Below, piece after piece: positions 1-64,000 of a stretch of 64,000 nucleotides of DNA. A program made the translations under genes and the position numbers. How positions within the stretch are numbered: position 1 is the stretch's first letter; the number at the start of each line of letters is the position of its first letter. The notes under the pieces are model-generated. The model saw only the letters and a list, made by a program, of their open reading frames with translations, was not told the origin of the DNA and ran no database searches. This DNA comes from an uncultured Phocaeicola sp. (GTDB lineage Bacteria > Bacteroidota > Bacteroidia > Bacteroidales > Bacteroidaceae): the NCBI GenBank assembly GCA_948956705.1, contig CARCZS010000006.1, positions 1 to 64,000 of the forward strand. The letters are read 5' to 3'.

Positions 1-297
1 AGGACGCTACAATTAAGGTTTGAAAAATACGATCTGGTCATCTGTGATGAGTTCGGATATGTCAGTTGTGACAAGGAAGGAGGAGAACTGCTTTTTAACC
101 ACCTGTCGTTAAGAGCCGGAAAAAAGGCTACAATCATTACTACTAATTTGGCTTTTAACAGATGGAATGAAATCATAAAGGACAAGGTGCTTGTGGCGGC
201 AATGGTTGACAGGCTTACACATAAAGCTTATCTGGTTAATATGACCGGACTGTCTTATAGGCTTAAGGAAACACAAAAAATGAGACAAGATAAATGA
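1..297 (+). CDS. istB: IS21-family transposition helper ATPase IstB, C-terminal part
   Basis: Frame 1 is open from the window edge to the TGA at 295-297 and gives 98 residues. The stretch DLVICDEFGYV is the Walker B region of the IstB AAA+ ATPase, followed by a sensor-like segment (KKATIITTNLAFNRW) and the usual IstB ending. IstB loads the IstA transposase onto target DNA. The N-terminal half, with the Walker A loop, and istA must lie to the left of the window. The IS21-like end repeats just downstream support the call. Whether the full element is intact cannot be judged here. Confidence 0.85.
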   Translation, partial: RTLQLRFEKYDLVICDEFGYVSCDKEGGELLFNHLSLRAGKKATIITTNLAFNRWNEIIKDKVLVAAMVDRLTHKAYLVNMTGLSYRLKETQKMRQDK

Positions 298-386
298 ATA
301 TTTTAAACTTATAGTAATTTTGTAACAAGTTATGGATGGAGCTCTTTTCAATTAGAATACAGCGCACTTTTCAATTAGTATCTACA
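1..386 (+). mobile_element. Right end of an IS21-family insertion sequence
   Basis: Downstream of the istB tail a 12-bp sequence, CTTTTCAATTAG, occurs twice in direct orientation (344-355 and 367-378, 23 bp apart). The element probably ends at the TCTACA near 381-386. Multiple direct repeats near the tips and a terminal CA are typical of IS21 elements. The flank immediately continues as the 3' part of a foreign reading frame, so the insertion appears to have broken a gene. The exact last base and the target duplication cannot be confirmed without the left end. Confidence 0.7.
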
Positions 387-387
387 T

Positions 388-522
388 CTGTTAAAGAAGC
401 TGGAGTCGGGAGACCGCAATATTTACAAGGAATATGTCTCTTTCAGGTGCTATAAAGGAAAAGTGGTTCCGAGCATCGAACGGAGAAGGAAGGTGGAATT
501 CATGCTGCTTTTTGAAGAGTAA
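388..522 (+). pseudogene. 3' remnant of a gene interrupted by the IS21-like element
   Basis: Directly after the insertion end an open frame without a start runs 44 codons to a TAA at 520-522. The product is rich in basic and aromatic residues (RNIYKEYVSFRCYKGK, then an ERRRKVEFMLLFEE ending). No family was recognised. It has no promoter or start codon of its own, so it is best read as the C-terminus of a gene whose upstream half lies beyond the insertion. Confidence 0.6.
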
Positions 523-530
523 ATGAAAAA

Positions 531-569
531 GGGAGAATCTTTCAGTTGTTATCACTGTCAGGTTCTCCC
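531..569. terminator. Hairpin between the broken gene and the leftward gene ending at 599
   Basis: The arms GGGAGAA (531-537) and TTCTCCC (563-569) are perfect complements around a 25-nt loop and are followed on the plus strand by TTATTTCTTT. The hairpin sits between two convergent reading frames, where it could stop transcription from both sides. Confidence 0.5.
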
Positions 570-598
570 TTATTTCTTTGGCTTGAGAAGCTTGCATG

Positions 599-1525
599 TC
601 AGTTTATCGGAACGGCATACTGTACTTCCACCTCTTCAGAGAGACGGGAAAGCAGCAGTTCCGCCATGGCTCCGTTCTGCGGAATGAGAGCCGGAAAATC
701 TGTTTTCCCGGGCTTATATATTTCAGTGGCTACATTGTACAGGTCCCATGCGGTAATCTGTCCTTTGCTCATGGCCAGTTTCAGCACCTCTTCCGTGAAG
801 ACAGAAATCTGGCTCTGGTTCAACGGGTAGGTTTCCACAGTGGATGACAGGTTTCTGTCCGAACTGTCATGGGAAACGCGCAAGGCTGTCAGCAGGCCGA
901 TGTACAGGTAGATTTCCTCCATCGGGACAATCCTGCGTTTCAACCGCTGTATCCGTTCGATGTCCTCGTTCATGTTCACCTCGAAATTGGCCAGCCAGCC
1001 GTCCACGGTTTCGAAGAGCTCATCGGTTGTCACCTTCTTTTTCCCGTAATTGCAGATGCTCCGCTGCGGTGAGAGGATGCACTGGTTATGGCATATCTTC
1101 ACGCAGGGGCCTATGGCTGCCTGTATGCCGTCCTGGTGGTAGGCGACGACCAGTGTGGTTGTCAGCTCGTCTGTCTCCCAATCTCTGATCCGGATAGTAG
1201 CGAAAATACGGCGCAGGATATGGGCTTCCACGGCTTTTTCGCCATGTGTCTGTTCTACCTGCGGGAGGATGCTCACTCCCGGCTGTGTCTTGTTTCTGTT
1301 CTGGGCAGCGAAGATTTCTTCCACCTCATAATCGAGATTGTATTTCTCGCAGATGTCCATCATGCGCCGGATGACCTGATAATGGTAGATGCCCTGCACC
1401 GGATTGTTGTAGATGTCATTTTCTTTATAGGTGCGTTGAAGTGTCTCGAAGTTCATCACTTCAATTCCGTTTTTCTGGAAGTCAAACTGCTGTTGTCTTT
1501 CCATTACTGCCAATGTCGTTTCCAT
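599..1525 (-). CDS. Conserved hypothetical protein, 308 aa, of the mobile region
   Basis: The frame starts with METTLAVMERQQQFDF; a second Met at codon 8 is a possible start. The body contains a beta-rich central part with a CVKICHNQC cluster, where three closely spaced cysteines may bind metal. A helical second half ends in YAVPIN. The layout recalls DUF932-like phage/plasmid proteins, but this is only a weak impression and no function is assigned. It is the last gene of the leftward unit that begins with the DUF4120-like gene at 1860, 44 bp upstream. Confidence 0.75.
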   Translation of the reverse strand: METTLAVMERQQQFDFQKNGIEVMNFETLQRTYKENDIYNNPVQGIYHYQVIRRMMDICEKYNLDYEVEEIFAAQNRNKTQPGVSILPQVEQTHGEKAVEAHILRRIFATIRIRDWETDELTTTLVVAYHQDGIQAAIGPCVKICHNQCILSPQRSICNYGKKKVTTDELFETVDGWLANFEVNMNEDIERIQRLKRRIVPMEEIYLYIGLLTALRVSHDSSDRNLSSTVETYPLNQSQISVFTEEVLKLAMSKGQITAWDLYNVATEIYKPGKTDFPALIPQNGAMAELLLSRLSEEVEVQYAVPIN

Positions 1526-1569
1526 ATTGAATTGAATTTTATAAAGTTAATATTGTCGTTTGCCTCTCA

Positions 1570-1860
1570 TCAGGTGTGTATCTGCCATCCATGGAACGGC
1601 TGTAGTGTCACGGCGAAAGAACGGTCCGGTATTCCGTGATAGAGCAGGCCGCCCACGATGCCCGTCCTTCCATCGGGATAGCATTGGGTGAAGCCGAACG
1701 AGTACGGGGCATGGTCATAGTAGAGTGAGATTTCGCTGGGACAGTCAGGATTTTCTTCCCAGCTCTTCAACCGTTCCAGGCATTTCTGGAGTGAGGTGTC
1801 ACCGATGGATTCGGCATAACGCTTAACATTCTCGAAATGTTCTTGATTCAGGATTTTCAT
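1570..1860 (-). CDS. DUF4120-like protein
   Basis: This 96-residue protein carries the segments LYYDHAPYSFGF, YPDGRTGIVGGLLYHG and PFHGWQIHT. I associate these with the DUF4120 family carried by Bacteroides conjugative elements; the family name is from memory. Function is unknown. It is the first gene of a two-gene leftward unit. Its start lies 55 bp from the first copy of the structured repeat (1915-2076), which would form its 5' leader if transcription begins to the right of the repeat. Confidence 0.7.
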   Translation of the reverse strand: MKILNQEHFENVKRYAESIGDTSLQKCLERLKSWEENPDCPSEISLYYDHAPYSFGFTQCYPDGRTGIVGGLLYHGIPDRSFAVTLQPFHGWQIHT

Positions 1861-1914
1861 GATTCATTGTATTTTATCTGTTAAACATGTCCGGCTCCGG
1901 GAGCCGGTATTTTT

Positions 1915-2076
1915 ATTTCTCACCTGCCTGACTGTCCCGTGGCAGTACCCGCAAGGTTTGGCGAAAGAAAATACCGCAGCCGTCAGGCGAGGATGATTTT
2001 CTTTCAGCCAACCCCGCAAGGGGCCTGACATTGACAGGGTACACCGGACACGGGACTACCTTTGCAGGGTGGGAAA
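1915..2076. repeat. Structured repeat, copy A
   Basis: First of three copies. The outer arms at 1915-1927 and 2064-2076 pair with one mismatch and one bulge. Further in, GTCCCGTG pairs with CACGGGAC and GTACCC with GGGTAC. The core stem GAAAGAAAAT (1963-1972) pairs perfectly with ATTTTCTTTC (1996-2005) and encloses ACCGCA, a small GCC/GGC hairpin, and GAGGATG. The plus strand carries TACCTTTG at 2057-2064, a match to the Bacteroides -7 box. An extra perfect hairpin (CCGGCTC CGG GAGCCGG, 1891-1907) lies between this copy and the DUF4120-like gene. Confidence 0.8.
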
Positions 2077-2182
2077 TAAAATACACGGTAGTGTGCTTTG
2101 CATGGTCTGTGGCGATTCTCTTCCTGATTTGTTCGCCATTGCCGGACAAAAGATGTATTTTTGCAATTCTAATTTCAGTTTT

Positions 2183-2527
2183 ATGGAAAACTATATAAAG
2201 AAAGCGGCGGATGCTTTCCTTGTGGAGCGTCCGTACGGTATGCGTGTGGATTACAGGAAGAAAGGATTCGTGCTGTTTAACCGTAACCTCAATGTGTTGG
2301 GAAATGCGGAACAGACCCGTCTGGAAGAACTGCCTCTGGAGCGGTTCAATGTGGAGGAGATTCCGTTGGAGGGTGAAGTCGTGGAGGAACACGCAGGATT
2401 TACCGATGTATTCTTCTATACCGATCTGACCAATCCCTATGCCGGATATGTGCTGAATTTGCAAAAGCTTAAAGCCTATAACCGGTTGATGTTTCCGCTG
2501 GCAATGGCGCTGAACCGTGAATTGTGA
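2183..2527 (+). CDS. Hypothetical protein, 114 aa, rightward gene in the mobile region
   Basis: This is the only convincing rightward gene between 0.6 and 14 kb. I place the start at the ATG at 2183 (MENYIKKAADAFLVERPYG), not at the in-frame ATG at 2069. A clean -7 box, TATTTTTG at 2156-2163, followed by C lies just upstream and would fall inside the longer frame. The protein is acidic, with a central run of Glu-rich beta segments (RLEELPLERFNVEEIPLEGE). No domain was recognised. It converges on the gene at 2588, with a hairpin in between. Confidence 0.65.
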   Translation: MENYIKKAADAFLVERPYGMRVDYRKKGFVLFNRNLNVLGNAEQTRLEELPLERFNVEEIPLEGEVVEEHAGFTDVFFYTDLTNPYAGYVLNLQKLKAYNRLMFPLAMALNREL

Positions 2528-2541
2528 GGCCGGAAGCCGGT

Positions 2542-2577
2542 AGCGGTAACAGCTGCATGGAGCAGACCGTTACCGCT
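2542..2577. terminator. Bidirectional hairpin between convergent genes
   Basis: AGCGGTAAC (2542-2550) and GTTACCGCT (2569-2577) pair perfectly. The hairpin lies in the 60-bp gap between the rightward gene ending at 2527 and the leftward gene ending at 2588, the normal place for a shared terminator. The following plus-strand sequence (CCGGATTTAATTATTT) is moderately T-rich. Confidence 0.6.
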
Positions 2578-2587
2578 CCGGATTTAA

Positions 2588-3298
2588 TTATTTGCCCTCT
2601 TTTTCTGTAATGAACGCCAGATAGGCGGACACGGCCTTATGGCATCCGGTAAAGTCCGGAGTCCGGCAGCCCTTGATTTTCCGGAAACTGACGGTGCCGT
2701 TCCTGTCAATGCCCCTCACATGCCTATTGAATGTCCCTTTGGTTCTGATATGGATGTCAAAACCGTCCCTTCCGGTGATTTCAAGGAACATTTCTCCCGT
2801 GATCCGTTCCCCGTCCAGGAATTTCCGTTTCTGTTCATTGAGCAGCCACTGATGTTGCTCTTCCTGCACTCTGCGCTCTTTCGCCTCTTTCTCCTTCTGC
2901 TCCCTGCGTTTCTGCTCCTGTATTCTTTTATACTCCTCACGGGCTTGCACCAGGGAAGTGGTATCAAGTCCGAGAGCCTCGAACACGCGGACGGAGATCA
3001 AATTGACGAAGGCTCCTCTTTCCGCACTTTGAAGCGTATCCGCAATCCAGTTCCTGCAATAGGTGGCGGCTTCCTCTCTGCAACCTTCTCCCTTGAGAAA
3101 CCGGCGTGAATACTGCCCGCTGGAAAAATAAACGTTTTCAATCCGGCAGACCACATGGAAACAGTCATCGTCTTCATTCCCGTATTCGTTCTTTCTCGAC
3201 AGGGAGAGATATACATTCTTCGCATACGGCTCCAGTTCCATATAAGAAGCCACGACGGTATTCCCGTCAGACTTGTACTTGAACACTTTTGCTTTCAT
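2588..3298 (-). CDS. Hypothetical protein with central coiled coil, 236 aa
   Basis: The N-terminal 105 residues look globular. A long charged helix follows (about residues 115-160, with repeats such as KRREQKEKEAKERR) and is almost certainly a coiled coil. The C-terminal 75 residues are compact (FRKIKGCRTPDFTGCHKAVSAYL). No family was recognised. It is the last gene of the leftward string that starts downstream of repeat copy B. The neighbour at 3301 lies 2 bp away, which implies a shared transcript. Confidence 0.7.
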   Translation of the reverse strand: MKAKVFKYKSDGNTVVASYMELEPYAKNVYLSLSRKNEYGNEDDDCFHVVCRIENVYFSSGQYSRRFLKGEGCREEAATYCRNWIADTLQSAERGAFVNLISVRVFEALGLDTTSLVQAREEYKRIQEQKRREQKEKEAKERRVQEEQHQWLLNEQKRKFLDGERITGEMFLEITGRDGFDIHIRTKGTFNRHVRGIDRNGTVSFRKIKGCRTPDFTGCHKAVSAYLAFITEKEGK

Positions 3299-3300
3299 TG

Positions 3301-3666
3301 TTACATTTTTTTTGATTGTCCGTTCATATAATCCGTAATTCTCATTTCCAGTTCATCGTATATCCGGTTGAACAGTTCCTGGTACTCTTCCAGAAAAGCC
3401 CCGTCCGTATCGCACATGTCTTCGAGTGTCTTTCCATTTGCACGGCACAGCTCCGTATCGGCCAGCTCACAGACAATTTCGTTGAGCATCGAGCGGTCCT
3501 TGTCTTCGGGAAGCAGCCCTCCTTTTTTCAGGAGGCAGTAATTACGGATATTGATTCGCAAATACAGGTCCGCCTCTTTCCACCGTCCATCGGGAAAAAG
3601 AGAGAATGCCTGTTTCAGTCCGTCGGGCTGTCCGCCCCACCATTCGTTCAAATTGTTCGGTTCCAT
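3301..3666 (-). CDS. Hypothetical acidic protein, 121 aa
   Basis: A small protein beginning MEPNNLNEWWGGQPDGLKQ, rich in Asp/Glu and predicted largely helical. No domain was recognised. It is packed between the coiled-coil gene (2-bp gap) and the J-domain gene (10-bp gap) on the same strand, so it is very likely translated from the same message. Function unknown. Confidence 0.7.
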   Translation of the reverse strand: MEPNNLNEWWGGQPDGLKQAFSLFPDGRWKEADLYLRINIRNYCLLKKGGLLPEDKDRSMLNEIVCELADTELCRANGKTLEDMCDTDGAFLEEYQELFNRIYDELEMRITDYMNGQSKKM

Positions 3667-3676
3667 ATTGATAAGT

Positions 3677-4699
3677 TTAATTGATTACTGTCTGTTTGGT
3701 TTGCCATTGCCGATGGGCGGTGATGTATTCCTGTCGTTCCTTCTCCAGTAACGCTTCTGCTTCGGGAGTGTAGCCGATAAAACGAATGTAACCGCCGTTA
3801 TATCCGGTAAGCTTGCACCGAATACCGGCTTTCTCCAATTTGTCGATCCGTTTCTGAGCCAGTTTCGCGCTTGAATAATCCTTCGGCCAGAAATAATGCT
3901 CTCCGTGTGAGCCGTAATGGTCTTCTCCGAGTATCATTTCGCCGGAATGCCTCCTGTGTTCGATGAAATCGAAACGGGCTGTGCCCAACGCCTGCCTGAT
4001 GGCCTTGTGTGCCGGACCTTCGGGATGCTTGAACACTTCCGGCTTGTCCTTTCCCTTGCAGTCAAGTTTCGGCAGTTCCACCTTGTAAGGCTTCCGGTAA
4101 CTCCCTATAGCCAATGTCAGGTAGAAATTGGTATGGAAATAATCCGTCATCGCATCGCTGTCATCGAAGTTGTATGACATGACAAAGTCACAGACATTCA
4201 GCATCACCTCCTTGGCACGGTCTGTAAGATCGGGGTTCCGCTCTATGTTGTAGTGGTTGATATGATCCTGCACTTTGCCGGATTCCCTGGTGAACGCCTC
4301 AAAGTCCGCACTCATTAGTTTGATGTAAATGGAATTGTAGTTCTCCCGTCTGACGGAGAACTTATATCTCGGATAGGTTTCCTTTAGCCAGGTTCTCACA
4401 AGTTCTACGATTTCAGGGGCATGTTGCCCTTTGTAGTTGTGACCTTTCCAACGGTATTCATTATACACGTACTCGGTATATTCCTTTGCCGTGGCACCCG
4501 AATAGTCATGTTCATACCCGGTTGATGCGGCAGAGACATCCGGTTTGTCTTTCCAGACTTTAAAGAGCCTTTCAAACTCGGTGTTCACCTGTTGCATGAT
4601 GGCAGTGTCACCACCCTTGTCCGGGTGGTGCTGCAATGCCAGACGGCGGTATTCCTTCTTCAGGTCCGCCAATGAATGTATGTTATGAAAATAAGCCAT
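3677..4699 (-). CDS. J-domain protein with LPD29-like middle region
   Basis: Residues 1-50 form a J domain: the helix II arginines (KKEYRRLALQ) lead into HPDKGG, with the essential HPD at 25-27. J domains stimulate the ATPase of Hsp70/DnaK. The middle (about residues 75-200, with LKETYPRYKFSVRRENYNS) resembles the LPD29 domain of large polyvalent proteins of mobile elements. The C-terminus carries a second alpha/beta unit (KLTGYNGGYIRFIGYTPE). It lacks the G/F linker and zinc finger of true DnaJ, so it is a specialised co-chaperone, perhaps directing host DnaK to element proteins. Confidence 0.75.
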   Translation of the reverse strand: MAYFHNIHSLADLKKEYRRLALQHHPDKGGDTAIMQQVNTEFERLFKVWKDKPDVSAASTGYEHDYSGATAKEYTEYVYNEYRWKGHNYKGQHAPEIVELVRTWLKETYPRYKFSVRRENYNSIYIKLMSADFEAFTRESGKVQDHINHYNIERNPDLTDRAKEVMLNVCDFVMSYNFDDSDAMTDYFHTNFYLTLAIGSYRKPYKVELPKLDCKGKDKPEVFKHPEGPAHKAIRQALGTARFDFIEHRRHSGEMILGEDHYGSHGEHYFWPKDYSSAKLAQKRIDKLEKAGIRCKLTGYNGGYIRFIGYTPEAEALLEKERQEYITAHRQWQTKQTVIN

Positions 4700-4711
4700 A
4701 GCTATAGGTAT

Positions 4712-4921
4712 TTATGCCCCTGCGAGGCGGTTGATAAAATATTCCTGGTTGTCAAGGTCAAGCCCGAGGTTGCTGCACGCCATTTCGATGTCATCTTCCC
4801 TCAGGTCGTCCGCCTCTTGCAACTCGCGCAGGTACCGGATTTCAGAATCCAAGTATTCCTGCGCTTCCATATGGCTGCAACTGCATGAGTTGCTAATCTG
4901 TTCAATGATGTTAATCTGCAT
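4712..4921 (-). CDS. Small hypothetical protein, 69 aa
   Basis: The start chosen is MQINIIEQISNSCSCS at 4921, because it follows the stop of the upstream gene (4923) by one base; a longer in-frame extension would overlap that gene. The protein is acidic and helical (REDDIEMACSNLGLDLDN), with a Cys-Ser-Cys-Ser cluster near the N-terminus. No family was recognised. It is translationally coupled to the zinc-ribbon-like gene upstream. Confidence 0.65.
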   Translation of the reverse strand: MQINIIEQISNSCSCSHMEAQEYLDSEIRYLRELQEADDLREDDIEMACSNLGLDLDNQEYFINRLAGA

Positions 4922-4922
4922 A

Positions 4923-5555
4923 TTATTCGTTTTTAGAATTATACCTGTTGTAAATTTCCCGTTTATGTTCGTAGTCCCGGCTGTTCCACCATTGGTCTGC
5001 CGCATCAATGAATGTCTGCGTATTTTCTGAAGGCGGAGAGTCACAGACTTTCAACCCTGTGATTTGTTCCTTTGTTTCAAAACCGCACGACTTCCACCAA
5101 CCCTGCATCTTTTGTGTGAACTCCGCCTTAGTACAGAAAAAGACCTGAACGCCACATTCTTCGCACCATTTCCCATCGCACCACAGCCCGTTATTGTCAT
5201 CATGCACATATCTGATACGTTCATCCGTATTGGCGTTTATCCATGCTTGGATTTCCAACTGCCGTGAACCGCATTCTTTACAGACAAGGATGTCGGAATC
5301 GTCCGGCTCTTTTCTGAAAGCCCTGCCGTCATAGAGTGCAACGGCACGTTCCACGAGTAGTTTCTGGTTGTTTTCCGATAACTCGGCAAAGAACCGTTCC
5401 GCCGCACCGAATATGGACTTGTCCGCCAATGCGGACCATTTATCCCAGAAGTGCCGGTACATATCTCCAAATACGGCCTTGCATTCTTCCTTGCTCCAGG
5501 CGTTCCACATATAGTAGAAGAAGCTGGAGACTGCATTTTCCGCTTGATATTTCAT
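4923..5555 (-). CDS. Hypothetical protein with a possible zinc ribbon, 210 aa
   Basis: The first 85 residues are helical and aromatic. Then CKECGS and, about 35 residues later, CDGKWCEECG make a plausible four-cysteine zinc site. The C-terminus is rich in Trp and charged residues (DAADQWWNSRDYEHKREIYNR). Its start overlaps the upstream gene by four bases (ATGA-type coupling), and the next gene begins one base after its stop, so three genes here are tightly coupled. The function is not recognised; nucleic acid binding is only an inference from the ribbon. Confidence 0.7.
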   Translation of the reverse strand: MKYQAENAVSSFFYYMWNAWSKEECKAVFGDMYRHFWDKWSALADKSIFGAAERFFAELSENNQKLLVERAVALYDGRAFRKEPDDSDILVCKECGSRQLEIQAWINANTDERIRYVHDDNNGLWCDGKWCEECGVQVFFCTKAEFTQKMQGWWKSCGFETKEQITGLKVCDSPPSENTQTFIDAADQWWNSRDYEHKREIYNRYNSKNE

Positions 5556-6136
5556 TGTTCTTCAGTTTGTGGTTCTACTTTGCTCTCTTCCAGTTGCTGC
5601 CATACAGCCTCATACATTCCGGAAAGCCAGTCGATGTTACTGGCTCCGAGTTCGAACGGGCTGTAACATTCCACTTCATCACCGCTTTCTTTCTCTTCGG
5701 CAAGGACGGTCAGGCTGCAGTCCGTTACCCGGAGTCCTGTCACCCTGCATTCGTAGGGGGCTCCGTTCTTGCCAAACCATATCACCCAGACCGGATCATA
5801 ATCCTCTTCCGGAAACCGTATCGCATTCATGGCATGGTCATGGAGCAACTGCCGTATCGCTTCGATGATGTCTTTTCGCAGTTCTTCGATCCTGTCTCCG
5901 AATACCGACATGGGGGATTTCCCGCCTCGCTGCCTTACGGAGAGAACCTGGAAGTCCGGATGACAACCGAACTTCCAGTCCGTCACTTCATCGTCATCCC
6001 GCGTTGTGTGGATGTTGCCGCCCAATACCAGGCCGCAGTCTTCCGCCACCATGCTTTCCGCTTCTTCACGGTCTTCCGCCACCACTGTATAAGTACCCTC
6101 GAAGATGTACCTTACTTTTACATCGTATTTTTCCAT
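5552..6136 (-). CDS. Hypothetical acidic protein, 194 aa
   Basis: The N-terminal 50 residues (KVRYIFEGTYTVVAEDREEAES) look like a small beta-alpha fold often seen in phage and plasmid proteins. The rest mixes helices with beta strands (VECYSPFELGASNIDWLSGM). The protein is strongly acidic overall. It overlaps the downstream gene by four bases. No specific family or catalytic motif was seen. Confidence 0.7.
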   Translation of the reverse strand: MEKYDVKVRYIFEGTYTVVAEDREEAESMVAEDCGLVLGGNIHTTRDDDEVTDWKFGCHPDFQVLSVRQRGGKSPMSVFGDRIEELRKDIIEAIRQLLHDHAMNAIRFPEEDYDPVWVIWFGKNGAPYECRVTGLRVTDCSLTVLAEEKESGDEVECYSPFELGASNIDWLSGMYEAVWQQLEESKVEPQTEEQ

Positions 6137-6173
6137 AATCTTCTATGATTTGATTGTTGATTAGTTGATTTTA

Positions 6174-7103
6174 TCAGGATACAATGCGAACCGCATCTCC
6201 GAAAAAGGAGTCGTCCACCCCATATACATGCCGAACCGAACAGTCATATTTGGAACGTTCGTCATCCAGCCGGAAGCGGAAACCATGATAGTCCTTGACT
6301 TCCAATTTCAGCTTTACGTCCCGTTTCAGTTCCATTTCAAGCAGGCTTCCACCACCATACGTCGAACTGAAAAGTCCGCAACAGTTGCCTTTGGGGATAA
6401 TGACCTCTTTCAATGAAAAGTCGGCTTCATACAGCTCTTTCAGGCTTACCCTGCCGATGTAAGTCAGCAGGTTCGCCCCGCAGCAGGAATTGATAAGTTC
6501 CTCGTAGAATTGTTCGTAGGAAACCTGCTCCTTGCCGTTCCGGTTCTTACGGTTCGGGAAACGCCCGTAAGCCCTGTAGCCGTGCTCTGTCAGGATTTTC
6601 TTTACTCTCGCCGGATTGAGGTTCAGGCTGTCCACCATGTCCCCGAAGTAGGATTCCTCGTACCTGTAACCGCCTTGCGATTCAAACCAGTTGGAGTTGA
6701 TGCAGTCATAGTTGGAAAGCATCTCCACACGGATAGGAATGTCGTCCGTGTGCCTTACCAATTCCTTCACCACGTCCGAATCGTTGCGGCTGTAAATCTC
6801 GTCACGGATTTCATCTTCGTATTCATCGAAGAAGTCATCGACCGCTTCCCCGTCAAAGTCATGGAATACGGTACATTCCTCTTTCAGTTTCGCAATAATC
6901 TCACGGACAGCTTCCCATTCGGCATCGCTGTACCACTCGTCTGCCTTTTCCCACAAATGTTCGCGGCTCTTGCTGTCAAGGCATTTTTGAATCAGTCCGC
7001 AATGGTTGTCAAGATTGTCATTGTAGTCCGTCCATATTAGTGTATAGGCCGGTTCCATCAGGGATTTGATGAAATCCAATGTCAATGTTTTCTGTTCATC
7101 CAT
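6174..7103 (-). CDS. Hypothetical highly acidic protein, 309 aa
   Basis: The N-terminal half is dense in Asp/Glu (for example DGEAVDDFFDEYEDEIRDE around residues 105-125). The middle contains a helix-turn-helix-like stretch (LNLNPARVKKILTEHGYRAYGRFPNR), and the C-terminus is beta-rich. No family was recognised. A hairpin separates it from the next upstream gene (7194), so it may have its own promoter or receive only partial read-through. Confidence 0.7.
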   Translation of the reverse strand: MDEQKTLTLDFIKSLMEPAYTLIWTDYNDNLDNHCGLIQKCLDSKSREHLWEKADEWYSDAEWEAVREIIAKLKEECTVFHDFDGEAVDDFFDEYEDEIRDEIYSRNDSDVVKELVRHTDDIPIRVEMLSNYDCINSNWFESQGGYRYEESYFGDMVDSLNLNPARVKKILTEHGYRAYGRFPNRKNRNGKEQVSYEQFYEELINSCCGANLLTYIGRVSLKELYEADFSLKEVIIPKGNCCGLFSSTYGGGSLLEMELKRDVKLKLEVKDYHGFRFRLDDERSKYDCSVRHVYGVDDSFFGDAVRIVS

Positions 7104-7157
7104 TTCTGTTACCTGTGTACGGCAGGATTCCTTTTCCCGTACATACCGTTATAAATG

Positions 7158-7185
7158 ACGGAAGCGGCCTTCAAGCCGCCTCCGT
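7158..7185 (-). terminator. Hairpin between genes at 7194 and 7103
   Basis: The arms at 7158-7168 (ACGGAAGCGGC) and 7175-7185 (GCCGCCTCCGT) pair with one mismatch around a 6-nt loop. On the minus strand the hairpin is followed by CATTTATAACGG, so it is a weak intrinsic terminator at best. It may act as a processing or attenuation site within the leftward operon. Confidence 0.45.
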
Positions 7186-7193
7186 GTTGTTTC

Positions 7194-7481
7194 CTAACCA
7201 TACAGTTCCTTCACGATCTTGTCATATATTTCCTTTGCCATTTCCGTATTCCGGTTGAAGTGGAAATAAGCCGTGTATCTGTATCCTGTTCTTGGCACTC
7301 CTCCGCACTGCTGTATTGCCCTGTCTATCTCCCAGTCGATATCACCTATGCCAAGAGATATGCTTGTGCCATGCAGCATACACCGTGCGAGTTTCAATGC
7401 GGAATCTGTCTTGTCTTCCTTGCGCAACCGGTCGAAAGCCATCAGCGCGATTTGTCTGTTTGAAATCTTTATCTCTTCCAT
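7194..7481 (-). CDS. Hypothetical protein, 95 aa
   Basis: A small, mostly helical protein (MEEIKISNRQIALMAFDRLR at the start, EIYDKIVKELYG at the end) with a central GGVPRTGYRYTAYFHFN strand region. No domain was recognised. It lies 20 bp from the upstream gene at 7502 on the same strand and probably shares its transcript. Confidence 0.65.
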   Translation of the reverse strand: MEEIKISNRQIALMAFDRLRKEDKTDSALKLARCMLHGTSISLGIGDIDWEIDRAIQQCGGVPRTGYRYTAYFHFNRNTEMAKEIYDKIVKELYG

Positions 7482-7501
7482 ATATTTTGCATCTGTTTGG
7501 G

Positions 7502-7870
7502 TCAGACAATCCCGGTAAGTTGCCTGAATCGCGCAACTATTTCATTGCATTTGCTTTGGGCAAGTTCCTCATATTTTTTGCAAATGGCACAGTATGCCTT
7601 CCAAGGTTGGCCTCTAAGCTCGTGCTCGTATGAGGACCTGACCAATTCCGGATATTCTTCAAAAAGTGTCTTGAATGCTTTACGCCATTTGCGCCCTTGC
7701 CACAATCCGTTTGCTATCAATGTTATGAATTCAAACATCTGTTCGTCTGTTTTCACATCCAATGCATAAAAATGGTCTGTTGTCGGCCACACGTTGTTGG
7801 AATGCTGCCAAGTTTCTATCTGCTTGGTTTTGGCATTGTATGCCATTCTTGTAATTACCTGGTGACTCAT
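7502..7870 (-). CDS. Hypothetical protein, 122 aa
   Basis: It begins MSHQVITRMAYNAKTKQIETW and contains an aromatic patch (NNVWPTTDHFYAL) followed by a helical C-terminal half with CAICKK. No known family was recognised. It sits 12 bp from the gene upstream and belongs to the leftward operon that begins below repeat copy B. Confidence 0.65.
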   Translation of the reverse strand: MSHQVITRMAYNAKTKQIETWQHSNNVWPTTDHFYALDVKTDEQMFEFITLIANGLWQGRKWRKAFKTLFEEYPELVRSSYEHELRGQPWKAYCAICKKYEELAQSKCNEIVARFRQLTGIV

Positions 7871-7882
7871 ATTGATATGTTT

Positions 7883-8197
7883 TTAGTTCATTACCGTATT
7901 GTCTCTTTTCCTGTCACGGCTTGCCAGCATCCCGAAATGGATGCTGAATATGCGCCGGCTGAAGCAGAGCGGCGAGTTGTATTCCACCCGTTGCCACAGG
8001 GTAAAGTGGTTGTCGGAGAATGACCATCTGAAATATCCTGACAACGAGCCGAATCGCGGGTTTGCATTCCTGTTTATCAGGAACCTGTTCACATCCACGA
8101 TGTGCCCTGCCGTCAGGAGAATGTTCAGTATCTCCACAAACGCCATTTGCGAATAGGGGTCAACCGGCATTACCGGTCCTTTGAAGTTGATTTCCAT
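7883..8197 (-). CDS. Hypothetical protein, 104 aa
   Basis: The protein starts MEINFKGPVMPVDPYSQMAF and is less acidic than its neighbours, with several aromatic and basic residues (GYFRWSFSDNHFTLWQRVEYN). No domain was recognised. It lies 20 bp downstream of the ArdA-like gene on the same strand. Confidence 0.6.
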   Translation of the reverse strand: MEINFKGPVMPVDPYSQMAFVEILNILLTAGHIVDVNRFLINRNANPRFGSLSGYFRWSFSDNHFTLWQRVEYNSPLCFSRRIFSIHFGMLASRDRKRDNTVMN

Positions 8198-8217
8198 CTT
8201 GTATATGTTTATATGCT

Positions 8218-8727
8218 TTAATCGTAATTGTCATCGAATACCTCGAAGCGGGGAATACCCGTGTCGAAATAGTTGCTTGATATGCCCGGACAGTACAGCA
8301 GGCTGTCATCCCCGCTGTCCGGGCAAGGCTCATCGTCGATATAGGCCGCATTTCCATAAAGTTCGATATAGTGCGCCACCAGCAGGTGCGGGTCTTCCGT
8401 ACTGATGTCATGCCCGTAACGGTCACACCAGTCGAAGAAGCAATCCTTGTCGGGTTCCTCCAGCTGTTCCATCGCCTCCCTTATCTCGAAGAAGTTGGGA
8501 CACAGCCATTCCCGGTTGATGAGCAGGTCCGGGATTTCCTCCCATTTCGTGTACCTGTATTCCGGAGTTTCCTCTTCGGGGAACAGTTCGGAGCAGGTGC
8601 ACAGGAATTCCCCCATGTCGCCGAAGTCGGACATTTGCAGCAGGTTGTCTTTTTCCTGCCCCATGTCTATGAGATGCTGCGTGGTCACTGCCACTTCTGC
8701 CTGATTCAAGTCCATGATATTCTTCAT
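8218..8727 (-). CDS. ArdA-like antirestriction protein
   Basis: The protein is 169 residues long and very acidic. The order of conserved-looking blocks (DMGEFLCTCSELFPEEETPE, then WEEIPDLLINREWLCPNFF, then a helical IREAMEQLEE block) matches what I remember of the ArdA family. ArdA proteins mimic DNA, block type I restriction enzymes, and protect incoming mobile DNA. It is the first gene of the leftward operon, and its start lies 25 bp from repeat copy B. A second Met (codon 5) could also be the start. The family call is from memory, without alignment. Confidence 0.6.
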   Translation of the reverse strand: MKNIMDLNQAEVAVTTQHLIDMGQEKDNLLQMSDFGDMGEFLCTCSELFPEEETPEYRYTKWEEIPDLLINREWLCPNFFEIREAMEQLEEPDKDCFFDWCDRYGHDISTEDPHLLVAHYIELYGNAAYIDDEPCPDSGDDSLLYCPGISSNYFDTGIPRFEVFDDNYD

Positions 8728-8751
8728 TATAGTTTATGATTCGGAACCGGG

Positions 8752-8914
8752 GATTTCATTCCACAGGCTCCAAAAGGTCCGCACCCCGGCAGTGCAGGGT
8801 TTTTCGGGAAAATACCGGAGCCTCCGGCGAGGATGATTTTCCCGAAAACCGCTTGCGGCATGACCTTGCCCTGCCGGTAAGGGGGCGGGCTACCTTTGCC
8901 TGTGGAATGGAATC
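8752..8914. repeat. Structured repeat, copy B
   Basis: The outer arms CATTCCACAGGC (8757-8768) and GCCTGTGGAATG (8898-8909) pair perfectly over 12 bp. AAAGG then faces CCTTT, and a G+C-rich part follows. The core stem CGGGAAAAT (8805-8813) pairs perfectly with ATTTTCCCG (8836-8844) around ACCGGA, a small GCC/GGC hairpin, and GAGGATG, the same core as in copies A and C. TACCTTTG is at 8891-8898 on the plus strand. The copy fills the whole gap between the ArdA-like gene and the methyltransferase/helicase gene. Confidence 0.8.
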
Positions 8915-8942
8915 TGCGGTTTCTCATTTGTTTTTCCATTTT

Positions 8943-11900
8943 TCAGTTCATGATGCGCTGGCTTCCCCAGCTGATGTGTATCTTGCCTTCGCTGTCCCGT
9001 TCCCTGACCAGCAGGCTCTCGATGACGGACATGGTGACGTCGAACTCCTCGAAGATTTCCGACTGTTCCTTTACTTCGCCCGTCTTGATGAACTCGTTCA
9101 GCCGCTCTTTGGTAAGCACCAGCGCCATCAGGTTCTGCTCCACGGAGTCCTTGTAGGTGACATAATGCACGTCCTTCAGCTCTTTGGAGTCGAGACGGAT
9201 GAAACGGAAGTAGAACTGCTCCATCTTCGGGATGTTCCATTGCAGGGATTCAAGTATCACGTCGTTGCAAGTGGGTATGTTCACCGAACTGCTCAGGCTC
9301 TGCTGCGTGCATACCAGTATGCCGTTGATGGTGGAATCGAACTCCGTCACGATGCTTTGCCGTTTCTTGAACGCCACGTCTCCCTTGACCACAAATACGG
9401 GACGGTCAGGAAAACATTCGCGAAGACGGCTCTCGTAAAGGTCGAATGCGGCTATGGACGTGCAGCCGACAGCCACCTTGCCGGGTATCTTCCGTACCAG
9501 CCTTTCGATGTACCTTGTCTTGTTCGGAATCCCGTCTCCGGAATAGCCCTCTATCAGGTGTGGGACGGAGCAGGCCTTGATGAGCAGCTTGATCTGGCGC
9601 ATAAGCCGGAGTCCGGCATCCTTCTTTGCATCCCCCGTGCTGTTGTAATACAGTTCGCAGATGCGGCAGAACTCCTCGATGATGACACGGTAAACCTCAC
9701 GCTCGCCGTCGGACGGGCTGACGGTATGTGTCCGTATCTTGTATTTCTCTCCTGCAAAGTCCCTGAACTTGCGTGTAATGACGGTCTTCCCGATAAGGCC
9801 GGCCAGCTCCTCCTTGTTATAGACATCCTGGTTCTGTTTCTCAATGCCGAACACGGTGGATTTCCCCGGACAGTGGCAGGCACGGAAAAGCACATGCCCC
9901 CTGAAAGCGGGGAACGGCTCACCATAGTGCGGATTGTTATCTTCCTCTATCTCCTTGTCCCTGCTCTCGTGGTACACTCGACTGCTCCAACAGACCATGT
10001 TTATGGAATTGTTATACAACAATTCAAACTGGCTGTACAGTTCGGCGATGTTGTTGCGTGTGGTCGTACCGGTGTCGAGTATCTTGTATTTGAGGCGGCG
10101 GAAGAGACCGAGGATATGCCTTGTACGTTGTGACGACGGGTTGGTTATCTCGTCCGACTCGTCGAAAACAAGGCACAGTTTTCTTGAACTGCGTTTGACA
10201 AACCTTGCCATGCCCCGTTTCAGCTTGCCGAGCATGGAGGTGGATAGGACGAGGAACACGCCTTCCGGCACAGTTTCCAGGTCGGCATTCTTCCTTGCCA
10301 CCCGGAACTGTTCCCTGTTTATCGAGAGGAAGGGTATCCATGTCATATTGGTGGCGATGGCAGGAGCCAGTATGATGACATTCCGTACTTTGCGGAATTT
10401 GAGCAGGTATTTGGCACGATGGTACACGGCGGCTGTCTTGCCCGAGCCTTGCTGCCAGTTCAGCAACGCGTGGCGTTTCTGCAAGACGAGGTTCAGGTCG
10501 TGTTTCTGGAGCGTGGTAAACTCGCAGGTCTCGCCGTCCTTGTTGATGAATGCACACCGGTCCAGGTATTCTTTCAGCCTGTCATCTTCCTCCATTTCCG
10601 GGAACTGCCGGTTCTGCATTTCATATTCTCTCCGTTTGCGTCGTATCAGTTTCTCCGCCGCACGGATTTGATGCATGTTCTTTTCTGTCGGCACTTCCGG
10701 TATGGGCAGTTCGGCACGCTCCAGCACGAGGTCGTTGATACTCGCCGCCTTGTGCGGAACTTTGTCAAGGAGTCGCGGAGCATATTGTTTCAGTTTGAAG
10801 CCGTATGAGGTCTTCACCAATGCCACTTCCTTGCGAGGTACGGTATTTTGCGAGGTGATGTACCTGCGGATGACGGCAAGCACTTTCTTCGGGGTCAGCT
10901 TGTTCTTCTCCCATTGCTCCACCTGCTCCCGCGTGGCGTTCTCAGGCGGTTTCTGGTTACGGAACTTCGTGACCAACGCTTCCGCCTTGTCTATATGTCT
11001 GTTCAACTTGGCGTGCGCCTTCAGCTCGTACAGGTACTTGGCAAGTTTGTACTCGAACAGCTCAAGTTCTTCCTTGTCGATCCGGTTGGTTTCGCGCATC
11101 AGGTCGAAACGCAACCGGTGTTTCATCGCCCTTGCCTCGCCGATGCGCTTTTTCAGCTCGTCCGCCGTTATGAATTCCTCCGCGTTGTAAGCCTGCATCT
11201 TGATGTGGCCCGATTTACGGAGAAATACCATGATTTTCGTATTGAAGTCATGGACTCCGACTGCGGCAAAGGCTGACGGGGCCAACTTCGTCTGACCGAC
11301 AAATGAGAAATTGCCGTTTATACCGGTTATCCGTGTCTTCTCCCAGAACTCGCTCTGCATGAAAGAGCATGGCACGATGACCATCAGGATTCCTGCCGGA
11401 TTAAGCACATCGTAAGCCTTGTCCATATAGTATTCCTGCGACAGTTTGTAGTCGAACTTCAAGTTAAAAGGAGGATTGCCGATGATAACATCGAAACGTT
11501 GTTCCGGATAGTATTGCCGGATGTCGCATTTCTCGATATGGGCTTCCGGGTAGAGGTATCGTGCGACAGACACGGCCTTGCCGTCTATGTCGAAGCCGTA
11601 GGCATTATGCGGGTTGGGCAGATGGTTGAAGAAATTGCCCATACCGCAACACATGTCAAGAACCATTTCGGATGAGACAGGACACAGCATATCCACCATG
11701 TCCCGGCATATTTCATGCGGGGTGAAGAACTGTCCCATCTCGAACTCCTTCTTCGCCTGGGCATACTCATGGTAGTTGGCAAAGTCGGACTGTTTGAGGT
11801 TGTGCAGCCCTCCGATACCGGTATAGCAGTTGTAGATGCTCTCCGCCGGAATGAGGTCCTTGCCGGAGTCTATGGCGAAAAGTATCTTCTCGTTGACTTC

Positions 11901-11945
11901 GGCACGCATACCTTGCGGTATCTGTTGGGGGATGATGGCATACAT
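8943..11945 (-). CDS. N6-adenine methyltransferase / SNF2-like helicase fusion, 1000 aa
   Basis: The N-terminal half is an adenine methyltransferase: GQFFTPHEI at 71-79, AdoMet motif DMCCGMGNF at 97-105, and catalytic NPPF at 157-160. A helical linker (about 260-460) leads to an SF2 helicase: QQGSGKT (Walker A, 498-504), DESD (Walker B, 595-598) and the motif III-like DTGTTTRNN. The C-terminal lobe ends in a degenerate arginine-finger region (FYFRFIRLDS). Such proteins are carried by Bacteroides conjugative elements, where the role is unproven; self-methylation or DNA remodelling during transfer are possibilities. A terminator separates it from the gene upstream. Confidence 0.85.
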   Translation of the reverse strand: MYAIIPQQIPQGMRAEVNEKILFAIDSGKDLIPAESIYNCYTGIGGLHNLKQSDFANYHEYAQAKKEFEMGQFFTPHEICRDMVDMLCPVSSEMVLDMCCGMGNFFNHLPNPHNAYGFDIDGKAVSVARYLYPEAHIEKCDIRQYYPEQRFDVIIGNPPFNLKFDYKLSQEYYMDKAYDVLNPAGILMVIVPCSFMQSEFWEKTRITGINGNFSFVGQTKLAPSAFAAVGVHDFNTKIMVFLRKSGHIKMQAYNAEEFITADELKKRIGEARAMKHRLRFDLMRETNRIDKEELELFEYKLAKYLYELKAHAKLNRHIDKAEALVTKFRNQKPPENATREQVEQWEKNKLTPKKVLAVIRRYITSQNTVPRKEVALVKTSYGFKLKQYAPRLLDKVPHKAASINDLVLERAELPIPEVPTEKNMHQIRAAEKLIRRKRREYEMQNRQFPEMEEDDRLKEYLDRCAFINKDGETCEFTTLQKHDLNLVLQKRHALLNWQQGSGKTAAVYHRAKYLLKFRKVRNVIILAPAIATNMTWIPFLSINREQFRVARKNADLETVPEGVFLVLSTSMLGKLKRGMARFVKRSSRKLCLVFDESDEITNPSSQRTRHILGLFRRLKYKILDTGTTTRNNIAELYSQFELLYNNSINMVCWSSRVYHESRDKEIEEDNNPHYGEPFPAFRGHVLFRACHCPGKSTVFGIEKQNQDVYNKEELAGLIGKTVITRKFRDFAGEKYKIRTHTVSPSDGEREVYRVIIEEFCRICELYYNSTGDAKKDAGLRLMRQIKLLIKACSVPHLIEGYSGDGIPNKTRYIERLVRKIPGKVAVGCTSIAAFDLYESRLRECFPDRPVFVVKGDVAFKKRQSIVTEFDSTINGILVCTQQSLSSSVNIPTCNDVILESLQWNIPKMEQFYFRFIRLDSKELKDVHYVTYKDSVEQNLMALVLTKERLNEFIKTGEVKEQSEIFEEFDVTMSVIESLLVRERDSEGKIHISWGSQRIMN

Positions 11946-11976
11946 GACTTTATCTGTTTATCGTTAAAAATGAAAA

Positions 11977-12004
11977 CACCCCGCAAGGATTGCCTTACGG
12001 GGTG
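11977..12004 (-). terminator. Intrinsic terminator downstream of the 12025-12966 gene
   Basis: The arms CACCCCGCAAGG (11977-11988) and CCTTACGGGGTG (11993-12004) pair with one mismatch around a 4-nt loop. On the minus strand the hairpin is followed by TTTTCATTTTT, a good U-rich tail. It should stop most transcription coming from the two upstream genes before the methyltransferase/helicase gene, which would then need its own promoter or partial read-through. Confidence 0.75.
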
Positions 12005-12024
12005 CTGTGTAAATCTTATCATGG

Positions 12025-12966
12025 TCAGTTTTCTCTTAGGGTGATTTCATCCAGATGCAGACGCTTGAAACAACTTTCGGCTGCCGCACTGTCCTTGAAC
12101 CGGACATCGATACGTCCGTTCTTGTAGAATCGGATTTGCTCGGCATTGGTGGTCGTAAGGTCGTACCAGTCTGTGACAGAAATGTCGTTGTCATCAAAAC
12201 GGATAATCATCTTTGAATTTCCATTCAGTATGTCATCCGCACCGTAGGCAATGCCGGCACACAGGGTTTCCAGTTCTCCGCCGTAGTTGTAGGAGATTCT
12301 GTTCCTTTGGTTGTATTGCATGGAAAAATCGTCGAAACGGATGATTTCGGGAAAGATTATCTTGTCCTTCTTCAACTCCGTCTTGACTTTGCTCCAGTAT
12401 GCCGGTCTGACAACTTTGTTCAGGCGTGCGAGCAGTTCTTCCACGGCCGTTTCCCGGAAACTCTTGCCGCCCAAGTGTTCGATGACTACATCTACATATG
12501 TGTCATAAACAGGACGGAAGCCCATCGGAAGGGTTTTTTCGTCTATTTTATACTCAGGAACCGACACTTTGTAAGTCCTGTTGAAATAAGAAATGATGCG
12601 GTTCGCAAAATTCGCGTTGGCGTTTCGGTTCTTATCTACCAGATCGTTAATCAGATCAAACGGTTTGAACTCGTTGTGTGAATAGTCTTCCCTGTCGTTA
12701 TGGTAAGTGTAGAAATCACGCATGGAAACCTTGCCGTTTTCTTCGTAATGGGACTTACGTTCGGCTTGGTATTGTTCGGCTTCTTCCTTGAAGACGGCGT
12801 ACCAGCGGTCAATCTGGTCGAGTGTCTTGTAAAGCAGGTTTTGCTGCGTCTGGCAATAGACACGGTCCTGTTCCGTAATCTTGTCCTCGTTTCTCACTTG
12901 TACGCTCAGAATGCCTTGAAGCAGGTCGGGAGCGTTGCCGGCCTTGGGTGCTGTTGTCGTTTGCAT
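12025..12966 (-). CDS. Hypothetical protein, 313 aa
   Basis: The N-terminal third is helical and charged (residues 1-110, including a KDFYTYHNDRED-like segment). The centre carries an ISYFNRTYKVSVPEY stretch, and the C-terminus is beta-rich, ending RLHLDEITLREN. No catalytic motif or family was recognised. It lies 18 bp downstream of the DUF4121-like gene and is followed by a strong terminator, so the two form a unit that starts at repeat copy C. Confidence 0.7.
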   Translation of the reverse strand: MQTTTAPKAGNAPDLLQGILSVQVRNEDKITEQDRVYCQTQQNLLYKTLDQIDRWYAVFKEEAEQYQAERKSHYEENGKVSMRDFYTYHNDREDYSHNEFKPFDLINDLVDKNRNANANFANRIISYFNRTYKVSVPEYKIDEKTLPMGFRPVYDTYVDVVIEHLGGKSFRETAVEELLARLNKVVRPAYWSKVKTELKKDKIIFPEIIRFDDFSMQYNQRNRISYNYGGELETLCAGIAYGADDILNGNSKMIIRFDDNDISVTDWYDLTTTNAEQIRFYKNGRIDVRFKDSAAAESCFKRLHLDEITLREN

Positions 12967-12984
12967 ATCTGTTAGGGTTAAATG

Positions 12985-13812
12985 TTAAAAATTATCCGGT
13001 TTAATCCGGTAGAAATAAGTGATGTGCTTTTCCATGTCCTTGACTATCTTGACCTGCTCGGGATGGAAGTTGAGCCTCCGTTCTTCGGCAGGGGCATCAA
13101 CCTTCTCCCATTCGGCGGATGGCAGGAACACATATTCCCGACGGAAACACCATAACACGATTTGATTATCCCAATTTCCCTTGAACACCGTTCCTTCGTA
13201 GTCCTTCAGGAACTGCCGGAACTCGGCTTCGTCCCGGAAAGCGATGTCAAAGCCTTGATAGAGATTGCCGTTTTCCGATTCCTCCCTTTTGTGTAGGTAG
13301 AACTTCCGGTAGGTCTCGGTCGTGAAATCTCCATACCTGGGATTGGGTTCGGCATAAAACCATAACGGTACCTTAGCCAGAAATGACACCGAACCGTTGG
13401 CGCAAGCACCGCAATGCCCCCATTCCTTGAATACCCCTTCCGTCCATTTCAGGAATTTCAGTTCCTCCGGATTCACGGAATGGAATGCGCCTCCGCTGAC
13501 ACTCAGACGAATATTGCCGTCCTCTTCCCACACGAAAGGCACATACGGCTGTTCGCATACGGAAAGATATCCTTCTTTTGCACTCCTGCTGTCAATAAGG
13601 GCGTTTCCGTAATAATCCCCGTGTTCGGTTACATATACCAGCCTGTCTCCAATTTGAGGTGTAATTTCGGAGCGTGTCCGCTCAATGAGTTCAACATAAC
13701 TGTTGGCCATATCCACATCTTTCTGTGTCAGCCAATGCTGGTGGTCGTATGAAACATTCCGCTCTCTGAGTGTTTCGATACTGTACTTTTCTTTTGTTAC
13801 CTGCTGTGACAT
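12985..13812 (-). CDS. DUF4121-like protein
   Basis: The protein is 275 residues long. The segments GDRLVYVTEHGDYYGNALID, KEWGHCGACANGSVSF and the ending FKGNWDNQIVLWCFRREY resemble the DUF4121 family of Bacteroides conjugative elements; the family name is from memory. The GHCGACANG motif could bind metal or be catalytic, but no function is known. It is the first gene of a leftward unit whose start lies 20 bp from the edge of repeat copy C. Confidence 0.7.
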   Translation of the reverse strand: MSQQVTKEKYSIETLRERNVSYDHQHWLTQKDVDMANSYVELIERTRSEITPQIGDRLVYVTEHGDYYGNALIDSRSAKEGYLSVCEQPYVPFVWEEDGNIRLSVSGGAFHSVNPEELKFLKWTEGVFKEWGHCGACANGSVSFLAKVPLWFYAEPNPRYGDFTTETYRKFYLHKREESENGNLYQGFDIAFRDEAEFRQFLKDYEGTVFKGNWDNQIVLWCFRREYVFLPSAEWEKVDAPAEERRLNFHPEQVKIVKDMEKHITYFYRIKPDNF

Positions 13813-13831
13813 AACAATTTATTTTTAGTGA

Positions 13832-14020
13832 TCCGGCTTTTCGGGGCCGGAGTTCCCGTAACTACAGGCCATAAAAGGTCGTGTCCCGTACATGCAAGGT
13901 TGGCGGGAAAAATACCGCAAGCCCTCCGGGCGAGGATGATTTTTCCACGACACCCGGAGGGCTTGACCTTGCTTGTACGAACAGGACACGGGTTACCTTT
14001 GCCTGTGAGTTACGGGGATT
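13832..14020. repeat. Structured repeat, copy C
   Basis: The outer arms CCCGTAACTACAGGC (13855-13869) and GCCTGTGAGTTACGGG (14001-14016) pair over 15 bp with one bulge. Further in, AAAGGT faces ACCTTT, CGTGTCC faces GGACACG, and CGTACATGCAAGG faces CCTTGCTTGTACG with one mismatch. The core stem GGAAAAAT (13906-13913) pairs with ATTTTTCC (13939-13946) around ACCGCA, a GCCC/GGGC hairpin, and GAGGATG. An alternative 12-bp pairing joins 13919-13930 with 13953-13964. TACCTTTG is at 13994-14001. An extra small GC-rich hairpin (13832-13849) lies on the gene side. Confidence 0.8.
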
Positions 14021-14115
14021 CGGCTACGGTATGGCTGTCATGTCCGCTGTATATGTTTCTTGAAATGACCGTGATATTTTATGCCCGAAAATTACCGGCA
14101 ATCACGAAAAAATGC

Positions 14116-14123
14116 TACCTTTG
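14116..14123 (+). promoter_or_regulatory. Bacteroides-type -7 box facing right near the end of the mobile region
   Basis: TACCTTTG followed by C matches the TAnnTTTG consensus exactly. The -33 region is poor (TTA rather than TTG at the expected distance). An ATG follows 28 bp later, but the frame is only 30 codons. The promoter may once have served a gene lost or cut at the element boundary. Confidence 0.45.
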
Positions 14124-14151
14124 CATCAAGAAAAAAGAGTTATTTGAAAGC

Positions 14152-14244
14152 ATGAGGAATATAGTGATTCTAAACAGCTTGGAATTTTCTTATCCGTTGC
14201 CCGTTCTTATGCGAGTTTTCTACAAAGCGTTGATAATCAAATAA
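14152..14244 (+). CDS. Possible 30-residue peptide or truncated gene start
   Basis: An ATG 28 bp after a -7 box opens a frame of 30 codons (MRNIVILNSLEF..., ending in IIK) closed by TAA at 14242-14244. It is too short to assign. It could be a leader peptide, or the head of a gene cut off where the mobile region meets the chromosome. From 14245 to 14327 I see only AT-rich sequence. Confidence 0.25.
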   Translation: MRNIVILNSLEFSYPLPVLMRVFYKALIIK

Positions 14245-14327
14245 GATACTTCAGATTACAACAAATATAGTGAATATAAAAGAAACAAAAACCTTTTCCT
14301 ACGAATTTCAATGCTTCCTACAACATA

Positions 14328-14726
14328 TTATTTCACCTCTCCCGGCAGATAGCGTAACTGCAAATACTGTTCCCCCGGTTTCAGATATCCCCCTTCGAAT
14401 ATTTCTTTCCTGATCCGGTAAACTTCCACTCTTTTCAATAAGTAATTTTCTACCTTCATCGGCTGCTTTTTACACCAGGAAAGCACTTTCAGACTTCCAT
14501 CGGCATGAACATCCGCATAAACCTTTACCGTTCTTATCGGAGTCCCGTCCGTTATCTTACGTCCTCTTTTATAATCCACCCACAAAATAGCTTTCGCTTT
14601 TTCCCCCTCACATGTTCCGGCATACTCATCCGTTTCGGACGCGGTGGAAGGTGAAGAAGTTCCCTTACAACCTACAACCACACATAAAATCAAAAGATAT
14701 AAAATATAGCTTCCTCGTGTTTTCAT
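14328..14726 (-). CDS. Small lipoprotein, 132 aa
   Basis: A signal sequence (KTRGSYILYLLILCVVVGC) ends in a lipobox with Cys20, so the mature protein should be lipidated and membrane-anchored. A short Ser/Thr-rich linker leads to a beta-rich domain (VKVYADVHADGSLKVLSWC, LRYLPGEVK). I recognise no enzymatic motif. It lies 10 bp downstream of the HdeD-like gene on the same strand and is probably co-transcribed. This is the first gene to the right of the mobile region. Confidence 0.7.
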   Translation of the reverse strand: MKTRGSYILYLLILCVVVGCKGTSSPSTASETDEYAGTCEGEKAKAILWVDYKRGRKITDGTPIRTVKVYADVHADGSLKVLSWCKKQPMKVENYLLKRVEVYRIRKEIFEGGYLKPGEQYLQLRYLPGEVK

Positions 14727-14736
14727 ATCAATCGGA

Positions 14737-15309
14737 TTAGTCTTTTATCTCTTCTATAGGAGTAATATCCTCTATTTCAGGCATCCCCGGTTCTTTCTTC
14801 TGACGGAAGCGGATGATGTTTATCAAATCGGACAGTCCGTATACAATGCTGCTCACTCCCAGAATGATGAATGGAACAGCAGCAGCCGTAAATGGATTAA
14901 ATAATACCACAATACCTGCAATCAGCACCAACACAGGTATCACAAAGAAACCTCCCGGTACCACCGTCCAACTACGCGCAGCAGATAAATTCACAATCTG
15001 ACTGATTCCCGCCAGTACCAAAACAGCACCCAGCACATACATCAGGATACCGACAAAAAATGCCGGCATAATCATCAGCCATAATCCGAACAAAAGGCTG
15101 CCAAGCCCGGCAATAGGAAAACGACTGCCATCCTGCTTGCCACGAATCAAATACCCGGATAAAGAAAAGAGTCCCGGTACTAGAAACAACACACCGATTG
15201 TAATAACCAGATAAAGAATGGCAGCCTCAGGCCATGCCACCAGCAACACACCGATGACCAATGCACAGATACATCTGATTATAGAATAATTCATTGTTTT
15301 CATATTCAA
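14737..15309 (-). CDS. HdeD/DUF308-like membrane protein
   Basis: This 190-residue protein has about six hydrophobic segments arranged as repeated helix pairs (ICALVIGVLLVAWPEAAILYL, then LVPGLFSLSGYL, then LGSLLFGLWLMIMPAFFVGI, and so on). The repeated pattern of Gly and Pro in each pair is typical of the DUF308/HdeD family of inner-membrane proteins linked to acid stress in enterics. The charged C-terminal tail is cytoplasmic. The third codon (MKTMN) is an alternative start. The function in Bacteroidales is unknown. Confidence 0.75.
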   Translation of the reverse strand: MNMKTMNYSIIRCICALVIGVLLVAWPEAAILYLVITIGVLFLVPGLFSLSGYLIRGKQDGSRFPIAGLGSLLFGLWLMIMPAFFVGILMYVLGAVLVLAGISQIVNLSAARSWTVVPGGFFVIPVLVLIAGIVVLFNPFTAAAVPFIILGVSSIVYGLSDLINIIRFRQKKEPGMPEIEDITPIEEIKD

Positions 15310-15556
15310 TCATGTCTAATTGGTTAATGAAGCGAATATACTGATTATTTCTGAGAAGACAGATGCAAAATGGATATTAATTTTCAGACAGAAGAACAAA
15401 AGAACAAAAAAAGAAAGCCAAAACAAATTTTCCTGCCATAAACTTAGAACTAATTCTATTGTTCTATAGACTTTAGCAAACAGAATGTTATACCGACTAT
15501 TCCAATCTATTCTTTCGTACCCATGCCTGAAGATCATCCTTTTGTCTTATGACAAA

Positions 15557-15691
15557 TCACTCTATCTGTTCTGTTTCAGGCAGACTTTGTTCATTCTCGT
15601 CCTCATCGATCAAAATAGCCCAAAAGAGCCACCATAACAGCAATCCTGCCAACAACACGGCACCTATTCTTATCCAAAGTTTACGTTTCAT
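15557..15691 (-). CDS. Small single-span membrane protein, 44-47 aa
   Basis: The frame begins MKRKLWIRIGAVLLAGLLLW at 15691 (an upstream in-frame ATG at 15700 adds three residues) and ends in an acidic tail (IDEDENEQSLPETEQ). One transmembrane helix with a basic N-terminus and acidic C-terminus is obvious. It lies divergent from the YtxH-like gene at 15785, and both are small envelope proteins. No family name was recognised. Coding potential rests on composition only. Confidence 0.5.
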   Translation of the reverse strand: MKRKLWIRIGAVLLAGLLLWWLFWAILIDEDENEQSLPETEQIE

Positions 15692-15784
15692 ACACTTCAT
15701 TTTAATGATTTATTAACTGATGTATTAAAACCATTCCGCCACCCGAAATGTTCATTTATAAAACCAATTTAAAGTAATAAGATT

Positions 15785-16045
15785 ATGAATAATGGAAAAT
15801 TCTTTGCCGGACTGGCACTAGGAGCGCTGGTCGGCAGTGCATTAAGTTGTTTTGCGCACAGCAACAGAGGTCGCAAATTGAGAAGAGACGTGTATGATGC
15901 CATTCAGGACTTACAAGAAGATGCAAAAGACCTGGCTCATCATGCAAAACATAAAGCAGAAGAAGTAAGCAGTGAAGTAGCCGGAAAAGTAGGTGAGAAA
16001 GTGGAAGAAGTGAAAGGGAAAATACACGAAGCTGCAAATAAATAA
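15785..16045 (+). CDS. YtxH-domain protein
   Basis: The N-terminal hydrophobic segment MNNGKFFAGLALGALVGSAL is followed by the SNRGRKLRRDV motif and a long amphipathic Lys/Glu/Ala helix (about residues 40-86). This layout is standard for YtxH-like proteins, which in other bacteria are stress-induced envelope proteins. At 86 residues the length is usual for the family. It stands alone on the plus strand, directly upstream of the trp control region. The gap from 15692 to 15784 holds presumed divergent promoters, but I see no clear consensus. Confidence 0.75.
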   Translation: MNNGKFFAGLALGALVGSALSCFAHSNRGRKLRRDVYDAIQDLQEDAKDLAHHAKHKAEEVSSEVAGKVGEKVEEVKGKIHEAANK

Positions 16046-16064
16046 AAAAAAAGTAAGTTTTTCT

Positions 16065-16094
16065 TTGGAGTTTAAAACAAAACGCTTACATTTG
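16065..16094 (+). promoter_or_regulatory. Promoter of the trp operon
   Basis: TTG at 16065-16067, a 19-bp spacer and TACATTTG at 16087-16094 fit the Bacteroides sigma-ABfr consensus. Transcription should begin near 16101, placing the 19-codon leader peptide and attenuator in the 5' untranslated region of trpB. Confidence 0.75.
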
Positions 16095-16116
16095 CCCCAA
16101 AATAAAAACAGATTTT

Positions 16117-16176
16117 ATGAATAGAATCATGGTAAATACATATTGGTGGCGTTTCTTACAACTAAACAAGTCGTAA
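16117..16176 (+). CDS. trpL: Tryptophan leader peptide
   Basis: A 19-codon frame (MNRIMVNTYWWRFLQLNKS) has tandem TGG codons at 16144-16149. It lies between the promoter and a strong intrinsic terminator ahead of trpB. Ribosome stalling at these codons when charged tRNA-Trp is short would expose downstream RNA and prevent termination. This matches the Bacteroid-trp RNA motif described for this group. A second in-frame ATG (codon 5) is also possible. Confidence 0.85.
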   Translation: MNRIMVNTYWWRFLQLNKS

Positions 16177-16260
16177 GGGAACCAGACCATGTATATATAC
16201 CTGACATTCTAAAAGGATATTCAAACTGAAGGCCTGTCGTACTTACGACAGGCCTTTTTT
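16170..16260 (+). promoter_or_regulatory. trp attenuator with terminator and antiterminator
   Basis: The terminator arms GGCCTGTCGTA (16231-16241) and TACGACAGGCC (16244-16254) are perfect complements, followed by TTTTTT. The segment GTCGTAAG at 16170-16177, which overlaps the leader stop codon, is perfectly complementary to CTTACGAC at 16242-16249 inside the terminator. A ribosome stalled at the Trp codons leaves 16170-16177 free to pair and break the terminator; a ribosome reaching the stop codon covers it and lets the terminator form. Confidence 0.85.
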
Positions 16261-16295
16261 CGTTAGTGCAATTAACATTAAAATATAGAACGACA

Positions 16296-17495
16296 ATGAA
16301 AACTTATCAGGTAAACAAAGAAGGTTATTATGGCGAATTTGGAGGGGCGTATATTCCCGAAATCCTTCACCGCTGTGTGGAAGAATTGCAGAATGCCTAT
16401 TCCAAAGTATTGGAAAGTGAAGGATTCAAACAAGAATTCCACCAGTTACTACGCGACTATGTAGGACGCCCTTCACCTCTTTACCTGGCAAACCGGCTAA
16501 GCAAGAAATATGGCTGTAAGATCTACCTGAAACGTGAAGATTTAAACCACACCGGAGCACATAAAATCAATAATGCCATCGGACAGGTGTTACTGGCAAA
16601 ACGTATGGGGAAAAAACGTATCATTGCAGAAACCGGAGCTGGACAGCATGGGGTGGCCACCGCTACGGTATGCGCTTTGATGAACATGCAATGCATTGTT
16701 TACATGGGCAAGACCGATGTAGAACGCCAGCATATCAATGTAGAAAAAATGAAAATGCTGGGAGCCGAAGTCCGCCCGGTCACTTCCGGCAACATGACAC
16801 TGAAAGATGCTACAAACGAAGCCATCCGCGACTGGTGTTGCCACCCTGCCGATACTTACTATGTCATCGGCTCTACCGTAGGCCCTCATCCCTACCCTGA
16901 TATGGTGGCACGTCTGCAATCCGTTATCAGCGAAGAAATCAAAAAGCAGCTGAAAGAACAGGAAGGAAGGGAATATCCCGATTACTTGATGGCTTGTGTA
17001 GGAGGAGGAAGCAATGCGGCAGGAACCATTTATCACTATATAGATGATGAACGTGTGCAGATTGTCCTGGCCGAGGCAGGAGGCAAAGGTATAGACACCG
17101 GTTTCTCGGCCGCTACCATCCAACTGGGGAAAATGGGAATTATCCACGGAGCAAAGACCTTGGTTATCCAAAACGAGGACGGACAAATAGAGGAACCTTA
17201 CTCCATTTCTGCCGGTCTGGATTATCCGGGCATAGGACCCATGCATGCCAATCTGGCCAAACAGCAACGCGCTTTGGTACTCGCCATAAACGATGATGAA
17301 GCCATCCGTGCCGCATTTGAGCTGATCCGGCTGGAAGGTATCATTCCTGCATTGGAATCGGCTCATGCATTGGGAGCATTGGACAAAATGAGATTCAAGC
17401 CAACGGATATAGTGGTTCTCACCGTATCAGGACGCGGAGATAAGGATATTGAAACCTACTTGAAAGAATCCGGCACAAGGACCTCCTTGCAATAA
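16296..17495 (+). CDS. trpB: Tryptophan synthase beta chain
   Basis: Joins indole and serine to make tryptophan, the last step of the pathway. The protein is 399 residues from the chosen ATG (MKTYQVNKEGYYGEFGG), a typical TrpB N-terminus; an upstream ATG at 16266 would add ten residues that overlap the leader. The PLP lysine is K90 in HTGAHK, and the phosphate-binding loop GGGSNAAG is present. It is the first gene of trpBEGDCFA, an order usual in Bacteroides, and lies 35 bp after the attenuator T-run. Confidence 0.97.
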   Translation: MKTYQVNKEGYYGEFGGAYIPEILHRCVEELQNAYSKVLESEGFKQEFHQLLRDYVGRPSPLYLANRLSKKYGCKIYLKREDLNHTGAHKINNAIGQVLLAKRMGKKRIIAETGAGQHGVATATVCALMNMQCIVYMGKTDVERQHINVEKMKMLGAEVRPVTSGNMTLKDATNEAIRDWCCHPADTYYVIGSTVGPHPYPDMVARLQSVISEEIKKQLKEQEGREYPDYLMACVGGGSNAAGTIYHYIDDERVQIVLAEAGGKGIDTGFSAATIQLGKMGIIHGAKTLVIQNEDGQIEEPYSISAGLDYPGIGPMHANLAKQQRALVLAINDDEAIRAAFELIRLEGIIPALESAHALGALDKMRFKPTDIVVLTVSGRGDKDIETYLKESGTRTSLQ

Positions 17496-17555
17496 CACAT
17501 AGAAACCCATGAGAGCAAAAACCCTATACGGACAACTATAAACAGAAAAGAAACA

Positions 17556-18956
17556 ATGAAAACTTTTACCTATACCACCCGATGCAAAACCATACTGGGT
17601 GACCTGCATACACCGGTCAGTACCTATCTGAAAGTGCGCGACATTTTCCCACAGAGTGCACTGATGGAAAGTTCCGACTATCATGGAAGTGAGAACAACC
17701 GTTCTTTCATCGGACTGAATCCTGTAGCCAGCATCGGAATCAATCATGGCACAGCCACTGCCACCTACCCTGACGGCAGCATAGAAGAACATCCCATCAG
17801 CGAACATTTCCGGGCAGACCATGCGATCTCCGATTTTCTGAATCGTTTCAAGGTAAGCGGAGAATACAACAACTACTGCGGACTGTATGGCTATACCACT
17901 TTCAATGCCGTACGCTATTTCGAACATATCAATGTAAAAGACAGCCGTGATCCTAAGAACGATGCTCCGGATATGTTGTATATCTTATATAAATACCTGA
18001 TTGTCTTCAATGACTTCCGCAACGAAATGTTATTACTGGAAATGTTGCAGGACGGTGAGGACAGCCATCTGGATTATGTGGAAAAAGCGATCCACAACCG
18101 TAACTATACTACTTACGACTTCCGTGCCGTGGGCGAAACCACCAGTACCCTGACCGATGAAGAACATAAGGCGAACATCCGCAAAGGCATTGCCCACTGT
18201 ATGCGCGGCGATGTTTTCCAAATCGTCCTTTCACGCCGTTTTATCCAACGTTACGAAGGAGATGATTTCAAACTTTACCGTGCTTTACGCAGCATCAACC
18301 CGTCCCCCTACTTATTTTACTTCGATTTCGGAGGCTTCCGTATTTTTGGTTCCTCTCCCGAAACCCATTGTAAAATAGAAAACGGGCGTGCCACCATTGA
18401 CCCTATCGCCGGAACCACCCGCCGCAACGGAGACAAGAAAATAGATGCTGAACTCACCGCCAACCTATTGGCTGATCCCAAAGAAAATGCGGAACATGTA
18501 ATGCTGGTAGATCTGGCACGCAATGACTTGAGCCGCAACTGTCACGATGTACAAGTAGAATTTTACAAAGAAGCTCAATATTACAGCCACGTCATTCATC
18601 TGGTAAGCCGGGTCAGCGGCGAACTGAACCCCAAAGCCAATCCCATCAAAGCATTTATTGATACTTTCCCGGCCGGAACCCTGAGTGGCGCTCCGAAGGT
18701 AAAAGCCATGCAGCTGATCAGCGAATACGAACCTCACAGCCGTGGAGCCTATGGAGGTTGCATCGGATTTATCGGGCTGAACGGCACATTGAACCAAGCT
18801 ATCACCATTCGTACATTCGTCAGCCGCAACAACGAACTATGGTTTCAAGCCGGTGGCGGCATCGTAGCTAAGAGCAATGAAGAGTACGAATTACAAGAAG
18901 TAAACAACAAACTGGGAGCACTTAAAAAAGCAATCATCCTGGCAGAACAAATGTAA
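17556..18956 (+). CDS. trpE: Anthranilate synthase component I
   Basis: Converts chorismate to anthranilate with ammonia from TrpG. The protein is 466 residues. The N-terminal feedback site shows LMESSDYHG, with the serine that usually contacts inhibitory tryptophan. The chorismate-binding domain carries GDVFQIVLSRR, SPETH, IAGTTRRNGD and the ending GGGIVAKSNEEYEL. It is followed by trpG after 12 bp, consistent with equimolar subunits. Confidence 0.96.
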   Translation: MKTFTYTTRCKTILGDLHTPVSTYLKVRDIFPQSALMESSDYHGSENNRSFIGLNPVASIGINHGTATATYPDGSIEEHPISEHFRADHAISDFLNRFKVSGEYNNYCGLYGYTTFNAVRYFEHINVKDSRDPKNDAPDMLYILYKYLIVFNDFRNEMLLLEMLQDGEDSHLDYVEKAIHNRNYTTYDFRAVGETTSTLTDEEHKANIRKGIAHCMRGDVFQIVLSRRFIQRYEGDDFKLYRALRSINPSPYLFYFDFGGFRIFGSSPETHCKIENGRATIDPIAGTTRRNGDKKIDAELTANLLADPKENAEHVMLVDLARNDLSRNCHDVQVEFYKEAQYYSHVIHLVSRVSGELNPKANPIKAFIDTFPAGTLSGAPKVKAMQLISEYEPHSRGAYGGCIGFIGLNGTLNQAITIRTFVSRNNELWFQAGGGIVAKSNEEYELQEVNNKLGALKKAIILAEQM

Positions 18957-18968
18957 AAACGAATCATC

Positions 18969-19559
18969 ATGAAAACAGTAATTATAGACAACTATGACTC
19001 ATTTACCTACAATTTGAGTCATTTGGTAAAAGAACTGGGAGCCGAAGTTACCGTATTACGTAACGATGCTTTCCAACTGGAAGAATTGGAAAAATTCGAT
19101 AAAATCATTCTTTCACCCGGTCCCGGTATTCCATCAGAAGCAGGCCTGCTGCTCGAAGTAATTAAAAGATATGCCGGCAAGAAACCGATTCTGGGTGTAT
19201 GCTTGGGAGAACAGGCCATAGGAGAAGCTTTTGGCGGCAAACTGACCAATCTGAGCGAAGTATTTCATGGCGTACAGACCCCCATCTCAATTAAAAAGAA
19301 CCAATCAAAAGACAAAGGAAAGAAAACCGATTACATTTTCAACGGACTGCCGGATGAAGTGCCGGTAGGACGTTATCACTCATGGGTGGTAGATACGGAC
19401 GGTTTCCCTGAGTGCCTTGAAATAACCGCAGTAAGCCAGGAAGGTCTCGTCATGGCATTGAAACATAAAGAATACGATATCCACGGCATCCAGTTTCATC
19501 CCGAATCCGTACTAACCCCCGATGGTAAAGCCATGATAGCCAACTTTCTAAACGCATAA
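18969..19559 (+). CDS. trpG: Anthranilate synthase component II (glutamine amidotransferase)
   Basis: Hydrolyses glutamine to feed ammonia to TrpE. It is a class I amidotransferase of 196 residues, with the oxyanion segment SPGPGIPSEAG, nucleophile Cys in GVCLGEQ, and the His-Glu pair in QFHPES. The residue after CLG is Glu rather than the common His; it is not one of the catalytic triad. No fusion to trpD is present, so the operon has separate trpG and trpD genes. Confidence 0.96.
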   Translation: MKTVIIDNYDSFTYNLSHLVKELGAEVTVLRNDAFQLEELEKFDKIILSPGPGIPSEAGLLLEVIKRYAGKKPILGVCLGEQAIGEAFGGKLTNLSEVFHGVQTPISIKKNQSKDKGKKTDYIFNGLPDEVPVGRYHSWVVDTDGFPECLEITAVSQEGLVMALKHKEYDIHGIQFHPESVLTPDGKAMIANFLNA

Positions 19560-19580
19560 CCCCAACCGTACATAATAAAT

Positions 19581-20576
19581 ATGAAAGCTATATTATCCCG
19601 CCTCTTCAATCACGAGGAACTGACCCGAAAAGAAGCAAAGAATTTGCTGCTCAACATAACCCGGGGAATGTATAACGACGCACAGATAGCCGCCCTGCTG
19701 ACCGTTTTCCAAATGCGCGGCATCAAAGTAGAAGAATTGATAGGTTTCCGTGAAGCATTGCTCACCACCCGCATACCTATAGACTTTTCCGCTTACACCC
19801 CTATTGACATTGTGGGCACAGGCGGTGATGGAAAAAATACCTTCAATATCTCTACTTGCGCCTGCTTCATTGTAGCAGGAGCCGGATATCATGTTGCCAA
19901 ACACGGCAACTATGGCGCGACTTCCGTCAGCGGAGCCAGCAATGTCATCGAACAACACGGTGTAAAATTCACGAACAATCCGGATAAGCTGACCCGTTCT
20001 ATGGAAGAATGTGGAATGGTCTATATGCATGCCCAGTTGTTCAATCCTGCCATGAAAAGTGTAGGCCCTGTCCGCAAAGCACTGCAAGTACGTACCATAT
20101 TCAACCTGCTAGGTCCGCTGGTTAATCCATGTCTTCCGGCTTACCAACTTCTAGGAGTCGCCGATCTGCCGCAAATGCGCCTTTATACCAACGTGTTCCA
20201 AAAACTGGGCATTGGCTTTGCCGTAGTAAACAACCTGGACGGTTACGACGAAATCTCACTGACCGATGAATTCAAAGTGATGACCAATCGCTACGAAACC
20301 ATCTACAAGCCATCCGAACTAGGCTTCTCTCTCGCCAGACAAGAAGAGCTTTATGGTGGGAACACTCCCGAAGAAACGTCGAAAATCTTCAATAACGTAC
20401 TGGAGAACAAAGCCACCAAAGCCCAGACAGACTGTGTACTGATTAACGCTTCTTTTGCCATACAAGCCATGGAACCGGCCAAACCGATAGAAGAATGCGT
20501 GGCCATCGCCCGTGAATCATTGGAAAGCGGAAAAGCATTGAATACATTGAAAAAATTTGTGGAACTGAACAGTTGA
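19581..20576 (+). CDS. trpD: Anthranilate phosphoribosyltransferase
   Basis: Transfers phosphoribose from PRPP to anthranilate. The protein is 331 residues. GTGGDGKNTFNIST is the diphosphate-binding motif, KHGNYGATSVSGASNV follows, and the helical N-terminal dimerisation domain (EELTRKEAKNLL) is intact. It lies 21 bp after trpG. A start for trpC overlapping its 3' end is possible but not preferred. Confidence 0.96.
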   Translation: MKAILSRLFNHEELTRKEAKNLLLNITRGMYNDAQIAALLTVFQMRGIKVEELIGFREALLTTRIPIDFSAYTPIDIVGTGGDGKNTFNISTCACFIVAGAGYHVAKHGNYGATSVSGASNVIEQHGVKFTNNPDKLTRSMEECGMVYMHAQLFNPAMKSVGPVRKALQVRTIFNLLGPLVNPCLPAYQLLGVADLPQMRLYTNVFQKLGIGFAVVNNLDGYDEISLTDEFKVMTNRYETIYKPSELGFSLARQEELYGGNTPEETSKIFNNVLENKATKAQTDCVLINASFAIQAMEPAKPIEECVAIARESLESGKALNTLKKFVELNS

Positions 20577-20614
20577 CTACACACCCGGTATTCCACTACC
20601 AAACGCCTCATACA

Positions 20615-21403
20615 ATGACAGATATATTAACAGAAATCATCGCCTGCAAGCAAATCGAGATCGAACTGCAAAAGGCTGCCATCAGCAAAGAAATGCTGAT
20701 AAACAATTGTAACGAACCCATGCCACGTATCAGTATGCGTGCCAGTCTTGCCTCTTCTCCTTACGGCATCATCTCCGAGTTCAAGCGTCGCTCTCCCTCC
20801 AAAGGATGGATAAAAGAAGACGCACAGGCAGATACCATTCCTCCCGCTTACGAAGCGGCCGGAGCCTCCGCACTTTCCATCCTCACCGATGAAAAATACT
20901 TCGGCGGCAGCCTGAAAGATATCCGTTCGGCACGCCCCCACGTGCAACTTCCCATTCTAAGGAAAGATTTCATTATAGATGAATACCAACTTTATCAGGC
21001 ACGCATCGTAGGAGCGGACGCTATCCTTCTTATAGCCGCCGCTTTGAAGAAAGAGCAATGCAAAGCCCTAGCCCTCAAAGCCCATGAACTGGAACTGGAA
21101 GTCCTGCTGGAAATCCACAACGAGCAAGAACTGGAATATATAGACGAGAACATTGACATGGTGGGAGTCAACAACCGTAATCTGGGAAGCTTCCACACAG
21201 AGGTGGAAAACTCTTTCCGTCTGGCGGAAAAACTACCCGAAGAAATGCTCCGGATCTCTGAAAGCGGCATCTCCAGCCCCGAAACAGTCAAACAACTCCG
21301 GGCTGCCGGCTTCCGAGGCTTCCTGATAGGGGAAAACTTCATGAAAACACCCGCACCGGGAGAAGCCTTAAAAGAATTTATAACCCAACTAGAGAAATGT
21401 TAG
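20615..21403 (+). CDS. trpC: Indole-3-glycerol phosphate synthase
   Basis: Closes the indole ring from CdRP with loss of CO2. The start is placed at MTDILTEIIACKQIEI, the usual N-terminus of the family; the frame is open further upstream into trpD, but that extension is not family-like. The (beta/alpha)8 barrel shows the catalytic lysine in SEFKRRSPSKG, LRKDFIIDEYQ, VGVNNRNL and SESGI. At 262 residues the length is normal, and it is not fused to trpF. Confidence 0.95.
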   Translation: MTDILTEIIACKQIEIELQKAAISKEMLINNCNEPMPRISMRASLASSPYGIISEFKRRSPSKGWIKEDAQADTIPPAYEAAGASALSILTDEKYFGGSLKDIRSARPHVQLPILRKDFIIDEYQLYQARIVGADAILLIAAALKKEQCKALALKAHELELEVLLEIHNEQELEYIDENIDMVGVNNRNLGSFHTEVENSFRLAEKLPEEMLRISESGISSPETVKQLRAAGFRGFLIGENFMKTPAPGEALKEFITQLEKC

Positions 21404-21415
21404 GATGAAGCAACA

Positions 21416-22033
21416 ATGATTATCAAGGTATGCGGTATGCGCGAGCCCGAAAACATACGCGCCATAGAGCAAGCCGGAGCAGACTGGATGGGCTTCATCT
21501 TCTTCCCCCAATCTGCCCGCTACGTATCACATCGTCCGGAATACCTACCGGAACAATGCCACCGGATCGGGGTCTTCGTCAACGAAAGCAGCGAAAACAT
21601 CCTGCTGAAAGCACAGGAATTCGGTCTGCACCATATCCAATTGCATGGCAGGGAGACACCGGAACAATGCCGCAAATTAAAAGCCGCCGGACTGGGAGTC
21701 ATTAAAGTTTTTTCCATAGCACAGGAAAGTGACCTGCAATCCGCCGGTTGTTATGAGGGCGTTTGCGATTACTTTCTTTTCGACACTGCCTGCTCCGGAT
21801 ATGGCGGCTCCGGCAAAACCTTCAACTGGAATATCCTGCAAGCCTATCGGGGAAAGACGCCTTTCCTGCTGAGTGGCGGTCTCCGTCCCGGCAGTCTTTC
21901 CCTTTTGTTGCAATTCAAGCATGAACAATGGGCAGGTATCGACCTGAACAGCGGATTCGAGACCGCTCCGGCTCTGAAAGACGACGCCGCCGTCCACACA
22001 TTTATAAACCAATTAAAACAAAAAATACAATGA
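21416..22033 (+). CDS. trpF: Phosphoribosylanthranilate isomerase
   Basis: Isomerises PRA to CdRP by an Amadori rearrangement. The protein is 205 residues, with the catalytic Cys in IKVCGMRE, the barrel motif MGFIFFPQSARYV, and the aspartate region DYFLFDTACSGYGGSGKTFNW. The stop codon overlaps the trpA start by four bases (ATGA), giving translational coupling. Confidence 0.95.
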   Translation: MIIKVCGMREPENIRAIEQAGADWMGFIFFPQSARYVSHRPEYLPEQCHRIGVFVNESSENILLKAQEFGLHHIQLHGRETPEQCRKLKAAGLGVIKVFSIAQESDLQSAGCYEGVCDYFLFDTACSGYGGSGKTFNWNILQAYRGKTPFLLSGGLRPGSLSLLLQFKHEQWAGIDLNSGFETAPALKDDAAVHTFINQLKQKIQ

Positions 22034-22806
22034 ACAGAATCAACCAGTTATTCAGTACCAAGCAAAAAGACATCCTATCTATTTATTTTTGTGCAGGCTT
22101 TCCTACCTTAGAAGGTACGGCAAGCACCATCAAAGTCCTGGAAAAAAAAGGGATTAACATGATTGAAATCGGCATTCCTTTCAGTGACCCGATGGCTGAC
22201 GGTCCCGTTATCCAGCACGCCGCCACCCGCGCCTTGAAAAATGGCATGACACTGAAGCTCCTTTTCGACCAACTGAAAGATATCCGTAAAGAAGTACAGA
22301 TTCCGCTGGTGCTGATGGGATATCTCAATCCCATCATGCAATATGGATTCAAGGATTTCTGCCGCACTTGCCGGGAGACGGGAATCGACGGAGTGATTAT
22401 CCCCGACTTGCCTTTCAAAGATTATATGGAGGAATATCGTTCCATAGCCGAGGAACAAGATGTGAGAATCATCATGCTCATCACTCCGGAAACCAGTGAA
22501 GAACGTATCCGCCTGATTGATGAACATACCGACGGTTTTATCTATATGGTATCTTCCGCCGCTATCACCGGTGCTCAAAAAGATTTCAACGCACAGAAAC
22601 AAGCCTATTTCCAACGCATCGCCGACATGAATTTACGCAATCCCCGCATGATAGGTTTCGGAATTTCCAATAAGCAAACCTTCGAAACCGCATCCGCTCA
22701 TGCCGCAGGAGCCATCATCGGCAGTAAATTCGTGACCTTGCTGGATGAAGAAGACGGAGATACGGAAAAAGCAGCGGACAAGCTGCTGGAAGCCTTGAAA
22801 AACTAA
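22030..22806 (+). CDS. trpA: Tryptophan synthase alpha chain
   Basis: Cleaves indole-glycerol phosphate and channels indole to TrpB. It runs 258 residues from the ATG at 22030, which overlaps trpF. The catalytic Glu lies in IEIGIPFSDPMADGP and the second acid follows in IIPDLP. The phosphate site GAIIGSKFV is present. It is the last gene of the operon and is separated from trpB by five genes, although the two subunits act together. Confidence 0.96.
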   Translation: MNRINQLFSTKQKDILSIYFCAGFPTLEGTASTIKVLEKKGINMIEIGIPFSDPMADGPVIQHAATRALKNGMTLKLLFDQLKDIRKEVQIPLVLMGYLNPIMQYGFKDFCRTCRETGIDGVIIPDLPFKDYMEEYRSIAEEQDVRIIMLITPETSEERIRLIDEHTDGFIYMVSSAAITGAQKDFNAQKQAYFQRIADMNLRNPRMIGFGISNKQTFETASAHAAGAIIGSKFVTLLDEEDGDTEKAADKLLEALKN

Positions 22807-22888
22807 CCTTTCACAACTCGTAACATCCTCTTCTTCAAAAATCCACCTGAAAGATCATGGCGATACAAGTGAAAAATATAATATCTTA

Positions 22889-22940
22889 CAGGTATAAGAT
22901 TATATATCTTGCAGCAGTAAGATCTATAATCTTATACCTG
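22889..22940. repeat. Long palindrome downstream of trpA
   Basis: CAGGTATAAGATTATA (22889-22904) and TATAATCTTATACCTG (22925-22940) are perfect 16-bp complements. The loop holds a further 5-bp stem (ATCTT/AAGAT). No T-run follows, so a simple intrinsic terminator is not clear. The rest of the 22807-23083 gap holds only the ansA promoter. Confidence 0.75.
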
Positions 22941-23027
22941 ATCTTTCTACTTCTTCCATCCACAGCATCCGGCAGAAGCAGTTATCACCTATAAAGAAAA
23001 ACATTTTGTTATTTCCCTCTCTTATTT

Positions 23028-23058
23028 TTGTCATACTTATACATAATTACTATCTTTG
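23028..23058 (+). promoter_or_regulatory. Promoter of the asparaginase gene
   Basis: TTG at 23028-23030, a 20-bp spacer and TATCTTTG at 23051-23058 fit the Bacteroides consensus. It lies inside the longest possible asparaginase frame, which supports starting the protein at 23084 rather than at 23006. Confidence 0.75.
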
Positions 23059-23083
23059 TGCCAAAATTAAACAAGAGAAGCGC

Positions 23084-24127
23084 ATGATACAGAGTGAATA
23101 TCCTTCCGTTTTGCTAATATACACAGGCGGTACGATCGGCATGATTGAAAATCCTGAGACAGGTGCACTAGAAGCCTTTAATTTCGACCAGTTACAAGAC
23201 AATGTCCCCGAATTGAAGCGGTTCAACTATCGCATCTCCTCTTACCAATTCAATCCCCCCATTGACTCTTCGGATATGGAACCTGCCTTGTGGGCCAAGT
23301 TAGTCAAGATCATCAAATACAATTATGATAATTTTGACGGGTTCGTCATTCTGCACGGTACAGACACCATGGCATACACCGCTTCAGCGCTCAGCTTCAT
23401 GCTGGAAAACCTGAGCAAGCCGGTTATCCTGACTGGCAGCCAGCTGCCCATCGGCATGTTGCGCACCGATGGAAAGGAAAATCTGATCACTTCCATAGAA
23501 ATAGCCGCTGCCAAACATCCGAACGGCACTGCTATTGTACCCGAAGTATGCATCTTCTTCGAAAACCATCTGTTGCGCGGAAACCGTACCACAAAAATAA
23601 ATGCGGAGAATTTCAATGCGTTCCGTTCATACAATTTCCCTTCGCTGGCAACAGCAGGCATCCACATAAAATATGAATATGACCGTATTCACAAAGCCGA
23701 TCCCAATCTGCCATTAAAACCACACTATCTTTATGATACCAATGTAATTATACTGACCCTTTTTCCGGGCATCCAGGAAAACATGATCAGCAATATTCTG
23801 CATACACCGGGATTACGCGCAGTGGTATTAAAGACCTACGGTTCGGGCAACGCTCCGCAAAAGCCGTGGTTCATCGAACTTCTAAGGGATGCCACCTCAC
23901 GGGGAATCATCATTGTCAACATCTCCCAATGCTCTACCGGAACAGTGGAAATGGGAAGGTATGAAACCGGACTCCATCTGCTGGACGCAGGGGTCATCAG
24001 CGGCTATGACAGTACGGTGGAATCCGTTCTAACCAAACTGATGTTCCTTTTGGGACACGGAAAAAGTGAAAGAGAAATACGTTACCAAATGAGTATTCCA
24101 GTAGCCGGAGAGTTTACGAAATCATAA
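23084..24127 (+). CDS. ansA: Type I L-asparaginase
   Basis: Hydrolyses asparagine to aspartate and ammonia. The start is MIQSEYPSVLLIYTGG, 26 bp after the -7 box. The catalytic threonine is in YTGGTIGM and the second nucleophilic set in HGTDTMAYTASAL, with LTGSQLPIGMLRTDGKEN next. It lacks a signal peptide in this reading, so it should be the cytoplasmic type I enzyme. The protein is 347 residues, as expected for the family. Its terminator is unclear; a small hairpin (ATCATCC/GGATGAT) lies about 20 bp downstream. Confidence 0.93.
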   Translation: MIQSEYPSVLLIYTGGTIGMIENPETGALEAFNFDQLQDNVPELKRFNYRISSYQFNPPIDSSDMEPALWAKLVKIIKYNYDNFDGFVILHGTDTMAYTASALSFMLENLSKPVILTGSQLPIGMLRTDGKENLITSIEIAAAKHPNGTAIVPEVCIFFENHLLRGNRTTKINAENFNAFRSYNFPSLATAGIHIKYEYDRIHKADPNLPLKPHYLYDTNVIILTLFPGIQENMISNILHTPGLRAVVLKTYGSGNAPQKPWFIELLRDATSRGIIIVNISQCSTGTVEMGRYETGLHLLDAGVISGYDSTVESVLTKLMFLLGHGKSEREIRYQMSIPVAGEFTKS

Positions 24128-24271
24128 TTTATTGCGTTCCAATTATCATCCGGCGGGATGATTGCAGAATCATTAAAATGGTGTAATCTGCGATGAGAAC
24201 TTAACGATTTTATAGCATGTAATCTTTTTGTAATATTTGTTTCATCAAATAGTAATAAAAATGCTCCATTT

Positions 24272-24302
24272 TTGCAATGCTGATCAAAAAAGATTAGTTT
24301 TG
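24272..24302 (+). promoter_or_regulatory. Promoter of the two-component operon
   Basis: TTG at 24272-24274, a 20-bp spacer and TAGTTTTG at 24295-24302 match the Bacteroides promoter pattern. The start codon of the response regulator follows after 21 bp. Confidence 0.65.
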
Positions 24303-24323
24303 TAGTATTAAAAAGATGGATAT

Positions 24324-25013
24324 ATGAATGATTACCGCATTTTAGTAGTTGACGATGAAGAAGATCTATGCGAGATTCTTAAATTCAATTTAGAAAACGA
24401 AGGGTATTTTGTGGACACGGCAAACTCTGCCGAAGAAGCCCTGAAGATGGAACTGACCCAATACAACTTGCTGTTGCTGGATGTGATGATGGGAGAAATA
24501 TCAGGATTCAAAATGGCGAACATGCTGAAAAAGAATAAAGCTACTGCTTCTATTCCCATTATATTCATTACTGCTAAAGATACTGAAAACGATACCGTAA
24601 CAGGGTTCAACTTGGGAGCCGACGACTATATCTCGAAGCCATTTTCACTGCGCGAAGTTATAGCACGCGTTAAGGCTGTCCTTCGACGCACCAGTCCTAC
24701 ACAGGGAAAAGAAGCGCAAGAACAATTACAGTACAAAGGGCTTTTAGTCGACATAACCAAGAAGAAAGTCAGCATAGACGGTATAGAAATTTCCCTGACA
24801 AAAAAAGAATTCGAAATCCTGTTGCTGTTGTTACAAAACAAAGGCCGCGTATTCTCACGCGAAGATATTCTGGCTAAAGTATGGCAGGAGGAAGTCTATG
24901 TGCTGGACCGTACCATTGACGTCAACATTACCCGCTTGCGTAAAAAAATAGGCGAATATGGAAAATGCATCGTCACCCGCCTGGGATACGGATACTGTTT
25001 TGAATGCGAATAA
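24324..25013 (+). CDS. OmpR/PhoB-family response regulator
   Basis: The receiver domain (residues 1-120) has the acidic pair D10-D11, the phospho-acceptor D53 (LLLLDVMM) and the lysine of the SKPFS motif. A winged-helix DNA-binding domain occupies about 130-229 (LTKKEFEILLLLLQNKGRVF, TRLGYGYCFE). It is followed after 18 bp by its sensor kinase. The sequence is closest in style to PhoB-type regulators, but the regulon cannot be read from the window. Confidence 0.92.
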   Translation: MNDYRILVVDDEEDLCEILKFNLENEGYFVDTANSAEEALKMELTQYNLLLLDVMMGEISGFKMANMLKKNKATASIPIIFITAKDTENDTVTGFNLGADDYISKPFSLREVIARVKAVLRRTSPTQGKEAQEQLQYKGLLVDITKKKVSIDGIEISLTKKEFEILLLLLQNKGRVFSREDILAKVWQEEVYVLDRTIDVNITRLRKKIGEYGKCIVTRLGYGYCFECE

Positions 25014-25031
25014 CCTAACCTGTACCTTTCC

Positions 25032-26813
25032 ATGACTATTAAATTATCCAGCCACGTCCTGTCATTCAACAAGAAACTATTCTTGTCGGTAATTTCCTTA
25101 TTCATAGCATTCGCCATCTGTTTCATGGCATTCCAATATCGCAGGGAGAAGGAATACAAAATAGAATTGCTGAACACACAACTCCAGAATTACAACGACC
25201 GCCTGAATGATTTTCTCCGTGGCAGGGATACACTGAATATTCAACAATTGAACGACTATGTTTGCGAACACACCTTTGAAGATCTACGCGTGACACTGAT
25301 CAACAAGAATGGTACTGTAATTTATGACAATCTGGAAAAAGATCCCAGCCACTTCGAGAACCACCATAACCGTCAGGAAATAAAAGAAGCCATCATTTAT
25401 GGCAGCGGCTACTCCATTAACAGACAATCGGAAAGCCTGGGCGGTGAATTTTTCTATTCGGCAAAGTATTATCCTAATCTGGACTATATCATTCGTTCAG
25501 CCCTTCCCTATAATGTCAGTCTGATGAGACACCTGAAAGCAGACTCTCATTATGTATGGTTCACACTGATAATCAGCCTGATATTAATAATTGTGTTCTA
25601 CCGATTCACACATAAATTGGGAATGTCTATCACCAAATTGCAACAATTCGCCATGAAAGCCGACCGCAATGAACCGATAGACACTGATATGCAGGATACC
25701 TTTCCCAAAAACGAACTGGGCGAAATATCCCAACATATCATCCAGATTTACAAACGTCTGCATCAGGCAAAAGAAGATTTATATATCGAACGCGAGAAAC
25801 TGATCACCCATCTCCAGATCTCGCACGAAGGCTTAGGCGTATTCAACCACCGCAAAGAAGAGATTCTGGTAAATAATCTGTTCACACAATACGCCAACCT
25901 TATCTCGGACAAAAATCTGAGTTCTACGGAAGAGATCTTCTCCATCCCCGAATTGCAGCCCATCACCCGTTTCATTACAAAAAACAAGGAACGCAGTATC
26001 GGCAAAGAAGAGAAACGGATGTCATTGAACATAGACAAAAACGGACGTATCTTTGCCGTGGAATGCATTATCTTTCAAGATGACAGCTTTGAAATCTCCA
26101 TCAATGACATCACTCAGGAAAAGGAACAGGCACTTCTGAAAAAACAGCTGACACAGAATATCGCCCACGAATTGAAAACCCCTGTAAGCAGCATACAGGG
26201 ATATCTGGAAACCATAGTAAACAATCCTACCCTGCCCCGTGAGAAAATCAATGCTTTCCTGGAGAGAAGCTATGCACAAAGTAACCGGCTGGCACATCTG
26301 TTACGGGATATCTCCGTACTTACCCGCATGGAAGAAGCTCCGAACATGATCGAAACAGAACCGGTAAACCTCACCACCATGATGCGGAATATCCTGAACG
26401 AAGTAACTTTGGAACTGGAAGAAAAGCAGATCACAGCCCACAATATGCTGCCTGAAGGACTGACCATACAAGGCAATTCTTCCCTGCTATACTCCATCTT
26501 CCGGAATCTGACAGACAACGCCATTGCATACGCAGGAACTCATATTTCCATAACCATCCGCTGTTTCCGTGAAGACGAACGTTTTTATTATTTCAGTTTC
26601 TCGGACACAGGCGTAGGAGTAGGACCCGAACATCTAAGCCGTTTGTTCGAGCGTTTCTATCGGGTGGACAAAGGACGTTCACGCAAATTGGGCGGTACCG
26701 GACTGGGACTAGCTATTGTAAAAAACGCAGTCATTCTGCATGGCGGAACAATCTTCGCTAAAAATACCCCCGGTGGAGGTCTGGAATTCATATTTACATT
26801 GAGTAAAGAATAA
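25032..26813 (+). CDS. PhoR-like sensor histidine kinase
   Basis: A membrane sensor of 593 residues. The first transmembrane helix is at about 12-33 (KLFLSVISLFIAFAICFMAF), followed by a periplasmic domain of about 140 residues and a second helix near 175-195. A HAMP-like linker and a PAS-like domain precede the H-box IAHELKTP with phospho-acceptor H379. The ATP-binding domain has NLTDNAI (N box), DTGVGVG (G1) and GGTGLGLAIV (G2). It pairs with the regulator just upstream. The signal is unknown; phosphate would be a guess from the PhoR-like layout. Confidence 0.9.
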   Translation: MTIKLSSHVLSFNKKLFLSVISLFIAFAICFMAFQYRREKEYKIELLNTQLQNYNDRLNDFLRGRDTLNIQQLNDYVCEHTFEDLRVTLINKNGTVIYDNLEKDPSHFENHHNRQEIKEAIIYGSGYSINRQSESLGGEFFYSAKYYPNLDYIIRSALPYNVSLMRHLKADSHYVWFTLIISLILIIVFYRFTHKLGMSITKLQQFAMKADRNEPIDTDMQDTFPKNELGEISQHIIQIYKRLHQAKEDLYIEREKLITHLQISHEGLGVFNHRKEEILVNNLFTQYANLISDKNLSSTEEIFSIPELQPITRFITKNKERSIGKEEKRMSLNIDKNGRIFAVECIIFQDDSFEISINDITQEKEQALLKKQLTQNIAHELKTPVSSIQGYLETIVNNPTLPREKINAFLERSYAQSNRLAHLLRDISVLTRMEEAPNMIETEPVNLTTMMRNILNEVTLELEEKQITAHNMLPEGLTIQGNSSLLYSIFRNLTDNAIAYAGTHISITIRCFREDERFYYFSFSDTGVGVGPEHLSRLFERFYRVDKGRSRKLGGTGLGLAIVKNAVILHGGTIFAKNTPGGGLEFIFTLSKE

Positions 26814-26823
26814 GAGGATACAA

Positions 26824-26863
26824 GAGCCTGTTTCTAAATTTTCTTCAAAATTTAAACAGGCTC
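26824..26863. terminator. Hairpin downstream of the sensor kinase
   Basis: GAGCCTGTTTCTAAATTTT (from 26824) and AAAATTTAAACAGGCTC pair almost perfectly around a CTTC loop. The plus strand that follows is A-rich, not T-rich, so this is a probable but atypical terminator. It separates the kinase gene from the independent riboswitch promoter. Confidence 0.55.
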
Positions 26864-26883
26864 CAAAAAATAAAGAAAGATAA

Positions 26884-26913
26884 TTGTTTTCTTAAATATA
26901 AACTGTATCTTTG
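26884..26913 (+). promoter_or_regulatory. Promoter driving the cobalamin riboswitch
   Basis: TTG at 26884-26886, a 19-bp spacer and TATCTTTG at 26906-26913 fit the Bacteroides consensus. Transcription should start near 26920, at the 5' edge of the riboswitch. Confidence 0.75.
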
Positions 26914-26917
26914 CAGT

Positions 26918-27100
26918 GCATCGGTTCATTTATCTCCCCTCCGAGGTGAATGATTAAAAGGGAATCAAGGTGAGAATCCTGAACAGTCCCGCTGCTGTAT
27001 GTTTCACTAAACGCATAAGCAAAATGCCAATAACCACTGGGATAATTTCCGGGAAGGTGCTTATAGCGGAAACGAGTCAGAAGACCTGCCTGTGCATTTA
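26918..27100 (+). ncRNA. Cobalamin (B12) riboswitch, apparently without a gene
   Basis: The 3' B12 box AGTCAGAAGACCTGCC (27075-27090) differs from the usual AGYCAGGAGACCTGCC by one base. Upstream are the other hallmarks in order: AAAAGGGAATCAAGGTGAGAA, CAGTCCCGCTGCTGTA, CCACTGG and GGGAAGGTGCTTA. It reads to the right. The next gene on that side is a phosphopantetheinyl transferase on the opposite strand, so no B12-related gene is controlled in cis. The unit has its own promoter and a downstream terminator. Confidence 0.93.
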
Positions 27101-27149
27101 TCAAATCTGAAGCTTTCGAGGAAAGAGCTTGGAACACTGAACGTAAGGG

Positions 27150-27233
27150 ATGCCTTTAAACACATCCGCTATTTTCTCCGTTTCACTGTCCGGAAAAGAA
27201 TATCAGGTAAAAAGAAAATTTATTTTAAAGTAA
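27150..27233 (+). CDS. Possible 27-residue peptide under the B12 riboswitch
   Basis: An ATG preceded closely by AAGGG opens a 27-codon frame (MPLNTSAIFSVSLSGKEYQV..., then a basic end) closed by TAA. It is the only frame between the riboswitch and the terminator at 27256. It could be a short regulated peptide, the truncated head of a lost gene, or chance. Nothing in its sequence is recognised. Confidence 0.25.
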   Translation: MPLNTSAIFSVSLSGKEYQVKRKFILK

Positions 27234-27255
27234 ACTCTGCCAAGTTTATTTGGAG

Positions 27256-27291
27256 TGCTCAGCCGAAGTGATTCGCCTGAGCATTATTTTA
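27256..27291 (+). terminator. Terminator closing the riboswitch transcript
   Basis: TGCTCAG (27256-27262) pairs with CTGAGCA (27277-27283), with an inner CGAA/TTCG stem, followed on the plus strand by TTATTTTA. The minus-strand side lacks a T-run, so the hairpin fits better as the end of the rightward riboswitch transcript than of the leftward gene ending at 27284. Confidence 0.6.
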
Positions 27292-27910
27292 TAATCCAAG
27301 TCAATACAAAATCGGGATGAGTGACATAACGGACCCGATAACGTTCCTGCCGGCCTGTACGATATTCGCATGCCTCGAACTCCCCCTCTTCCGACAAGCT
27401 GAAAGGAAAAATACGAAGATGACGAATGAAATCCACCTCCTCTACTCCCATCAGTTTGAACAGTGCCTCCTTGGCCGACCAATGGAGCAATAAAGCATAA
27501 ACTTCATCTCCTTCCATCATTGCGGGTTCTTCATCGGAACGAATAAAACGGGAAGCTACTTTCCGCACTCTGGTTCCATACTGCTCTATATCCATTCCCA
27601 CCTCACAGGAAGAATGAAGCGCCACCGCCACATAACCGCGAGTATGCGAGATGCTGATATACCGGCTTCCATCCTTTAGATAAGGCCTTCCCGAAGAGTA
27701 ATAAGCTATCTCCTTTTCTTCTCCACACAAAGCCTTCAGCAGCACACGTACCGACAACCATTCATGCTTCCGTTTTTCGGAAAGAACAGCCAATTTCTCC
27801 CTATACCAGTCTTTATGCTCCAATGATGCCAGCAGTTGTTCCGTTGTTTCATCAGACTTCCATATTCCAAGCAGAAACTCCCCTTCGATATAAGTACGGT
27901 ATAAAGGCAT
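27284..27910 (-). CDS. 4'-phosphopantetheinyl transferase superfamily protein
   Basis: Attaches the phosphopantetheine arm of CoA to a carrier protein serine. The magnesium-binding motif GMDIEQ and the second motif WSAKEALFKLMG are both present, in the order seen in Sfp-type enzymes, and SISHTRGYVAVAL is the upstream ATISHS-like block. The length of 208 residues fits the Sfp/AcpT type. It lies 8 bp after gldE on the same strand. Its carrier protein partner is not in the window. Confidence 0.88.
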   Translation of the reverse strand: MPLYRTYIEGEFLLGIWKSDETTEQLLASLEHKDWYREKLAVLSEKRKHEWLSVRVLLKALCGEEKEIAYYSSGRPYLKDGSRYISISHTRGYVAVALHSSCEVGMDIEQYGTRVRKVASRFIRSDEEPAMMEGDEVYALLLHWSAKEALFKLMGVEEVDFIRHLRIFPFSLSEEGEFEACEYRTGRQERYRVRYVTHPDFVLTWIIK

Positions 27911-27918
27911 AATAAAAT

Positions 27919-29271
27919 CTATTTCTTTTCTTCTTCCACGGAGCTGGAAGAGTCAACGATAACTTTTACTTTCAAAATGCGGCGCGTATTCATTTCAAGT
28001 ACCTCAAAATGATAATTCCCATAATCTAACCGCTCGTGCAATACAGGAAACTCCCCTTTTATTTCCAGCAACAAACCGGCCAAAGTGTCCGCATCTCCTT
28101 CCACTTTCTCGAAAAGAGCGGGATCAGCTTTCATAATCTTATAAAAATCGGACAGCAAGGTTTTTGCCTCGAATATATAGGTACGGTCATTCAGTTTCAC
28201 ATACGTACGCTCTTCATCATCGTATTCATCATTAATCTCTCCTACAATCTCCTCGATGATATCCTCCATTGTAACAATGCCCGAAGTACCTCCAAACTCA
28301 TCGACAACGATGGCAATATGGATCTTGTTCGCCTGAAAATCACGCAAAAGGTCATCAATCATCTTCGTTTCAGGTACAAAGTAAGCAGGACGGACCAATG
28401 TCTGCCAACGAAAGTTGTCGCCCTTGCCCAAATGAGGAAGCAAATCCTTTATATAAAGAATCCCCTTTATATTATCCCGCGATTCGGCATATACCGGAAT
28501 ACGGGAATAGGCATTTTCCACAATACATTTCAACACATCGGAATAAGGAGTATTGATTTCCAAGTCCACCATATCCAGCCGGGAAGTCATCACTTCCTTA
28601 GCCGTTTCCTCACCAAAACGGATAATACCTTCCAAAATATTGCTTTCCTCTGAAATCTCACTCTTGTCCGTCAGTTCCAAAGCCTGTGAAAGTTCGTCGA
28701 CAGAAATATTATAATTCTTTTTTGCCACACATCTGTTCACCAAAAAGGAAGAACGGACCAGCAATGCCGACAAAGGTGAAAAGAATTTCTTTAAAAAAGA
28801 AATGGCAGGAGCTGCCTTACGGCAAAACTTCAACGTGTTCTGTGCCGAATAAATTTTAGGCATGATTTCACCGAAAAGCAACAGCAGAAAAGTAAGGACA
28901 ACCGTTATTAGCAGGAATTCCAGAATCACGGAATTTCCAAAGTGTATGGTGCTGGCAAAAAAGTAATTGCACAGCATGATAATGGTTACATTGACAAAAT
29001 TATTAGAGATAAGAATAGTCGCTAACAAGCGTTCGGAATCATTCAGCAGGGCGCTGATACGCCTGTCCGAAGTATGTTTTCCTTCCTCTATCTCACTTAA
29101 ATCAACAGGTGAAAGGGAAAAGAAAGCTATTTCCGAAGCAGACACAAAGCCTGAGGCATACAACAATAAAACAGCTAACAAGATAGCTATGATAGCTCCC
29201 ATGGTAGGAGCTGTTACGGTTACACCGTCAAATAAATCCGCCAAGCGGCATAAATACGAGTCAGGGTCCAA
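27919..29271 (-). CDS. gldE: GldE-like CNNM/CBS membrane protein
   Basis: The N-terminal region (about residues 20-200) is a CNNM/DUF21 transmembrane domain (IIAILLAVLLLYASGFVSAS, then SNNFVNVTIIMLCNYFF). Two CBS domains follow (VMTSRLDMVDLE..., IHIAIVVDEFGGTSGIVTMED), then a CorC/HlyC C-terminal domain. The 450-residue length and IVDEFGG signature match GldE of Bacteroidetes, named for gliding genes but present in non-gliding Bacteroides, where ion transport is more likely. It lies between ssb and the PPTase gene, on their strand. Confidence 0.85.
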   Translation of the reverse strand: MDPDSYLCRLADLFDGVTVTAPTMGAIIAILLAVLLLYASGFVSASEIAFFSLSPVDLSEIEEGKHTSDRRISALLNDSERLLATILISNNFVNVTIIMLCNYFFASTIHFGNSVILEFLLITVVLTFLLLLFGEIMPKIYSAQNTLKFCRKAAPAISFLKKFFSPLSALLVRSSFLVNRCVAKKNYNISVDELSQALELTDKSEISEESNILEGIIRFGEETAKEVMTSRLDMVDLEINTPYSDVLKCIVENAYSRIPVYAESRDNIKGILYIKDLLPHLGKGDNFRWQTLVRPAYFVPETKMIDDLLRDFQANKIHIAIVVDEFGGTSGIVTMEDIIEEIVGEINDEYDDEERTYVKLNDRTYIFEAKTLLSDFYKIMKADPALFEKVEGDADTLAGLLLEIKGEFPVLHERLDYGNYHFEVLEMNTRRILKVKVIVDSSSSVEEEKK

Positions 29272-29307
29272 GGAATCTGGTTTTAGTTAAACATCAAGTT
29301 CTCTTAA

Positions 29308-29775
29308 TTAAAAAGGTAAATCGTCCGTCAGACTATTATCCGAGGCTTGCTGTTGTTGCAGAGCCGCTTGTGCAGACACCTGCTGCCGGGATACCGCTTG
29401 TGCCTGCGGTACATATCCTGTACCCGGTTGCTGCGAGGTGTTACGCGGGGTCAGCATCTCCATATTATCAGCAAAAATCTCGACAATGGTACGTTTTATG
29501 CCATTCTGGTCATCGTATGAACGGCTGCGGATTTTCCCTTCTATGTAGAGTTTGTCGCCCTTACGGACATATTTTTCCGCAGTTTGGGCCAGTCCTCTCC
29601 ATAACACGATATTATGCCATTCCGTACGTTCGGGAACCTGTGTTCCATTCTGCAACGTATAGGCACGATCGGTGGTGGCCAACGAGAAAGTGGCAACGGC
29701 AATGCCGGTATCCAAATATCTCACATCAGGGTCCTTTCCTACATTTCCAATCAAAATGACTTTATTTACTGACAT
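29308..29775 (-). CDS. ssb: Single-stranded DNA-binding protein
   Basis: This 155-residue protein has an OB fold of about 110 residues (VNKVILIGNVGKDPDVRYL, WHNIVLWRGLAQTAEKYVRKG). A Gln-rich disordered linker follows, ending in the acidic tip DDLPF that recruits replication and repair enzymes. It protects ssDNA in replication, recombination and repair. It sits 14 bp downstream of mutY, which makes a repair-themed pair. Confidence 0.95.
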   Translation of the reverse strand: MSVNKVILIGNVGKDPDVRYLDTGIAVATFSLATTDRAYTLQNGTQVPERTEWHNIVLWRGLAQTAEKYVRKGDKLYIEGKIRSRSYDDQNGIKRTIVEIFADNMEMLTPRNTSQQPGTGYVPQAQAVSRQQVSAQAALQQQQASDNSLTDDLPF

Positions 29776-29789
29776 TCTATTATTCCTTT

Positions 29790-30848
29790 TTAATTATTAG
29801 GCTCCAAAATTAGCGAAAAAAACTGATTCACCAAACGCGATACGGCAAATTTATGCAAATCTTCCACGCTTATTCTCTGATACTTCGCAAAAGAAGCCGA
29901 ATTCTCAGGGAGAATCACTTCATAAAAATTTGCGTAAATCACCCGGTGGGATAACACGTGCTTCACCCCTTTCCGCACCAGCCGCACTATGGGCTCCTCT
30001 CCTCCGGCCAGCATCTCGCGAAACTGTGGCGATGCATACAGTTCCTCTTCCGTCCACTCACGATCCGTTTCTATCAAAGGCGGTTCATACAAATTTTTCC
30101 ATATATCATTTCCGCTGCGCTTATGTATAAAGGTATACGCGCCCATGCGTACATATATATAATTAAAATAACGATTAGTCACCTTGTTTTTATGTTGCTT
30201 CACAGGCAAAGAGCCGGCAATCCCCTTCAGACGCGCCACACAAGAATCGTTTAGCGGACAAAACAGGCAGTCGGGCGCTACCGGAGTACACTGCAAAGCT
30301 CCAAAATCCATGATAGCCTGGTTGTAGAGACCAGGGCGCTCACGGTCCAGCAACTCATCGGCAACCCGGACAAACAGTTTCTTTCCTTCCGCCGAATCAA
30401 TGGGGGTATCAATGCCTAACCAACGGGACAGCACCCGATACACATTACCGTCCACCACTGCGTATGGCATACCGTAAGCAAATGAACAAATAGCCGCTGC
30501 TGTATATTCTCCCACTCCTTTCAAAGCACGCACCCCAGTGTATGTTACAGGAAATCCTCCTGCCTCTGCCATCCTTCTGGCCGCAGCATGCAAATTTCTC
30601 GCACGGGAATAATACCCCAGCCCCTGCCAATATTTCATCACCTCATCCTCATCGGCTGCCGCCAGTGCGAACACATCAGGAAAACGGGCCACAAAACGTT
30701 GATAGTAATCATATCCCTGAACCACACGAGTTTGTTGTAGAATAATCTCCGAGATCCATATCAAATAAGGATTTTTTGTCCTTCTCCACGGCAAATCACG
30801 CCCGTTTTCCCTATACCAATCTATCAATTTTCTGCTAAAATTCTCCAT
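29790..30848 (-). CDS. mutY: A/G-specific adenine DNA glycosylase
   Basis: Removes adenine mispaired with 8-oxoguanine or G. The helix-hairpin-helix LKGVGEYTAAAI precedes the catalytic Asp (AVVDGNVYRVLSRW). The Fe-S cluster cysteines follow the pattern C-x6-C-x2-C-x5-C in QCTPVAPDCLFCPLNDSC. The C-terminal NUDIX-like domain (about 230-345) that reads 8-oxoG is present. At 352 residues the length is usual. It leads the leftward mutY-ssb-gldE-PPTase string. Confidence 0.95.
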   Translation of the reverse strand: MENFSRKLIDWYRENGRDLPWRRTKNPYLIWISEIILQQTRVVQGYDYYQRFVARFPDVFALAAADEDEVMKYWQGLGYYSRARNLHAAARRMAEAGGFPVTYTGVRALKGVGEYTAAAICSFAYGMPYAVVDGNVYRVLSRWLGIDTPIDSAEGKKLFVRVADELLDRERPGLYNQAIMDFGALQCTPVAPDCLFCPLNDSCVARLKGIAGSLPVKQHKNKVTNRYFNYIYVRMGAYTFIHKRSGNDIWKNLYEPPLIETDREWTEEELYASPQFREMLAGGEEPIVRLVRKGVKHVLSHRVIYANFYEVILPENSASFAKYQRISVEDLHKFAVSRLVNQFFSLILEPNN

Positions 30849-30972
30849 ATCAGTATTATATAAAAGTGCATTCTATGCAATATTTCCGCAAAAGTAAACC
30901 AAGAAAATGGAAGAAGATGCTTTTTTTAGGAAATTTATTCTGAATATATTTCTTAAAGAGGGAGAAAAGCTA

Positions 30973-30980
30973 TATATTTG
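30973..30980 (+). promoter_or_regulatory. -7 box of the HU gene
   Basis: TATATTTG followed by C fits the TAnnTTTG consensus; the start codon of the HU gene lies 47 bp downstream. The -33 region is T-rich but lacks a clear TTG. Confidence 0.55.
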
Positions 30981-31027
30981 CAGTCCAAAAAATTAAGATA
31001 TAAGTATAACAATAATTATTTAGCGAA

Positions 31028-31303
31028 ATGACTAAAGCAGATATCGTAAACGAAATTACGAAAAATACCGGTATTGACAAGGTGACAGTGTTAACCACAC
31101 TTGAGGCTTTCATGGATACAGTAAAGGATTCATTATCTAAAGAAGAAAATGTGTACCTGCGTGGTTTTGGAAGTTTTGTAGTGAAGAAAAGAGCTCAGAA
31201 GACTGCTCGCAACATTTCAAAGAACACTACAATCATTATTCCGGAGCACAATATTCCGGCATTTAAACCAGCTAAGACATTTACATTATCAGTAAAGAAA
31301 TAA
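31028..31303 (+). CDS. HU-family DNA-binding protein
   Basis: A 91-residue histone-like protein. The N-terminal dimerisation helices (MTKADIVNEITKNTGIDKVT) and RGFGSF turn are followed by the DNA-binding arm (RAQKTARNISKNTTIIIPEH) and FKPAKTF. It bends DNA as a dimer and helps to organise the nucleoid. The sequence is the short HU/IHF form. It is followed by a very small basic protein and then RNase G. Confidence 0.93.
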   Translation: MTKADIVNEITKNTGIDKVTVLTTLEAFMDTVKDSLSKEENVYLRGFGSFVVKKRAQKTARNISKNTTIIIPEHNIPAFKPAKTFTLSVKK

Positions 31304-31337
31304 TAAACAAGAGTATTAACCCATAAAATTTGAAGCT

Positions 31338-31430
31338 ATGCCAAGCGGAAAGAAGAAAAAAAGACACAAAATGTCTACTCACAAGCGTAAAAAAAGACTA
31401 AGAAAGAACAGACATAAAAGCAAAAAATAA
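31338..31430 (+). CDS. AURKAIP1/COX24-like tiny basic protein, 30 aa
   Basis: A 30-codon frame with the composition of a ribosomal protein: most residues are Lys, Arg or His (MPSGKKKKRHKMSTHKRKKR at the start). I recall Bacteroidetes proteins of this kind annotated as AURKAIP1/COX24-domain proteins, related to a mitoribosomal protein, so a ribosome-bound role is likely. It lies 34 bp after the HU gene and before RNase G, a context linked to RNA and nucleoid functions. Confidence 0.75.
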   Translation: MPSGKKKKRHKMSTHKRKKRLRKNRHKSKK

Positions 31431-31456
31431 TTTGTAGTCTGTCTGTGACGACAAAT

Positions 31457-31504
31457 AAAGAACAAACCTTGCAAAGCAACAAAAGTCTTTCAGGTTTGTT
31501 CTTT
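31457..31504 (+). terminator. Hairpin ahead of RNase G
   Basis: AAAGAACAAACCT (31457-31469) and AGGTTTGTTCTTT (31492-31504) pair perfectly over 13 bp. The sequence after the second arm (GTTTAATGAG) is only weakly T-rich. The hairpin may terminate the HU message. It may also be a leader structure controlling rng, whose likely GTG start lies 38 bp further on. Confidence 0.6.
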
Positions 31505-31541
31505 GTTTAATGAGAAAAGTGAACAATTTAAAAATACAAAA

Positions 31542-33116
31542 GTGACAAGCGAACTAGTAGTAGACGTACAACCCAAAGAGATTTCCATCGCACTCCTTGA
31601 AGATAAAGCGTTGGTGGAATTTCAGAAAGAAGGGAGAAGTGCTTCCTTCAATGTGGGAAATATGTATTTGGGACGGGTAAAGAAACTAATGCCCGGCCTT
31701 AATGCCTGTTTCGTGGATGTCGGCTTTGAAAAAGATGCTTTTCTTCATTATCTAGACCTAGGTCCTCAATTTCATTCTTATCAGAAGTATCTGAAGCAAG
31801 TTTTAAGCGACCGTAAAAAACTTTTTCCCATCACAAAAGCTACTATGCTGCCTGATATTGAAAAGGAAGGGACGGTTTCAACCACCCTCCAACAAGGTCA
31901 GGAAGTTATTGTGCAGATTGTAAAGGAACCTATCTCGACCAAGGGCCCCAGACTAACCTGCGAATTGTCATTCGCCGGACGTTATTTGGTATTAATCCCT
32001 TTCAACGATAAGGTTTCGGTATCACAAAAAATTAAATCGAGCGAAGAACGCGCCCGTCTGAAACAGTTATTGCAAAGCATCAAACCGAAAAACTTCGGAG
32101 TGATTGTACGCACCGTAGCGGAAGGCAAAAGGGTGGCCGAGCTTGATGCAGAGCTTAAAGTCTTGCTGAAACATTGGGAAGAAACAATCACTAAAGTACA
32201 GAAGGCTCCCAAACTGCCGGCATTGGTATACGAAGAGACCAGCCGCACAGTGGCCATGTTGCGCGATCTTTTCAATCCGTCTTATGAGAACATCTATGTG
32301 AACGATGAAACAGTGTTCCATGAGATTAAGGATTATGTATCACTTATCGCCCCTGAACGAGCCGAAATCGTAAAACTGTACAAGGGTCAGCTTCCCATAT
32401 TCGACAATTTCGGTATTACCAAACAAATCAAATCCTCTTTCGGGAAAACCATTTCGTATAAAAGTGGAGCTTACCTGATTATTGAACACACAGAAGCACT
32501 TCATGTAGTGGATGTCAATAGTGGAAACCGCTCCAAATCTGCCAACGGGCAGGAGGCTAACGCACTGGATGTAAACCTGGGTGCCGCCGACGAACTGGCA
32601 CGCCAGTTAAGATTGCGTGATATGGGTGGTATTATCGTGGTTGACTTCATTGATATGAATCTAGCAGAGAACCGGCAGAAACTGTACGAACGTATGTGCC
32701 AAAACATGCAGAAAGACAGAGCAAAACATAACATTCTGCCCCTCAGTAAATTTGGATTGATGCAAATTACCCGCCAACGCGTGCGTCCTGCCATGGATGT
32801 CAACACGAATGAAACCTGTCCCACCTGCTTCGGGAAAGGTAGCATAAAGCCATCCATCCTTTTTACGGATACTTTGGAGAGTAAGATTGACTACCTGGTC
32901 AACAAATTGAAGATAAAGAGATTTACGCTGTACATCCATCCGTACATCGCAGCATATGTGAATCAGGGTCTGGTTTCCCTGAAGCGCAAATGGCAAATGA
33001 AATACGGATTCGGAATAAAGATTATCCCAGACCAAAGTCTGGCCTTCCTGCAATATCGGTTCACCGATGTTCACGGTGAGGAGATAGACATGAAAGAGGA
33101 AATCGAAATCAAGTAA
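31542..33116 (+). CDS. rng: Rne/Rng-family ribonuclease (RNase G)
   Basis: An endoribonuclease that matures 16S rRNA and starts mRNA decay. I chose the GTG at 31542 (protein starting VTSELVVDVQPKEISIALL, read as Met), because family members begin at this point. An ATG at 31503 would start inside the hairpin arm. The S1-like domain (MYLGRVKKLMPGLNACFVDVG), the DNase I-like catalytic part (HVVDVNSGNRS, IIVVDFIDM) and the zinc link CPTCFGKG are present. At 524 residues it lacks the long RNase E tail. Confidence 0.93.
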   Translation: MTSELVVDVQPKEISIALLEDKALVEFQKEGRSASFNVGNMYLGRVKKLMPGLNACFVDVGFEKDAFLHYLDLGPQFHSYQKYLKQVLSDRKKLFPITKATMLPDIEKEGTVSTTLQQGQEVIVQIVKEPISTKGPRLTCELSFAGRYLVLIPFNDKVSVSQKIKSSEERARLKQLLQSIKPKNFGVIVRTVAEGKRVAELDAELKVLLKHWEETITKVQKAPKLPALVYEETSRTVAMLRDLFNPSYENIYVNDETVFHEIKDYVSLIAPERAEIVKLYKGQLPIFDNFGITKQIKSSFGKTISYKSGAYLIIEHTEALHVVDVNSGNRSKSANGQEANALDVNLGAADELARQLRLRDMGGIIVVDFIDMNLAENRQKLYERMCQNMQKDRAKHNILPLSKFGLMQITRQRVRPAMDVNTNETCPTCFGKGSIKPSILFTDTLESKIDYLVNKLKIKRFTLYIHPYIAAYVNQGLVSLKRKWQMKYGFGIKIIPDQSLAFLQYRFTDVHGEEIDMKEEIEIK

Positions 33117-33123
33117 AAGAAAA

Positions 33124-33152
33124 GGGAGTGATAAAAAATGTCACTCCCTTTC
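33124..33152 (+). terminator. Terminator of rng
   Basis: GGGAGTGA (33124-33131) and TCACTCCC (33141-33148) are perfect complements, followed by TTTCTTT. From 33153 to 33287 nothing else was recognised. Confidence 0.85.
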
Positions 33153-33287
33153 TTTATTTCACTACTCTAATATGCAAGGCTTGATTTCGACGTTTCACAA
33201 GCTCAAATACCAGTCACATTCTGCCGATTACAACTCACCCAACCATCACAAAGCTGGCAAAACAAAAGCACATCCGTTGCCCCTATT

Positions 33288-34094
33288 TTATTTACCTTGC
33301 TTATAGTCTTTCACTATTCCCTCCGCAATCCAATTTGCCAATGCCTGACGGTTATTCTTCAGAACCAGCCGTTGTTGGTCACGCTTGTTCCGAATATTTC
33401 CCAATTCCAAAAACACCGCTACGGGAGTCGTATTACGCAATACATACAAATTACGTTCACTCACCGTTCCGCGAAAGCCACGGTTTGGCTGATGCTTGTC
33501 ATATTTCCTATCAAAGGTACGGTGCAAGTTATTGGCCAACCGCCTACCCTTCGTACTTTTAGGAGCGTTATAAAAAAACACATCTGTCTGCTGTCCCTTA
33601 CTGCGACTGTCCACATGAATAAATACAGCTCGTTTGTAACTGCTCTTATCTTTCCGATACAGTTTATTCACCCAGTCACAACGTTGCTTCAAACGAGCCA
33701 CCTGATTCAAGGGAATAGGATCTCCCATGCAAGTTTCACGTTTACTGTTTGCCAGGACATGACCGTCACGAATACCATCTTTCTTATCTTGAATGATAAT
33801 ATGCACCTTCGCACCTCGTGACAACAACTCACGTGCCAACCGCAGAATAATATCGTATGCATACTCATCCTCATGCAACTGACGCCCCTGATAGATACCG
33901 ATGGCCCCAGGATCGGGACCTCCGTGACCACTCACCAAATAAAAACAAGCTCCGCTTAGTTCATTGGATGTAATCTGATAGGTAGCATATTCCTTTCCAA
34001 ATAATGCCTCTTTGCCGGTACGAGGCTTTTTCTTCGCCAGAAGCGGTGATAGAACAAAAAATAAAAACGTGACAAATAGTACCGATCCTCTCAT
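33288..34094 (-). CDS. N-acetylmuramoyl-L-alanine amidase (Amidase_3)
   Basis: A signal peptide (GSVLFVTFLFFVLSPLLA) exports the 268-residue protein to the periplasm. The zinc ligands of the amidase fold are visible: His in VSGHGGPDPGA, Glu in HEDEYAYDI, and His in AVFIHVDSRS. The general base Glu is in FLELGNIRN. The enzyme cleaves the stem peptide from muramic acid during wall turnover. It is 6 bp downstream of the thioredoxin-like gene, and both are exported. Confidence 0.88.
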   Translation of the reverse strand: MRGSVLFVTFLFFVLSPLLAKKKPRTGKEALFGKEYATYQITSNELSGACFYLVSGHGGPDPGAIGIYQGRQLHEDEYAYDIILRLARELLSRGAKVHIIIQDKKDGIRDGHVLANSKRETCMGDPIPLNQVARLKQRCDWVNKLYRKDKSSYKRAVFIHVDSRSKGQQTDVFFYNAPKSTKGRRLANNLHRTFDRKYDKHQPNRGFRGTVSERNLYVLRNTTPVAVFLELGNIRNKRDQQRLVLKNNRQALANWIAEGIVKDYKQGK

Positions 34095-34100
34095 TACCTG

Positions 34101-34643
34101 TTATTTTTCTCCCAACATTTCATCTATCTTCTTGCACAAAGAAGAGAATTCTTCTTCATTGTACAAACGGGTCAGCATTACAATCTTGCCCGTTTTGTCA
34201 ATCAATACATTACGGGTGATGCCCGCTTTACGGTCTGCATATCTGGCAAAAATATCAGCTCCCGGATCAAGAGCCAACGGATAGGTCACGCCGGTACGTT
34301 TGGCAAAAGCCACTACGGTTTCCAAAGGTTCGTCCCGATCCACTCCAAAGAGAGCAAACGCTTTATTATCCTTATGTTTCAACCAGATATCTTTTTCAAT
34401 AAAAGGCATCTCCTTTCGGCAAACTCCACACCAACTGGCAGTGAACTGAAGCATCACCACCTTGCCACGCAAATCAGAGAGTTTCACTTTCTGTCCGTCT
34501 GTCAGTTCCATTTCAAAATCGGGAGCCATATCCCCTACCTTTACTATATAACCGGCATTATCAGGAGTAACCTGTTGTGCCTTCACCGGCTGACTCAGCA
34601 AACATGCGCAAACCAGCAACATCAGACTCATAAACTTCTTCAT
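34101..34643 (-). CDS. TlpA-like periplasmic thiol-disulfide protein
   Basis: A signal peptide (MSLMLLVCACLLSQPVKAQ) leads to an AhpC/TSA-Redoxin fold of 180 residues in total. The active site is WCGVC within QFTASWCGVCRKEMPF, a thioredoxin-like CXXC, and the cis-Pro region follows in TYPLALDPG. Such proteins reduce or oxidise periplasmic cysteines. The start at 34643 follows a -7 box on the minus strand by about 30 bp. Confidence 0.88.
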   Translation of the reverse strand: MKKFMSLMLLVCACLLSQPVKAQQVTPDNAGYIVKVGDMAPDFEMELTDGQKVKLSDLRGKVVMLQFTASWCGVCRKEMPFIEKDIWLKHKDNKAFALFGVDRDEPLETVVAFAKRTGVTYPLALDPGADIFARYADRKAGITRNVLIDKTGKIVMLTRLYNEEEFSSLCKKIDEMLGEK

Positions 34644-34673
34644 CGTTCTTCTCTTATTTTTATATATTCGCTA

Positions 34674-34710
34674 CAAAGATAGGCTATTCCATCATTTTTT
34701 CGTAATTTTG
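34674..34710. promoter_or_regulatory. Divergent promoters between the TlpA-like and DUF6064-like genes
   Basis: On the minus strand TATCTTTG (34681 down to 34674) serves the TlpA-like gene. On the plus strand TAATTTTG (34703-34710) serves the membrane protein at 34743. Both match TAnnTTTG; the -33 boxes are weak. Confidence 0.55.
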
Positions 34711-34742
34711 GCACCCAAAATAACTACCAACTTATCAAGAAG

Positions 34743-35483
34743 ATGAATATTTTTTGGGATACAATTACTCATTACAATGCGGGTACCTGGATTTATCAAG
34801 TTATTATCACCCTTATCGGCATTATTTTAACCTGTTCTCTATTCAAAAGCCCCACAAAAAAAATAAAAGTAGCGATGAAGTTATATCTTATATTCTTGAA
34901 TGTATGGATAGCTTCCGTGTATTACATGATTTATTGTGAACCAAGAAGTTATAACAGTGCTTTGGCAGGATTTTGGGGAATCATGGCCATCTTCTGGATT
35001 TATGACCTGAAAGTAAACTACACCCCTTTTGACCGGACTCACAAACATACCGCACTAGCCGTCCTGCTTTGTATGTTGCCATTGGCCTATCCACTCTTCT
35101 CCATTATAAGGGGGATGAACTTTCCCATGATGACCTCACCTGTAATGCCTTGTTCGGTAGCGGTTTTCACCATCGGACTGCTGCTGGCATTTTCCAAACG
35201 AGTCAATATCTTTCTCGTCATGTTTCTCTGCCACTGGGCACTGATCGGTTTCACCAAAACTTACTTTTTCCATATTCCCGAAGATTTTCTGCTGGCAAGT
35301 TCGGCTGTACCGGGCCTTTATCTGTTCTTTAAAGAATACACAGCTTCCCATCTGCATACTTCCACCCTTTTCCGTGCCCGTATGATTAATCTCGCCCTGA
35401 TTATTGCCTGCGGTGCAATCGGAGTGCTGTTCATGATATCTATGGTGTGCGAACTGGCTCAAGAACAGGCTTTATCGAAATAA
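34743..35483 (+). CDS. Polytopic membrane protein, DUF6064-like
   Basis: This 246-residue protein has about eight hydrophobic helices (YQVIITLIGIILTCSLF, YLIFLNVWIASVYYMIY, FWGIMAIFWIYDL, and others). The start MNIFWDTITHYNAGTW and the pattern of helices resemble DUF6064 proteins; the family name is from memory. No transport or enzymatic motif is apparent. It stands alone upstream of lysS. Confidence 0.65.
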   Translation: MNIFWDTITHYNAGTWIYQVIITLIGIILTCSLFKSPTKKIKVAMKLYLIFLNVWIASVYYMIYCEPRSYNSALAGFWGIMAIFWIYDLKVNYTPFDRTHKHTALAVLLCMLPLAYPLFSIIRGMNFPMMTSPVMPCSVAVFTIGLLLAFSKRVNIFLVMFLCHWALIGFTKTYFFHIPEDFLLASSAVPGLYLFFKEYTASHLHTSTLFRARMINLALIIACGAIGVLFMISMVCELAQEQALSK

Positions 35484-35557
35484 AAACACGTCTTAATGAG
35501 GTACTTTGCAAAATCTTTCGTATTTTTGCCAACAAATTGAGTTAATGTTTTAACAGG

Positions 35558-37288
35558 ATGAACGTATTAGAACTAAGTGAACAGGAGATTATCAGACGAA
35601 ACAGTCTGAATGAATTGCGCGCTATGGGCATCGAGCCATACCCCGCAGCTGAGTATGTAACCAATGCATTTTCTACAGATATAAAAGCTGAGTTCAAGGA
35701 TGATGAGGAACCTCGCAAAGTATCGGTAGCCGGACGTATGATGAGCCGCCGTGTGATGGGTAAAGCTTCATTTATCGAATTACAGGATTCAAAAGGCCGT
35801 ATCCAGGTGTATATCACCCGTGATGACATCTGCCCGGATGAAAACAAAGAAATGTACAACACTGTGTTCAAACGTCTGCTGGACCTTGGTGACTTTATCG
35901 GTATAGAAGGATTCGTATTCAGAACCCAAATGGGTGAAATCAGTATCCACGCTAAAAAACTGACCGTACTGTCCAAGTCTATCAAACCGCTTCCTATTGT
36001 AAAATACAAAGACGGAGTCGCTTACGACAAGTTTGAAGACCCTGAACTGCGTTATCGCCAACGTTATGTTGACCTTGCTGTGAATGAAGAGATAAAAGAT
36101 ATCTTCATCAAGCGCAGTAAAGTATATAGCTCTATGCGCGAATATTTCAACTCAAAAGGTTATATGGAAGTGGAAACCCCGATTCTGCAATCCATTGCCG
36201 GCGGAGCAGCCGCACGTCCATTCATAACTCACCACAACGCACTGGATATGCCGCTGTACATGCGTATTGCCAGTGAGTTGTACCTGAAAAGACTAATTGT
36301 AGGTGGTTTCGAAGGAGTGTATGAAATAGGTAAGAACTTCCGTAACGAAGGAATGGACCGCACACACAACCCTGAATTTACCTGCATGGAAATATATGTT
36401 GCCTACAAGGACTATAACTGGATGATGGAATTTACAGAAAAAATGATTGAAAAAATCTGTCTGGATGTAAACGGCACCACTCAAGTAAAAGTAGGCGACA
36501 ACATCATTGACTTCAAAGCCCCGTACAAACGTGTCACCATGCTGGACTCTATCAAGGAACACACCGGCTATGATCTGACAGGCATGAACGAAGAACAGAT
36601 ACGAGAAGTTTGCCAGAAACTCAATATGGAGATTGACGACACAATGGGCAAAGGCAAACTGATCGATGAAATCTTCGGAGAATTCTGCGAAGGTACTTAC
36701 ATCCAGCCGACTTTCATCACCGACTATCCGAAAGAAATGTCTCCGCTGACAAAGATACACCGCAGCAATCCGGATTTGACCGAGCGTTTCGAGCTGATGG
36801 TGAACGGCAAGGAACTGTGTAATGCATACTCCGAATTGAACGACCCGATTGACCAGTTGGAACGTTTCGAAGAACAAATGAAACTGAGCGAAAAAGGAGA
36901 TGATGAAGCTATGATTATTGACAAAGACTTCGTCCGTGCGCTGGAATACGGTATGCCCCCCACTTCGGGTATGGGAATCGGTATGGACCGTCTGACGATG
37001 CTGATGACCGGACAGTCTACCATTCAGGAAGTATTGTTCTTCCCCCAGATGCGTCCCGAAAAGATTACTCCGAAAGACACTCCTGCCAAATTTATGGAAC
37101 TGGGAATTTCAGAAGACTGGGTTCCTGTCATTCAGAAAGCAGGCTATAACCTGGTGAGCGATATGAAAGAAGTGAATCCGCAGAAGCTGCATATGGACAT
37201 TTGCGGAATCAACAAAAAATATAAATTGGAACTAACCAATCCTACGGTGGACGAAGTTGCCGGATGGATTGCGAAAATTGAGAATTGA
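35558..37288 (+). CDS. lysS: Lysyl-tRNA synthetase (class II)
   Basis: Charges tRNA-Lys. The 576-residue protein has an anticodon-binding OB domain (about 60-160, [16 protein letters not shown]) and class II motifs: [14 protein letters not shown] (motif 1), [15 protein letters not shown] (motif 2) and GMGIGMDRL (motif 3). The C-terminal 70 residues after motif 3 are longer than in E. coli LysS, which is usual in Bacteroidetes. A -7 box, TATTTTTG (35521-35528), lies 29 bp before the start. Confidence 0.96.
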
Positions 37289-37344
37289 GAATTTAAAGAT
37301 TGAGAATTATTCCAATTGTCAATTATCCATCATAAATAATAAGC

Positions 37345-38340
37345 ATGAAATTGCCCGGTAAAATAGCGATAATGGGTGGTGGCAGCTGGGCCACGGCTAT
37401 TGCAAAAATAGTCTTGGCTCAGGCTGAATCAATCAACTGGTATATGCGCCGCGACGACCGAATTGAAGAATTCAAACGTTTGGGACATAATCCGGCTTAT
37501 CTGACAAGTGTGCGCTTTGAAATAAAGAACATCAACTTCTCTTCAGATATCAACAAGATAGTAAAGGAATCGGATACCCTGATATTCGTTACCCCCTCTC
37601 CCTATCTGAAAAGCCACCTGAAAAAGCTGAAAACCAAAATAAAGGACAAGTTCATTGTCACTGCTATCAAGGGTATCGTCCCTGACGAGAACCTGATTGT
37701 TTCCGATTATTTTCATCAGGTATACGGTGTTCCCGAAGAGAATATAGCCGTCATTGCAGGTCCGTGCCACGCAGAAGAAGTAGCCTTGGAGCGTCTTTCC
37801 TATCTGACTATCGGATGTAAAGACATTGACAAGGCGAAGATATTCGCTCGGCAGCTGGCCGGACATTACATAAAAACTTCTGTAAGCCCGGATGTGGCAG
37901 GTATAGAATACGCTTCGGTATTGAAGAATATTTATGCTATCGCCGCTGGAATTTGCAGCGGTCTGAAATATGGCGACAATTTTCAGGCTGTATTGATTTC
38001 AAATGCCATTCAAGAGATGAACCGCTTCCTGAATACCGTACATCCCGTAGAGCGTTCTATTGATGATTCCGCTTATCTGGGTGACTTGTTGGTTACCTCC
38101 TACTCCAATTTCAGCCGGAACCGCGTATTCGGAACCATGATTGGTAAAGGTTATTCCGTAAAAAGCGCACAGATAGAAATGGAAATGATTGCCGAAGGAT
38201 ACTACGGAACGAAATGTATCAAGGAGCTAAACAAGCACTTGCACGTGAACATGCCTATCGTAGATGCCGTTTATAATATTTTATATGAGCGCATCTCGCC
38301 CATGATTGAGATTAAATTATTAACTGATTCATTCAGATAA
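37345..38340 (+). CDS. gpsA: Glycerol-3-phosphate dehydrogenase (NAD(P)+)
   Basis: Makes sn-glycerol-3-phosphate for phospholipids from DHAP. The Rossmann motif is [13 protein letters not shown]. The catalytic lysine region lies in the [16 protein letters not shown] segment, and [15 protein letters not shown] is the substrate motif. The length is 331 residues, as expected. It lies 56 bp after lysS, and pgi follows after 13 bp. Confidence 0.94.
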
Positions 38341-38353
38341 AATATCAGATACA

Positions 38354-39697
38354 ATGAAGAATATTAGTTTAAACATCGACAAAGTAGCCGGTTTTGTTTC
38401 TAAGGAAACAATCGCTGCTTACGAACCTCAGGTGAAAGCCTGCATGGAAACATTGGAAAACGGTACAGGTAAAGGTAATGACTTCTTGGGTTGGTTGCAT
38501 TTGCCATCGTCTATAACAGCCGAACATTTGGCTGACTTGAAAGCTACTGCCCAGGTTCTGCGCGACAACTGTGAAGTAGTAGTCGTAGCAGGTATCGGTG
38601 GAAGCTATCTGGGAGCACGTGCCGTAATAGAAGCTTTATCCAATAGTTTCCAATGGTTGAAAGCAAAACAAGACGGACCCGTCATCGTTTTTGCAGGCCA
38701 CAATATCAGCGAAGATTACTTGTTCGAGTTGACTGCATACTTGAAGGACAAAAAGTTCGGTGTAATTAATATTTCCAAGTCTGGTACTACTACAGAAACC
38801 GCCTTAGCTTTCCGTTTACTGAAAAAACAGTGTGAAGACCAGCTTGGCAAGGAAATGGCGAAGAAAGTGATTGTTGCCGTTACAGATGCCAAAAAGGGTG
38901 CCGCACGTGTTACAGCCGACAAGGAAGGATATCAGACTTTCATTATCCCCGATAATGTAGGCGGTCGTTTCTCTGTCCTTACTCCAGTAGGTTTGCTGCC
39001 TATCGCAGTGGCAGGATTTGACATTGAGAAACTAGTGGAAGGCGCACGCACGATGGAAACAATATGTGGTCCGGCTACTCCGTTTGCCGAAAATCCTGCA
39101 GCTGTTTATGCTGCCACCCGCAATGAATTGTATAAAGACGGAAAGAAGATTGAGATTTTGGTAAACTTCAATCCCAAACTGCACTATATGAACGAATGGT
39201 GGAAACAATTGTACGGTGAATCCGAAGGTAAGGATGGTAAAGGTATTTATCCGTCTGCCGTCGACTTCTCTACCGATCTCCATTCTATGGGACAGTGGAT
39301 TCAGGAAGGTGAACGTACTATCTTCGAAACAGTTATCTCTATCGAAAACCCGGAACATACGCTTCAAGTTCCTTCGGACAGCGAAAATTTGGATGGCTTG
39401 AATTTCTTGGCAGGAAAGCGTGTAGACGAAGTGAACAAGATGGCAGAACTAGGTACTCAGCTGGCACACGTTGACGGTGGTGTACCCAATATGCGACTGA
39501 TTGTACCCGAACTGAATGAATACTACCTGGGAGAAATCATCTATTTCTTTGAAAAAGCTTGTGGTATCAGCGGTTATTTGCTGGGAGTAAATCCGTTCAA
39601 CCAACCGGGCGTGGAAGCATACAAGAAAAATATGTTTGCTTTGTTGAATAAACCGGGATACGAAGAAGAGTCTAAAGCTATCCAAGCTAGATTATAA
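38354..39697 (+). CDS. pgi: Glucose-6-phosphate isomerase
   Basis: Interconverts glucose-6-P and fructose-6-P in glycolysis. The 447-residue short bacterial form carries the SIS-type motif [16 protein letters not shown], the phosphate loop [31 protein letters not shown], and the catalytic Glu/His region ending [14 protein letters not shown]. It is coupled to gpsA (13-bp gap). A palindromic repeat follows and likely ends the message. Confidence 0.95.
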
Positions 39698-39730
39698 TAT
39701 CAAAAACCTATTCAGAATGCCATTTATCAA

Positions 39731-39793
39731 TGTCATTCCGAATAACAGTGAAGAATCTGAAAGCATCCATCAAATGCTTGCAGATTCTTCACT
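39731..39793 (+). repeat. Palindromic repeat/terminator after pgi, TGTCATTCCGA type
   Basis: AGTGAAGAATCTGAAAGCAT (39747-39766) pairs with ATGCTTGCAGATTCTTCACT (39774-39793) with one mismatch. The preceding TGTCATTCCGAA (39731-39742) together with GAAGAATCT resembles a widespread dispersed repeat with a TGTCATTCCGA...GAAGAATCT core found in many unrelated bacteria. It may double as the pgi terminator. Confidence 0.55.
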
Positions 39794-39846
39794 TTGTTCC
39801 AATCCAACGGTCACACCTTTGGAAATAATAACTATACATTTATTCT

Positions 39847-40581
39847 ATGTTTAAAGAAGCGATAAATAACTATCTTCATACTCATGGATACGAATCCATC
39901 GACTTGAAAGCCGTATTATTCGATATGGACGGCGTGCTGTTCGACTCCATGCCCAACCATGCTGAGTCATGGCATAAAATAATGAAACGCTTCGGTTTCG
40001 GCCTCAGCCGAGAAGAAGCTTATATGCACGAAGGGCGTACCGGTGCATCTACGATCAATATAGTAAGTCGTCGGGAACGTGGGCATGATGCTACTGAAGA
40101 AGAAATAAAAGCTATCTACCAAGCCAAAACTGAAGAATTCAACAAATGCCCCAAAGCAGAACGGATGCCCGGCGCACTGGAAGTATTGACTAAAATAAAG
40201 AGTGAAGGACTGACTCCGATGGTAGTAACCGGTTCGGGACAAACTTCGTTATTGGACCGATTGAATCATAATTTTCCGGGCATATTCCAAGCCAACTTAA
40301 TGGTTACCGCCTTTGATGTGAAATATGGGAAACCAAATCCGGAACCATATCTGATGGCCCTAAAGAAAGGCGGCTTTAAACCCAATGAAGCGTTAGTAAT
40401 AGAAAATGCACCACTAGGTGTACAGGCGGGAGTTGCAGCCGGTATTTTTACCATCGCCGTGAATACAGGACCATTGCACGACAATGTGTTACTGAATGAA
40501 GGAGCGAATTTACTTTTTCATTCCATGCCCGATTTCAATAAAAATTGGGAAACACTACAATCTGCATTAAAACAAGATTAA
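39847..40581 (+). CDS. HAD-superfamily phosphatase, beta-phosphoglucomutase-like
   Basis: The catalytic motif I is FDMDGVLFDS, with nucleophile and acid aspartates. The cap region (about 35-100, SRRERGHDATEEEIKAIYQA) is the helical type of the PGMB subfamily. Motif II is VVTGSGQTS, and motifs III/IV are in KYGKPNPEPY and VIENAPLGVQAG. The length of 244 residues fits. Substrate is probably a sugar phosphate but cannot be fixed from sequence. Confidence 0.85.
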   Translation: MFKEAINNYLHTHGYESIDLKAVLFDMDGVLFDSMPNHAESWHKIMKRFGFGLSREEAYMHEGRTGASTINIVSRRERGHDATEEEIKAIYQAKTEEFNKCPKAERMPGALEVLTKIKSEGLTPMVVTGSGQTSLLDRLNHNFPGIFQANLMVTAFDVKYGKPNPEPYLMALKKGGFKPNEALVIENAPLGVQAGVAAGIFTIAVNTGPLHDNVLLNEGANLLFHSMPDFNKNWETLQSALKQD

Positions 40582-40614
40582 ATTTTGCAAGAATTCTTCA
40601 CAATCAATAAAAAA

Positions 40615-40653
40615 GAGCTCCTTGCTTTCACCTAGATGAAAAACAAGGAGCTC
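40615..40653. terminator. Bidirectional terminator between the HAD gene and the esterase gene
   Basis: GAGCTCCTTG (40615-40624) and CAAGGAGCTC (40644-40653) are perfect complements between convergent genes. The plus strand continues ATATTATAT; the minus strand continues TTTTTTATTG after the hairpin, a good leftward terminator. Confidence 0.75.
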
Positions 40654-40693
40654 ATATTATATAAAAAATCACAGCCTATCAAAATACCTGAAC

Positions 40694-41938
40694 CTACTTT
40701 AAAACTTTGCGTAACCAAGGAATAACCAGTTCGTTTTTAAAATAATGAGAAGGGGGATCTACATTGACCGCTTCGAAATAGGTCTTTGAATCCAGTCCTT
40801 CATCAAGGTGCTCCACATCTTTTCTAACTGCCTTATCAGCAAACTTCGGATAATGATGAAACTCCGCATTTTCCGGTTTTCCACTAGCAGCATAAGCAGA
40901 TTGTACCAAACGGAAATCACGGTCCAACCCTCCCTCTGTAAAAATGATAGGACGAGGAGCTAATGACGCAACAACATCTGGAAAATTAAAATACCTCCAA
41001 TAACCAGGTATCAGATGACGGATAGAATTTGGAAAAGGACGTCTGTTTTCCTTGTCAGGTTTAGTCATTACAACGGCACGTTCCTGAGTCTGGCATAGAA
41101 AATCATTGTACACAAAAGCATAAATATCCTTATCCAACACCCCCAAGACCATCATCGGTTCTGTACCTAATGAGAATCCGCTAATCACAATCCTGTCCTT
41201 TCGGATATAAGACTGGGCTTTCATCCAATTCAGCACCTGCATATCCAGATAAGAAGTATACCCTAGCCAACTCCATCCCAGTTCAAGCAAAAAACGGGAA
41301 ACAACATCATAGTCATAATTCCATCCTTTATCATAACATTCCAAATCGGAGGCTTCTCCAGCAGCGGCATTATCCACCGCTACCGCCACATAACCTTCTT
41401 TAACCATATTCAAAGCCATACTTACTTTGGGATTATTATAATCCTCAGTTAACTTATCACAGATGCCGGGCTCACCAACCAATCCTTCTTTGGTCCTTCC
41501 GGACCCCGGAATGCACAAAACTCCGGGTACTGCACCCTTCAAATGTTCCGGTTTCAAAACCAGAAAAGTGGAAACTGACTTTGGAAAAGGATAGAACTCC
41601 CATTTCTCTAAAATATATCCCTCTTTTTTTTCCGTTTTCACACAGACAGGAGACGGTTGTCTCTTTATCTCGGGAAACTTCATGATCTCCACCATCGCAG
41701 CACGCACTCCATCCTGCCATTGCGTAAATTCCTGTGCGGACATACCGGAACGGTAAGCATATTGGGGATGTGTATCTTTCAACATCTCATGAACAATGGC
41801 ATAAGTACTTAGTAACCGTCCATCCCCACGATCTGATTTCACAACTGCATGCTTCTCAGGTTGGTAATTCTGAGAATTACCAACCATACATAAGCTGCAT
41901 ACAGATACTAAAAAGAGCAATCTTTTCATTATCATCAT
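40694..41938 (-). CDS. Secreted alpha/beta hydrolase (acetyl-esterase-like) of the SusCD locus
   Basis: A signal peptide (RLLFLVSVCSLCMVGNSQ) precedes a 414-residue alpha/beta hydrolase. The nucleophile elbow is GFSLG, with acid/base candidates in the GGLDRDF and HHYPKF segments. The layout (VPGVLCIPGSGRTKEG oxyanion region, VAVDNAAAGEAS) resembles the acetyl xylan esterase/dienelactone hydrolase-like group of carbohydrate esterases. It lies 12 bp downstream of susD, so it probably removes ester groups from the glycan imported by this locus. The exact substrate is unknown. Confidence 0.75.
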   Translation of the reverse strand: MMIMKRLLFLVSVCSLCMVGNSQNYQPEKHAVVKSDRGDGRLLSTYAIVHEMLKDTHPQYAYRSGMSAQEFTQWQDGVRAAMVEIMKFPEIKRQPSPVCVKTEKKEGYILEKWEFYPFPKSVSTFLVLKPEHLKGAVPGVLCIPGSGRTKEGLVGEPGICDKLTEDYNNPKVSMALNMVKEGYVAVAVDNAAAGEASDLECYDKGWNYDYDVVSRFLLELGWSWLGYTSYLDMQVLNWMKAQSYIRKDRIVISGFSLGTEPMMVLGVLDKDIYAFVYNDFLCQTQERAVVMTKPDKENRRPFPNSIRHLIPGYWRYFNFPDVVASLAPRPIIFTEGGLDRDFRLVQSAYAASGKPENAEFHHYPKFADKAVRKDVEHLDEGLDSKTYFEAVNVDPPSHYFKNELVIPWLRKVLK

Positions 41939-41950
41939 ATTATCTCACTA

Positions 41951-43540
41951 TTATTCATACCCCGGAGTCTGCTTGATTTCCGGATCTCCATTCAAAACTT
42001 CCACATTAACAGGCCACAACATCATATACGCCTTATCCTCTGTTAATATAGGCAATGAACTTCCATAATGCGCTTTAACAGAAAAGACAAAAGGTTTTCC
42101 GTTGGAATCACGTAAACGCAATAAATCAAACCAGCGGCTTCCCTCACCTACAAACTCTTTATCACGTTCCTGCAAAATAGCCCACTCATTATCCGCATAA
42201 TCTCCTGCAATATATTTATGTTGTTCAAATTTATCACCATAAGCACGCTTACGTACCTCATTTATATATGCAGCACATTTATCCGGAGCTCCCAACCCGT
42301 TTTCACACTCGGCCAGCATCAACAAAACATCAGCATATCTATATACCGGTACATCTGAATCATAATAATGAGTTCCTCCATCCGTATGTCCCATCAGTTT
42401 TTTCCAACAAGCGCCACGAGTCTTTCCTTCGAACATATATTGAAAGAAAGTAGCATCCAAACGAGTATCTTCCTTATCATAAATCTCAATAAACGGCACT
42501 TTATACTCATAACGTAATGGTCCGGCTGTCAATAGCTTCAACGGATCCGGACCATATTTATTTCCATCCAAGTCCGTAGCATTGGTAAACAAGGCTACAT
42601 TATAGAACCAGTTCGCCCCCCAATTGGTCAATTCATTCTTATTAAAACACAGAGCGAAAATGATCTCTTTATTCTTCTTCCCTTCCGGAGTCCATAAATC
42701 CGCAAAGTTTGGAAGCAGTTCGAATTGTTGGTTCACCAAATTCAATAAAGCCTTCTTTGCTGTCAACAAGTCACTGTTATTAGGATCTACGGCAGTCAGA
42801 GTAGCTATATGATCTCCTGCAATATCATCATCTGGTAATCCTGTAGTGACTTTGGCAGACCACATATATATCTTGGCCTTCAAAAGTTCCGTTGCATGAT
42901 AAGACCATTCATATTGGTTGGACATCTTCTTATCCGACTCATTGAAGAAAGCTTCGGATTTATTAATATCTTCTTTGATAAACTCCAACGTTTCCTCCGG
43001 AGTAGAACGAGCCTTATATAATTGCGTAATATCAATGCTACCCTCGGTAACTTTCGGTTCCGTCTCTAACGGCACACCACCAAATGTTCGATAAAGATAG
43101 AAATAGTAATATGCACGCAAGCCATAAGCCTGTCCCAAATAAAATGATTTCTCCGTTCCAGTCAGATAATCAATTTCTTTATCTACATTTCTGATAAACA
43201 AATTTATATGCATGATATTTGGGTACACCTCATACCAATCATCGATACCGGTATTATCTTTCGTAAGCAGATTATTAGTCATAGGCGGACCATATACCCC
43301 CTCACCCATAGAAGTAACATCACTTATCAGAATCTCACTTCTGAACTCTCCCAATGTGACAGGCATCTGATATTTATCTCTTAAATCGGCATGAATACCA
43401 GTCATAAACATTTCTACCTGAGACTTCTGATTCCAAAAATCATTAGAGCCATAATAATCTTCAGGAGACAGGTCCAACGCATCACAAGCAGACAATACCA
43501 TCATCCCACTCAACAATATGCTATAAAATATTTTCTTCAT
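41951..43540 (-). CDS. SusD/RagB-family outer-membrane glycan-binding lipoprotein
   Basis: The lipobox LSACDAL follows a signal sequence, so the protein is anchored at the cell surface. The N-terminal TPR-like part contains YGLRAYYYFYLYRTFGGVPL, the hallmark of SusD proteins. The C-terminal RagB part carries YRYADVLLMLAECENGLG and RDKEFVGEGSRWFDLLRL. At 529 residues the length is typical. It works as the lid of the SusC channel encoded 15 bp upstream. Confidence 0.95.
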   Translation of the reverse strand: MKKIFYSILLSGMMVLSACDALDLSPEDYYGSNDFWNQKSQVEMFMTGIHADLRDKYQMPVTLGEFRSEILISDVTSMGEGVYGPPMTNNLLTKDNTGIDDWYEVYPNIMHINLFIRNVDKEIDYLTGTEKSFYLGQAYGLRAYYYFYLYRTFGGVPLETEPKVTEGSIDITQLYKARSTPEETLEFIKEDINKSEAFFNESDKKMSNQYEWSYHATELLKAKIYMWSAKVTTGLPDDDIAGDHIATLTAVDPNNSDLLTAKKALLNLVNQQFELLPNFADLWTPEGKKNKEIIFALCFNKNELTNWGANWFYNVALFTNATDLDGNKYGPDPLKLLTAGPLRYEYKVPFIEIYDKEDTRLDATFFQYMFEGKTRGACWKKLMGHTDGGTHYYDSDVPVYRYADVLLMLAECENGLGAPDKCAAYINEVRKRAYGDKFEQHKYIAGDYADNEWAILQERDKEFVGEGSRWFDLLRLRDSNGKPFVFSVKAHYGSSLPILTEDKAYMMLWPVNVEVLNGDPEIKQTPGYE

Positions 43541-43555
43541 AATCCTTCCTATTTA

Positions 43556-46500
43556 TTAGAATGTAACATTTAAACCCAAAACAACTGTTCTAGGGAGGGG
43601 ATATCCTCCATTCTGACTGACACCATATTCGGGGGTCGCCATATTTTTGGCTGCTGTAATATATCCCAAATTCTGTGCTGTTACAGAAACATCCACCTTG
43701 CTCAAACCGGATTTATGAATCCAACTCTGAGGCAAGGAATACGACAGGCTTATTTCACGAAAAGCCAAATAATCGCCACGATAACAATTAATGTCCGATA
43801 TTCTGTCATAATTACGTTTGCCCAAAAAGTCAGCCCATCCATACACCGGATATTTTCCATTCGGATTACTTTCCGACCAGGAATCTTTAACTAAAGAAAT
43901 GGTATTAAATGTTCCCTGCATATTACCCATAATCCAAGGAGTTTTCCAATCATGTACCCAATAGCCTAAAGCATAATCCAAACGGCAGTTCAAAGTTAAC
44001 CCTTTCCATGAAGTATTAATGTTAAAGCCTCCGGTCCAATGAGGTATCGTATTACCCAATTTCACCCGGTCATAATCATCAATCACACCATCCCCATTCA
44101 CATCCTGCCATTTCACATCACCAGCCTGTATAGGCAGTCCTTTCTCCTTTTCGGCATCCGACAATTTAGCCCAAGCTTCAGGGCCATAAAGCACTTTGGC
44201 ATCTGCTCCATTTTCCGTATAAGTGGATCTGTCTATCAGATTGCCTGGAATCTCACTCTCACTCTTATAAATACCAAGAGATTTAAAGGCGTAAATCACA
44301 CCATATTCCTGTCCTTCCTGATAACCACCTACCCATTGTCTTTCATAGGTACCATCTGCCAGCTTGCGTCCCGTATAAACCTGATAGGCATCCTGCATAT
44401 TATTCGGCAATCCATTGTACGGTAATGAGATAATCTTATTCTTATTATAAGCGGTATTCATACTAACTGTAAATTTCCAATCTTTGGTACGCAAAACATT
44501 GGCAGTCAATTCCAACTCCATACCTTGGTTTTGTACTTCTCCATTGTTAGAAAGGAAAGAAGAAACTCCGCTATGAGAAGGCAGGGTGATTTCTGCAAAT
44601 TTATCCTGTGTATGTCTATTATAATAGGTGAAGTTCAAGATATATTTGTTATTCAGAAAACCAATATCGAAACCTGTCTCGAATGTGTACGATTTTTCCC
44701 ATCTCATGGTGGGATTAGGCAAATCGTTTATCATCAAAGGAACTTTGCCATTATAGTTGGGTACTATTTTACCATCTTTATCTTTCATAATACCATAAGA
44801 ACCTTGAACCGTATAATAATCAAGTCCTGTCACTACATTACCATTAGCATCCAGTACACCAGACACATTTCCATTGGCTCCGTAACTAGCACGAATTTTA
44901 GCATAAGAAAGTACATTGCTACAAGACTCCATAAAATTCTCTCTACTCAATACCCAACCGGCTGATATACCGGGAAAGGTTCCCCAACGGTTATCTTTTG
45001 GCAGTTTGGAGTATCCGTCGCGACGTAAAACAAGGCTCAGCAAATATTTGGACTTATAATCATAATTCACTCTGCCAAAGAATGAAAGAATACGCTGTCT
45101 GTAATGCCAAGAATCTATTTGCCGCACTCCGGCAGCAGTCGAAGTATAATTCAAATCCTGAAAATCAGATAATGGAGATCCATAACCAGATGCCGAAAAA
45201 CCTTTCTTGTATGAGTCATAATATTCTACACCTACCATCGCATCCATAGAATGATCTTGCCGGAATGTAGTCTGATAATTCAAGATTCCATTGTAAGTCT
45301 GGTCTAAAAGCCGTTCATGTTTGTTGGAAGTACTATGATTAGTATCATACACCGGTCCTGTAGCTACAATATAGTCCCCTTTGAAGAACTCTCTGCTATC
45401 ATCAAAATAGAACCAAGTTCCTGTGGTCTTGAATGTCAATCCTTTCATTATATTAAAGGTAAAAGACTGGCTCAGATTAAACTTGTCCGTATTATTATCA
45501 TAATTCAATGCATCCTCATACACTTTCACTGTAGTCCAGCCACGAGCATAAGAAGCCACGGCAGGGCCTGCCAACCAATCACCGTCCGGACTTTTCACAC
45601 GGAATGTAGGAGGAACGGACAAGGTAGTACTGAAAAAATTACCTTCACCGGCATATCCTGCACCACCATCGTCCCATTTTGCATCGGTAAATGTCAAAGA
45701 AGAATTAGAAGTAAGCCAAGGCTTAATTTTATAATCTGCATTGATCGTGAAGTTCAAACGGTGATACCAGTTGTTCATCGCATTTCCTTCGCTGCGATTA
45801 TAGCCTAGGCTTGCATAATAATGTCCTTTATCATTGCCACCGGATACGCTCAAGTTATAATCCTGAGTAATAGCCGGAGATTTGATATTATAATCTTTCA
45901 GTTGATTATCACAATAAATCAATTTTTGTCCCGGATTCACCGGGTCATCCATTGTCTGCCAACCTTGTTTTAACAGGAAAGCCAGGTCATCTGTATAATT
46001 CATAACACCCCATACGGCTGTATTATCCTTATTACCATTAAGTACATTCCCTTTTTCATCAAAATATCTGTTTCCCGTTCCGTAAGGCTGTGTTCCGGAT
46101 AAAGTCGCATCACTGGCAAATCCATGCCAAGCACCCGATTTATCCTGCCATATATGCGAAGACCGATAAAATGCCGAACGCATATAATACAAATAATCAT
46201 GAGCATTCAAAAATTCATACTGGCTATGAAAAAAATTGAAACCGACTTTCGCACTCAAATTTATTTCCGTATGTCCTTCCGAACCTCTTTTAGTAGTAAC
46301 AAGAATTACACCATTGGAAGCACGCGCACCATAAATAGCCGTAGCACCAGCATCTTTCATGACCTCCAAAGACTCGATATCCTCCGGATTCACATCACTC
46401 AACGACTCGCGTACAGCACCATCGATAATAACCAAAGGTGAACCGCTACCATCCAGATTGGTACCACCACGAAGCACCAAAGTAGGAGTGGAATTCGGAT

Positions 46501-47293
46501 TACCGCTAGTTTGCTGTACCCTTAATCCTGCCACTGCACCAGAGAGTGCTTGCGCCGGATTAGTATGGGCCCCCGTACTTAAAGTAGAATTGTCAACTTT
46601 AGCAATGGAATTAGTCATCTTAGAACGAAGTTGTGTGCCCCCATAACCTGTTATCACCACTTCATCCAAAGTCTTATTGTCTTCCTGCAGCTGAACATTC
46701 AGAAACGTTTTTTTCCCTACCAACATTTCTTGAGTCAGATAACCGATATAAGAAAAGACCAAAGACGTTTTTTCACTTACCACTAACGTAAACCGGCCGT
46801 CTATATCAGTTATGGTACCATTGGTAGTACCTTTCTCTATAATATTAGCCCCAATAATTGCTTCTCCTTTGGCATCGGTCACTATACCTTTGACAGTCAC
46901 TTTATCTTGTTGCATAACAATGGGACGCGTTTCTTCTCTAGAAATGGCCTTGCGAATTATTACTTGTCTGTCACGGATATGATATTCCAAATCAGTACCG
47001 GCAAACATTTGTTTCAGTACCTCCTCTATTGTTTTATTTCGTACATCCACATTGACACGACGAGACAAATCAATATCTGTACGATATATAAAAATAAATT
47101 GACTATTCTTTTCTACCCAATTAATCACACTCTTCAAAGTCTGGTTCTCCATGGAAACGGTAAAGCTGGTTTGTTCCGCATAACTCATTTCCGCAAAAGC
47201 CTCTTCATAACCTGTAAATGTTAAAATCATGGCTAAACTCATACATTTTGTGAATTTAGGCATGAGTTTTATTCTATTCGTGTATTTTTTCAT
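43556..47293 (-). CDS. SusC-family TonB-dependent transporter with STN domain
   Basis: An outer-membrane glycan importer of 1245 residues. After the signal sequence comes a secretin/TonB N-terminal (STN) domain (about 45-115, FTVSMENQTLKSVINWVEK), then a carboxypeptidase-like plug extension (about 130-215, GIVTDAKGEAIIGANI). The TonB plug (VVITGYG, GVILVTTKRG) and the beta barrel ending in a Phe (VLGLNVTF) follow. The STN domain is the signalling part that contacts the FecR-type anti-sigma factor encoded just upstream, so substrate binding should switch on the sigma factor. Confidence 0.95.
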   Translation of the reverse strand: MKKYTNRIKLMPKFTKCMSLAMILTFTGYEEAFAEMSYAEQTSFTVSMENQTLKSVINWVEKNSQFIFIYRTDIDLSRRVNVDVRNKTIEEVLKQMFAGTDLEYHIRDRQVIIRKAISREETRPIVMQQDKVTVKGIVTDAKGEAIIGANIIEKGTTNGTITDIDGRFTLVVSEKTSLVFSYIGYLTQEMLVGKKTFLNVQLQEDNKTLDEVVITGYGGTQLRSKMTNSIAKVDNSTLSTGAHTNPAQALSGAVAGLRVQQTSGNPNSTPTLVLRGGTNLDGSGSPLVIIDGAVRESLSDVNPEDIESLEVMKDAGATAIYGARASNGVILVTTKRGSEGHTEINLSAKVGFNFFHSQYEFLNAHDYLYYMRSAFYRSSHIWQDKSGAWHGFASDATLSGTQPYGTGNRYFDEKGNVLNGNKDNTAVWGVMNYTDDLAFLLKQGWQTMDDPVNPGQKLIYCDNQLKDYNIKSPAITQDYNLSVSGGNDKGHYYASLGYNRSEGNAMNNWYHRLNFTINADYKIKPWLTSNSSLTFTDAKWDDGGAGYAGEGNFFSTTLSVPPTFRVKSPDGDWLAGPAVASYARGWTTVKVYEDALNYDNNTDKFNLSQSFTFNIMKGLTFKTTGTWFYFDDSREFFKGDYIVATGPVYDTNHSTSNKHERLLDQTYNGILNYQTTFRQDHSMDAMVGVEYYDSYKKGFSASGYGSPLSDFQDLNYTSTAAGVRQIDSWHYRQRILSFFGRVNYDYKSKYLLSLVLRRDGYSKLPKDNRWGTFPGISAGWVLSRENFMESCSNVLSYAKIRASYGANGNVSGVLDANGNVVTGLDYYTVQGSYGIMKDKDGKIVPNYNGKVPLMINDLPNPTMRWEKSYTFETGFDIGFLNNKYILNFTYYNRHTQDKFAEITLPSHSGVSSFLSNNGEVQNQGMELELTANVLRTKDWKFTVSMNTAYNKNKIISLPYNGLPNNMQDAYQVYTGRKLADGTYERQWVGGYQEGQEYGVIYAFKSLGIYKSESEIPGNLIDRSTYTENGADAKVLYGPEAWAKLSDAEKEKGLPIQAGDVKWQDVNGDGVIDDYDRVKLGNTIPHWTGGFNINTSWKGLTLNCRLDYALGYWVHDWKTPWIMGNMQGTFNTISLVKDSWSESNPNGKYPVYGWADFLGKRNYDRISDINCYRGDYLAFREISLSYSLPQSWIHKSGLSKVDVSVTAQNLGYITAAKNMATPEYGVSQNGGYPLPRTVVLGLNVTF

Positions 47294-47390
47294 ATATTTG
47301 ATTGTTTTTTCTATTTATTTCAAGGTAAATAATTAAACAACGATTCAGTGACCAGATAGTACGGCAAATACTGTCTGGTTTTCTTTTTTT
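47293..47390 (+). ncRNA. Predicted antisense RNA over the susC leader (DonS-like)
   Basis: On the plus strand TATATTTG (47293-47300) is a -7 box that would start transcription near 47307. A hairpin with arms ACCAGATAGTA (47351-47361) and TACTGTCTGGT (47369-47379) is followed by TTTCTTTTTTT. The predicted RNA is about 80 nt and lies antisense to the susC 5' untranslated region. Antisense RNAs of this kind (DonS) are known to repress ECF sigma/anti-sigma-type SusCD loci in Bacteroides. The -33 box is weak. Confidence 0.55.
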
Positions 47391-47440
47391 ACATCCTTCT
47401 TTTATTCCATAGGCTAAAGTATTTTAAGGTTCAACAATTC

Positions 47441-48523
47441 TCATTTAAGGCTCACATAGATTTCATCTTTATCATTTATTGTATAATGCAATGATAATGA
47501 AAGACATAAGTTATCCATAACATTGGTAATATCTGTTTGAAGATCCAGTTTTCCTGACAATGACAAGGTCGTAATCTCTGCATCATACCGTATTTTACAC
47601 CCATAATACCGCTCAAGCTTCTTTAAAACATCTCCTACGGGTCTTTGATGAAGCAGCAATAAATTATCCTTCCAACTGATGTATTCGGACACATCAACCT
47701 TACGTACCTGCGTTTTATTGCCTTTAATATCCACCAATTGATTAGGTGCTAATCTTACTTTGCTCTTATTCTCAGTAGTTACTTCCACGCTTCCACGTAC
47801 TAAAACAACAGATGCAGCCTCATCCTCCCTATAGGCACAGACATTAAACGAAGTACCCAGCACGCGTATATCAAACTCTCTTGTTTTGACAACAAATGGG
47901 CAATCCTTCCTTTTGGCTACATCCAGATAAACCTCCCCCTCTACCAAGATTTCACGTTTCCGTTCTTCAAAAATATCCGGATATATCACTTTACTACCTG
48001 AATTTATATAAATTCTAGTACCATCAGAAAAAGTAATATCAGCTCTTTTCCCATTAGGAACCATTATTTGATGCATTTCATTCTTTACAGATGAAGCCTG
48101 GGATATTTTAGTATTTAATGCATACTGCTGAATATTCGAACTTCCTAAAGTATCATATTTTAAAGAAGCATCATTTTTCAGATTCATAGCTTGGTTATCT
48201 GTTATCAGAATCACCTCATCACCGCAAATGGAAGTCGTGTCATTCAGCAATGCTATATCAAGCTCCGTACCCTCATCAACATTGGTACTCCACCAGTTCA
48301 TAACTAAAGCCAAAGCAATCGCTGCCGCTATCGACAAAGACCACCTATAAATATGACGTCTGTGGGGAACCTTTTTTTCCCTTCCTACTCGTTTCATCAC
48401 GTCCTGAAAAGATTTGTCTACATCAACAGATTCCAGTTCATCTGCTTCCCGAATCTTCTCAGTCAGGCATTGAACTGTTTTACGAAATTCATCTGAATTA
48501 TATATTGTTTTTTTATTTTTCAT
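47441..48523 (-). CDS. FecR-family anti-sigma factor
   Basis: The N-terminal cytoplasmic part (about 1-60) should bind the sigma factor. A single transmembrane helix follows near 63-80 (RWSLSIAAAIALALVMNWW). The periplasmic FecR domain carries GKRADITFSDGTRIYINSGS and VLGTSFNVCAYREDE. A C-terminal STN-like/DUF4974 domain (PVGDVLKKLERYYGCKI) would contact SusC. The 360-residue length is normal. It relays the occupied state of SusC to the sigma factor encoded upstream. Confidence 0.92.
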   Translation of the reverse strand: MKNKKTIYNSDEFRKTVQCLTEKIREADELESVDVDKSFQDVMKRVGREKKVPHRRHIYRWSLSIAAAIALALVMNWWSTNVDEGTELDIALLNDTTSICGDEVILITDNQAMNLKNDASLKYDTLGSSNIQQYALNTKISQASSVKNEMHQIMVPNGKRADITFSDGTRIYINSGSKVIYPDIFEERKREILVEGEVYLDVAKRKDCPFVVKTREFDIRVLGTSFNVCAYREDEAASVVLVRGSVEVTTENKSKVRLAPNQLVDIKGNKTQVRKVDVSEYISWKDNLLLLHQRPVGDVLKKLERYYGCKIRYDAEITTLSLSGKLDLQTDITNVMDNLCLSLSLHYTINDKDEIYVSLK

Positions 48524-48735
48524 CGAAAAACCTTTTTATTAAGAAAACGGTGCCCGATAAAAAAGGTACTCATAAAAAAGAAAAGAAATCACACTTTTCT
48601 TTGCATGAGCCTTCGCAAAACCAATAGACAAACCTTATATGACAAATAAAAGAACTTATTCATCACACAAATATCACTTCATTCCATGAAAACATGCCCA
48701 AATGATAAAACAACAATGATTAACTACTCGCTAAA

Positions 48736-49371
48736 TCAAGAGAAGTGAAAAGCCCAAACACTACGCACAGGCACATGAACACAATGCACCAAGATACTGA
48801 AAATCCATATGGTTGAAACAGAGAAAAAGAATTCACGCAAACGTGCCAATGTACGCGACAAAAGATTCTTGCTTGATTGAGGATTCATACCTAAGATAGC
48901 GGATATTTCCTGATGGCTCAATTCTTTTACATAATATAAATACAGAATTTCACGCTGACGACCGGAAAGACGTGAAATTGCCTTAGCCAGCCTTCTTTCA
49001 TTCTTCACATCCACATCATCTTTCTTAAATAAAGAATTTATTATTTCTTCGCCCATCGGAAAAAACTCATGGCATTCTTCAATCACTTCCATAGGACGTA
49101 AAGACTGAAACGCATCCAGCAGTTTATTTCTAAAAGAACAAAGCAAATACGCTTTTACATTATCAGTATAATGCAAATTCCTACAATTTAAAATCAACTT
49201 GACGAACAGATTCTGTATGGTATCGGCAACCAGCTCTCTGTCACCTACCATACGAATTCCATAGGAATACAATAACGAATAATAGCGTCGATAAACTTCT
49301 TCAAATGCCGCCGTTTCTCCTTTAATAAAAGATTCCCAAAGTTTAGTTTCACCATGTGTTCTATCAACCAT
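48736..49371 (-). CDS. ECF RNA polymerase sigma-70 factor
   Basis: Region 2 is in ETAAFEEVYRRYYSLLYSYG and DTIQNLFVKL. Region 4 is in RLSGRQREILYLYYVKELS and EISAILGMNPQSSKNLL. The last 30 residues form an unusual hydrophobic tail (FFFSVSTIWIFSILVHCVHV). It should drive transcription of the SusCD locus downstream once released by the anti-sigma factor. The 212-bp gap to that gene holds no gene that I can see. Confidence 0.92.
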   Translation of the reverse strand: MVDRTHGETKLWESFIKGETAAFEEVYRRYYSLLYSYGIRMVGDRELVADTIQNLFVKLILNCRNLHYTDNVKAYLLCSFRNKLLDAFQSLRPMEVIEECHEFFPMGEEIINSLFKKDDVDVKNERRLAKAISRLSGRQREILYLYYVKELSHQEISAILGMNPQSSKNLLSRTLARLREFFFSVSTIWIFSILVHCVHVPVRSVWAFHFS

Positions 49372-49485
49372 AATACTAGCTCCTTAAAAACTTATTGAGC
49401 TTGCTCAGAGTTAAACTTAACAAGAAGGCAATATAAGAGATGAACCATGTAATGAATTCATCTCTTACTTTATAATACCTACATA

Positions 49486-50691
49486 TTATTCAAACAGTTT
49501 ACTGCGCGACAACATACAAGCACCGATGATCCCGGCTCTTTCTTTCAATTTAGATTCTACAATAACAGAATCACGGTTCATCAAGTTCAGTGTATATTTT
49601 CGAATAGCTGTAGTGATGGGTTGTGTCAAATAATCACCTGTACGTGACAATGCACCACCAATAATGACTAGCTCCGGATTAAATATATTAATAAGTCCCG
49701 CTACATGGCGACCTAATTTCACTCCGATTTCTTCCACCAGTTCAATACACAGCAAATCTTCCTTATTTACCGCATCAATGATATCATCCAAGGTCAAATC
49801 TTCCAAATTTTTCTTGGTATTGGAGATAATAGAGTTTTCACCATTATTAATATGTTCCAACAGAATACGATGCAAAGCAGCCCCCGAAACTTCCGTTTCT
49901 ATGCATCCTTTTTTCCCACAATGGCAGATAATCTCATTCTCATATCCAAAATTATGCCCGAATTCGCCAGAGAAACCAGATTTTCCTTTATAAATCTTTC
50001 CATCAATGATAATTCCCATACCCAATCCCCAACTGACATTGATAAAGATGATATTCTTCTCACCTTTCACAACACCTTGCATATACTCACCGTAAATCAT
50101 AGCACGAGTGTCGTTATCAATAGAAACACGATAACCACCCACCTTTTCTGATATGACATCCGTCAACGGGCGCTCATCAAAATTGAATATACTGTAACTA
50201 TATCCCAAATCCGGATTCACACGCCCGGAAAGATTTACATTAATATTTAATATCTTATCTTTCTCAACACTGACTTTTTGAAGAAAATGTTTAATCAACT
50301 TACACAATTCGTCTAAACTCTCAGGGGTATTCTTCGCTTTAAAAGGAACATTCATTTTTAGCTGAACTACATCTCCTTTAAAATTTATCAACCCTAAGTT
50401 AATGGAAAACTGACGCACTTCAACACCTACAAAATATCCGGAATCTGCATTCAAACCATACAAACTGGGATGTCTTCCCCCACTGGTTTCCAGCTTTCCA
50501 TAGTCGTTAATGTAACCTTCCTCACACATTTCATCAATGAATTTTGTAACTGTAGGCACACTTAAATCCATCTCTCTTGCTAAATCAGTAATCGTAGAGC
50601 TTCCATTATAAATATAATGGGTAATGATTTTCTTCTTCATCACAGCCATCTTTGAGCCCTTTTCAATTTCTTTCAACAAATTCTCACCCAT
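49486..50691 (-). CDS. nanR: ROK-family transcriptional repressor, NanR-like
   Basis: An N-terminal winged helix (about 20-75, TITDLAREMDLSVPTVTKFI) is joined to a ROK sugar-binding domain (VGVEVRQFSINLGLINFKGD, GWGLGMGIIIDGKIY, zinc-site CHCGKKGCIETEVSG). The start at 50691 (MGENLLKEIEKG) is preferred over the ATG at 50718, because a -7 box (50723-50716) covers the latter. It diverges from the sialic acid operon, so repression relieved by ManNAc or a related sugar is likely. The NanR name is by analogy with B. fragilis. Confidence 0.8.
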   Translation of the reverse strand: MGENLLKEIEKGSKMAVMKKKIITHYIYNGSSTITDLAREMDLSVPTVTKFIDEMCEEGYINDYGKLETSGGRHPSLYGLNADSGYFVGVEVRQFSINLGLINFKGDVVQLKMNVPFKAKNTPESLDELCKLIKHFLQKVSVEKDKILNINVNLSGRVNPDLGYSYSIFNFDERPLTDVISEKVGGYRVSIDNDTRAMIYGEYMQGVVKGEKNIIFINVSWGLGMGIIIDGKIYKGKSGFSGEFGHNFGYENEIICHCGKKGCIETEVSGAALHRILLEHINNGENSIISNTKKNLEDLTLDDIIDAVNKEDLLCIELVEEIGVKLGRHVAGLINIFNPELVIIGGALSRTGDYLTQPITTAIRKYTLNLMNRDSVIVESKLKERAGIIGACMLSRSKLFE

Positions 50692-50715
50692 AATAAAATA
50701 TTCCGTTAATGTCCA

Positions 50716-50943
50716 CAAATATAGTTATTTTTTTATGAAATCAAATCACATTTAAAGAGAATTTTCAAAAATTATTTTAGAAGATGTAAGCTAATTATCA
50801 TTTTTTGTAACAATTCCATTTTCCATATACATTTAAAGAACGTTTCTAAGTCGCTTATTTATCTTTCTATTTATTAAAAGAGTGATTATTAATAAATAAA
50901 TTTAGTTTTTACTTGTTGTTTTCATAAATCATTTATATATTTG
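50716..50943. promoter_or_regulatory. nanR/nanL divergent control region
   Basis: For nanL, TTG at 50913-50915, a 20-bp spacer and TATATTTG at 50936-50943 form a good promoter. For nanR, TATATTTG reads leftward at 50723-50716 with a TTG at 50744-50742. A 9-bp perfect inverted repeat, TATTTATTA (50868-50876) and TAATAAATA (50890-50898), lies just upstream of the nanL -33 box and is the best operator candidate. ACATTTAAAGA also occurs twice in direct orientation in the region. Confidence 0.65.
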
Positions 50944-50996
50944 CACGCAACATGATTAAGTAATATAAAATATTCATTTCAAATAAATTAAAGGCT

Positions 50997-51911
50997 ATGG
51001 AAAAGATTCACGGATTAATTGACGCACCTTTTACTCCCTTTTATGAGAACGGAGAAGTAAATTATGAACCTATTGAAGCCTATTGCCAACTATTGGTTAG
51101 AAACGGACTTCAAGGCGTATTTATCAATGGTTCTTCCGGAGAAGGCTATATGCTGACAGAAGACGAACGCATGAAACTGGCTGAACGCTGGATGGAAGTA
51201 GCACCCGAAGGATTCAAAGTCATTGTCCATGTAGGAAGCACTTGTGTAAAATCAAGCAAACGTCTAGCAGAACACGCTCAGAAAATCGGAGCATGGGGTA
51301 TCGGAGCAATGGCACCTCCTTTCCCCAAAGTAGGACGCATTGAAGAATTGGTGAAATACTGCGAAGAAATAGCATGCGGCGCTCCTGCACTTCCTTTCTA
51401 TTTTTATCATATCCCAGCTTTCAACGGAGCATTCCTCTCAATGGTAGCATTCTTGGAAGCCGTAGACGGTCGCATTCCTAATTTCGCCGGTATCAAATAT
51501 ACTTTCGAAAGCCTGTATGAATACAACCAATGCCGTTTATATAAAAATGGCAAATTTGACATGTTGCACGGCCAGGATGAAACGATCCTTCCTTGTCTGG
51601 CTATGGGCGGTGCACAGGGCGGTATCGGTGGAACAACCAACTATAACGGCAAAGAACTCACAGGTATTATCGAAGCATGGAAAGCCGGTGATCTGGAACT
51701 GGCACGCGAACGCCAGAATTTCGCACAGGAAGTTATCAATGTCATCTGTCACTATCGTGGAAACATCGTTGGCGGTAAACGCATCATGAAACTGATCGGG
51801 CTGGATTTAGGAAAGAACCGGACTCCGTTCCAGAACATGACAGATGAGGAAGAAGCTGCCATGAAAGCCGAACTGGAAGCAATCAATTTCTTCGAAAGAT
51901 GTAACAAATAA
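50997..51911 (+). CDS. nanL: N-acetylneuraminate lyase
   Basis: A class I aldolase of the DHDPS/NAL family that splits Neu5Ac into ManNAc and pyruvate. The 304-residue barrel has the substrate-binding GSSGEGYMLT, the catalytic tyrosine in PFYFYHIPAF, and the Schiff-base lysine in FAGIKYT. It is the first gene of the five-gene operon, and its start is 53 bp after the -7 box. Gene order lyase-epimerase-transporter matches the nanLET locus of B. fragilis. Confidence 0.92.
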   Translation: MEKIHGLIDAPFTPFYENGEVNYEPIEAYCQLLVRNGLQGVFINGSSGEGYMLTEDERMKLAERWMEVAPEGFKVIVHVGSTCVKSSKRLAEHAQKIGAWGIGAMAPPFPKVGRIEELVKYCEEIACGAPALPFYFYHIPAFNGAFLSMVAFLEAVDGRIPNFAGIKYTFESLYEYNQCRLYKNGKFDMLHGQDETILPCLAMGGAQGGIGGTTNYNGKELTGIIEAWKAGDLELARERQNFAQEVINVICHYRGNIVGGKRIMKLIGLDLGKNRTPFQNMTDEEEAAMKAELEAINFFERCNK

Positions 51912-51923
51912 ACCTGAACCACG

Positions 51924-53120
51924 ATGTTTTCAATAGACTATATAAAAGAATGGTCGGAATCATACAAAACAGATCTGACCACCAATATCATGCCGTTTTG
52001 GCTGAAATACGGGCTGGACAAGGTCAATGGAGGTATTTATACCTGCGTTGACCGAAACGGCAGCTTGATGGACACCACCAAATCAGTGTGGTTCCAAGGA
52101 AGATTTGCTTTTATCTGTTCCTATGCATATAATAATATAGAAAAGAACGAAGCATGGCTGGCGGCAGCTAAAAGTACAATAGACTTTATAGAAGCGCATT
52201 GTTTTGACTCTGACGGACGTATGTATTTCGAAGTGACTGCCGAAGGCACTCCCTTGCGCAAACGCCGTTATATTTTCTCGGAGTCATTCGCAGCCATCGC
52301 CATGTCGGAATATGCCATCGCATCCGGTGACCAGACGTATGCCGTAAAAGCATTAGACTTGTTCAAACGGATGCAGTATTTTATGGAAACACCAGGCATA
52401 CTCCCTCCAAAATATCTGGATACTCTTCCTATGAAAGGACATTCCATCACAATGATCCTGATTAATGTAGCATCACGTATCCGTCAGGCCATTCAAGATG
52501 AAAGCTTCAACGGACAGATTGACGCTTCCATCGCCCAACTGCGCAAAGATTTCATGCATCCCGAATTCAAGGCGTTGCTTGAAACGGTAGGCCCCCATGG
52601 AGAATTCATCGACAGCAACATGGGCCGCACCATCAATCCGGGACATTGTATCGAGACCGCCTGGTTTCTGCTGGAAGAAGCCAAATACCGTAATTGGGAC
52701 AAAGATATTACGGAATTGGCCCTCACTATCCTTGATTGGTCTTGGGAGTGGGGATGGGACAAAGAATTCGGAGGTATCATCAACTTCAAAGACTGCAAGA
52801 ACCTTCCGCCACAGGATTATTCCCAAGACATGAAATTCTGGTGGCCTCAGACAGAGGCTATCATCGCTACTTTGTATGCATATTTAGCAACCGGAAATGA
52901 AAAATACCTTGACATGCACAAGCAAATCAGCGATTGGACATACACCCATTTCCCTGATAAAGAGTGTGGAGAATGGTTTGGATATCTCCATCGTGACGGC
53001 ACGCCTGCACAAATGGCCAAGGGTAACCTGTTCAAAGGCCCGTTCCACATTCCAAGAATGATGATCAAGGGCTATACATTGTGCAAGGAAATACTCGACA
53101 ACAAAAAATCACATTTATAA
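51924..53120 (+). CDS. nanE: N-acylglucosamine 2-epimerase (ManNAc epimerase)
   Basis: Converts ManNAc to GlcNAc without prior phosphorylation, as in the B. fragilis pathway. The AGE/renin-binding-protein fold is a 398-residue (alpha/alpha)6 barrel. Family blocks are SVWFQGRFAFICSYAYN, NPGHCIETAWFLLEEAK (with the catalytic His), WWPQTEAIIATLYAYLATG and EWFGYLHRDGTP. It follows nanL after 12 bp. It is not the small phosphate epimerase NanE of enterics, despite the shared name. Confidence 0.9.
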   Translation: MFSIDYIKEWSESYKTDLTTNIMPFWLKYGLDKVNGGIYTCVDRNGSLMDTTKSVWFQGRFAFICSYAYNNIEKNEAWLAAAKSTIDFIEAHCFDSDGRMYFEVTAEGTPLRKRRYIFSESFAAIAMSEYAIASGDQTYAVKALDLFKRMQYFMETPGILPPKYLDTLPMKGHSITMILINVASRIRQAIQDESFNGQIDASIAQLRKDFMHPEFKALLETVGPHGEFIDSNMGRTINPGHCIETAWFLLEEAKYRNWDKDITELALTILDWSWEWGWDKEFGGIINFKDCKNLPPQDYSQDMKFWWPQTEAIIATLYAYLATGNEKYLDMHKQISDWTYTHFPDKECGEWFGYLHRDGTPAQMAKGNLFKGPFHIPRMMIKGYTLCKEILDNKKSHL

Positions 53121-53138
53121 AGCCCTTTATCTATTAGC

Positions 53139-54374
53139 ATGAAAAACAGTAAAATTTATCCTTGGGTTGTAGTAGGATTATTATGGGGTGTTGCCCTGTT
53201 GAATTACATGGACCGGCAAATGTTGTCCACAATGAGAGATGCCATGGCGGTGGATATCACCGAGCTTCAGTCAGCTGCCAATTTTGGGCGACTGATGGGA
53301 GTCTTTCTTTGGATATATGGCTGTATGAGCCCTATAGCCGGAATGGTGGGCGACCGCATGAACCGCAAATGGCTTATTGTTGGCAGTTTGTTTGTATGGT
53401 CGGCCGTCACTTATCTGATGGGAATCGCCGACACCTATAATGAAGTTTTTTTCCTTCGCGCCTTGATGGGAATCAGCGAAGCGCTCTATATTCCTGCCGG
53501 ATTGTCACTGATCGCCGACTATCACTCCGATAAGTCACGTTCATTAGCCATCGGTATTCACATGACCGGGCTCTACACCGGGCAGGCCATCGGAGGTTTC
53601 GGCGCTACAGTAGCCGCTGCTTTTTCCTGGCATACAACCTTTCATTGGTTCGGCATCGCCGGCATCGCATACGCCGTAATTTTGATGCTTTTTCTACATG
53701 AAAAGAAGGATAGAATACAAATTGAACAAATAAATTCACCTTCCGGTAAAGAAAAAAGCAATTTATTGAAGGGATTATCATTACTTTTCAGTAATATTGC
53801 ATTCTGGGTGATTCTGCTATATTTCGCAGCCCCCAGTTTACCGGGATGGGCAACCAAAAACTGGTTACCTACCTTGTTCGCCGAGAACCTGAATATACCG
53901 ATGTCACAAGCCGGCCCCATGTCGACTATCACCATCGCGCTATCCTCGTTCATTGGCGTAATTATTGGTGGAACCTTATCCGATAAGTGGGTGCAAAGAA
54001 ATATAAAAGGACGTGTGTACACGGGTGCCATCGGCTTGGGACTTACTATTCCATCCCTGCTTTTACTAGGGTTCGGACACAGTTTCGTAGCTGTTGTGGG
54101 AGCTGGATTATTATTCGGAATCGGTTATGGTATCTTCGATGCCAACAATATGCCGATTCTATGCCAGTTCGTATCATCCAAACACCGTGCTACCGCCTAT
54201 GGTATCATGAATATGACAGGCGTGTTTGCGGGAGCAGCCATTACCGAAGTCTTGGGAAAGTGGACAGACGGAGGTAAGTTGGGACTGGGATTTGCCATGT
54301 TGGCTATTATTGTGCTTATCGCACTGGTAGTACAATTGACATTCCTCCGTCCCAAAACGGATAATATGGAATAA
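53139..54374 (+). CDS. nanT: MFS transporter, probable sialic acid permease
   Basis: A 411-residue protein with 12 predicted helices. MFS signatures are GDRMNRKWLIVGSLFVW (loop 2-3) and SDKWVQRNIKGR (loop 8-9). The first helix carries NYMDRQMLSTM, as in the anion:cation symporter group. Position after the lyase and epimerase, as in B. fragilis nanLET, suggests Neu5Ac uptake across the inner membrane. Spacing to nanE is 18 bp. Confidence 0.85.
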   Translation: MKNSKIYPWVVVGLLWGVALLNYMDRQMLSTMRDAMAVDITELQSAANFGRLMGVFLWIYGCMSPIAGMVGDRMNRKWLIVGSLFVWSAVTYLMGIADTYNEVFFLRALMGISEALYIPAGLSLIADYHSDKSRSLAIGIHMTGLYTGQAIGGFGATVAAAFSWHTTFHWFGIAGIAYAVILMLFLHEKKDRIQIEQINSPSGKEKSNLLKGLSLLFSNIAFWVILLYFAAPSLPGWATKNWLPTLFAENLNIPMSQAGPMSTITIALSSFIGVIIGGTLSDKWVQRNIKGRVYTGAIGLGLTIPSLLLLGFGHSFVAVVGAGLLFGIGYGIFDANNMPILCQFVSSKHRATAYGIMNMTGVFAGAAITEVLGKWTDGGKLGLGFAMLAIIVLIALVVQLTFLRPKTDNME

Positions 54375-54419
54375 CCCGTATAGTTAACTTAACACTTAAA
54401 ACTTAAAAAAGAAAGAACC

Positions 54420-55211
54420 ATGAGAGTAATTATTGAATCTGATTACCAAGCGCTGTCACAATGGGCGGCAAACTATGTAGCTAGTAAAATCAATGCGGCA
54501 AATCCGACTCCTGAAAAACCTTTTGTTTTAGGTTGTCCCACAGGATCTTCACCGCTAGGCATGTACAAAGCGCTGATAGAACTGAACAAGCAGGGAAAAG
54601 TATCTTTCCAGAATGTCGTTACTTTCAATATGGACGAATATGTAGGCTTGCCTGAAGATCATCCAGAAAGCTACCATACATTTATGTGGAAAAACTTTTT
54701 TAACCATATTGATATAAAGAAAGAAAATGTACATATCCTGAACGGAAATGCCGAAGACCTGGAAGCAGAATGCGCCAACTACGAAAAACAAATAGCCGAA
54801 ATCGGAGGCATCGACCTGTTTATGGGAGGTATCGGTCCCGACGGACATATCGCATTCAACGAGCCGGGCTCATCTTTGTCTTCACGCACACGTATCAAAA
54901 CACTGACTACAGACACAATCATTGCAAACTCACGTTTCTTTGACAATGACGTGAACAAAGTACCTAAAACTGCGTTAACAGTAGGTGTAGGGACTGTCCT
55001 TTCAGCCAAAGAAGTTCTGATTATCTGCAACGGGCACAACAAAGCACGTGCTTTGCAACATGCCGTTGAAGGTGGTATTACACAAATGTGGACTATCAGC
55101 GCATTACAAATGCACCAGCATGGCATCATTGTTTGTGACGAAGCCGCTACAGACGAACTGAAAGTCGGTACCTACAAATATTTCAAAGACATCGAAAAAG
55201 CTAATTTGTAA
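54420..55211 (+). CDS. nagB: Glucosamine-6-phosphate deaminase
   Basis: Turns GlcN-6-P into fructose-6-P and ammonia. The 263-residue protein aligns residue for residue with the known enzyme around D72 (FNMDEYVGL), D141 and H143 ([14 protein letters not shown]) and E148, so it should be active. The substrate loop [14 protein letters not shown] is present. It is the fourth gene of the operon, 45 bp after the transporter and 3 bp before the fused deaminase-like gene. Confidence 0.95.
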
Positions 55212-55214
55212 TTT

Positions 55215-57203
55215 ATGAGAACAAACTTAAGTTCGCAGATTTCTCTGAACAGAGTATCTCCGAAATATTATAAACCCGAAAATGCGGTGGAACGTTCTGT
55301 CTTGACCCGCTGCGAAAAAGTGCCTACCGACATCTATGAAACGATGGAGGAAGGCGTGCAGCACATTGCCAACGAAATTACGGCAAAAATTCAGGAACGT
55401 CAGCGCGAAGGAAAGTTCTGCGTGATTGGGGCTGGAACCGGTGCTTCATTACGGCCGCTTTATGCCGAACTAGTCCGTAAACATAAAGATGAAGGACTAA
55501 GTTTCCGTAACGTAGTAATTTTCAATTTATATGAATATTACCCTTTGGCTTCCGAAGGGGCTGGAAGCAGTTTCTCACAGCTGAACGACTTATTCCTAAG
55601 CCAAATCGACATCGATAAACAAAATGTATTCACCATCGACGGAACGATTCCGCAGGAAGCTGTCATCGAATACTGCCGCCTGTACGAACAACGTATCCAG
55701 ACTTTTGGCGGTATAGACATCGTATTAATGGGCATTGGTCGTGAAGGCAATATTGCCATGAACGAGCCGGGATCAAGCTTGAGCTCCCCTACCCGACTGA
55801 TTTTGATTGACTCAACCTCGCGTGCTGAAGCTGCACACAACTTGGGAGTGGACAATCTCCCTCCCTGTTCCATCACGATGGGTGTGGCAACTATTATGGC
55901 TGCCCGCAAAATCTATTTGCTGGCATGGGGAGATGACAAAGCCGATATCATCAAGAAAGCGGTGGAAGACAAAGTGAGCGACACTCTGCCCGCTTCTTAT
56001 CTGCAAATGCATAACAATGCAAATGTCTGCATAGATCTGGCAGCGGCTTCTCACCTTACCCGTATCCAACGTCCGTGGCTGGTAACCAATTGCGAATGGA
56101 ACGACAAATTGATTCGCAGCGCTATTGTATGGTTGTGTATGCGTGTCAAAAAACCGATTCTGAAACTGACCAACAAAGATTACAATGAAAACGGACTGAG
56201 CGAACTGCTGGCACTCTACGGTTCTGCTTACAACGTAAATATCAAAATATTCAATGACTTGCAGCACACCATCACCGGATGGCCCGGCGGCAAGCCCAAT
56301 GCAGATGACACCTATCGCCCCGAACGGGCAAAACCATTCCCGAAACGCGTGGTAGTCTTCTCTCCGCACCCGGATGATGACGTAATCTCAATGGGTGGAA
56401 CTTTACGGCGTTTGGTTCAGCAAGGTCACGAAGTACACGTAGCATACGAAACTTCCGGAAACATTGCCGTAGGCGATGAAGAAGTAGTACGTTTCATGCA
56501 CTTCATCAACGGTTTCAACCAACTTTTTGATGAAAACTCCAACGAAACCATCAAAAACAAATACGCTGAAATCAAGAAATTCCTTGCCGCCAAGAAAGAA
56601 GGCGATATGGACAGCCGCGATATCCTGACCATTAAAGGACTGATCCGTCGTGGCGAGGCCCGTACTGCAAGTACTTACAATCAAATTCCATTGAACCGTG
56701 TCCACTTCCTCGACTTGCCGTTCTATGAAACAGGAAAAATCGAGAAGAACCCTATCAGTGAAGCCGATGTGGAAATCGTTTTACAGTTACTACGTGACGT
56801 AAAACCCCACCAAATTTATGTGGCCGGTGACCTTGCCGACCCGCACGGAACCCATCGTGTCTGCACAGACGCAGTGCTTGCCGCTATCGACATCGAAAAA
56901 GAAGCCGGTGCCGAATGGTTGAAAGATTGCCGCATCTGGATGTATCGTGGCGCATGGGCGGAATGGGAAATTGAAAACATTGAAATGGCCGTACCGTTCA
57001 GTCCGGAAGAATTGCGTGCTAAACGTAACTCCATCTTAAAGCATCAGTCTCAGATGGAAAGCGCACCGTTCCTGGGCAACGACGAACGTCTGTTCTGGCA
57101 AAGAAGTGAAGACCGCAACCGGGGTACCGCTGCTTTGTATGACCAACTTGGTTTGGCATGTTATGAAGCAATGGAGGCCTTCGTGGAATACGTACCCCTA
57201 TAA
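55215..57203 (+). CDS. NagB-like domain fused to a PIG-L/LmbE deacetylase, 662 aa
   Basis: The N-terminal part (about 30-280) has the NagB fold, but its key residues are altered: Y106 replaces the first Asp, E177 the second Asp and N179 the catalytic His, while E184 is kept. Deaminase activity is therefore doubtful. The C-terminal part (about 375-655) is a PIG-L/LmbE deacetylase with HPDDD at 385-389 and a later ADPHGTH-type metal site, so it probably removes N-acetyl from GlcNAc or its phosphate. That fits the step before NagB. Databases usually call it a deaminase. Confidence 0.85.
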   Translation: MRTNLSSQISLNRVSPKYYKPENAVERSVLTRCEKVPTDIYETMEEGVQHIANEITAKIQERQREGKFCVIGAGTGASLRPLYAELVRKHKDEGLSFRNVVIFNLYEYYPLASEGAGSSFSQLNDLFLSQIDIDKQNVFTIDGTIPQEAVIEYCRLYEQRIQTFGGIDIVLMGIGREGNIAMNEPGSSLSSPTRLILIDSTSRAEAAHNLGVDNLPPCSITMGVATIMAARKIYLLAWGDDKADIIKKAVEDKVSDTLPASYLQMHNNANVCIDLAAASHLTRIQRPWLVTNCEWNDKLIRSAIVWLCMRVKKPILKLTNKDYNENGLSELLALYGSAYNVNIKIFNDLQHTITGWPGGKPNADDTYRPERAKPFPKRVVVFSPHPDDDVISMGGTLRRLVQQGHEVHVAYETSGNIAVGDEEVVRFMHFINGFNQLFDENSNETIKNKYAEIKKFLAAKKEGDMDSRDILTIKGLIRRGEARTASTYNQIPLNRVHFLDLPFYETGKIEKNPISEADVEIVLQLLRDVKPHQIYVAGDLADPHGTHRVCTDAVLAAIDIEKEAGAEWLKDCRIWMYRGAWAEWEIENIEMAVPFSPEELRAKRNSILKHQSQMESAPFLGNDERLFWQRSEDRNRGTAALYDQLGLACYEAMEAFVEYVPL

Positions 57204-57256
57204 TTTAAGAAACAACCTAACCTAATTTTATACTAACCTTTAACCAAAAAACCGAA

Positions 57257-57296
57257 AATCCCCGATGGATGTGATATCCCTCGGGGATTATTTTTA
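57257..57296 (+). terminator. Terminator of the sialic acid operon
   Basis: AATCCCCGA (57257-57265) and TCGGGGATT (57281-57289) are perfect complements, followed by ATTTTTAG. It marks the end of the five-gene transcript. Confidence 0.85.
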
Positions 57297-57378
57297 GATT
57301 TCCATTTATTGCAAATGATATCCCATAGTCATCCTCACCACAGCTACCTGCTTCGAGCAACACACCCCAAACTACATC

Positions 57379-58143
57379 TCATAATTCATTAATCCCATAG
57401 CCAAACAAAGCAAAATCCCCCAGACAAGGATCTTCGGGAAAAACCTCAGCCAAAGCCGCAGTAATAGTTCTTGCATTATTCAGCGTATAAGATTTACTTC
57501 GGGTCAGCTCCAATCTGAAAGCCATCTCACTGACATGTGTATCCAAAGGGATAATCAACTCACATGGAGAGAAATTCCTCCAGATTCCAAAATCCACTTC
57601 CGAATCGCGACGGATCATCCAGCGCAGAAACATATTCAATTTCTTTTGCGGCGCCTTATCCGACACTCCAAACAAACGACAAAGACGTTGCATCGGAGTT
57701 CCATCCGTTTCGCAAAGAAGAGCATTCTCCATACTCTCATACCTATCATATATAGTATACAGCCAATGAAACAATTGTGCCATTCTATTTTTTGAAACCG
57801 TCCGATAGAACGACTCCTCACCACAGAAATCAATTTTCCAGTTCCCGGACAACACATACTGCAAAGGCTGCCGGTTCATTATGGAATCCAGCCGTTCTGC
57901 CGCCTTCAGTATTTGAGGGCGGGCTCCGAAACTAAGAAAAGCAGTCAGAAAAGCACTGATTTCAATATCCGCTTTGAAATGATAGCGATGCGGGAACTGT
58001 ACCGGATCAGAAGAAATAAAATCAGAGTTATGATACCGGTCAGCATATTTCCGCAAAAAATCAGCTACCGCCATCCGGCTCTCATGAGTTTGCCGTTCTG
58101 TAATATAAGACATGAATCGCTCTTGTTCGTTCTTTCGGGTCAT
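57379..58143 (-). CDS. TIGR02757-family protein
   Basis: The start chosen is MTRKNEQERFMSYITERQTH at 58143, because a -7 box (TACCTTTG, 58176 down to 58169) lies upstream and a longer start would overlap the AraC-type gene. The blocks FLTAFLSFGARPQILKAAER, FLRWMIRRDSEVDFGIW and IIPLDTHVSEMAFRLEL are those of the TIGR02757 family. The family has a glycosylase-like helical fold, but its function is unknown. Length 254 residues. Confidence 0.75.
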   Translation of the reverse strand: MTRKNEQERFMSYITERQTHESRMAVADFLRKYADRYHNSDFISSDPVQFPHRYHFKADIEISAFLTAFLSFGARPQILKAAERLDSIMNRQPLQYVLSGNWKIDFCGEESFYRTVSKNRMAQLFHWLYTIYDRYESMENALLCETDGTPMQRLCRLFGVSDKAPQKKLNMFLRWMIRRDSEVDFGIWRNFSPCELIIPLDTHVSEMAFRLELTRSKSYTLNNARTITAALAEVFPEDPCLGDFALFGYGINEL

Positions 58144-58208
58144 AAATAAAACGTTTATGATTTGTACACAAAGGTATATTAAAATAAAATAGATTGCATT
58201 TTCTGAAA

Positions 58209-59099
58209 TCAAATTCCATCCTTAATCCTCAACTTGCCTTTTCTATATTCTTTAGGTGAAATCCCCACATATTGCTTAAAATACTTTCCAAAGAAAGACT
58301 GCGTAGGGAAATTCAATTGGTCTGCAATCTCCTTGATACTCAGATCCGATCCTTCAAGCAACTGTTTTGCCTCGGTAATCACCATTTGCACAATCCATTG
58401 CAAAGCACTATTTCCCGACTTCTCTTTAATGATGGTGGAAAAATAACGTGGAGTAATATGCTGCATCCTCGCATAATAAGCAACATCACGCTCCTTTCTA
58501 TACAAACGGAAAAGAGCCAGCATGAAATTCTGAAAAATCACATCCTTCTTGTTCTGCGGCAAGGGCTGCATGGGTTGGTTGGCAAAATACATATTCAATA
58601 TCTCATAGCAGAAAGTCTGCCCCATCGACTTGATCAGTTCCAAAGTCAGGCGTTGTTGCTGCAAATTCACCTCTTGCACATCCTCCGCCTCTATCCTCTC
58701 CCGCAAATTATCCAACAGATACTCCAAATGAGCACGTTGCTTATCCGAAAGTGATATACAAGGATGCTTCCGCATAAAAAGCTGGTTTTCCACATTGATC
58801 ACCCTATTGACGATAGGAATGATATAATCTAAATCCACTTCAACCATAACCCCTTCCGCATCCTCACTCTTATGAAGCAGATGCACCAAGGTAGAAGCCA
58901 TGTAAATATACACATCACCGGGATTTATCTGAAAATGCTTATCTTCCAGTGAAACCTCCACATTTCCTTTCCGGCAAAAGAAAAGGCCACATTTATTAAA
59001 TGTCGAAATAATCTGTCCGTCTTTAAAGGCATACAGTTCACTATCCGAAAGAAATCTAAAGAGAAAAGGCATCTGTTGTCTGTCCATCAATCTATACAT
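58209..59099 (-). CDS. AraC-family transcriptional regulator
   Basis: The N-terminal cupin-like sensor (about 20-110, FFCRKGNVEVSLEDKHFQI, NPGDVYIYMAST) is joined to two C-terminal helix-turn-helix motifs (about 195-290, LLEGSDLSIKEIADQLNFP, SFFGKYFKQYVGISPKEYR). The total is 296 residues. It is divergent from the RND efflux operon and the likely regulator of it. The gap 59100-59263 should hold both promoters. Confidence 0.9.
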   Translation of the reverse strand: MYRLMDRQQMPFLFRFLSDSELYAFKDGQIISTFNKCGLFFCRKGNVEVSLEDKHFQINPGDVYIYMASTLVHLLHKSEDAEGVMVEVDLDYIIPIVNRVINVENQLFMRKHPCISLSDKQRAHLEYLLDNLRERIEAEDVQEVNLQQQRLTLELIKSMGQTFCYEILNMYFANQPMQPLPQNKKDVIFQNFMLALFRLYRKERDVAYYARMQHITPRYFSTIIKEKSGNSALQWIVQMVITEAKQLLEGSDLSIKEIADQLNFPTQSFFGKYFKQYVGISPKEYRKGKLRIKDGI

Positions 59100-59220
59100 T
59101 CTTTAATTTACTGCAAAATAAATACAAATCGTAAACTTTCCAGCTACATAACAACCCAAAAATATACAAATCGGACAATTTATCATTCATATCAACCTTT
59201 TCTATCCTCTTGCTTCGGAA

Positions 59221-59228
59221 TAACTTTG
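59221..59228 (+). promoter_or_regulatory. -7 box of the RND efflux operon
   Basis: TAACTTTG fits TAnnTTTG and lies 35 bp before the chosen start of the fusion protein. No good -33 TTG is at the right distance, which is consistent with dependence on an activator such as the divergent AraC-type protein. Confidence 0.5.
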
Positions 59229-59263
59229 TATCAGAAAACTAATTGCACGAAAATCATAGTAGT

Positions 59264-60331
59264 ATGAAACGAATTTATCTTATTCTAACAGGTATTTCCT
59301 TGATCTTACTAAGTTCCTGCGCACAACGTGCCCAGGAAGCCAAAGGTCATCAGACAGTAAAAATAGACACAGTTGTTTCTGCCGACAAACAAACGTTCCT
59401 GCAATTTCCGGGAAAGGTAAAAGCCGCACAAGATATCAGCCTTGCCTTCCGGGTAAGCGGAACCATCAGCAAAATACATGTAAAAGACGGCGCCCGTGTA
59501 CAAGAGGGACAATTACTGGCCGAACTGGACCCCACCGACTATCAAGTACAACTGGATGCTACTGAAGCAGAATACCAGCAAATAAAAGCGGAAGCAGAAA
59601 GGGTCATGGCTCTTTACAAAGACAACGGAACCACCCCCAACGCCAATGACAAAGCCGTATACGGGCTCAAGCAAATCACCGCCAAGTACAAACACCATAA
59701 AGATCAGTTGGCTTACACCCGGCTCTATGCTCCTTTCAACGGGTATGTCCAGAAACGCCTGTTCGAAGCTCACGAAACCATCGGAGCCGGAATGCCCGTC
59801 ATTGCCATGATCAGCGGCGGAACCCCCGAAGTGGAAATAAATCTGCCTGCGGCCGAATATATCCGCCGGGAGCAGTTCGACAATTATCACTGCACATTTG
59901 ATATCTATCCGGGCGAAACCTACCCGCTGAAACTAATCAGTGTCACCCCGAAAGCCAACGCAAACCAACTATACACCATGCGCCTGCAAGTAGTACCCGG
60001 CACACGGGCTATCCCTTCTCCCGGCATGAACACCATGGTAACCATCCTTTGCCGTACAGAGCAGGAGAATACTCTTTCTGTCCCTACCGGCGCCATCCTG
60101 CAAAAAGAAGGCAAAGCGTATGTGTTCGTCTTTCATCCATCCAGCAATACCGTACACAGACAGGAAGTATCCATACTGCGTTTGTTGAACAACGGACACA
60201 GTCTCATCACTTCCAGACAACTGCAACCGGGAGAGCAGATTGTATCCTCGGGCGTACACCACATTGAGGATGGAGAAATTGTAAAACCTTTGTCACCGGT
60301 CACTAACACAAATATAGGAGGATTATTATAA
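59264..60331 (+). CDS. RND efflux periplasmic adaptor (membrane fusion protein)
   Basis: The start is placed at MKRIYLILTGISLILLSSC, a lipoprotein signal with the lipobox cysteine; an upstream ATG at 59243 would add seven residues. The lipoyl/hairpin region shows VSGTISKIHVKDGARVQEGQ and ATEAEYQQIKAEAERVM (coiled coil), and the barrel part APFNGYVQKRLFEAHETIG. About 355 residues, the HlyD/AcrA family. Its stop overlaps the start of the RND gene by one base. Confidence 0.92.
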   Translation: MKRIYLILTGISLILLSSCAQRAQEAKGHQTVKIDTVVSADKQTFLQFPGKVKAAQDISLAFRVSGTISKIHVKDGARVQEGQLLAELDPTDYQVQLDATEAEYQQIKAEAERVMALYKDNGTTPNANDKAVYGLKQITAKYKHHKDQLAYTRLYAPFNGYVQKRLFEAHETIGAGMPVIAMISGGTPEVEINLPAAEYIRREQFDNYHCTFDIYPGETYPLKLISVTPKANANQLYTMRLQVVPGTRAIPSPGMNTMVTILCRTEQENTLSVPTGAILQKEGKAYVFVFHPSSNTVHRQEVSILRLLNNGHSLITSRQLQPGEQIVSSGVHHIEDGEIVKPLSPVTNTNIGGLL

Positions 60332-63300
60332 TGGACATCAGTAAATGGGCATTCCGGAACAGGAATCTGATTTATTTCCTGATAGCGGTTCTGCTGCTCG
60401 GCGGAGCCTATTCCTGCTATCAGATGAGCAAATTGGAAGACCCCGAAATAAAAGTGAAGCTTGCCATGGTAGTCACCACCTATCCGGGTGCTTCCGCGCA
60501 CCAGGTAGAACTGGAAGTAACGGATGTGCTTGAAAAGAACATCCGCACCATGGGCAACATTGACAATATAGAAAGTTATTCATACAACGACCTGTCCCTG
60601 ATACAGATAGAACTGCTGAGCACCGTGCCGGACGATGACGTGGAACAATGCTGGGACATGCTGCGCCGCAAAGTAAGCGACGCCCGCGCCCTGTTGCCCG
60701 AAGGAGCCACCACCCCGATAGTCAAAGATGACTTCGGAAATGTATATGGCATGTTCTATGCCCTGACAGGTGACGGACTGTCCGACCGTGAACTGTCCGA
60801 CTATGCCGAACTGGTAAAACGGGAAGTGAACGAACTGGAAGGGGTAGACCGTGTGGAACTCTACGGCAAACGTTCCGAATGCATCAATATCTCCCTGTTG
60901 CAAGACCGTATGGCAAACCTCGGTGTTAAACCTGCAGAAGTACTGGCAACCTTGAACGGCCAGAACAAAACCACCTATACAGGATATTATGAAAATGGTG
61001 AAAACCGTATCCGCGTCACAGTAAACGACAAATTCAAAACCGTAGAAGATATCGGAAAAATGCTGATTCAAGGACACGATGACGACCAGCTTCGCCTGAG
61101 TGACATCGCCCGTATAGAGAAAGCCTACGAGAACCCCACACGCAATGAAATGTTCTATGACCATGAACGCGCTCTCGGTATACTCATCGCTGCCTCCAGT
61201 GGTTCGGACATTATAAAAGTAGGCCATGCCGTAGAAAGCAAGTTGGAAGAACTCAAAGCCGAACGTCTGCCCGCAGGAGTGGAATGCCACAAAATCTTCT
61301 ATCAGCCCGAACGGGTAGGCAGCTCTTTGGGAACCTTTGTCATCAACCTGATAGAATCCGTCATCATCGTAGTACTGATACTGATGATAGCAATGGGGTT
61401 CAAGAGCGGCCTTATCATAGGTATCAGCCTGGTCATCACCGTATTCGGTTCTTTTCTGTTCCTTTATTCGGCAGGCGGAACCATGCAGCGCGTATCATTG
61501 GCTGCTTTTGTACTGGCAATGGGAATGTTGGTAGACAACGCCATCGTCATCATAGACGGCATACTGGTAGACTTGAAAGCCGGCAAAAACCGGATGGAAG
61601 CCATGACCGCCATCGGAAGACAGACAGCCATGCCTCTTCTGGGCGCGACACTGATAGCCATTATCGCCTTTCTACCCATCTACATGTCCCCCGACACCGC
61701 AGGCGTCTACACGCGCGACCTTTTCATCGTACTTGCCGTTTCCCTGTTGCTAAGCTGGATATTGGCACTGATCCATGTACCACTGATGGCCGACCGCCGG
61801 CTGCATCCTGCCATAGATACTGACAGTACCGGAAAGCGAGTATACAAAGGTAAAATCTATGCCACCCTCCGTTCGGCACTGCGGTTCGGTCTGGCCCACC
61901 GGTGGAGTTTTGTATTTGCCATGACCGGTCTGTTGCTGCTTTCCGTTTTCGGCTACCAATATATGCGTCAGGGCTTTTTCCCCGACATGGTTTACGACCA
62001 GCTTTATATGGAATACAAACTTCCGGAAGGGAATAACTATACACGTGTGGTTCGAGATTTGGAAGAAATAGAAACCTATCTGAAAGGACGGGAGGAAATA
62101 ACCCACGTCACTACCTCCATAGGCGGTACGCCCGGACGCTATAATCTGGTACGGAGCATTGCCAACCCCTCACTTTCGTACGGCGAACTGATTATCGACT
62201 TCACCTCACCGGAAACCTTGGTAGAACATATAGACGAAATCCAAGCTTACCTCTCCCAAGCCTATCCGGACGCATACATCAAATTGAAAAGATATAATCT
62301 GATGTTCAAGAAATATCCCATAGAGGCGCAATTTCTGGGTCCCGACCCTGCCATCCTGCACCAACTGGCCGACAGCGCCCGCGCCATCATGGAAAGGACT
62401 CCGGAAGTCTGCCTCATCACCACCGACTGGGAACCTCAAGTACCCGTACTGACCATCGAATACGACCAGCCGTCTGCCCGTGCCCTCGGCCTGAGCCGTA
62501 ATGATGTCAGCCTTTCCCTGCTCACAGCCACCGGAGGCATTCCTATCGGCTCTTTCTACGAAGGTATCCACAAAAACAACATCTACCTGAAATGCCTCGA
62601 CGAGAAAGGAGAACCGATAGAGGACCTGGGCAACGCACAAGTCTTCTCGTCTCTGCCTTCCCTGAACGGACTGTTGAACGAGGAAACCATGGTGAAGCTG
62701 AAAGCCGGCACACTTTCGAAAGAAGATTTGGTGGAAAGCATCATGGGAAGCACACCGCTGAAACAAATCAGCAAAGAGATTGATATCCGGTGGGAAGATC
62801 CGGTAGTTCCCCGTTACAACGGGCAGAGAAGCCAGCGGGCACAATGTTCGCCCGCACCCGGCATTGAAACGGAAAAAGCACGTCTTGCCATCGCGGAACA
62901 GATAGAAAACATACCATTACCCGAAGGTTATTCACTGGTATGGCAAGGAGAAAAGATAGCCAGCGACCAGTCCATGAAGTACCTGTTCCAAAATTTCCCG
63001 TTAGCCATCATTCTGATGATTGCCATCCTCATCATGCTGTTCAAAGATTATCGCAAACCCATCATCATCTTCTGCTGTATTCCGATGATATTTGTAGGGG
63101 TGGTAGCGGTCATGCTGCTCACAGGAAAAGTCTTCAATTTCGTGGCTATTGTAGGCACATTGGGATTGATCGGCATGCTGATTAAAAACGGTATTGTGCT
63201 GATGGATGAAATCACCCTTCAGATCAATGAAGGAGTAGAACCGATCACCGCACTGATAGACAGTTCCCAAAGCCGTCTCCGCCCGGTCATGATGGCCTCG

Positions 63301-63456
63301 CTGACAACGATTCTGGGTATGATTCCCTTGCTGTCCGATGCCATGTTCGGTTCCTTGGCGGCAGCTATCATGGGTGGATTGCTGTGCAGCACACTGATCA
63401 CGCTGCTCTTTATCCCTATATTATATGCCTTGTTCTTCAAGATAAAAAACAATTGA
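60331..63456 (+). CDS. RND-family inner-membrane efflux transporter
   Basis: A proton-driven pump of 1041 residues with twelve helices and two large periplasmic loops. Helix 4 region signature: FVLAMGMLVDNAIVIIDGIL, with the essential Asp. The second half has LIGMLIKNGIVLMDEI and SLTTILGMIPL. The substrate cannot be told. It belongs to the HAE/AcrB-like group and acts with the adaptor upstream and the TolC-like protein downstream. Confidence 0.94.
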   Translation: MDISKWAFRNRNLIYFLIAVLLLGGAYSCYQMSKLEDPEIKVKLAMVVTTYPGASAHQVELEVTDVLEKNIRTMGNIDNIESYSYNDLSLIQIELLSTVPDDDVEQCWDMLRRKVSDARALLPEGATTPIVKDDFGNVYGMFYALTGDGLSDRELSDYAELVKREVNELEGVDRVELYGKRSECINISLLQDRMANLGVKPAEVLATLNGQNKTTYTGYYENGENRIRVTVNDKFKTVEDIGKMLIQGHDDDQLRLSDIARIEKAYENPTRNEMFYDHERALGILIAASSGSDIIKVGHAVESKLEELKAERLPAGVECHKIFYQPERVGSSLGTFVINLIESVIIVVLILMIAMGFKSGLIIGISLVITVFGSFLFLYSAGGTMQRVSLAAFVLAMGMLVDNAIVIIDGILVDLKAGKNRMEAMTAIGRQTAMPLLGATLIAIIAFLPIYMSPDTAGVYTRDLFIVLAVSLLLSWILALIHVPLMADRRLHPAIDTDSTGKRVYKGKIYATLRSALRFGLAHRWSFVFAMTGLLLLSVFGYQYMRQGFFPDMVYDQLYMEYKLPEGNNYTRVVRDLEEIETYLKGREEITHVTTSIGGTPGRYNLVRSIANPSLSYGELIIDFTSPETLVEHIDEIQAYLSQAYPDAYIKLKRYNLMFKKYPIEAQFLGPDPAILHQLADSARAIMERTPEVCLITTDWEPQVPVLTIEYDQPSARALGLSRNDVSLSLLTATGGIPIGSFYEGIHKNNIYLKCLDEKGEPIEDLGNAQVFSSLPSLNGLLNEETMVKLKAGTLSKEDLVESIMGSTPLKQISKEIDIRWEDPVVPRYNGQRSQRAQCSPAPGIETEKARLAIAEQIENIPLPEGYSLVWQGEKIASDQSMKYLFQNFPLAIILMIAILIMLFKDYRKPIIIFCCIPMIFVGVVAVMLLTGKVFNFVAIVGTLGLIGMLIKNGIVLMDEITLQINEGVEPITALIDSSQSRLRPVMMASLTTILGMIPLLSDAMFGSLAAAIMGGLLCSTLITLLFIPILYALFFKIKNN

Positions 63457-63488
63457 TTCATTTCACTGACATACAAAACCGAGAATAA

Positions 63489-64000
63489 ATGAAAAAGACA
63501 ATGATACTCCCCCTCTGCTGTCTGCTGTGGCATCTTGCCACCCCCGCATGGGCACAGGAAACACTGAGTCTGAAAGAGTGCCGCGAAATGGCATTAAAAT
63601 ACAACAAGGAAATGGCGGCTTCCGTGAAACAGACGGAAAGTGCCCGTTATACTGCCAAGAGTTACAAAGGGAACTTCTTCCCCAACTTCACCGTCAGCGG
63701 AACAGGACTTTACAGTAATGCCGACGGTAGTTACGGCATAGCCGGAGGCAACCTGCCCGTCTTTCTGCCCGATGGAACAGGACAGTTCAATCCGGGACAA
63801 CCCGCAGGCTTTGCCTACTTCCCCGGCATTAACCTGGACTATAAAATAGGATGGGTCTATATGGGCGGTGTGCAAATGGAACAGCCCCTCTACATGGGCG
63901 GTAAAATCCGTGCCGCCTACAAAATGTCCTTGCTGGGCAAAGAAATGGCACAAATGAATGAAAATCTGACCGCAACAGAAGTCATTCAGAAAACAGATCA
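63489..64000 (+). CDS. TolC-like outer-membrane efflux protein, 5' part
   Basis: The gene begins at an ATG at 63489 and runs off the window. A signal peptide (LPLCCLLWHLATPAWAQ) leads to the OEP-family start ETLSLKECREMALKYNKEMA, the first coiled-coil helix of the TolC barrel repeat. It lies 32 bp after the RND gene and completes the tripartite pump. About 170 codons are visible. Confidence 0.85.
   Translation, partial: MKKTMILPLCCLLWHLATPAWAQETLSLKECREMALKYNKEMAASVKQTESARYTAKSYKGNFFPNFTVSGTGLYSNADGSYGIAGGNLPVFLPDGTGQFNPGQPAGFAYFPGINLDYKIGWVYMGGVQMEQPLYMGGKIRAAYKMSLLGKEMAQMNENLTATEVIQKTD

Follow-up and report, generated by a model that had tools for sequence, protein, structure and literature searches.

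Conserved hairpins ahead of genes in Bacteroidales integrative conjugative elements as putative single-stranded DNA promoters

In a 64,000-nucleotide stretch of DNA from an uncultured Phocaeicola sp. (hereafter the window), three hairpins of about 165 nt each, here referred to as A, B, and C, have stems and a fixed apex sequence in common, and a minus-strand gene begins 25-52 nt downstream of each. The mobile DNA that carries them has the appearance of an integrative conjugative element (ICE) of Bacteroidales; ICEs of this type are among the main vehicles by which gut Bacteroidales exchange genes, and little is known about how they establish themselves in the recipient. Judging from its sequence, each hairpin is likely to be a single-stranded DNA (ssDNA) promoter of the ICE (probability roughly 0.83), and the best reading is that the hairpins form a new ssDNA promoter family through which genes for ICE establishment would be expressed from the strand as it comes in. 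By analogy, they appear to follow the logic of Frpo, the ssDNA promoter of F-plasmid leading regions, described in passages of PMC9849209 as an ssDNA hairpin that rebuilds promoter boxes ahead of leading genes and occurs in two copies in F.

Results

Structure and conservation of the hairpins

An earlier note on this DNA had described three structured copies, and these were recovered at its places (Table 1). The plus strand of each folds, as ssDNA, into a stable hairpin (A, -40.0 kcal/mol, z = -5.2; B, -55.0 kcal/mol, z = -9.4; C, -65.7 kcal/mol, z = -11.3), and none of the 200 dinucleotide shuffles made per hairpin matched its fold energy. The common fold that had been proposed stands insofar as all three are hairpins, but the core stem GGAAAAAT/ATTTTTCC is missing from the best fold of C, in which GCCCTCCGGG pairs with CCCGGAGGGC and which has no apical stem; the core stem is possible in C and covaries (helix 5) in an alignment that includes C. 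A fixed part at the apex is AATACCG...GAGGATGATTTT, present in all three copies. The 3' arm holds further fixed parts that had been missed, (C)CTTG and TACCTTTGC, and many copies carry a short extra hairpin beside the apical stem.

Table 1. Positions of the hairpins, their sequence elements, and the adjoining genes in the window
Feature	Position	Strand	Remarks
Hairpin A	1912-2080	+	Outermost pair 1912-2080; plus is the predicted transferred (folding) strand
Hairpin B	8752-8914	+	Fold of plus strand
Hairpin C	13850-14021	+	Fold of plus strand
Fixed apex AATACCG...GAGGATGATTTT, C	13911-13943	+	Paired otherwise in best fold of C
Fixed apex, same sequence, A and B	1970-2000 (A), 8811-8840 (B)	+	Sequence match to C
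-33-like TTG, A, CATTGA	2029-2034	+	23 nt before -7 box
-33-like TTG, B, CCTTGC	8864-8869	+	22 nt before -7 box
-33-like TTG, C, CCTTGC	13967-13972	+	22 nt before -7 box
-7 box, A, TACCTTTG	2057-2064	+	Predicted unpaired save last base
-7 box, B, TACCTTTG	8891-8898	+	First T unpaired, remainder predicted paired beside bulges
-7 box, C, TACCTTTG	13994-14001	+	First T unpaired, remainder predicted paired beside bulges
First gene after A, 96 aa, DUF4120	1570-1860	-	ATG ~52 nt from hairpin base
Second gene after A, 308 aa	599-1525	-	No Pfam match
First gene after B, 169 aa	8218-8727	-	No Pfam or NCBIfam match; ATG ~25 nt from hairpin base
First gene after C, 275 aa, DUF4121	12985-13812	-	ATG ~38 nt from hairpin base
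Second gene after C, 313 aa	12025-12966	-	No Pfam match
Third gene after C, 1000 aa, N6 DNA methylase + helicase C-terminal domain	8943-11945	-	PF02384, PF00271 over cut-off

Including those of the window, 97 distinct elements were collected, three of them alphaproteobacterial. The latter, in which no sigma70-like -10 boxes were found by eye, were dropped from the arm comparisons and the box-pairing test, leaving 94 elements in 34 clusters. The outer stem pairing of a 5' arm was 12.5 with its own 3' arm vs 6.3 with the arms of other clusters, and own-arm pairing exceeded the mean of the other clusters' arms in 34 of 34 clusters. The compensating base changes noted earlier were borne out in an alignment of 14 sequences, most of them of B or C type, where 17 of 40 pairs vary on both sides. 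Its covariation score was reached by 0 of 500 shuffles and its count of pair types by 6 of 500, in a test that takes the structure from the same alignment and uses shuffles that ignore relatedness. Since the arms differ in length, plain MAFFT/RNAalifold on 66 sequences recovered no covariation and only 6 pairs; it was replaced by the own-versus-other arm comparison and the 14-sequence alignment.

A covariance model, R1, matched hairpin A at 1909-2078 (62.3 bits, E = 2e-14); this is the only independent match in the window, since the training sequences of R1 include B and C. That no named family fits, as had been supposed, agrees with a search of Rfam with positions 1-16000 of the window (E up to 5) and 12 relatives, which gave no match at the gathering score. 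A distant BLAST of copy C against a plasmid collection found nothing. A phylum-wide search for the apex pattern matched 7 of 148 genomes; six of these, i.e., all except G001, had arm scores of 7-13.5 and were taken as chance, as was one place (L148, arm score 7.5) among the part of the 66 pattern places covered by arm scoring. Two element sets were used for counting. The first, 81 elements for gene placement, was filtered for CTTG...TTTGC, which drops window copy A. The second was picked by arm complementarity alone (92 of 142 places scored at least 19 and 50 scored at most 15, with some places repeated by overlapping loci) and serves the box statistics, because the earlier filter required CTTG...TTTGC.

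The strand that folds

In the 97 elements, the plus strand has 238 G.T against 85 A.C appositions; by cluster, G.T prevailed in 23 vs 7, with 7 ties (p=0.005). The excess is seen in each part of the stem (G.T:A.C of 113:22 in the outer, 40:6 in the spacer, and 20:7 in the apical part; 94 elements). Part of it is composition, as non-cognate arms give 1.68 and 1.29, and it persists over these arms (one-sided p=0.011 and 0.038). The evidence favours folding of the plus strand, which is the one opposite to the mRNA of the downstream gene. Hairpins that are strongly structured, covary, and lie just upstream of genes could also be expected if the minus-strand mRNAs carried a structured leader (a riboregulator) in their 5' UTR. 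A leader formed by minus-strand RNA predicts G.U wobbles on the mRNA strand, where the reverse is seen; together with the lack of an Rfam match and the promoter evidence below, this makes a leader very unlikely. An RNA of plus-strand sequence running across the hairpin, whether small or antisense, would produce the same wobble bias. Such an RNA is highly improbable: TAnnTTTG occurs 15-165 nt to the left on the plus strand in only 5 of 89 distinct regions, and a fixed -7 box within the 3' arm would go unexplained. Where the earlier note had left a choice between a conserved RNA and a folded DNA site, the conserved structure is upheld, and the G.T vs A.C counts and the promoter box favour DNA over RNA.

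Promoter boxes in the 3' arm

The 3' arm of the plus strand carries TACCTTTG, which is the Bacteroidota -7 box; passages of PMC7366714 give the sigma-ABfr consensus as TAnnTTTG / TTTG. In double-stranded DNA this box points away from the gene, and in the folded plus strand toward it. The folded strand thereby rebuilds the -7 box of the host housekeeping sigma factor facing the gene, and the -33 part only as TTG (in the window, 22-23 nt ahead of the -7 box), the consensus there being TTTG. Of the 97 distinct elements, 89 have a best TAnnTTTG in the 3' arm that scores 5/6 or more, and 57 of them reach 6/6 (shuffled mean, 3.9; opposite-strand cluster mean, 4.0). Its 'nn' varies (TACC, TATC, TATA, TATT, TAAT), and its first T is kept in 24 of 37 clusters. 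That the 'nn' of TACCTTTGC is free marks it as a promoter signature, which argues against an RNA leader.

Mean pairing along the box region is about 0.9 before the box, 0.3-0.4 over AnnTTT, and about 0.9 after it. The box has a pairing of 0.32, compared with 0.64 in 6-mers of matched AT content from its own arm; it is lower in 26 of 34 clusters (p=2.6e-5) and not below the controls in the other 8. In the window, an open bubble at the box is seen in A only, the boxes of B and C being mostly paired.

Genes downstream of the hairpins

A hexamer-scored gene caller, run on 81 elements with near-identical loci kept, called no gene on the 5' side for 5 of them; for 75 of the other 76, the closest such gene is directed away from the hairpin. 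In the sole exception, L123, a 319-codon minus ORF was called across the element edge. An earlier, cruder caller had placed 55 of 74 left genes on the minus and 19 on the plus strand, with none for 7 more of the 81. On the gene strand, no -7 box was found within 100 nt upstream in any of 68 distinct regions (genes about -50 to 130 nt from the hairpin) vs 27 of 115 control genes from the same loci (p=1.4e-6), which also speaks against an RNA leader, although a promoter farther upstream could still serve one.

In the window, the third gene after C is suspected of an anti-restriction role; its SNF2 match (PF00176) lies below the cut-off. An establishment or anti-defence role is mostly assumed, because only 3 of 18 representative first genes match a family in a Pfam scan.

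Orientation to the relaxase

Across 10 neighbourhoods of PF03432 relaxases in 7 genomes, 34 of 36 elements point the same way as the closest relaxase; the two that point the other way are both in G005:C13. Nine of the neighbourhoods are uniform and one is mixed, and of 37 neighbouring elements 36 share one strand. For 30 of 66 pattern matches no PF03432 relaxase is present within 65 kb. According to passages of PMC11541004, the usual place of relaxases is the lagging region, close to oriT, and the transfer polarity of these ICEs was read from relaxase position; we infer that the plus strand is the transferred strand (T-strand). The elements that lie downstream of the relaxase (15 of 36) would enter late unless counted round the circle.

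Discussion

The proposed route of expression is as follows. In conjugation, the plus strand, as the predicted T-strand, would enter the recipient 5' end first and then fold, giving a short double-stranded promoter with the 5' arm as template and the 3' arm as non-template strand. In this promoter, a strong stem would hold the TTG near -33, a bubble or adjacent bulges would leave the TAnnTTTG -7 box partly open in advance, and the AT-rich apical stem may substitute for an UP element. Host housekeeping sigma-ABfr with RNA polymerase could then initiate close to the base of the hairpin and, before any second strand has been made, read the T-strand on into the gene, 25-52 nt further along. Once the element is double-stranded, the promoter in the gene direction would be gone and the box reversed, hence expression would stop. 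Computation bears out the fold, its covariation, the folding strand, the box, the bubble as an average, the gene placement, and the orientation to the relaxase; the identity of the transferred strand, sigma-factor binding, transcription, and timing are inferred.

RNA from the hairpin may also prime second-strand synthesis. The Frpo paper reportedly claims both roles in its title, namely priming of second-strand synthesis by Frpo RNA as well as promoter activity. A single-strand origin (sso/ssi), at which the hairpin would do no more than prime complementary-strand synthesis on transferred ssDNA, with gene expression as a by-product, would be consistent with the strand bias and the RNA-polymerase box. 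Such strand-specific sites used on transferred ssDNA are reported, e.g., for ICEBs1 (PMC4595007). Unlike these, the present copies stand ahead of genes in a constant orientation and contain a sigma box that lies, on average, in a bubble; several copies per ICE, mostly shortly before a same-direction gene, are features that an origin does not require, and this explanation is unlikely. A protein site on folded DNA, such as a recombination site or secondary transfer origin, would likewise require one strand to fold as DNA, and the fixed apex could serve as binding site, but it is scarcely credible since promoter box, bubble, and the usual gene placement and direction would be left unexplained.

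The ssDNA promoter reading is best compared with Frpo/ssi of F, ColIb-P9, and related plasmids, which are alike in being folded ssDNA hairpins with promoter boxes before genes; the F hairpin upstream of ssb also has an AT-rich apex. They differ in their boxes (TTGACA/TATAAT there, Bacteroidota TAnnTTTG here), in the short additional hairpin by the apical stem of many present copies, and in location, the present elements sitting in Bacteroidales ICEs. The comparison with the leading region of F used five motif patterns: the full apex pattern ATACCG...GAGGA is absent from both strands of the 18 kb of F searched, and shorter or looser pieces occur there. In F, leading genes and tra genes share one reading direction. 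Double-stranded sigma-ABfr promoters of Bacteroides resemble the hairpins in the TAnnTTTG -7 box, with TTG 22-23 nt upstream in the window, but here the box is opposite to the gene strand and faces the gene only when folded. The promoter boxes, the position before genes, and the likeness to ssDNA promoters of conjugative leading regions had escaped the earlier note. Among the matches listed in a literature search of titles and abstract openings, with most subscription papers and preprints outside its scope, no description of a Bacteroidota ssDNA promoter was found.

If the reading is true, the element would flag first-acting genes, most without known function (DUF4120, DUF4121, and others), predict the transferred strand, offer a sequence handle for anti-defence genes outside Proteobacteria, and represent a natural promoter of non-sigma70 type that is active on folded ssDNA. 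It also appears probable, from the sequences compared, that zygotic expression in gut Bacteroidales ICEs is under the control of ssDNA promoters of a class specific to the phylum and with no sequence relationship to Frpo; ssDNA promoters would then have arisen more than once, each fitted to the sigma factor of its host, and these ICEs would run their entry programme from the incoming strand. Should the hairpins be promoters only while single-stranded, the first genes of the ICE would be readable during entry into a new cell.

Structure and conservation of the hairpins

The hairpins A, B and C of the window, each upstream of a minus-strand gene in an apparent Bacteroidales ICE, are ~165 nt long, and 0 of 200 shuffles equaled the stability of their plus-strand folds. 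From the base upward, an outer stem is followed by TACCTTTGC, a spacer stem, and a CCTTGC-type stretch (CATTGA in A) opposite GCAAGG or GCAGGG. In A and B, a short side hairpin lies ahead of CCTTG, an AT-rich apical stem (AAAAT/ATTTT) is formed, and ACCG and GAGGATG frame its loop; in the best fold of C, GCCCTCCGGG is paired with CCCGGAGGGC in place of the apical stem. The earlier note knew of no named family that fits, and Rfam agrees, with no match at gathering score at A, B or C, no relevant match up to E = 5 in window 1-16000, and no family match in 12 relatives (one unrelated group II intron). The trp leader and cobalamin riboswitch listed below sit in what looks like host chromosome adjoining the ICE end.

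Features of the window (fold energies and z-scores computed on the earlier note's coordinates; base-to-start distances approximate)
Feature	Position	Strand	ssDNA fold (kcal/mol)	z	Hairpin base to start codon (nt)	Remark
Hairpin A	1912-2080	plus	-40.0	-5.2	~52	
Hairpin B	8752-8914	plus	-55.0	-9.4	~25	
Hairpin C	13850-14021	plus	-65.7	-11.3	~38	
Called gene	2129-2527	plus				sole sizeable plus-strand gene of 18 called in 1-14000
Called gene, 49 aa	148-297	plus				second plus-strand exception in 1-14000
TATTTTTG	2156	plus				between called start of the 2129-2527 gene and a later in-frame ATG
Bacteroidete trp leader (RF01692)	16097-16238					ahead of a trpB-like gene
Cobalamin riboswitch (RF00174)	26905-27107					

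A scan of bacterial and archaeal genomes for the apex pattern (ATACCG...GAGGA type) returned at least 118 stretches. When arm complementarity was scored blind to promoter motifs, those 142 of the listed matches that had sufficient flank fell into 92 places scoring >=19 and 50 scoring <=15. Among the high-scoring places, the records that carry a name come mainly from Bacteroidales (Bacteroides, Phocaeicola, Parabacteroides, Barnesiella, Butyricimonas, Odoribacter, Mediterranea, Alistipes, and others), the exceptions being Clostridium/Clostridiales-labelled records (L011, L045, L106, and L114 on JAMPGY010000003.1), probably misassigned bins or recent transfers, and two alphaproteobacterial MAGs. 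The hairpins in these MAGs (L030:2991, L069:4530, L093:95, and L110 on the minus strand) are long, share the AATACCG...GAGGATGATTTT apex and have CCCCTTG at the -33 place and no TAnnTTTG; the called genes around those of L030, L069 and L110, inspected by eye, give no sign of a conjugative element, and they may be a chance repeat family or a distant relative. With later loci, the set comprises at least 97 distinct elements including those of the window, in 37 clusters at 80% identity that are not fully independent and whose statistics ignore phylogeny. Covariance-model matches (E <= 0.001) occur in 23/60 relatives of the nearest available genome, and the apex pattern in 11/101 genomes of the family (matches unscreened for arms) and 7/148 phylum-wide, six of the seven looking like chance; such patchiness is as expected for mobile DNA.

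Judged from these sequences, the hairpin structure is under selection. Arms scored higher with their own partner than with partners of other clusters in the outer stem (mean 12.5 vs 6.3), spacer stem (9.6 vs 6.0) and apical flank (8.6 vs 5.7), and in 22, 21 and 17 of 34 clusters, respectively, no other partner outscored the own one. The compensating changes proposed earlier were borne out in a 14-sequence alignment, where both sides are altered in 17/40 pairs and 95.7% of cells pair; its covariation score was reached by 0/500 shuffles, the structure being derived from that same alignment and the shuffles made without control for relatedness. A naive 66-sequence alignment did not recover the signal.

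The strand that folds

Wobble pairs appear as G.T on the folding strand and as A.C on its complement. In a symmetric alignment treating both alike, the plus strands of the 97 elements have 238 G.T vs 85 A.C, G.T being favoured in 23 clusters, A.C in 7, with 7 ties (p = 0.005, Wilcoxon 5e-4); by segment, the G.T:A.C counts are 113:22 (outer), 40:6 (spacer) and 20:7 (apical) in 94 elements. Base composition accounts for part of this excess: non-cognate arms give G.T/A.C ratios of 1.68 and 1.29, vs 4.25 and 3.40 for own arms with one representative per cluster (one-sided Fisher p 0.011 and 0.038). In a small positive control of 13 terminator-like hairpins, the transcript strand had 9 G.T vs 2 A.C. 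Since the excess goes beyond composition, selection for folding appears to act on the plus strand rather than on that of the mRNA, the test being moderate after composition control.

A putative promoter box in the 3' arm

The Bacteroides primary sigma factor recognizes TAnnTTTG near -7 and TTTG near -33, as described in PMC7366714. The best 3'-arm match to TAnnTTTG is perfect in 57 of the 97 elements, 5/6 in 32 and lower in 8, against a mean best score of 3.9 in shuffled windows. Taking the best element per cluster, the A is present in 37/37 and the G in 35, the TTT positions are kept in 35, 34 and 31, and the first T is found in 24; the n positions vary. Mean pairing is ~0.9 ahead of the box, 0.3-0.4 across AnnTTT and ~0.9 beyond; the box is less paired than AT-matched 6-mers of the same arms (0.32 vs 0.64; 26/34 clusters, p = 2.6e-5). 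It is open in the predicted fold of A, and in B and C only its first T is open, with bulges on the flanks.

Downstream genes

According to the gene calls made in this analysis, the nearest 5'-side gene is directed away from the hairpin in 75/76 cases. The start codon lies approximately 45.5 nt (median) from the hairpin base, with 57/82 distances at 0-60 nt. On the opposite side, the nearest gene is directed toward the hairpin in 57/78 cases, which leaves no gene there for the box as an ordinary duplex promoter; for the 21/78 reading away it could serve as one. A gene-strand TAnnTTTG within 100 nt upstream was found in 0/68 distinct regions vs 27/115 control genes from the same loci (p = 1.4e-6). 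A is followed by a DUF4120 gene, B by a gene for a 169-aa protein without family, and C by three genes, for DUF4121, a protein of 313 aa and an N6 methylase of 1000 aa that also has a helicase domain. Pfam searches of 18 of the 28 representative first genes returned DUF4121, DUF6926 and a YpsA-like protein and left the other 15 without match; NCBIfam searches of 10 gave one match, under its cut-off. Paired elements 560-660 nt apart, flanking a small gene of ~60-100 aa, are common (L021, L052, L096, L097, L104, L114, L116, and L174 at ~4693 and 5254); the next gene beyond, where visible, usually encodes ~700 aa and is topoisomerase-like by eye. In the B. ndongoniae genome G003, which carries L174, the genes that follow presumably resemble a PRTRC operon.

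Orientation within the ICE

G003 (the record of L016 and L023) has A-, B- and C-kind elements within one ICE, in which what we take to be leftward tra operons are followed by rightward mob genes including the relaxase, identified by a PF03432 profile search. Its oriT likely lies between them, and of the 19 genes called in the stretch from element C to the tra region, 18 are directed toward this site. In ten genomes searched, the predicted drive direction of the element, as read from how it is oriented, matches the direction of the nearest PF03432 relaxase (up to 65 kb away) in 34/36 cases (10 relaxase neighbourhoods, 7 genomes); the two exceptions sit together on G005:C13, and 30/66 apex matches have no such relaxase within 65 kb. 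As in these ICEs, the leading and tra genes of the F plasmid run in one direction, and relaxase genes typically lie in the lagging region near oriT, as stated in PMC11541004. By this reasoning, the plus strand of the window would be the one transferred, with oriT to the left of the window.

Discussion

As reported in PMC9849209, Frpo, the promoter of the F-plasmid leading region, forms as ssDNA a stem-loop that contains -10 and -35 boxes; RNA polymerase is recruited to it in vitro, and transconjugants require it to express leading genes early. The hairpins appear to follow this design with Bacteroidota boxes, a -7 box and, near -33, a TTG; the comparison with F covered five motif patterns. The most economical account of the sequence evidence is that they are independent or strongly diverged ssDNA promoters. 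Samuel et al. (PMC11541004) used five known Frpo/ssi sequences, together with the TTGACA/TATAAT -35/-10 consensus, to look for Frpo-like promoters, and 'bacteroid' does not occur in the available text of that article; no published Bacteroidota ssDNA promoter was found among the listed titles and abstract starts in searches of open-access literature. Such a promoter would be on when the strand enters the recipient and off once the element is duplex, with second-strand priming as a possible second role. Early expression of the methylase-helicase gene downstream of C would suit an anti-restriction role.
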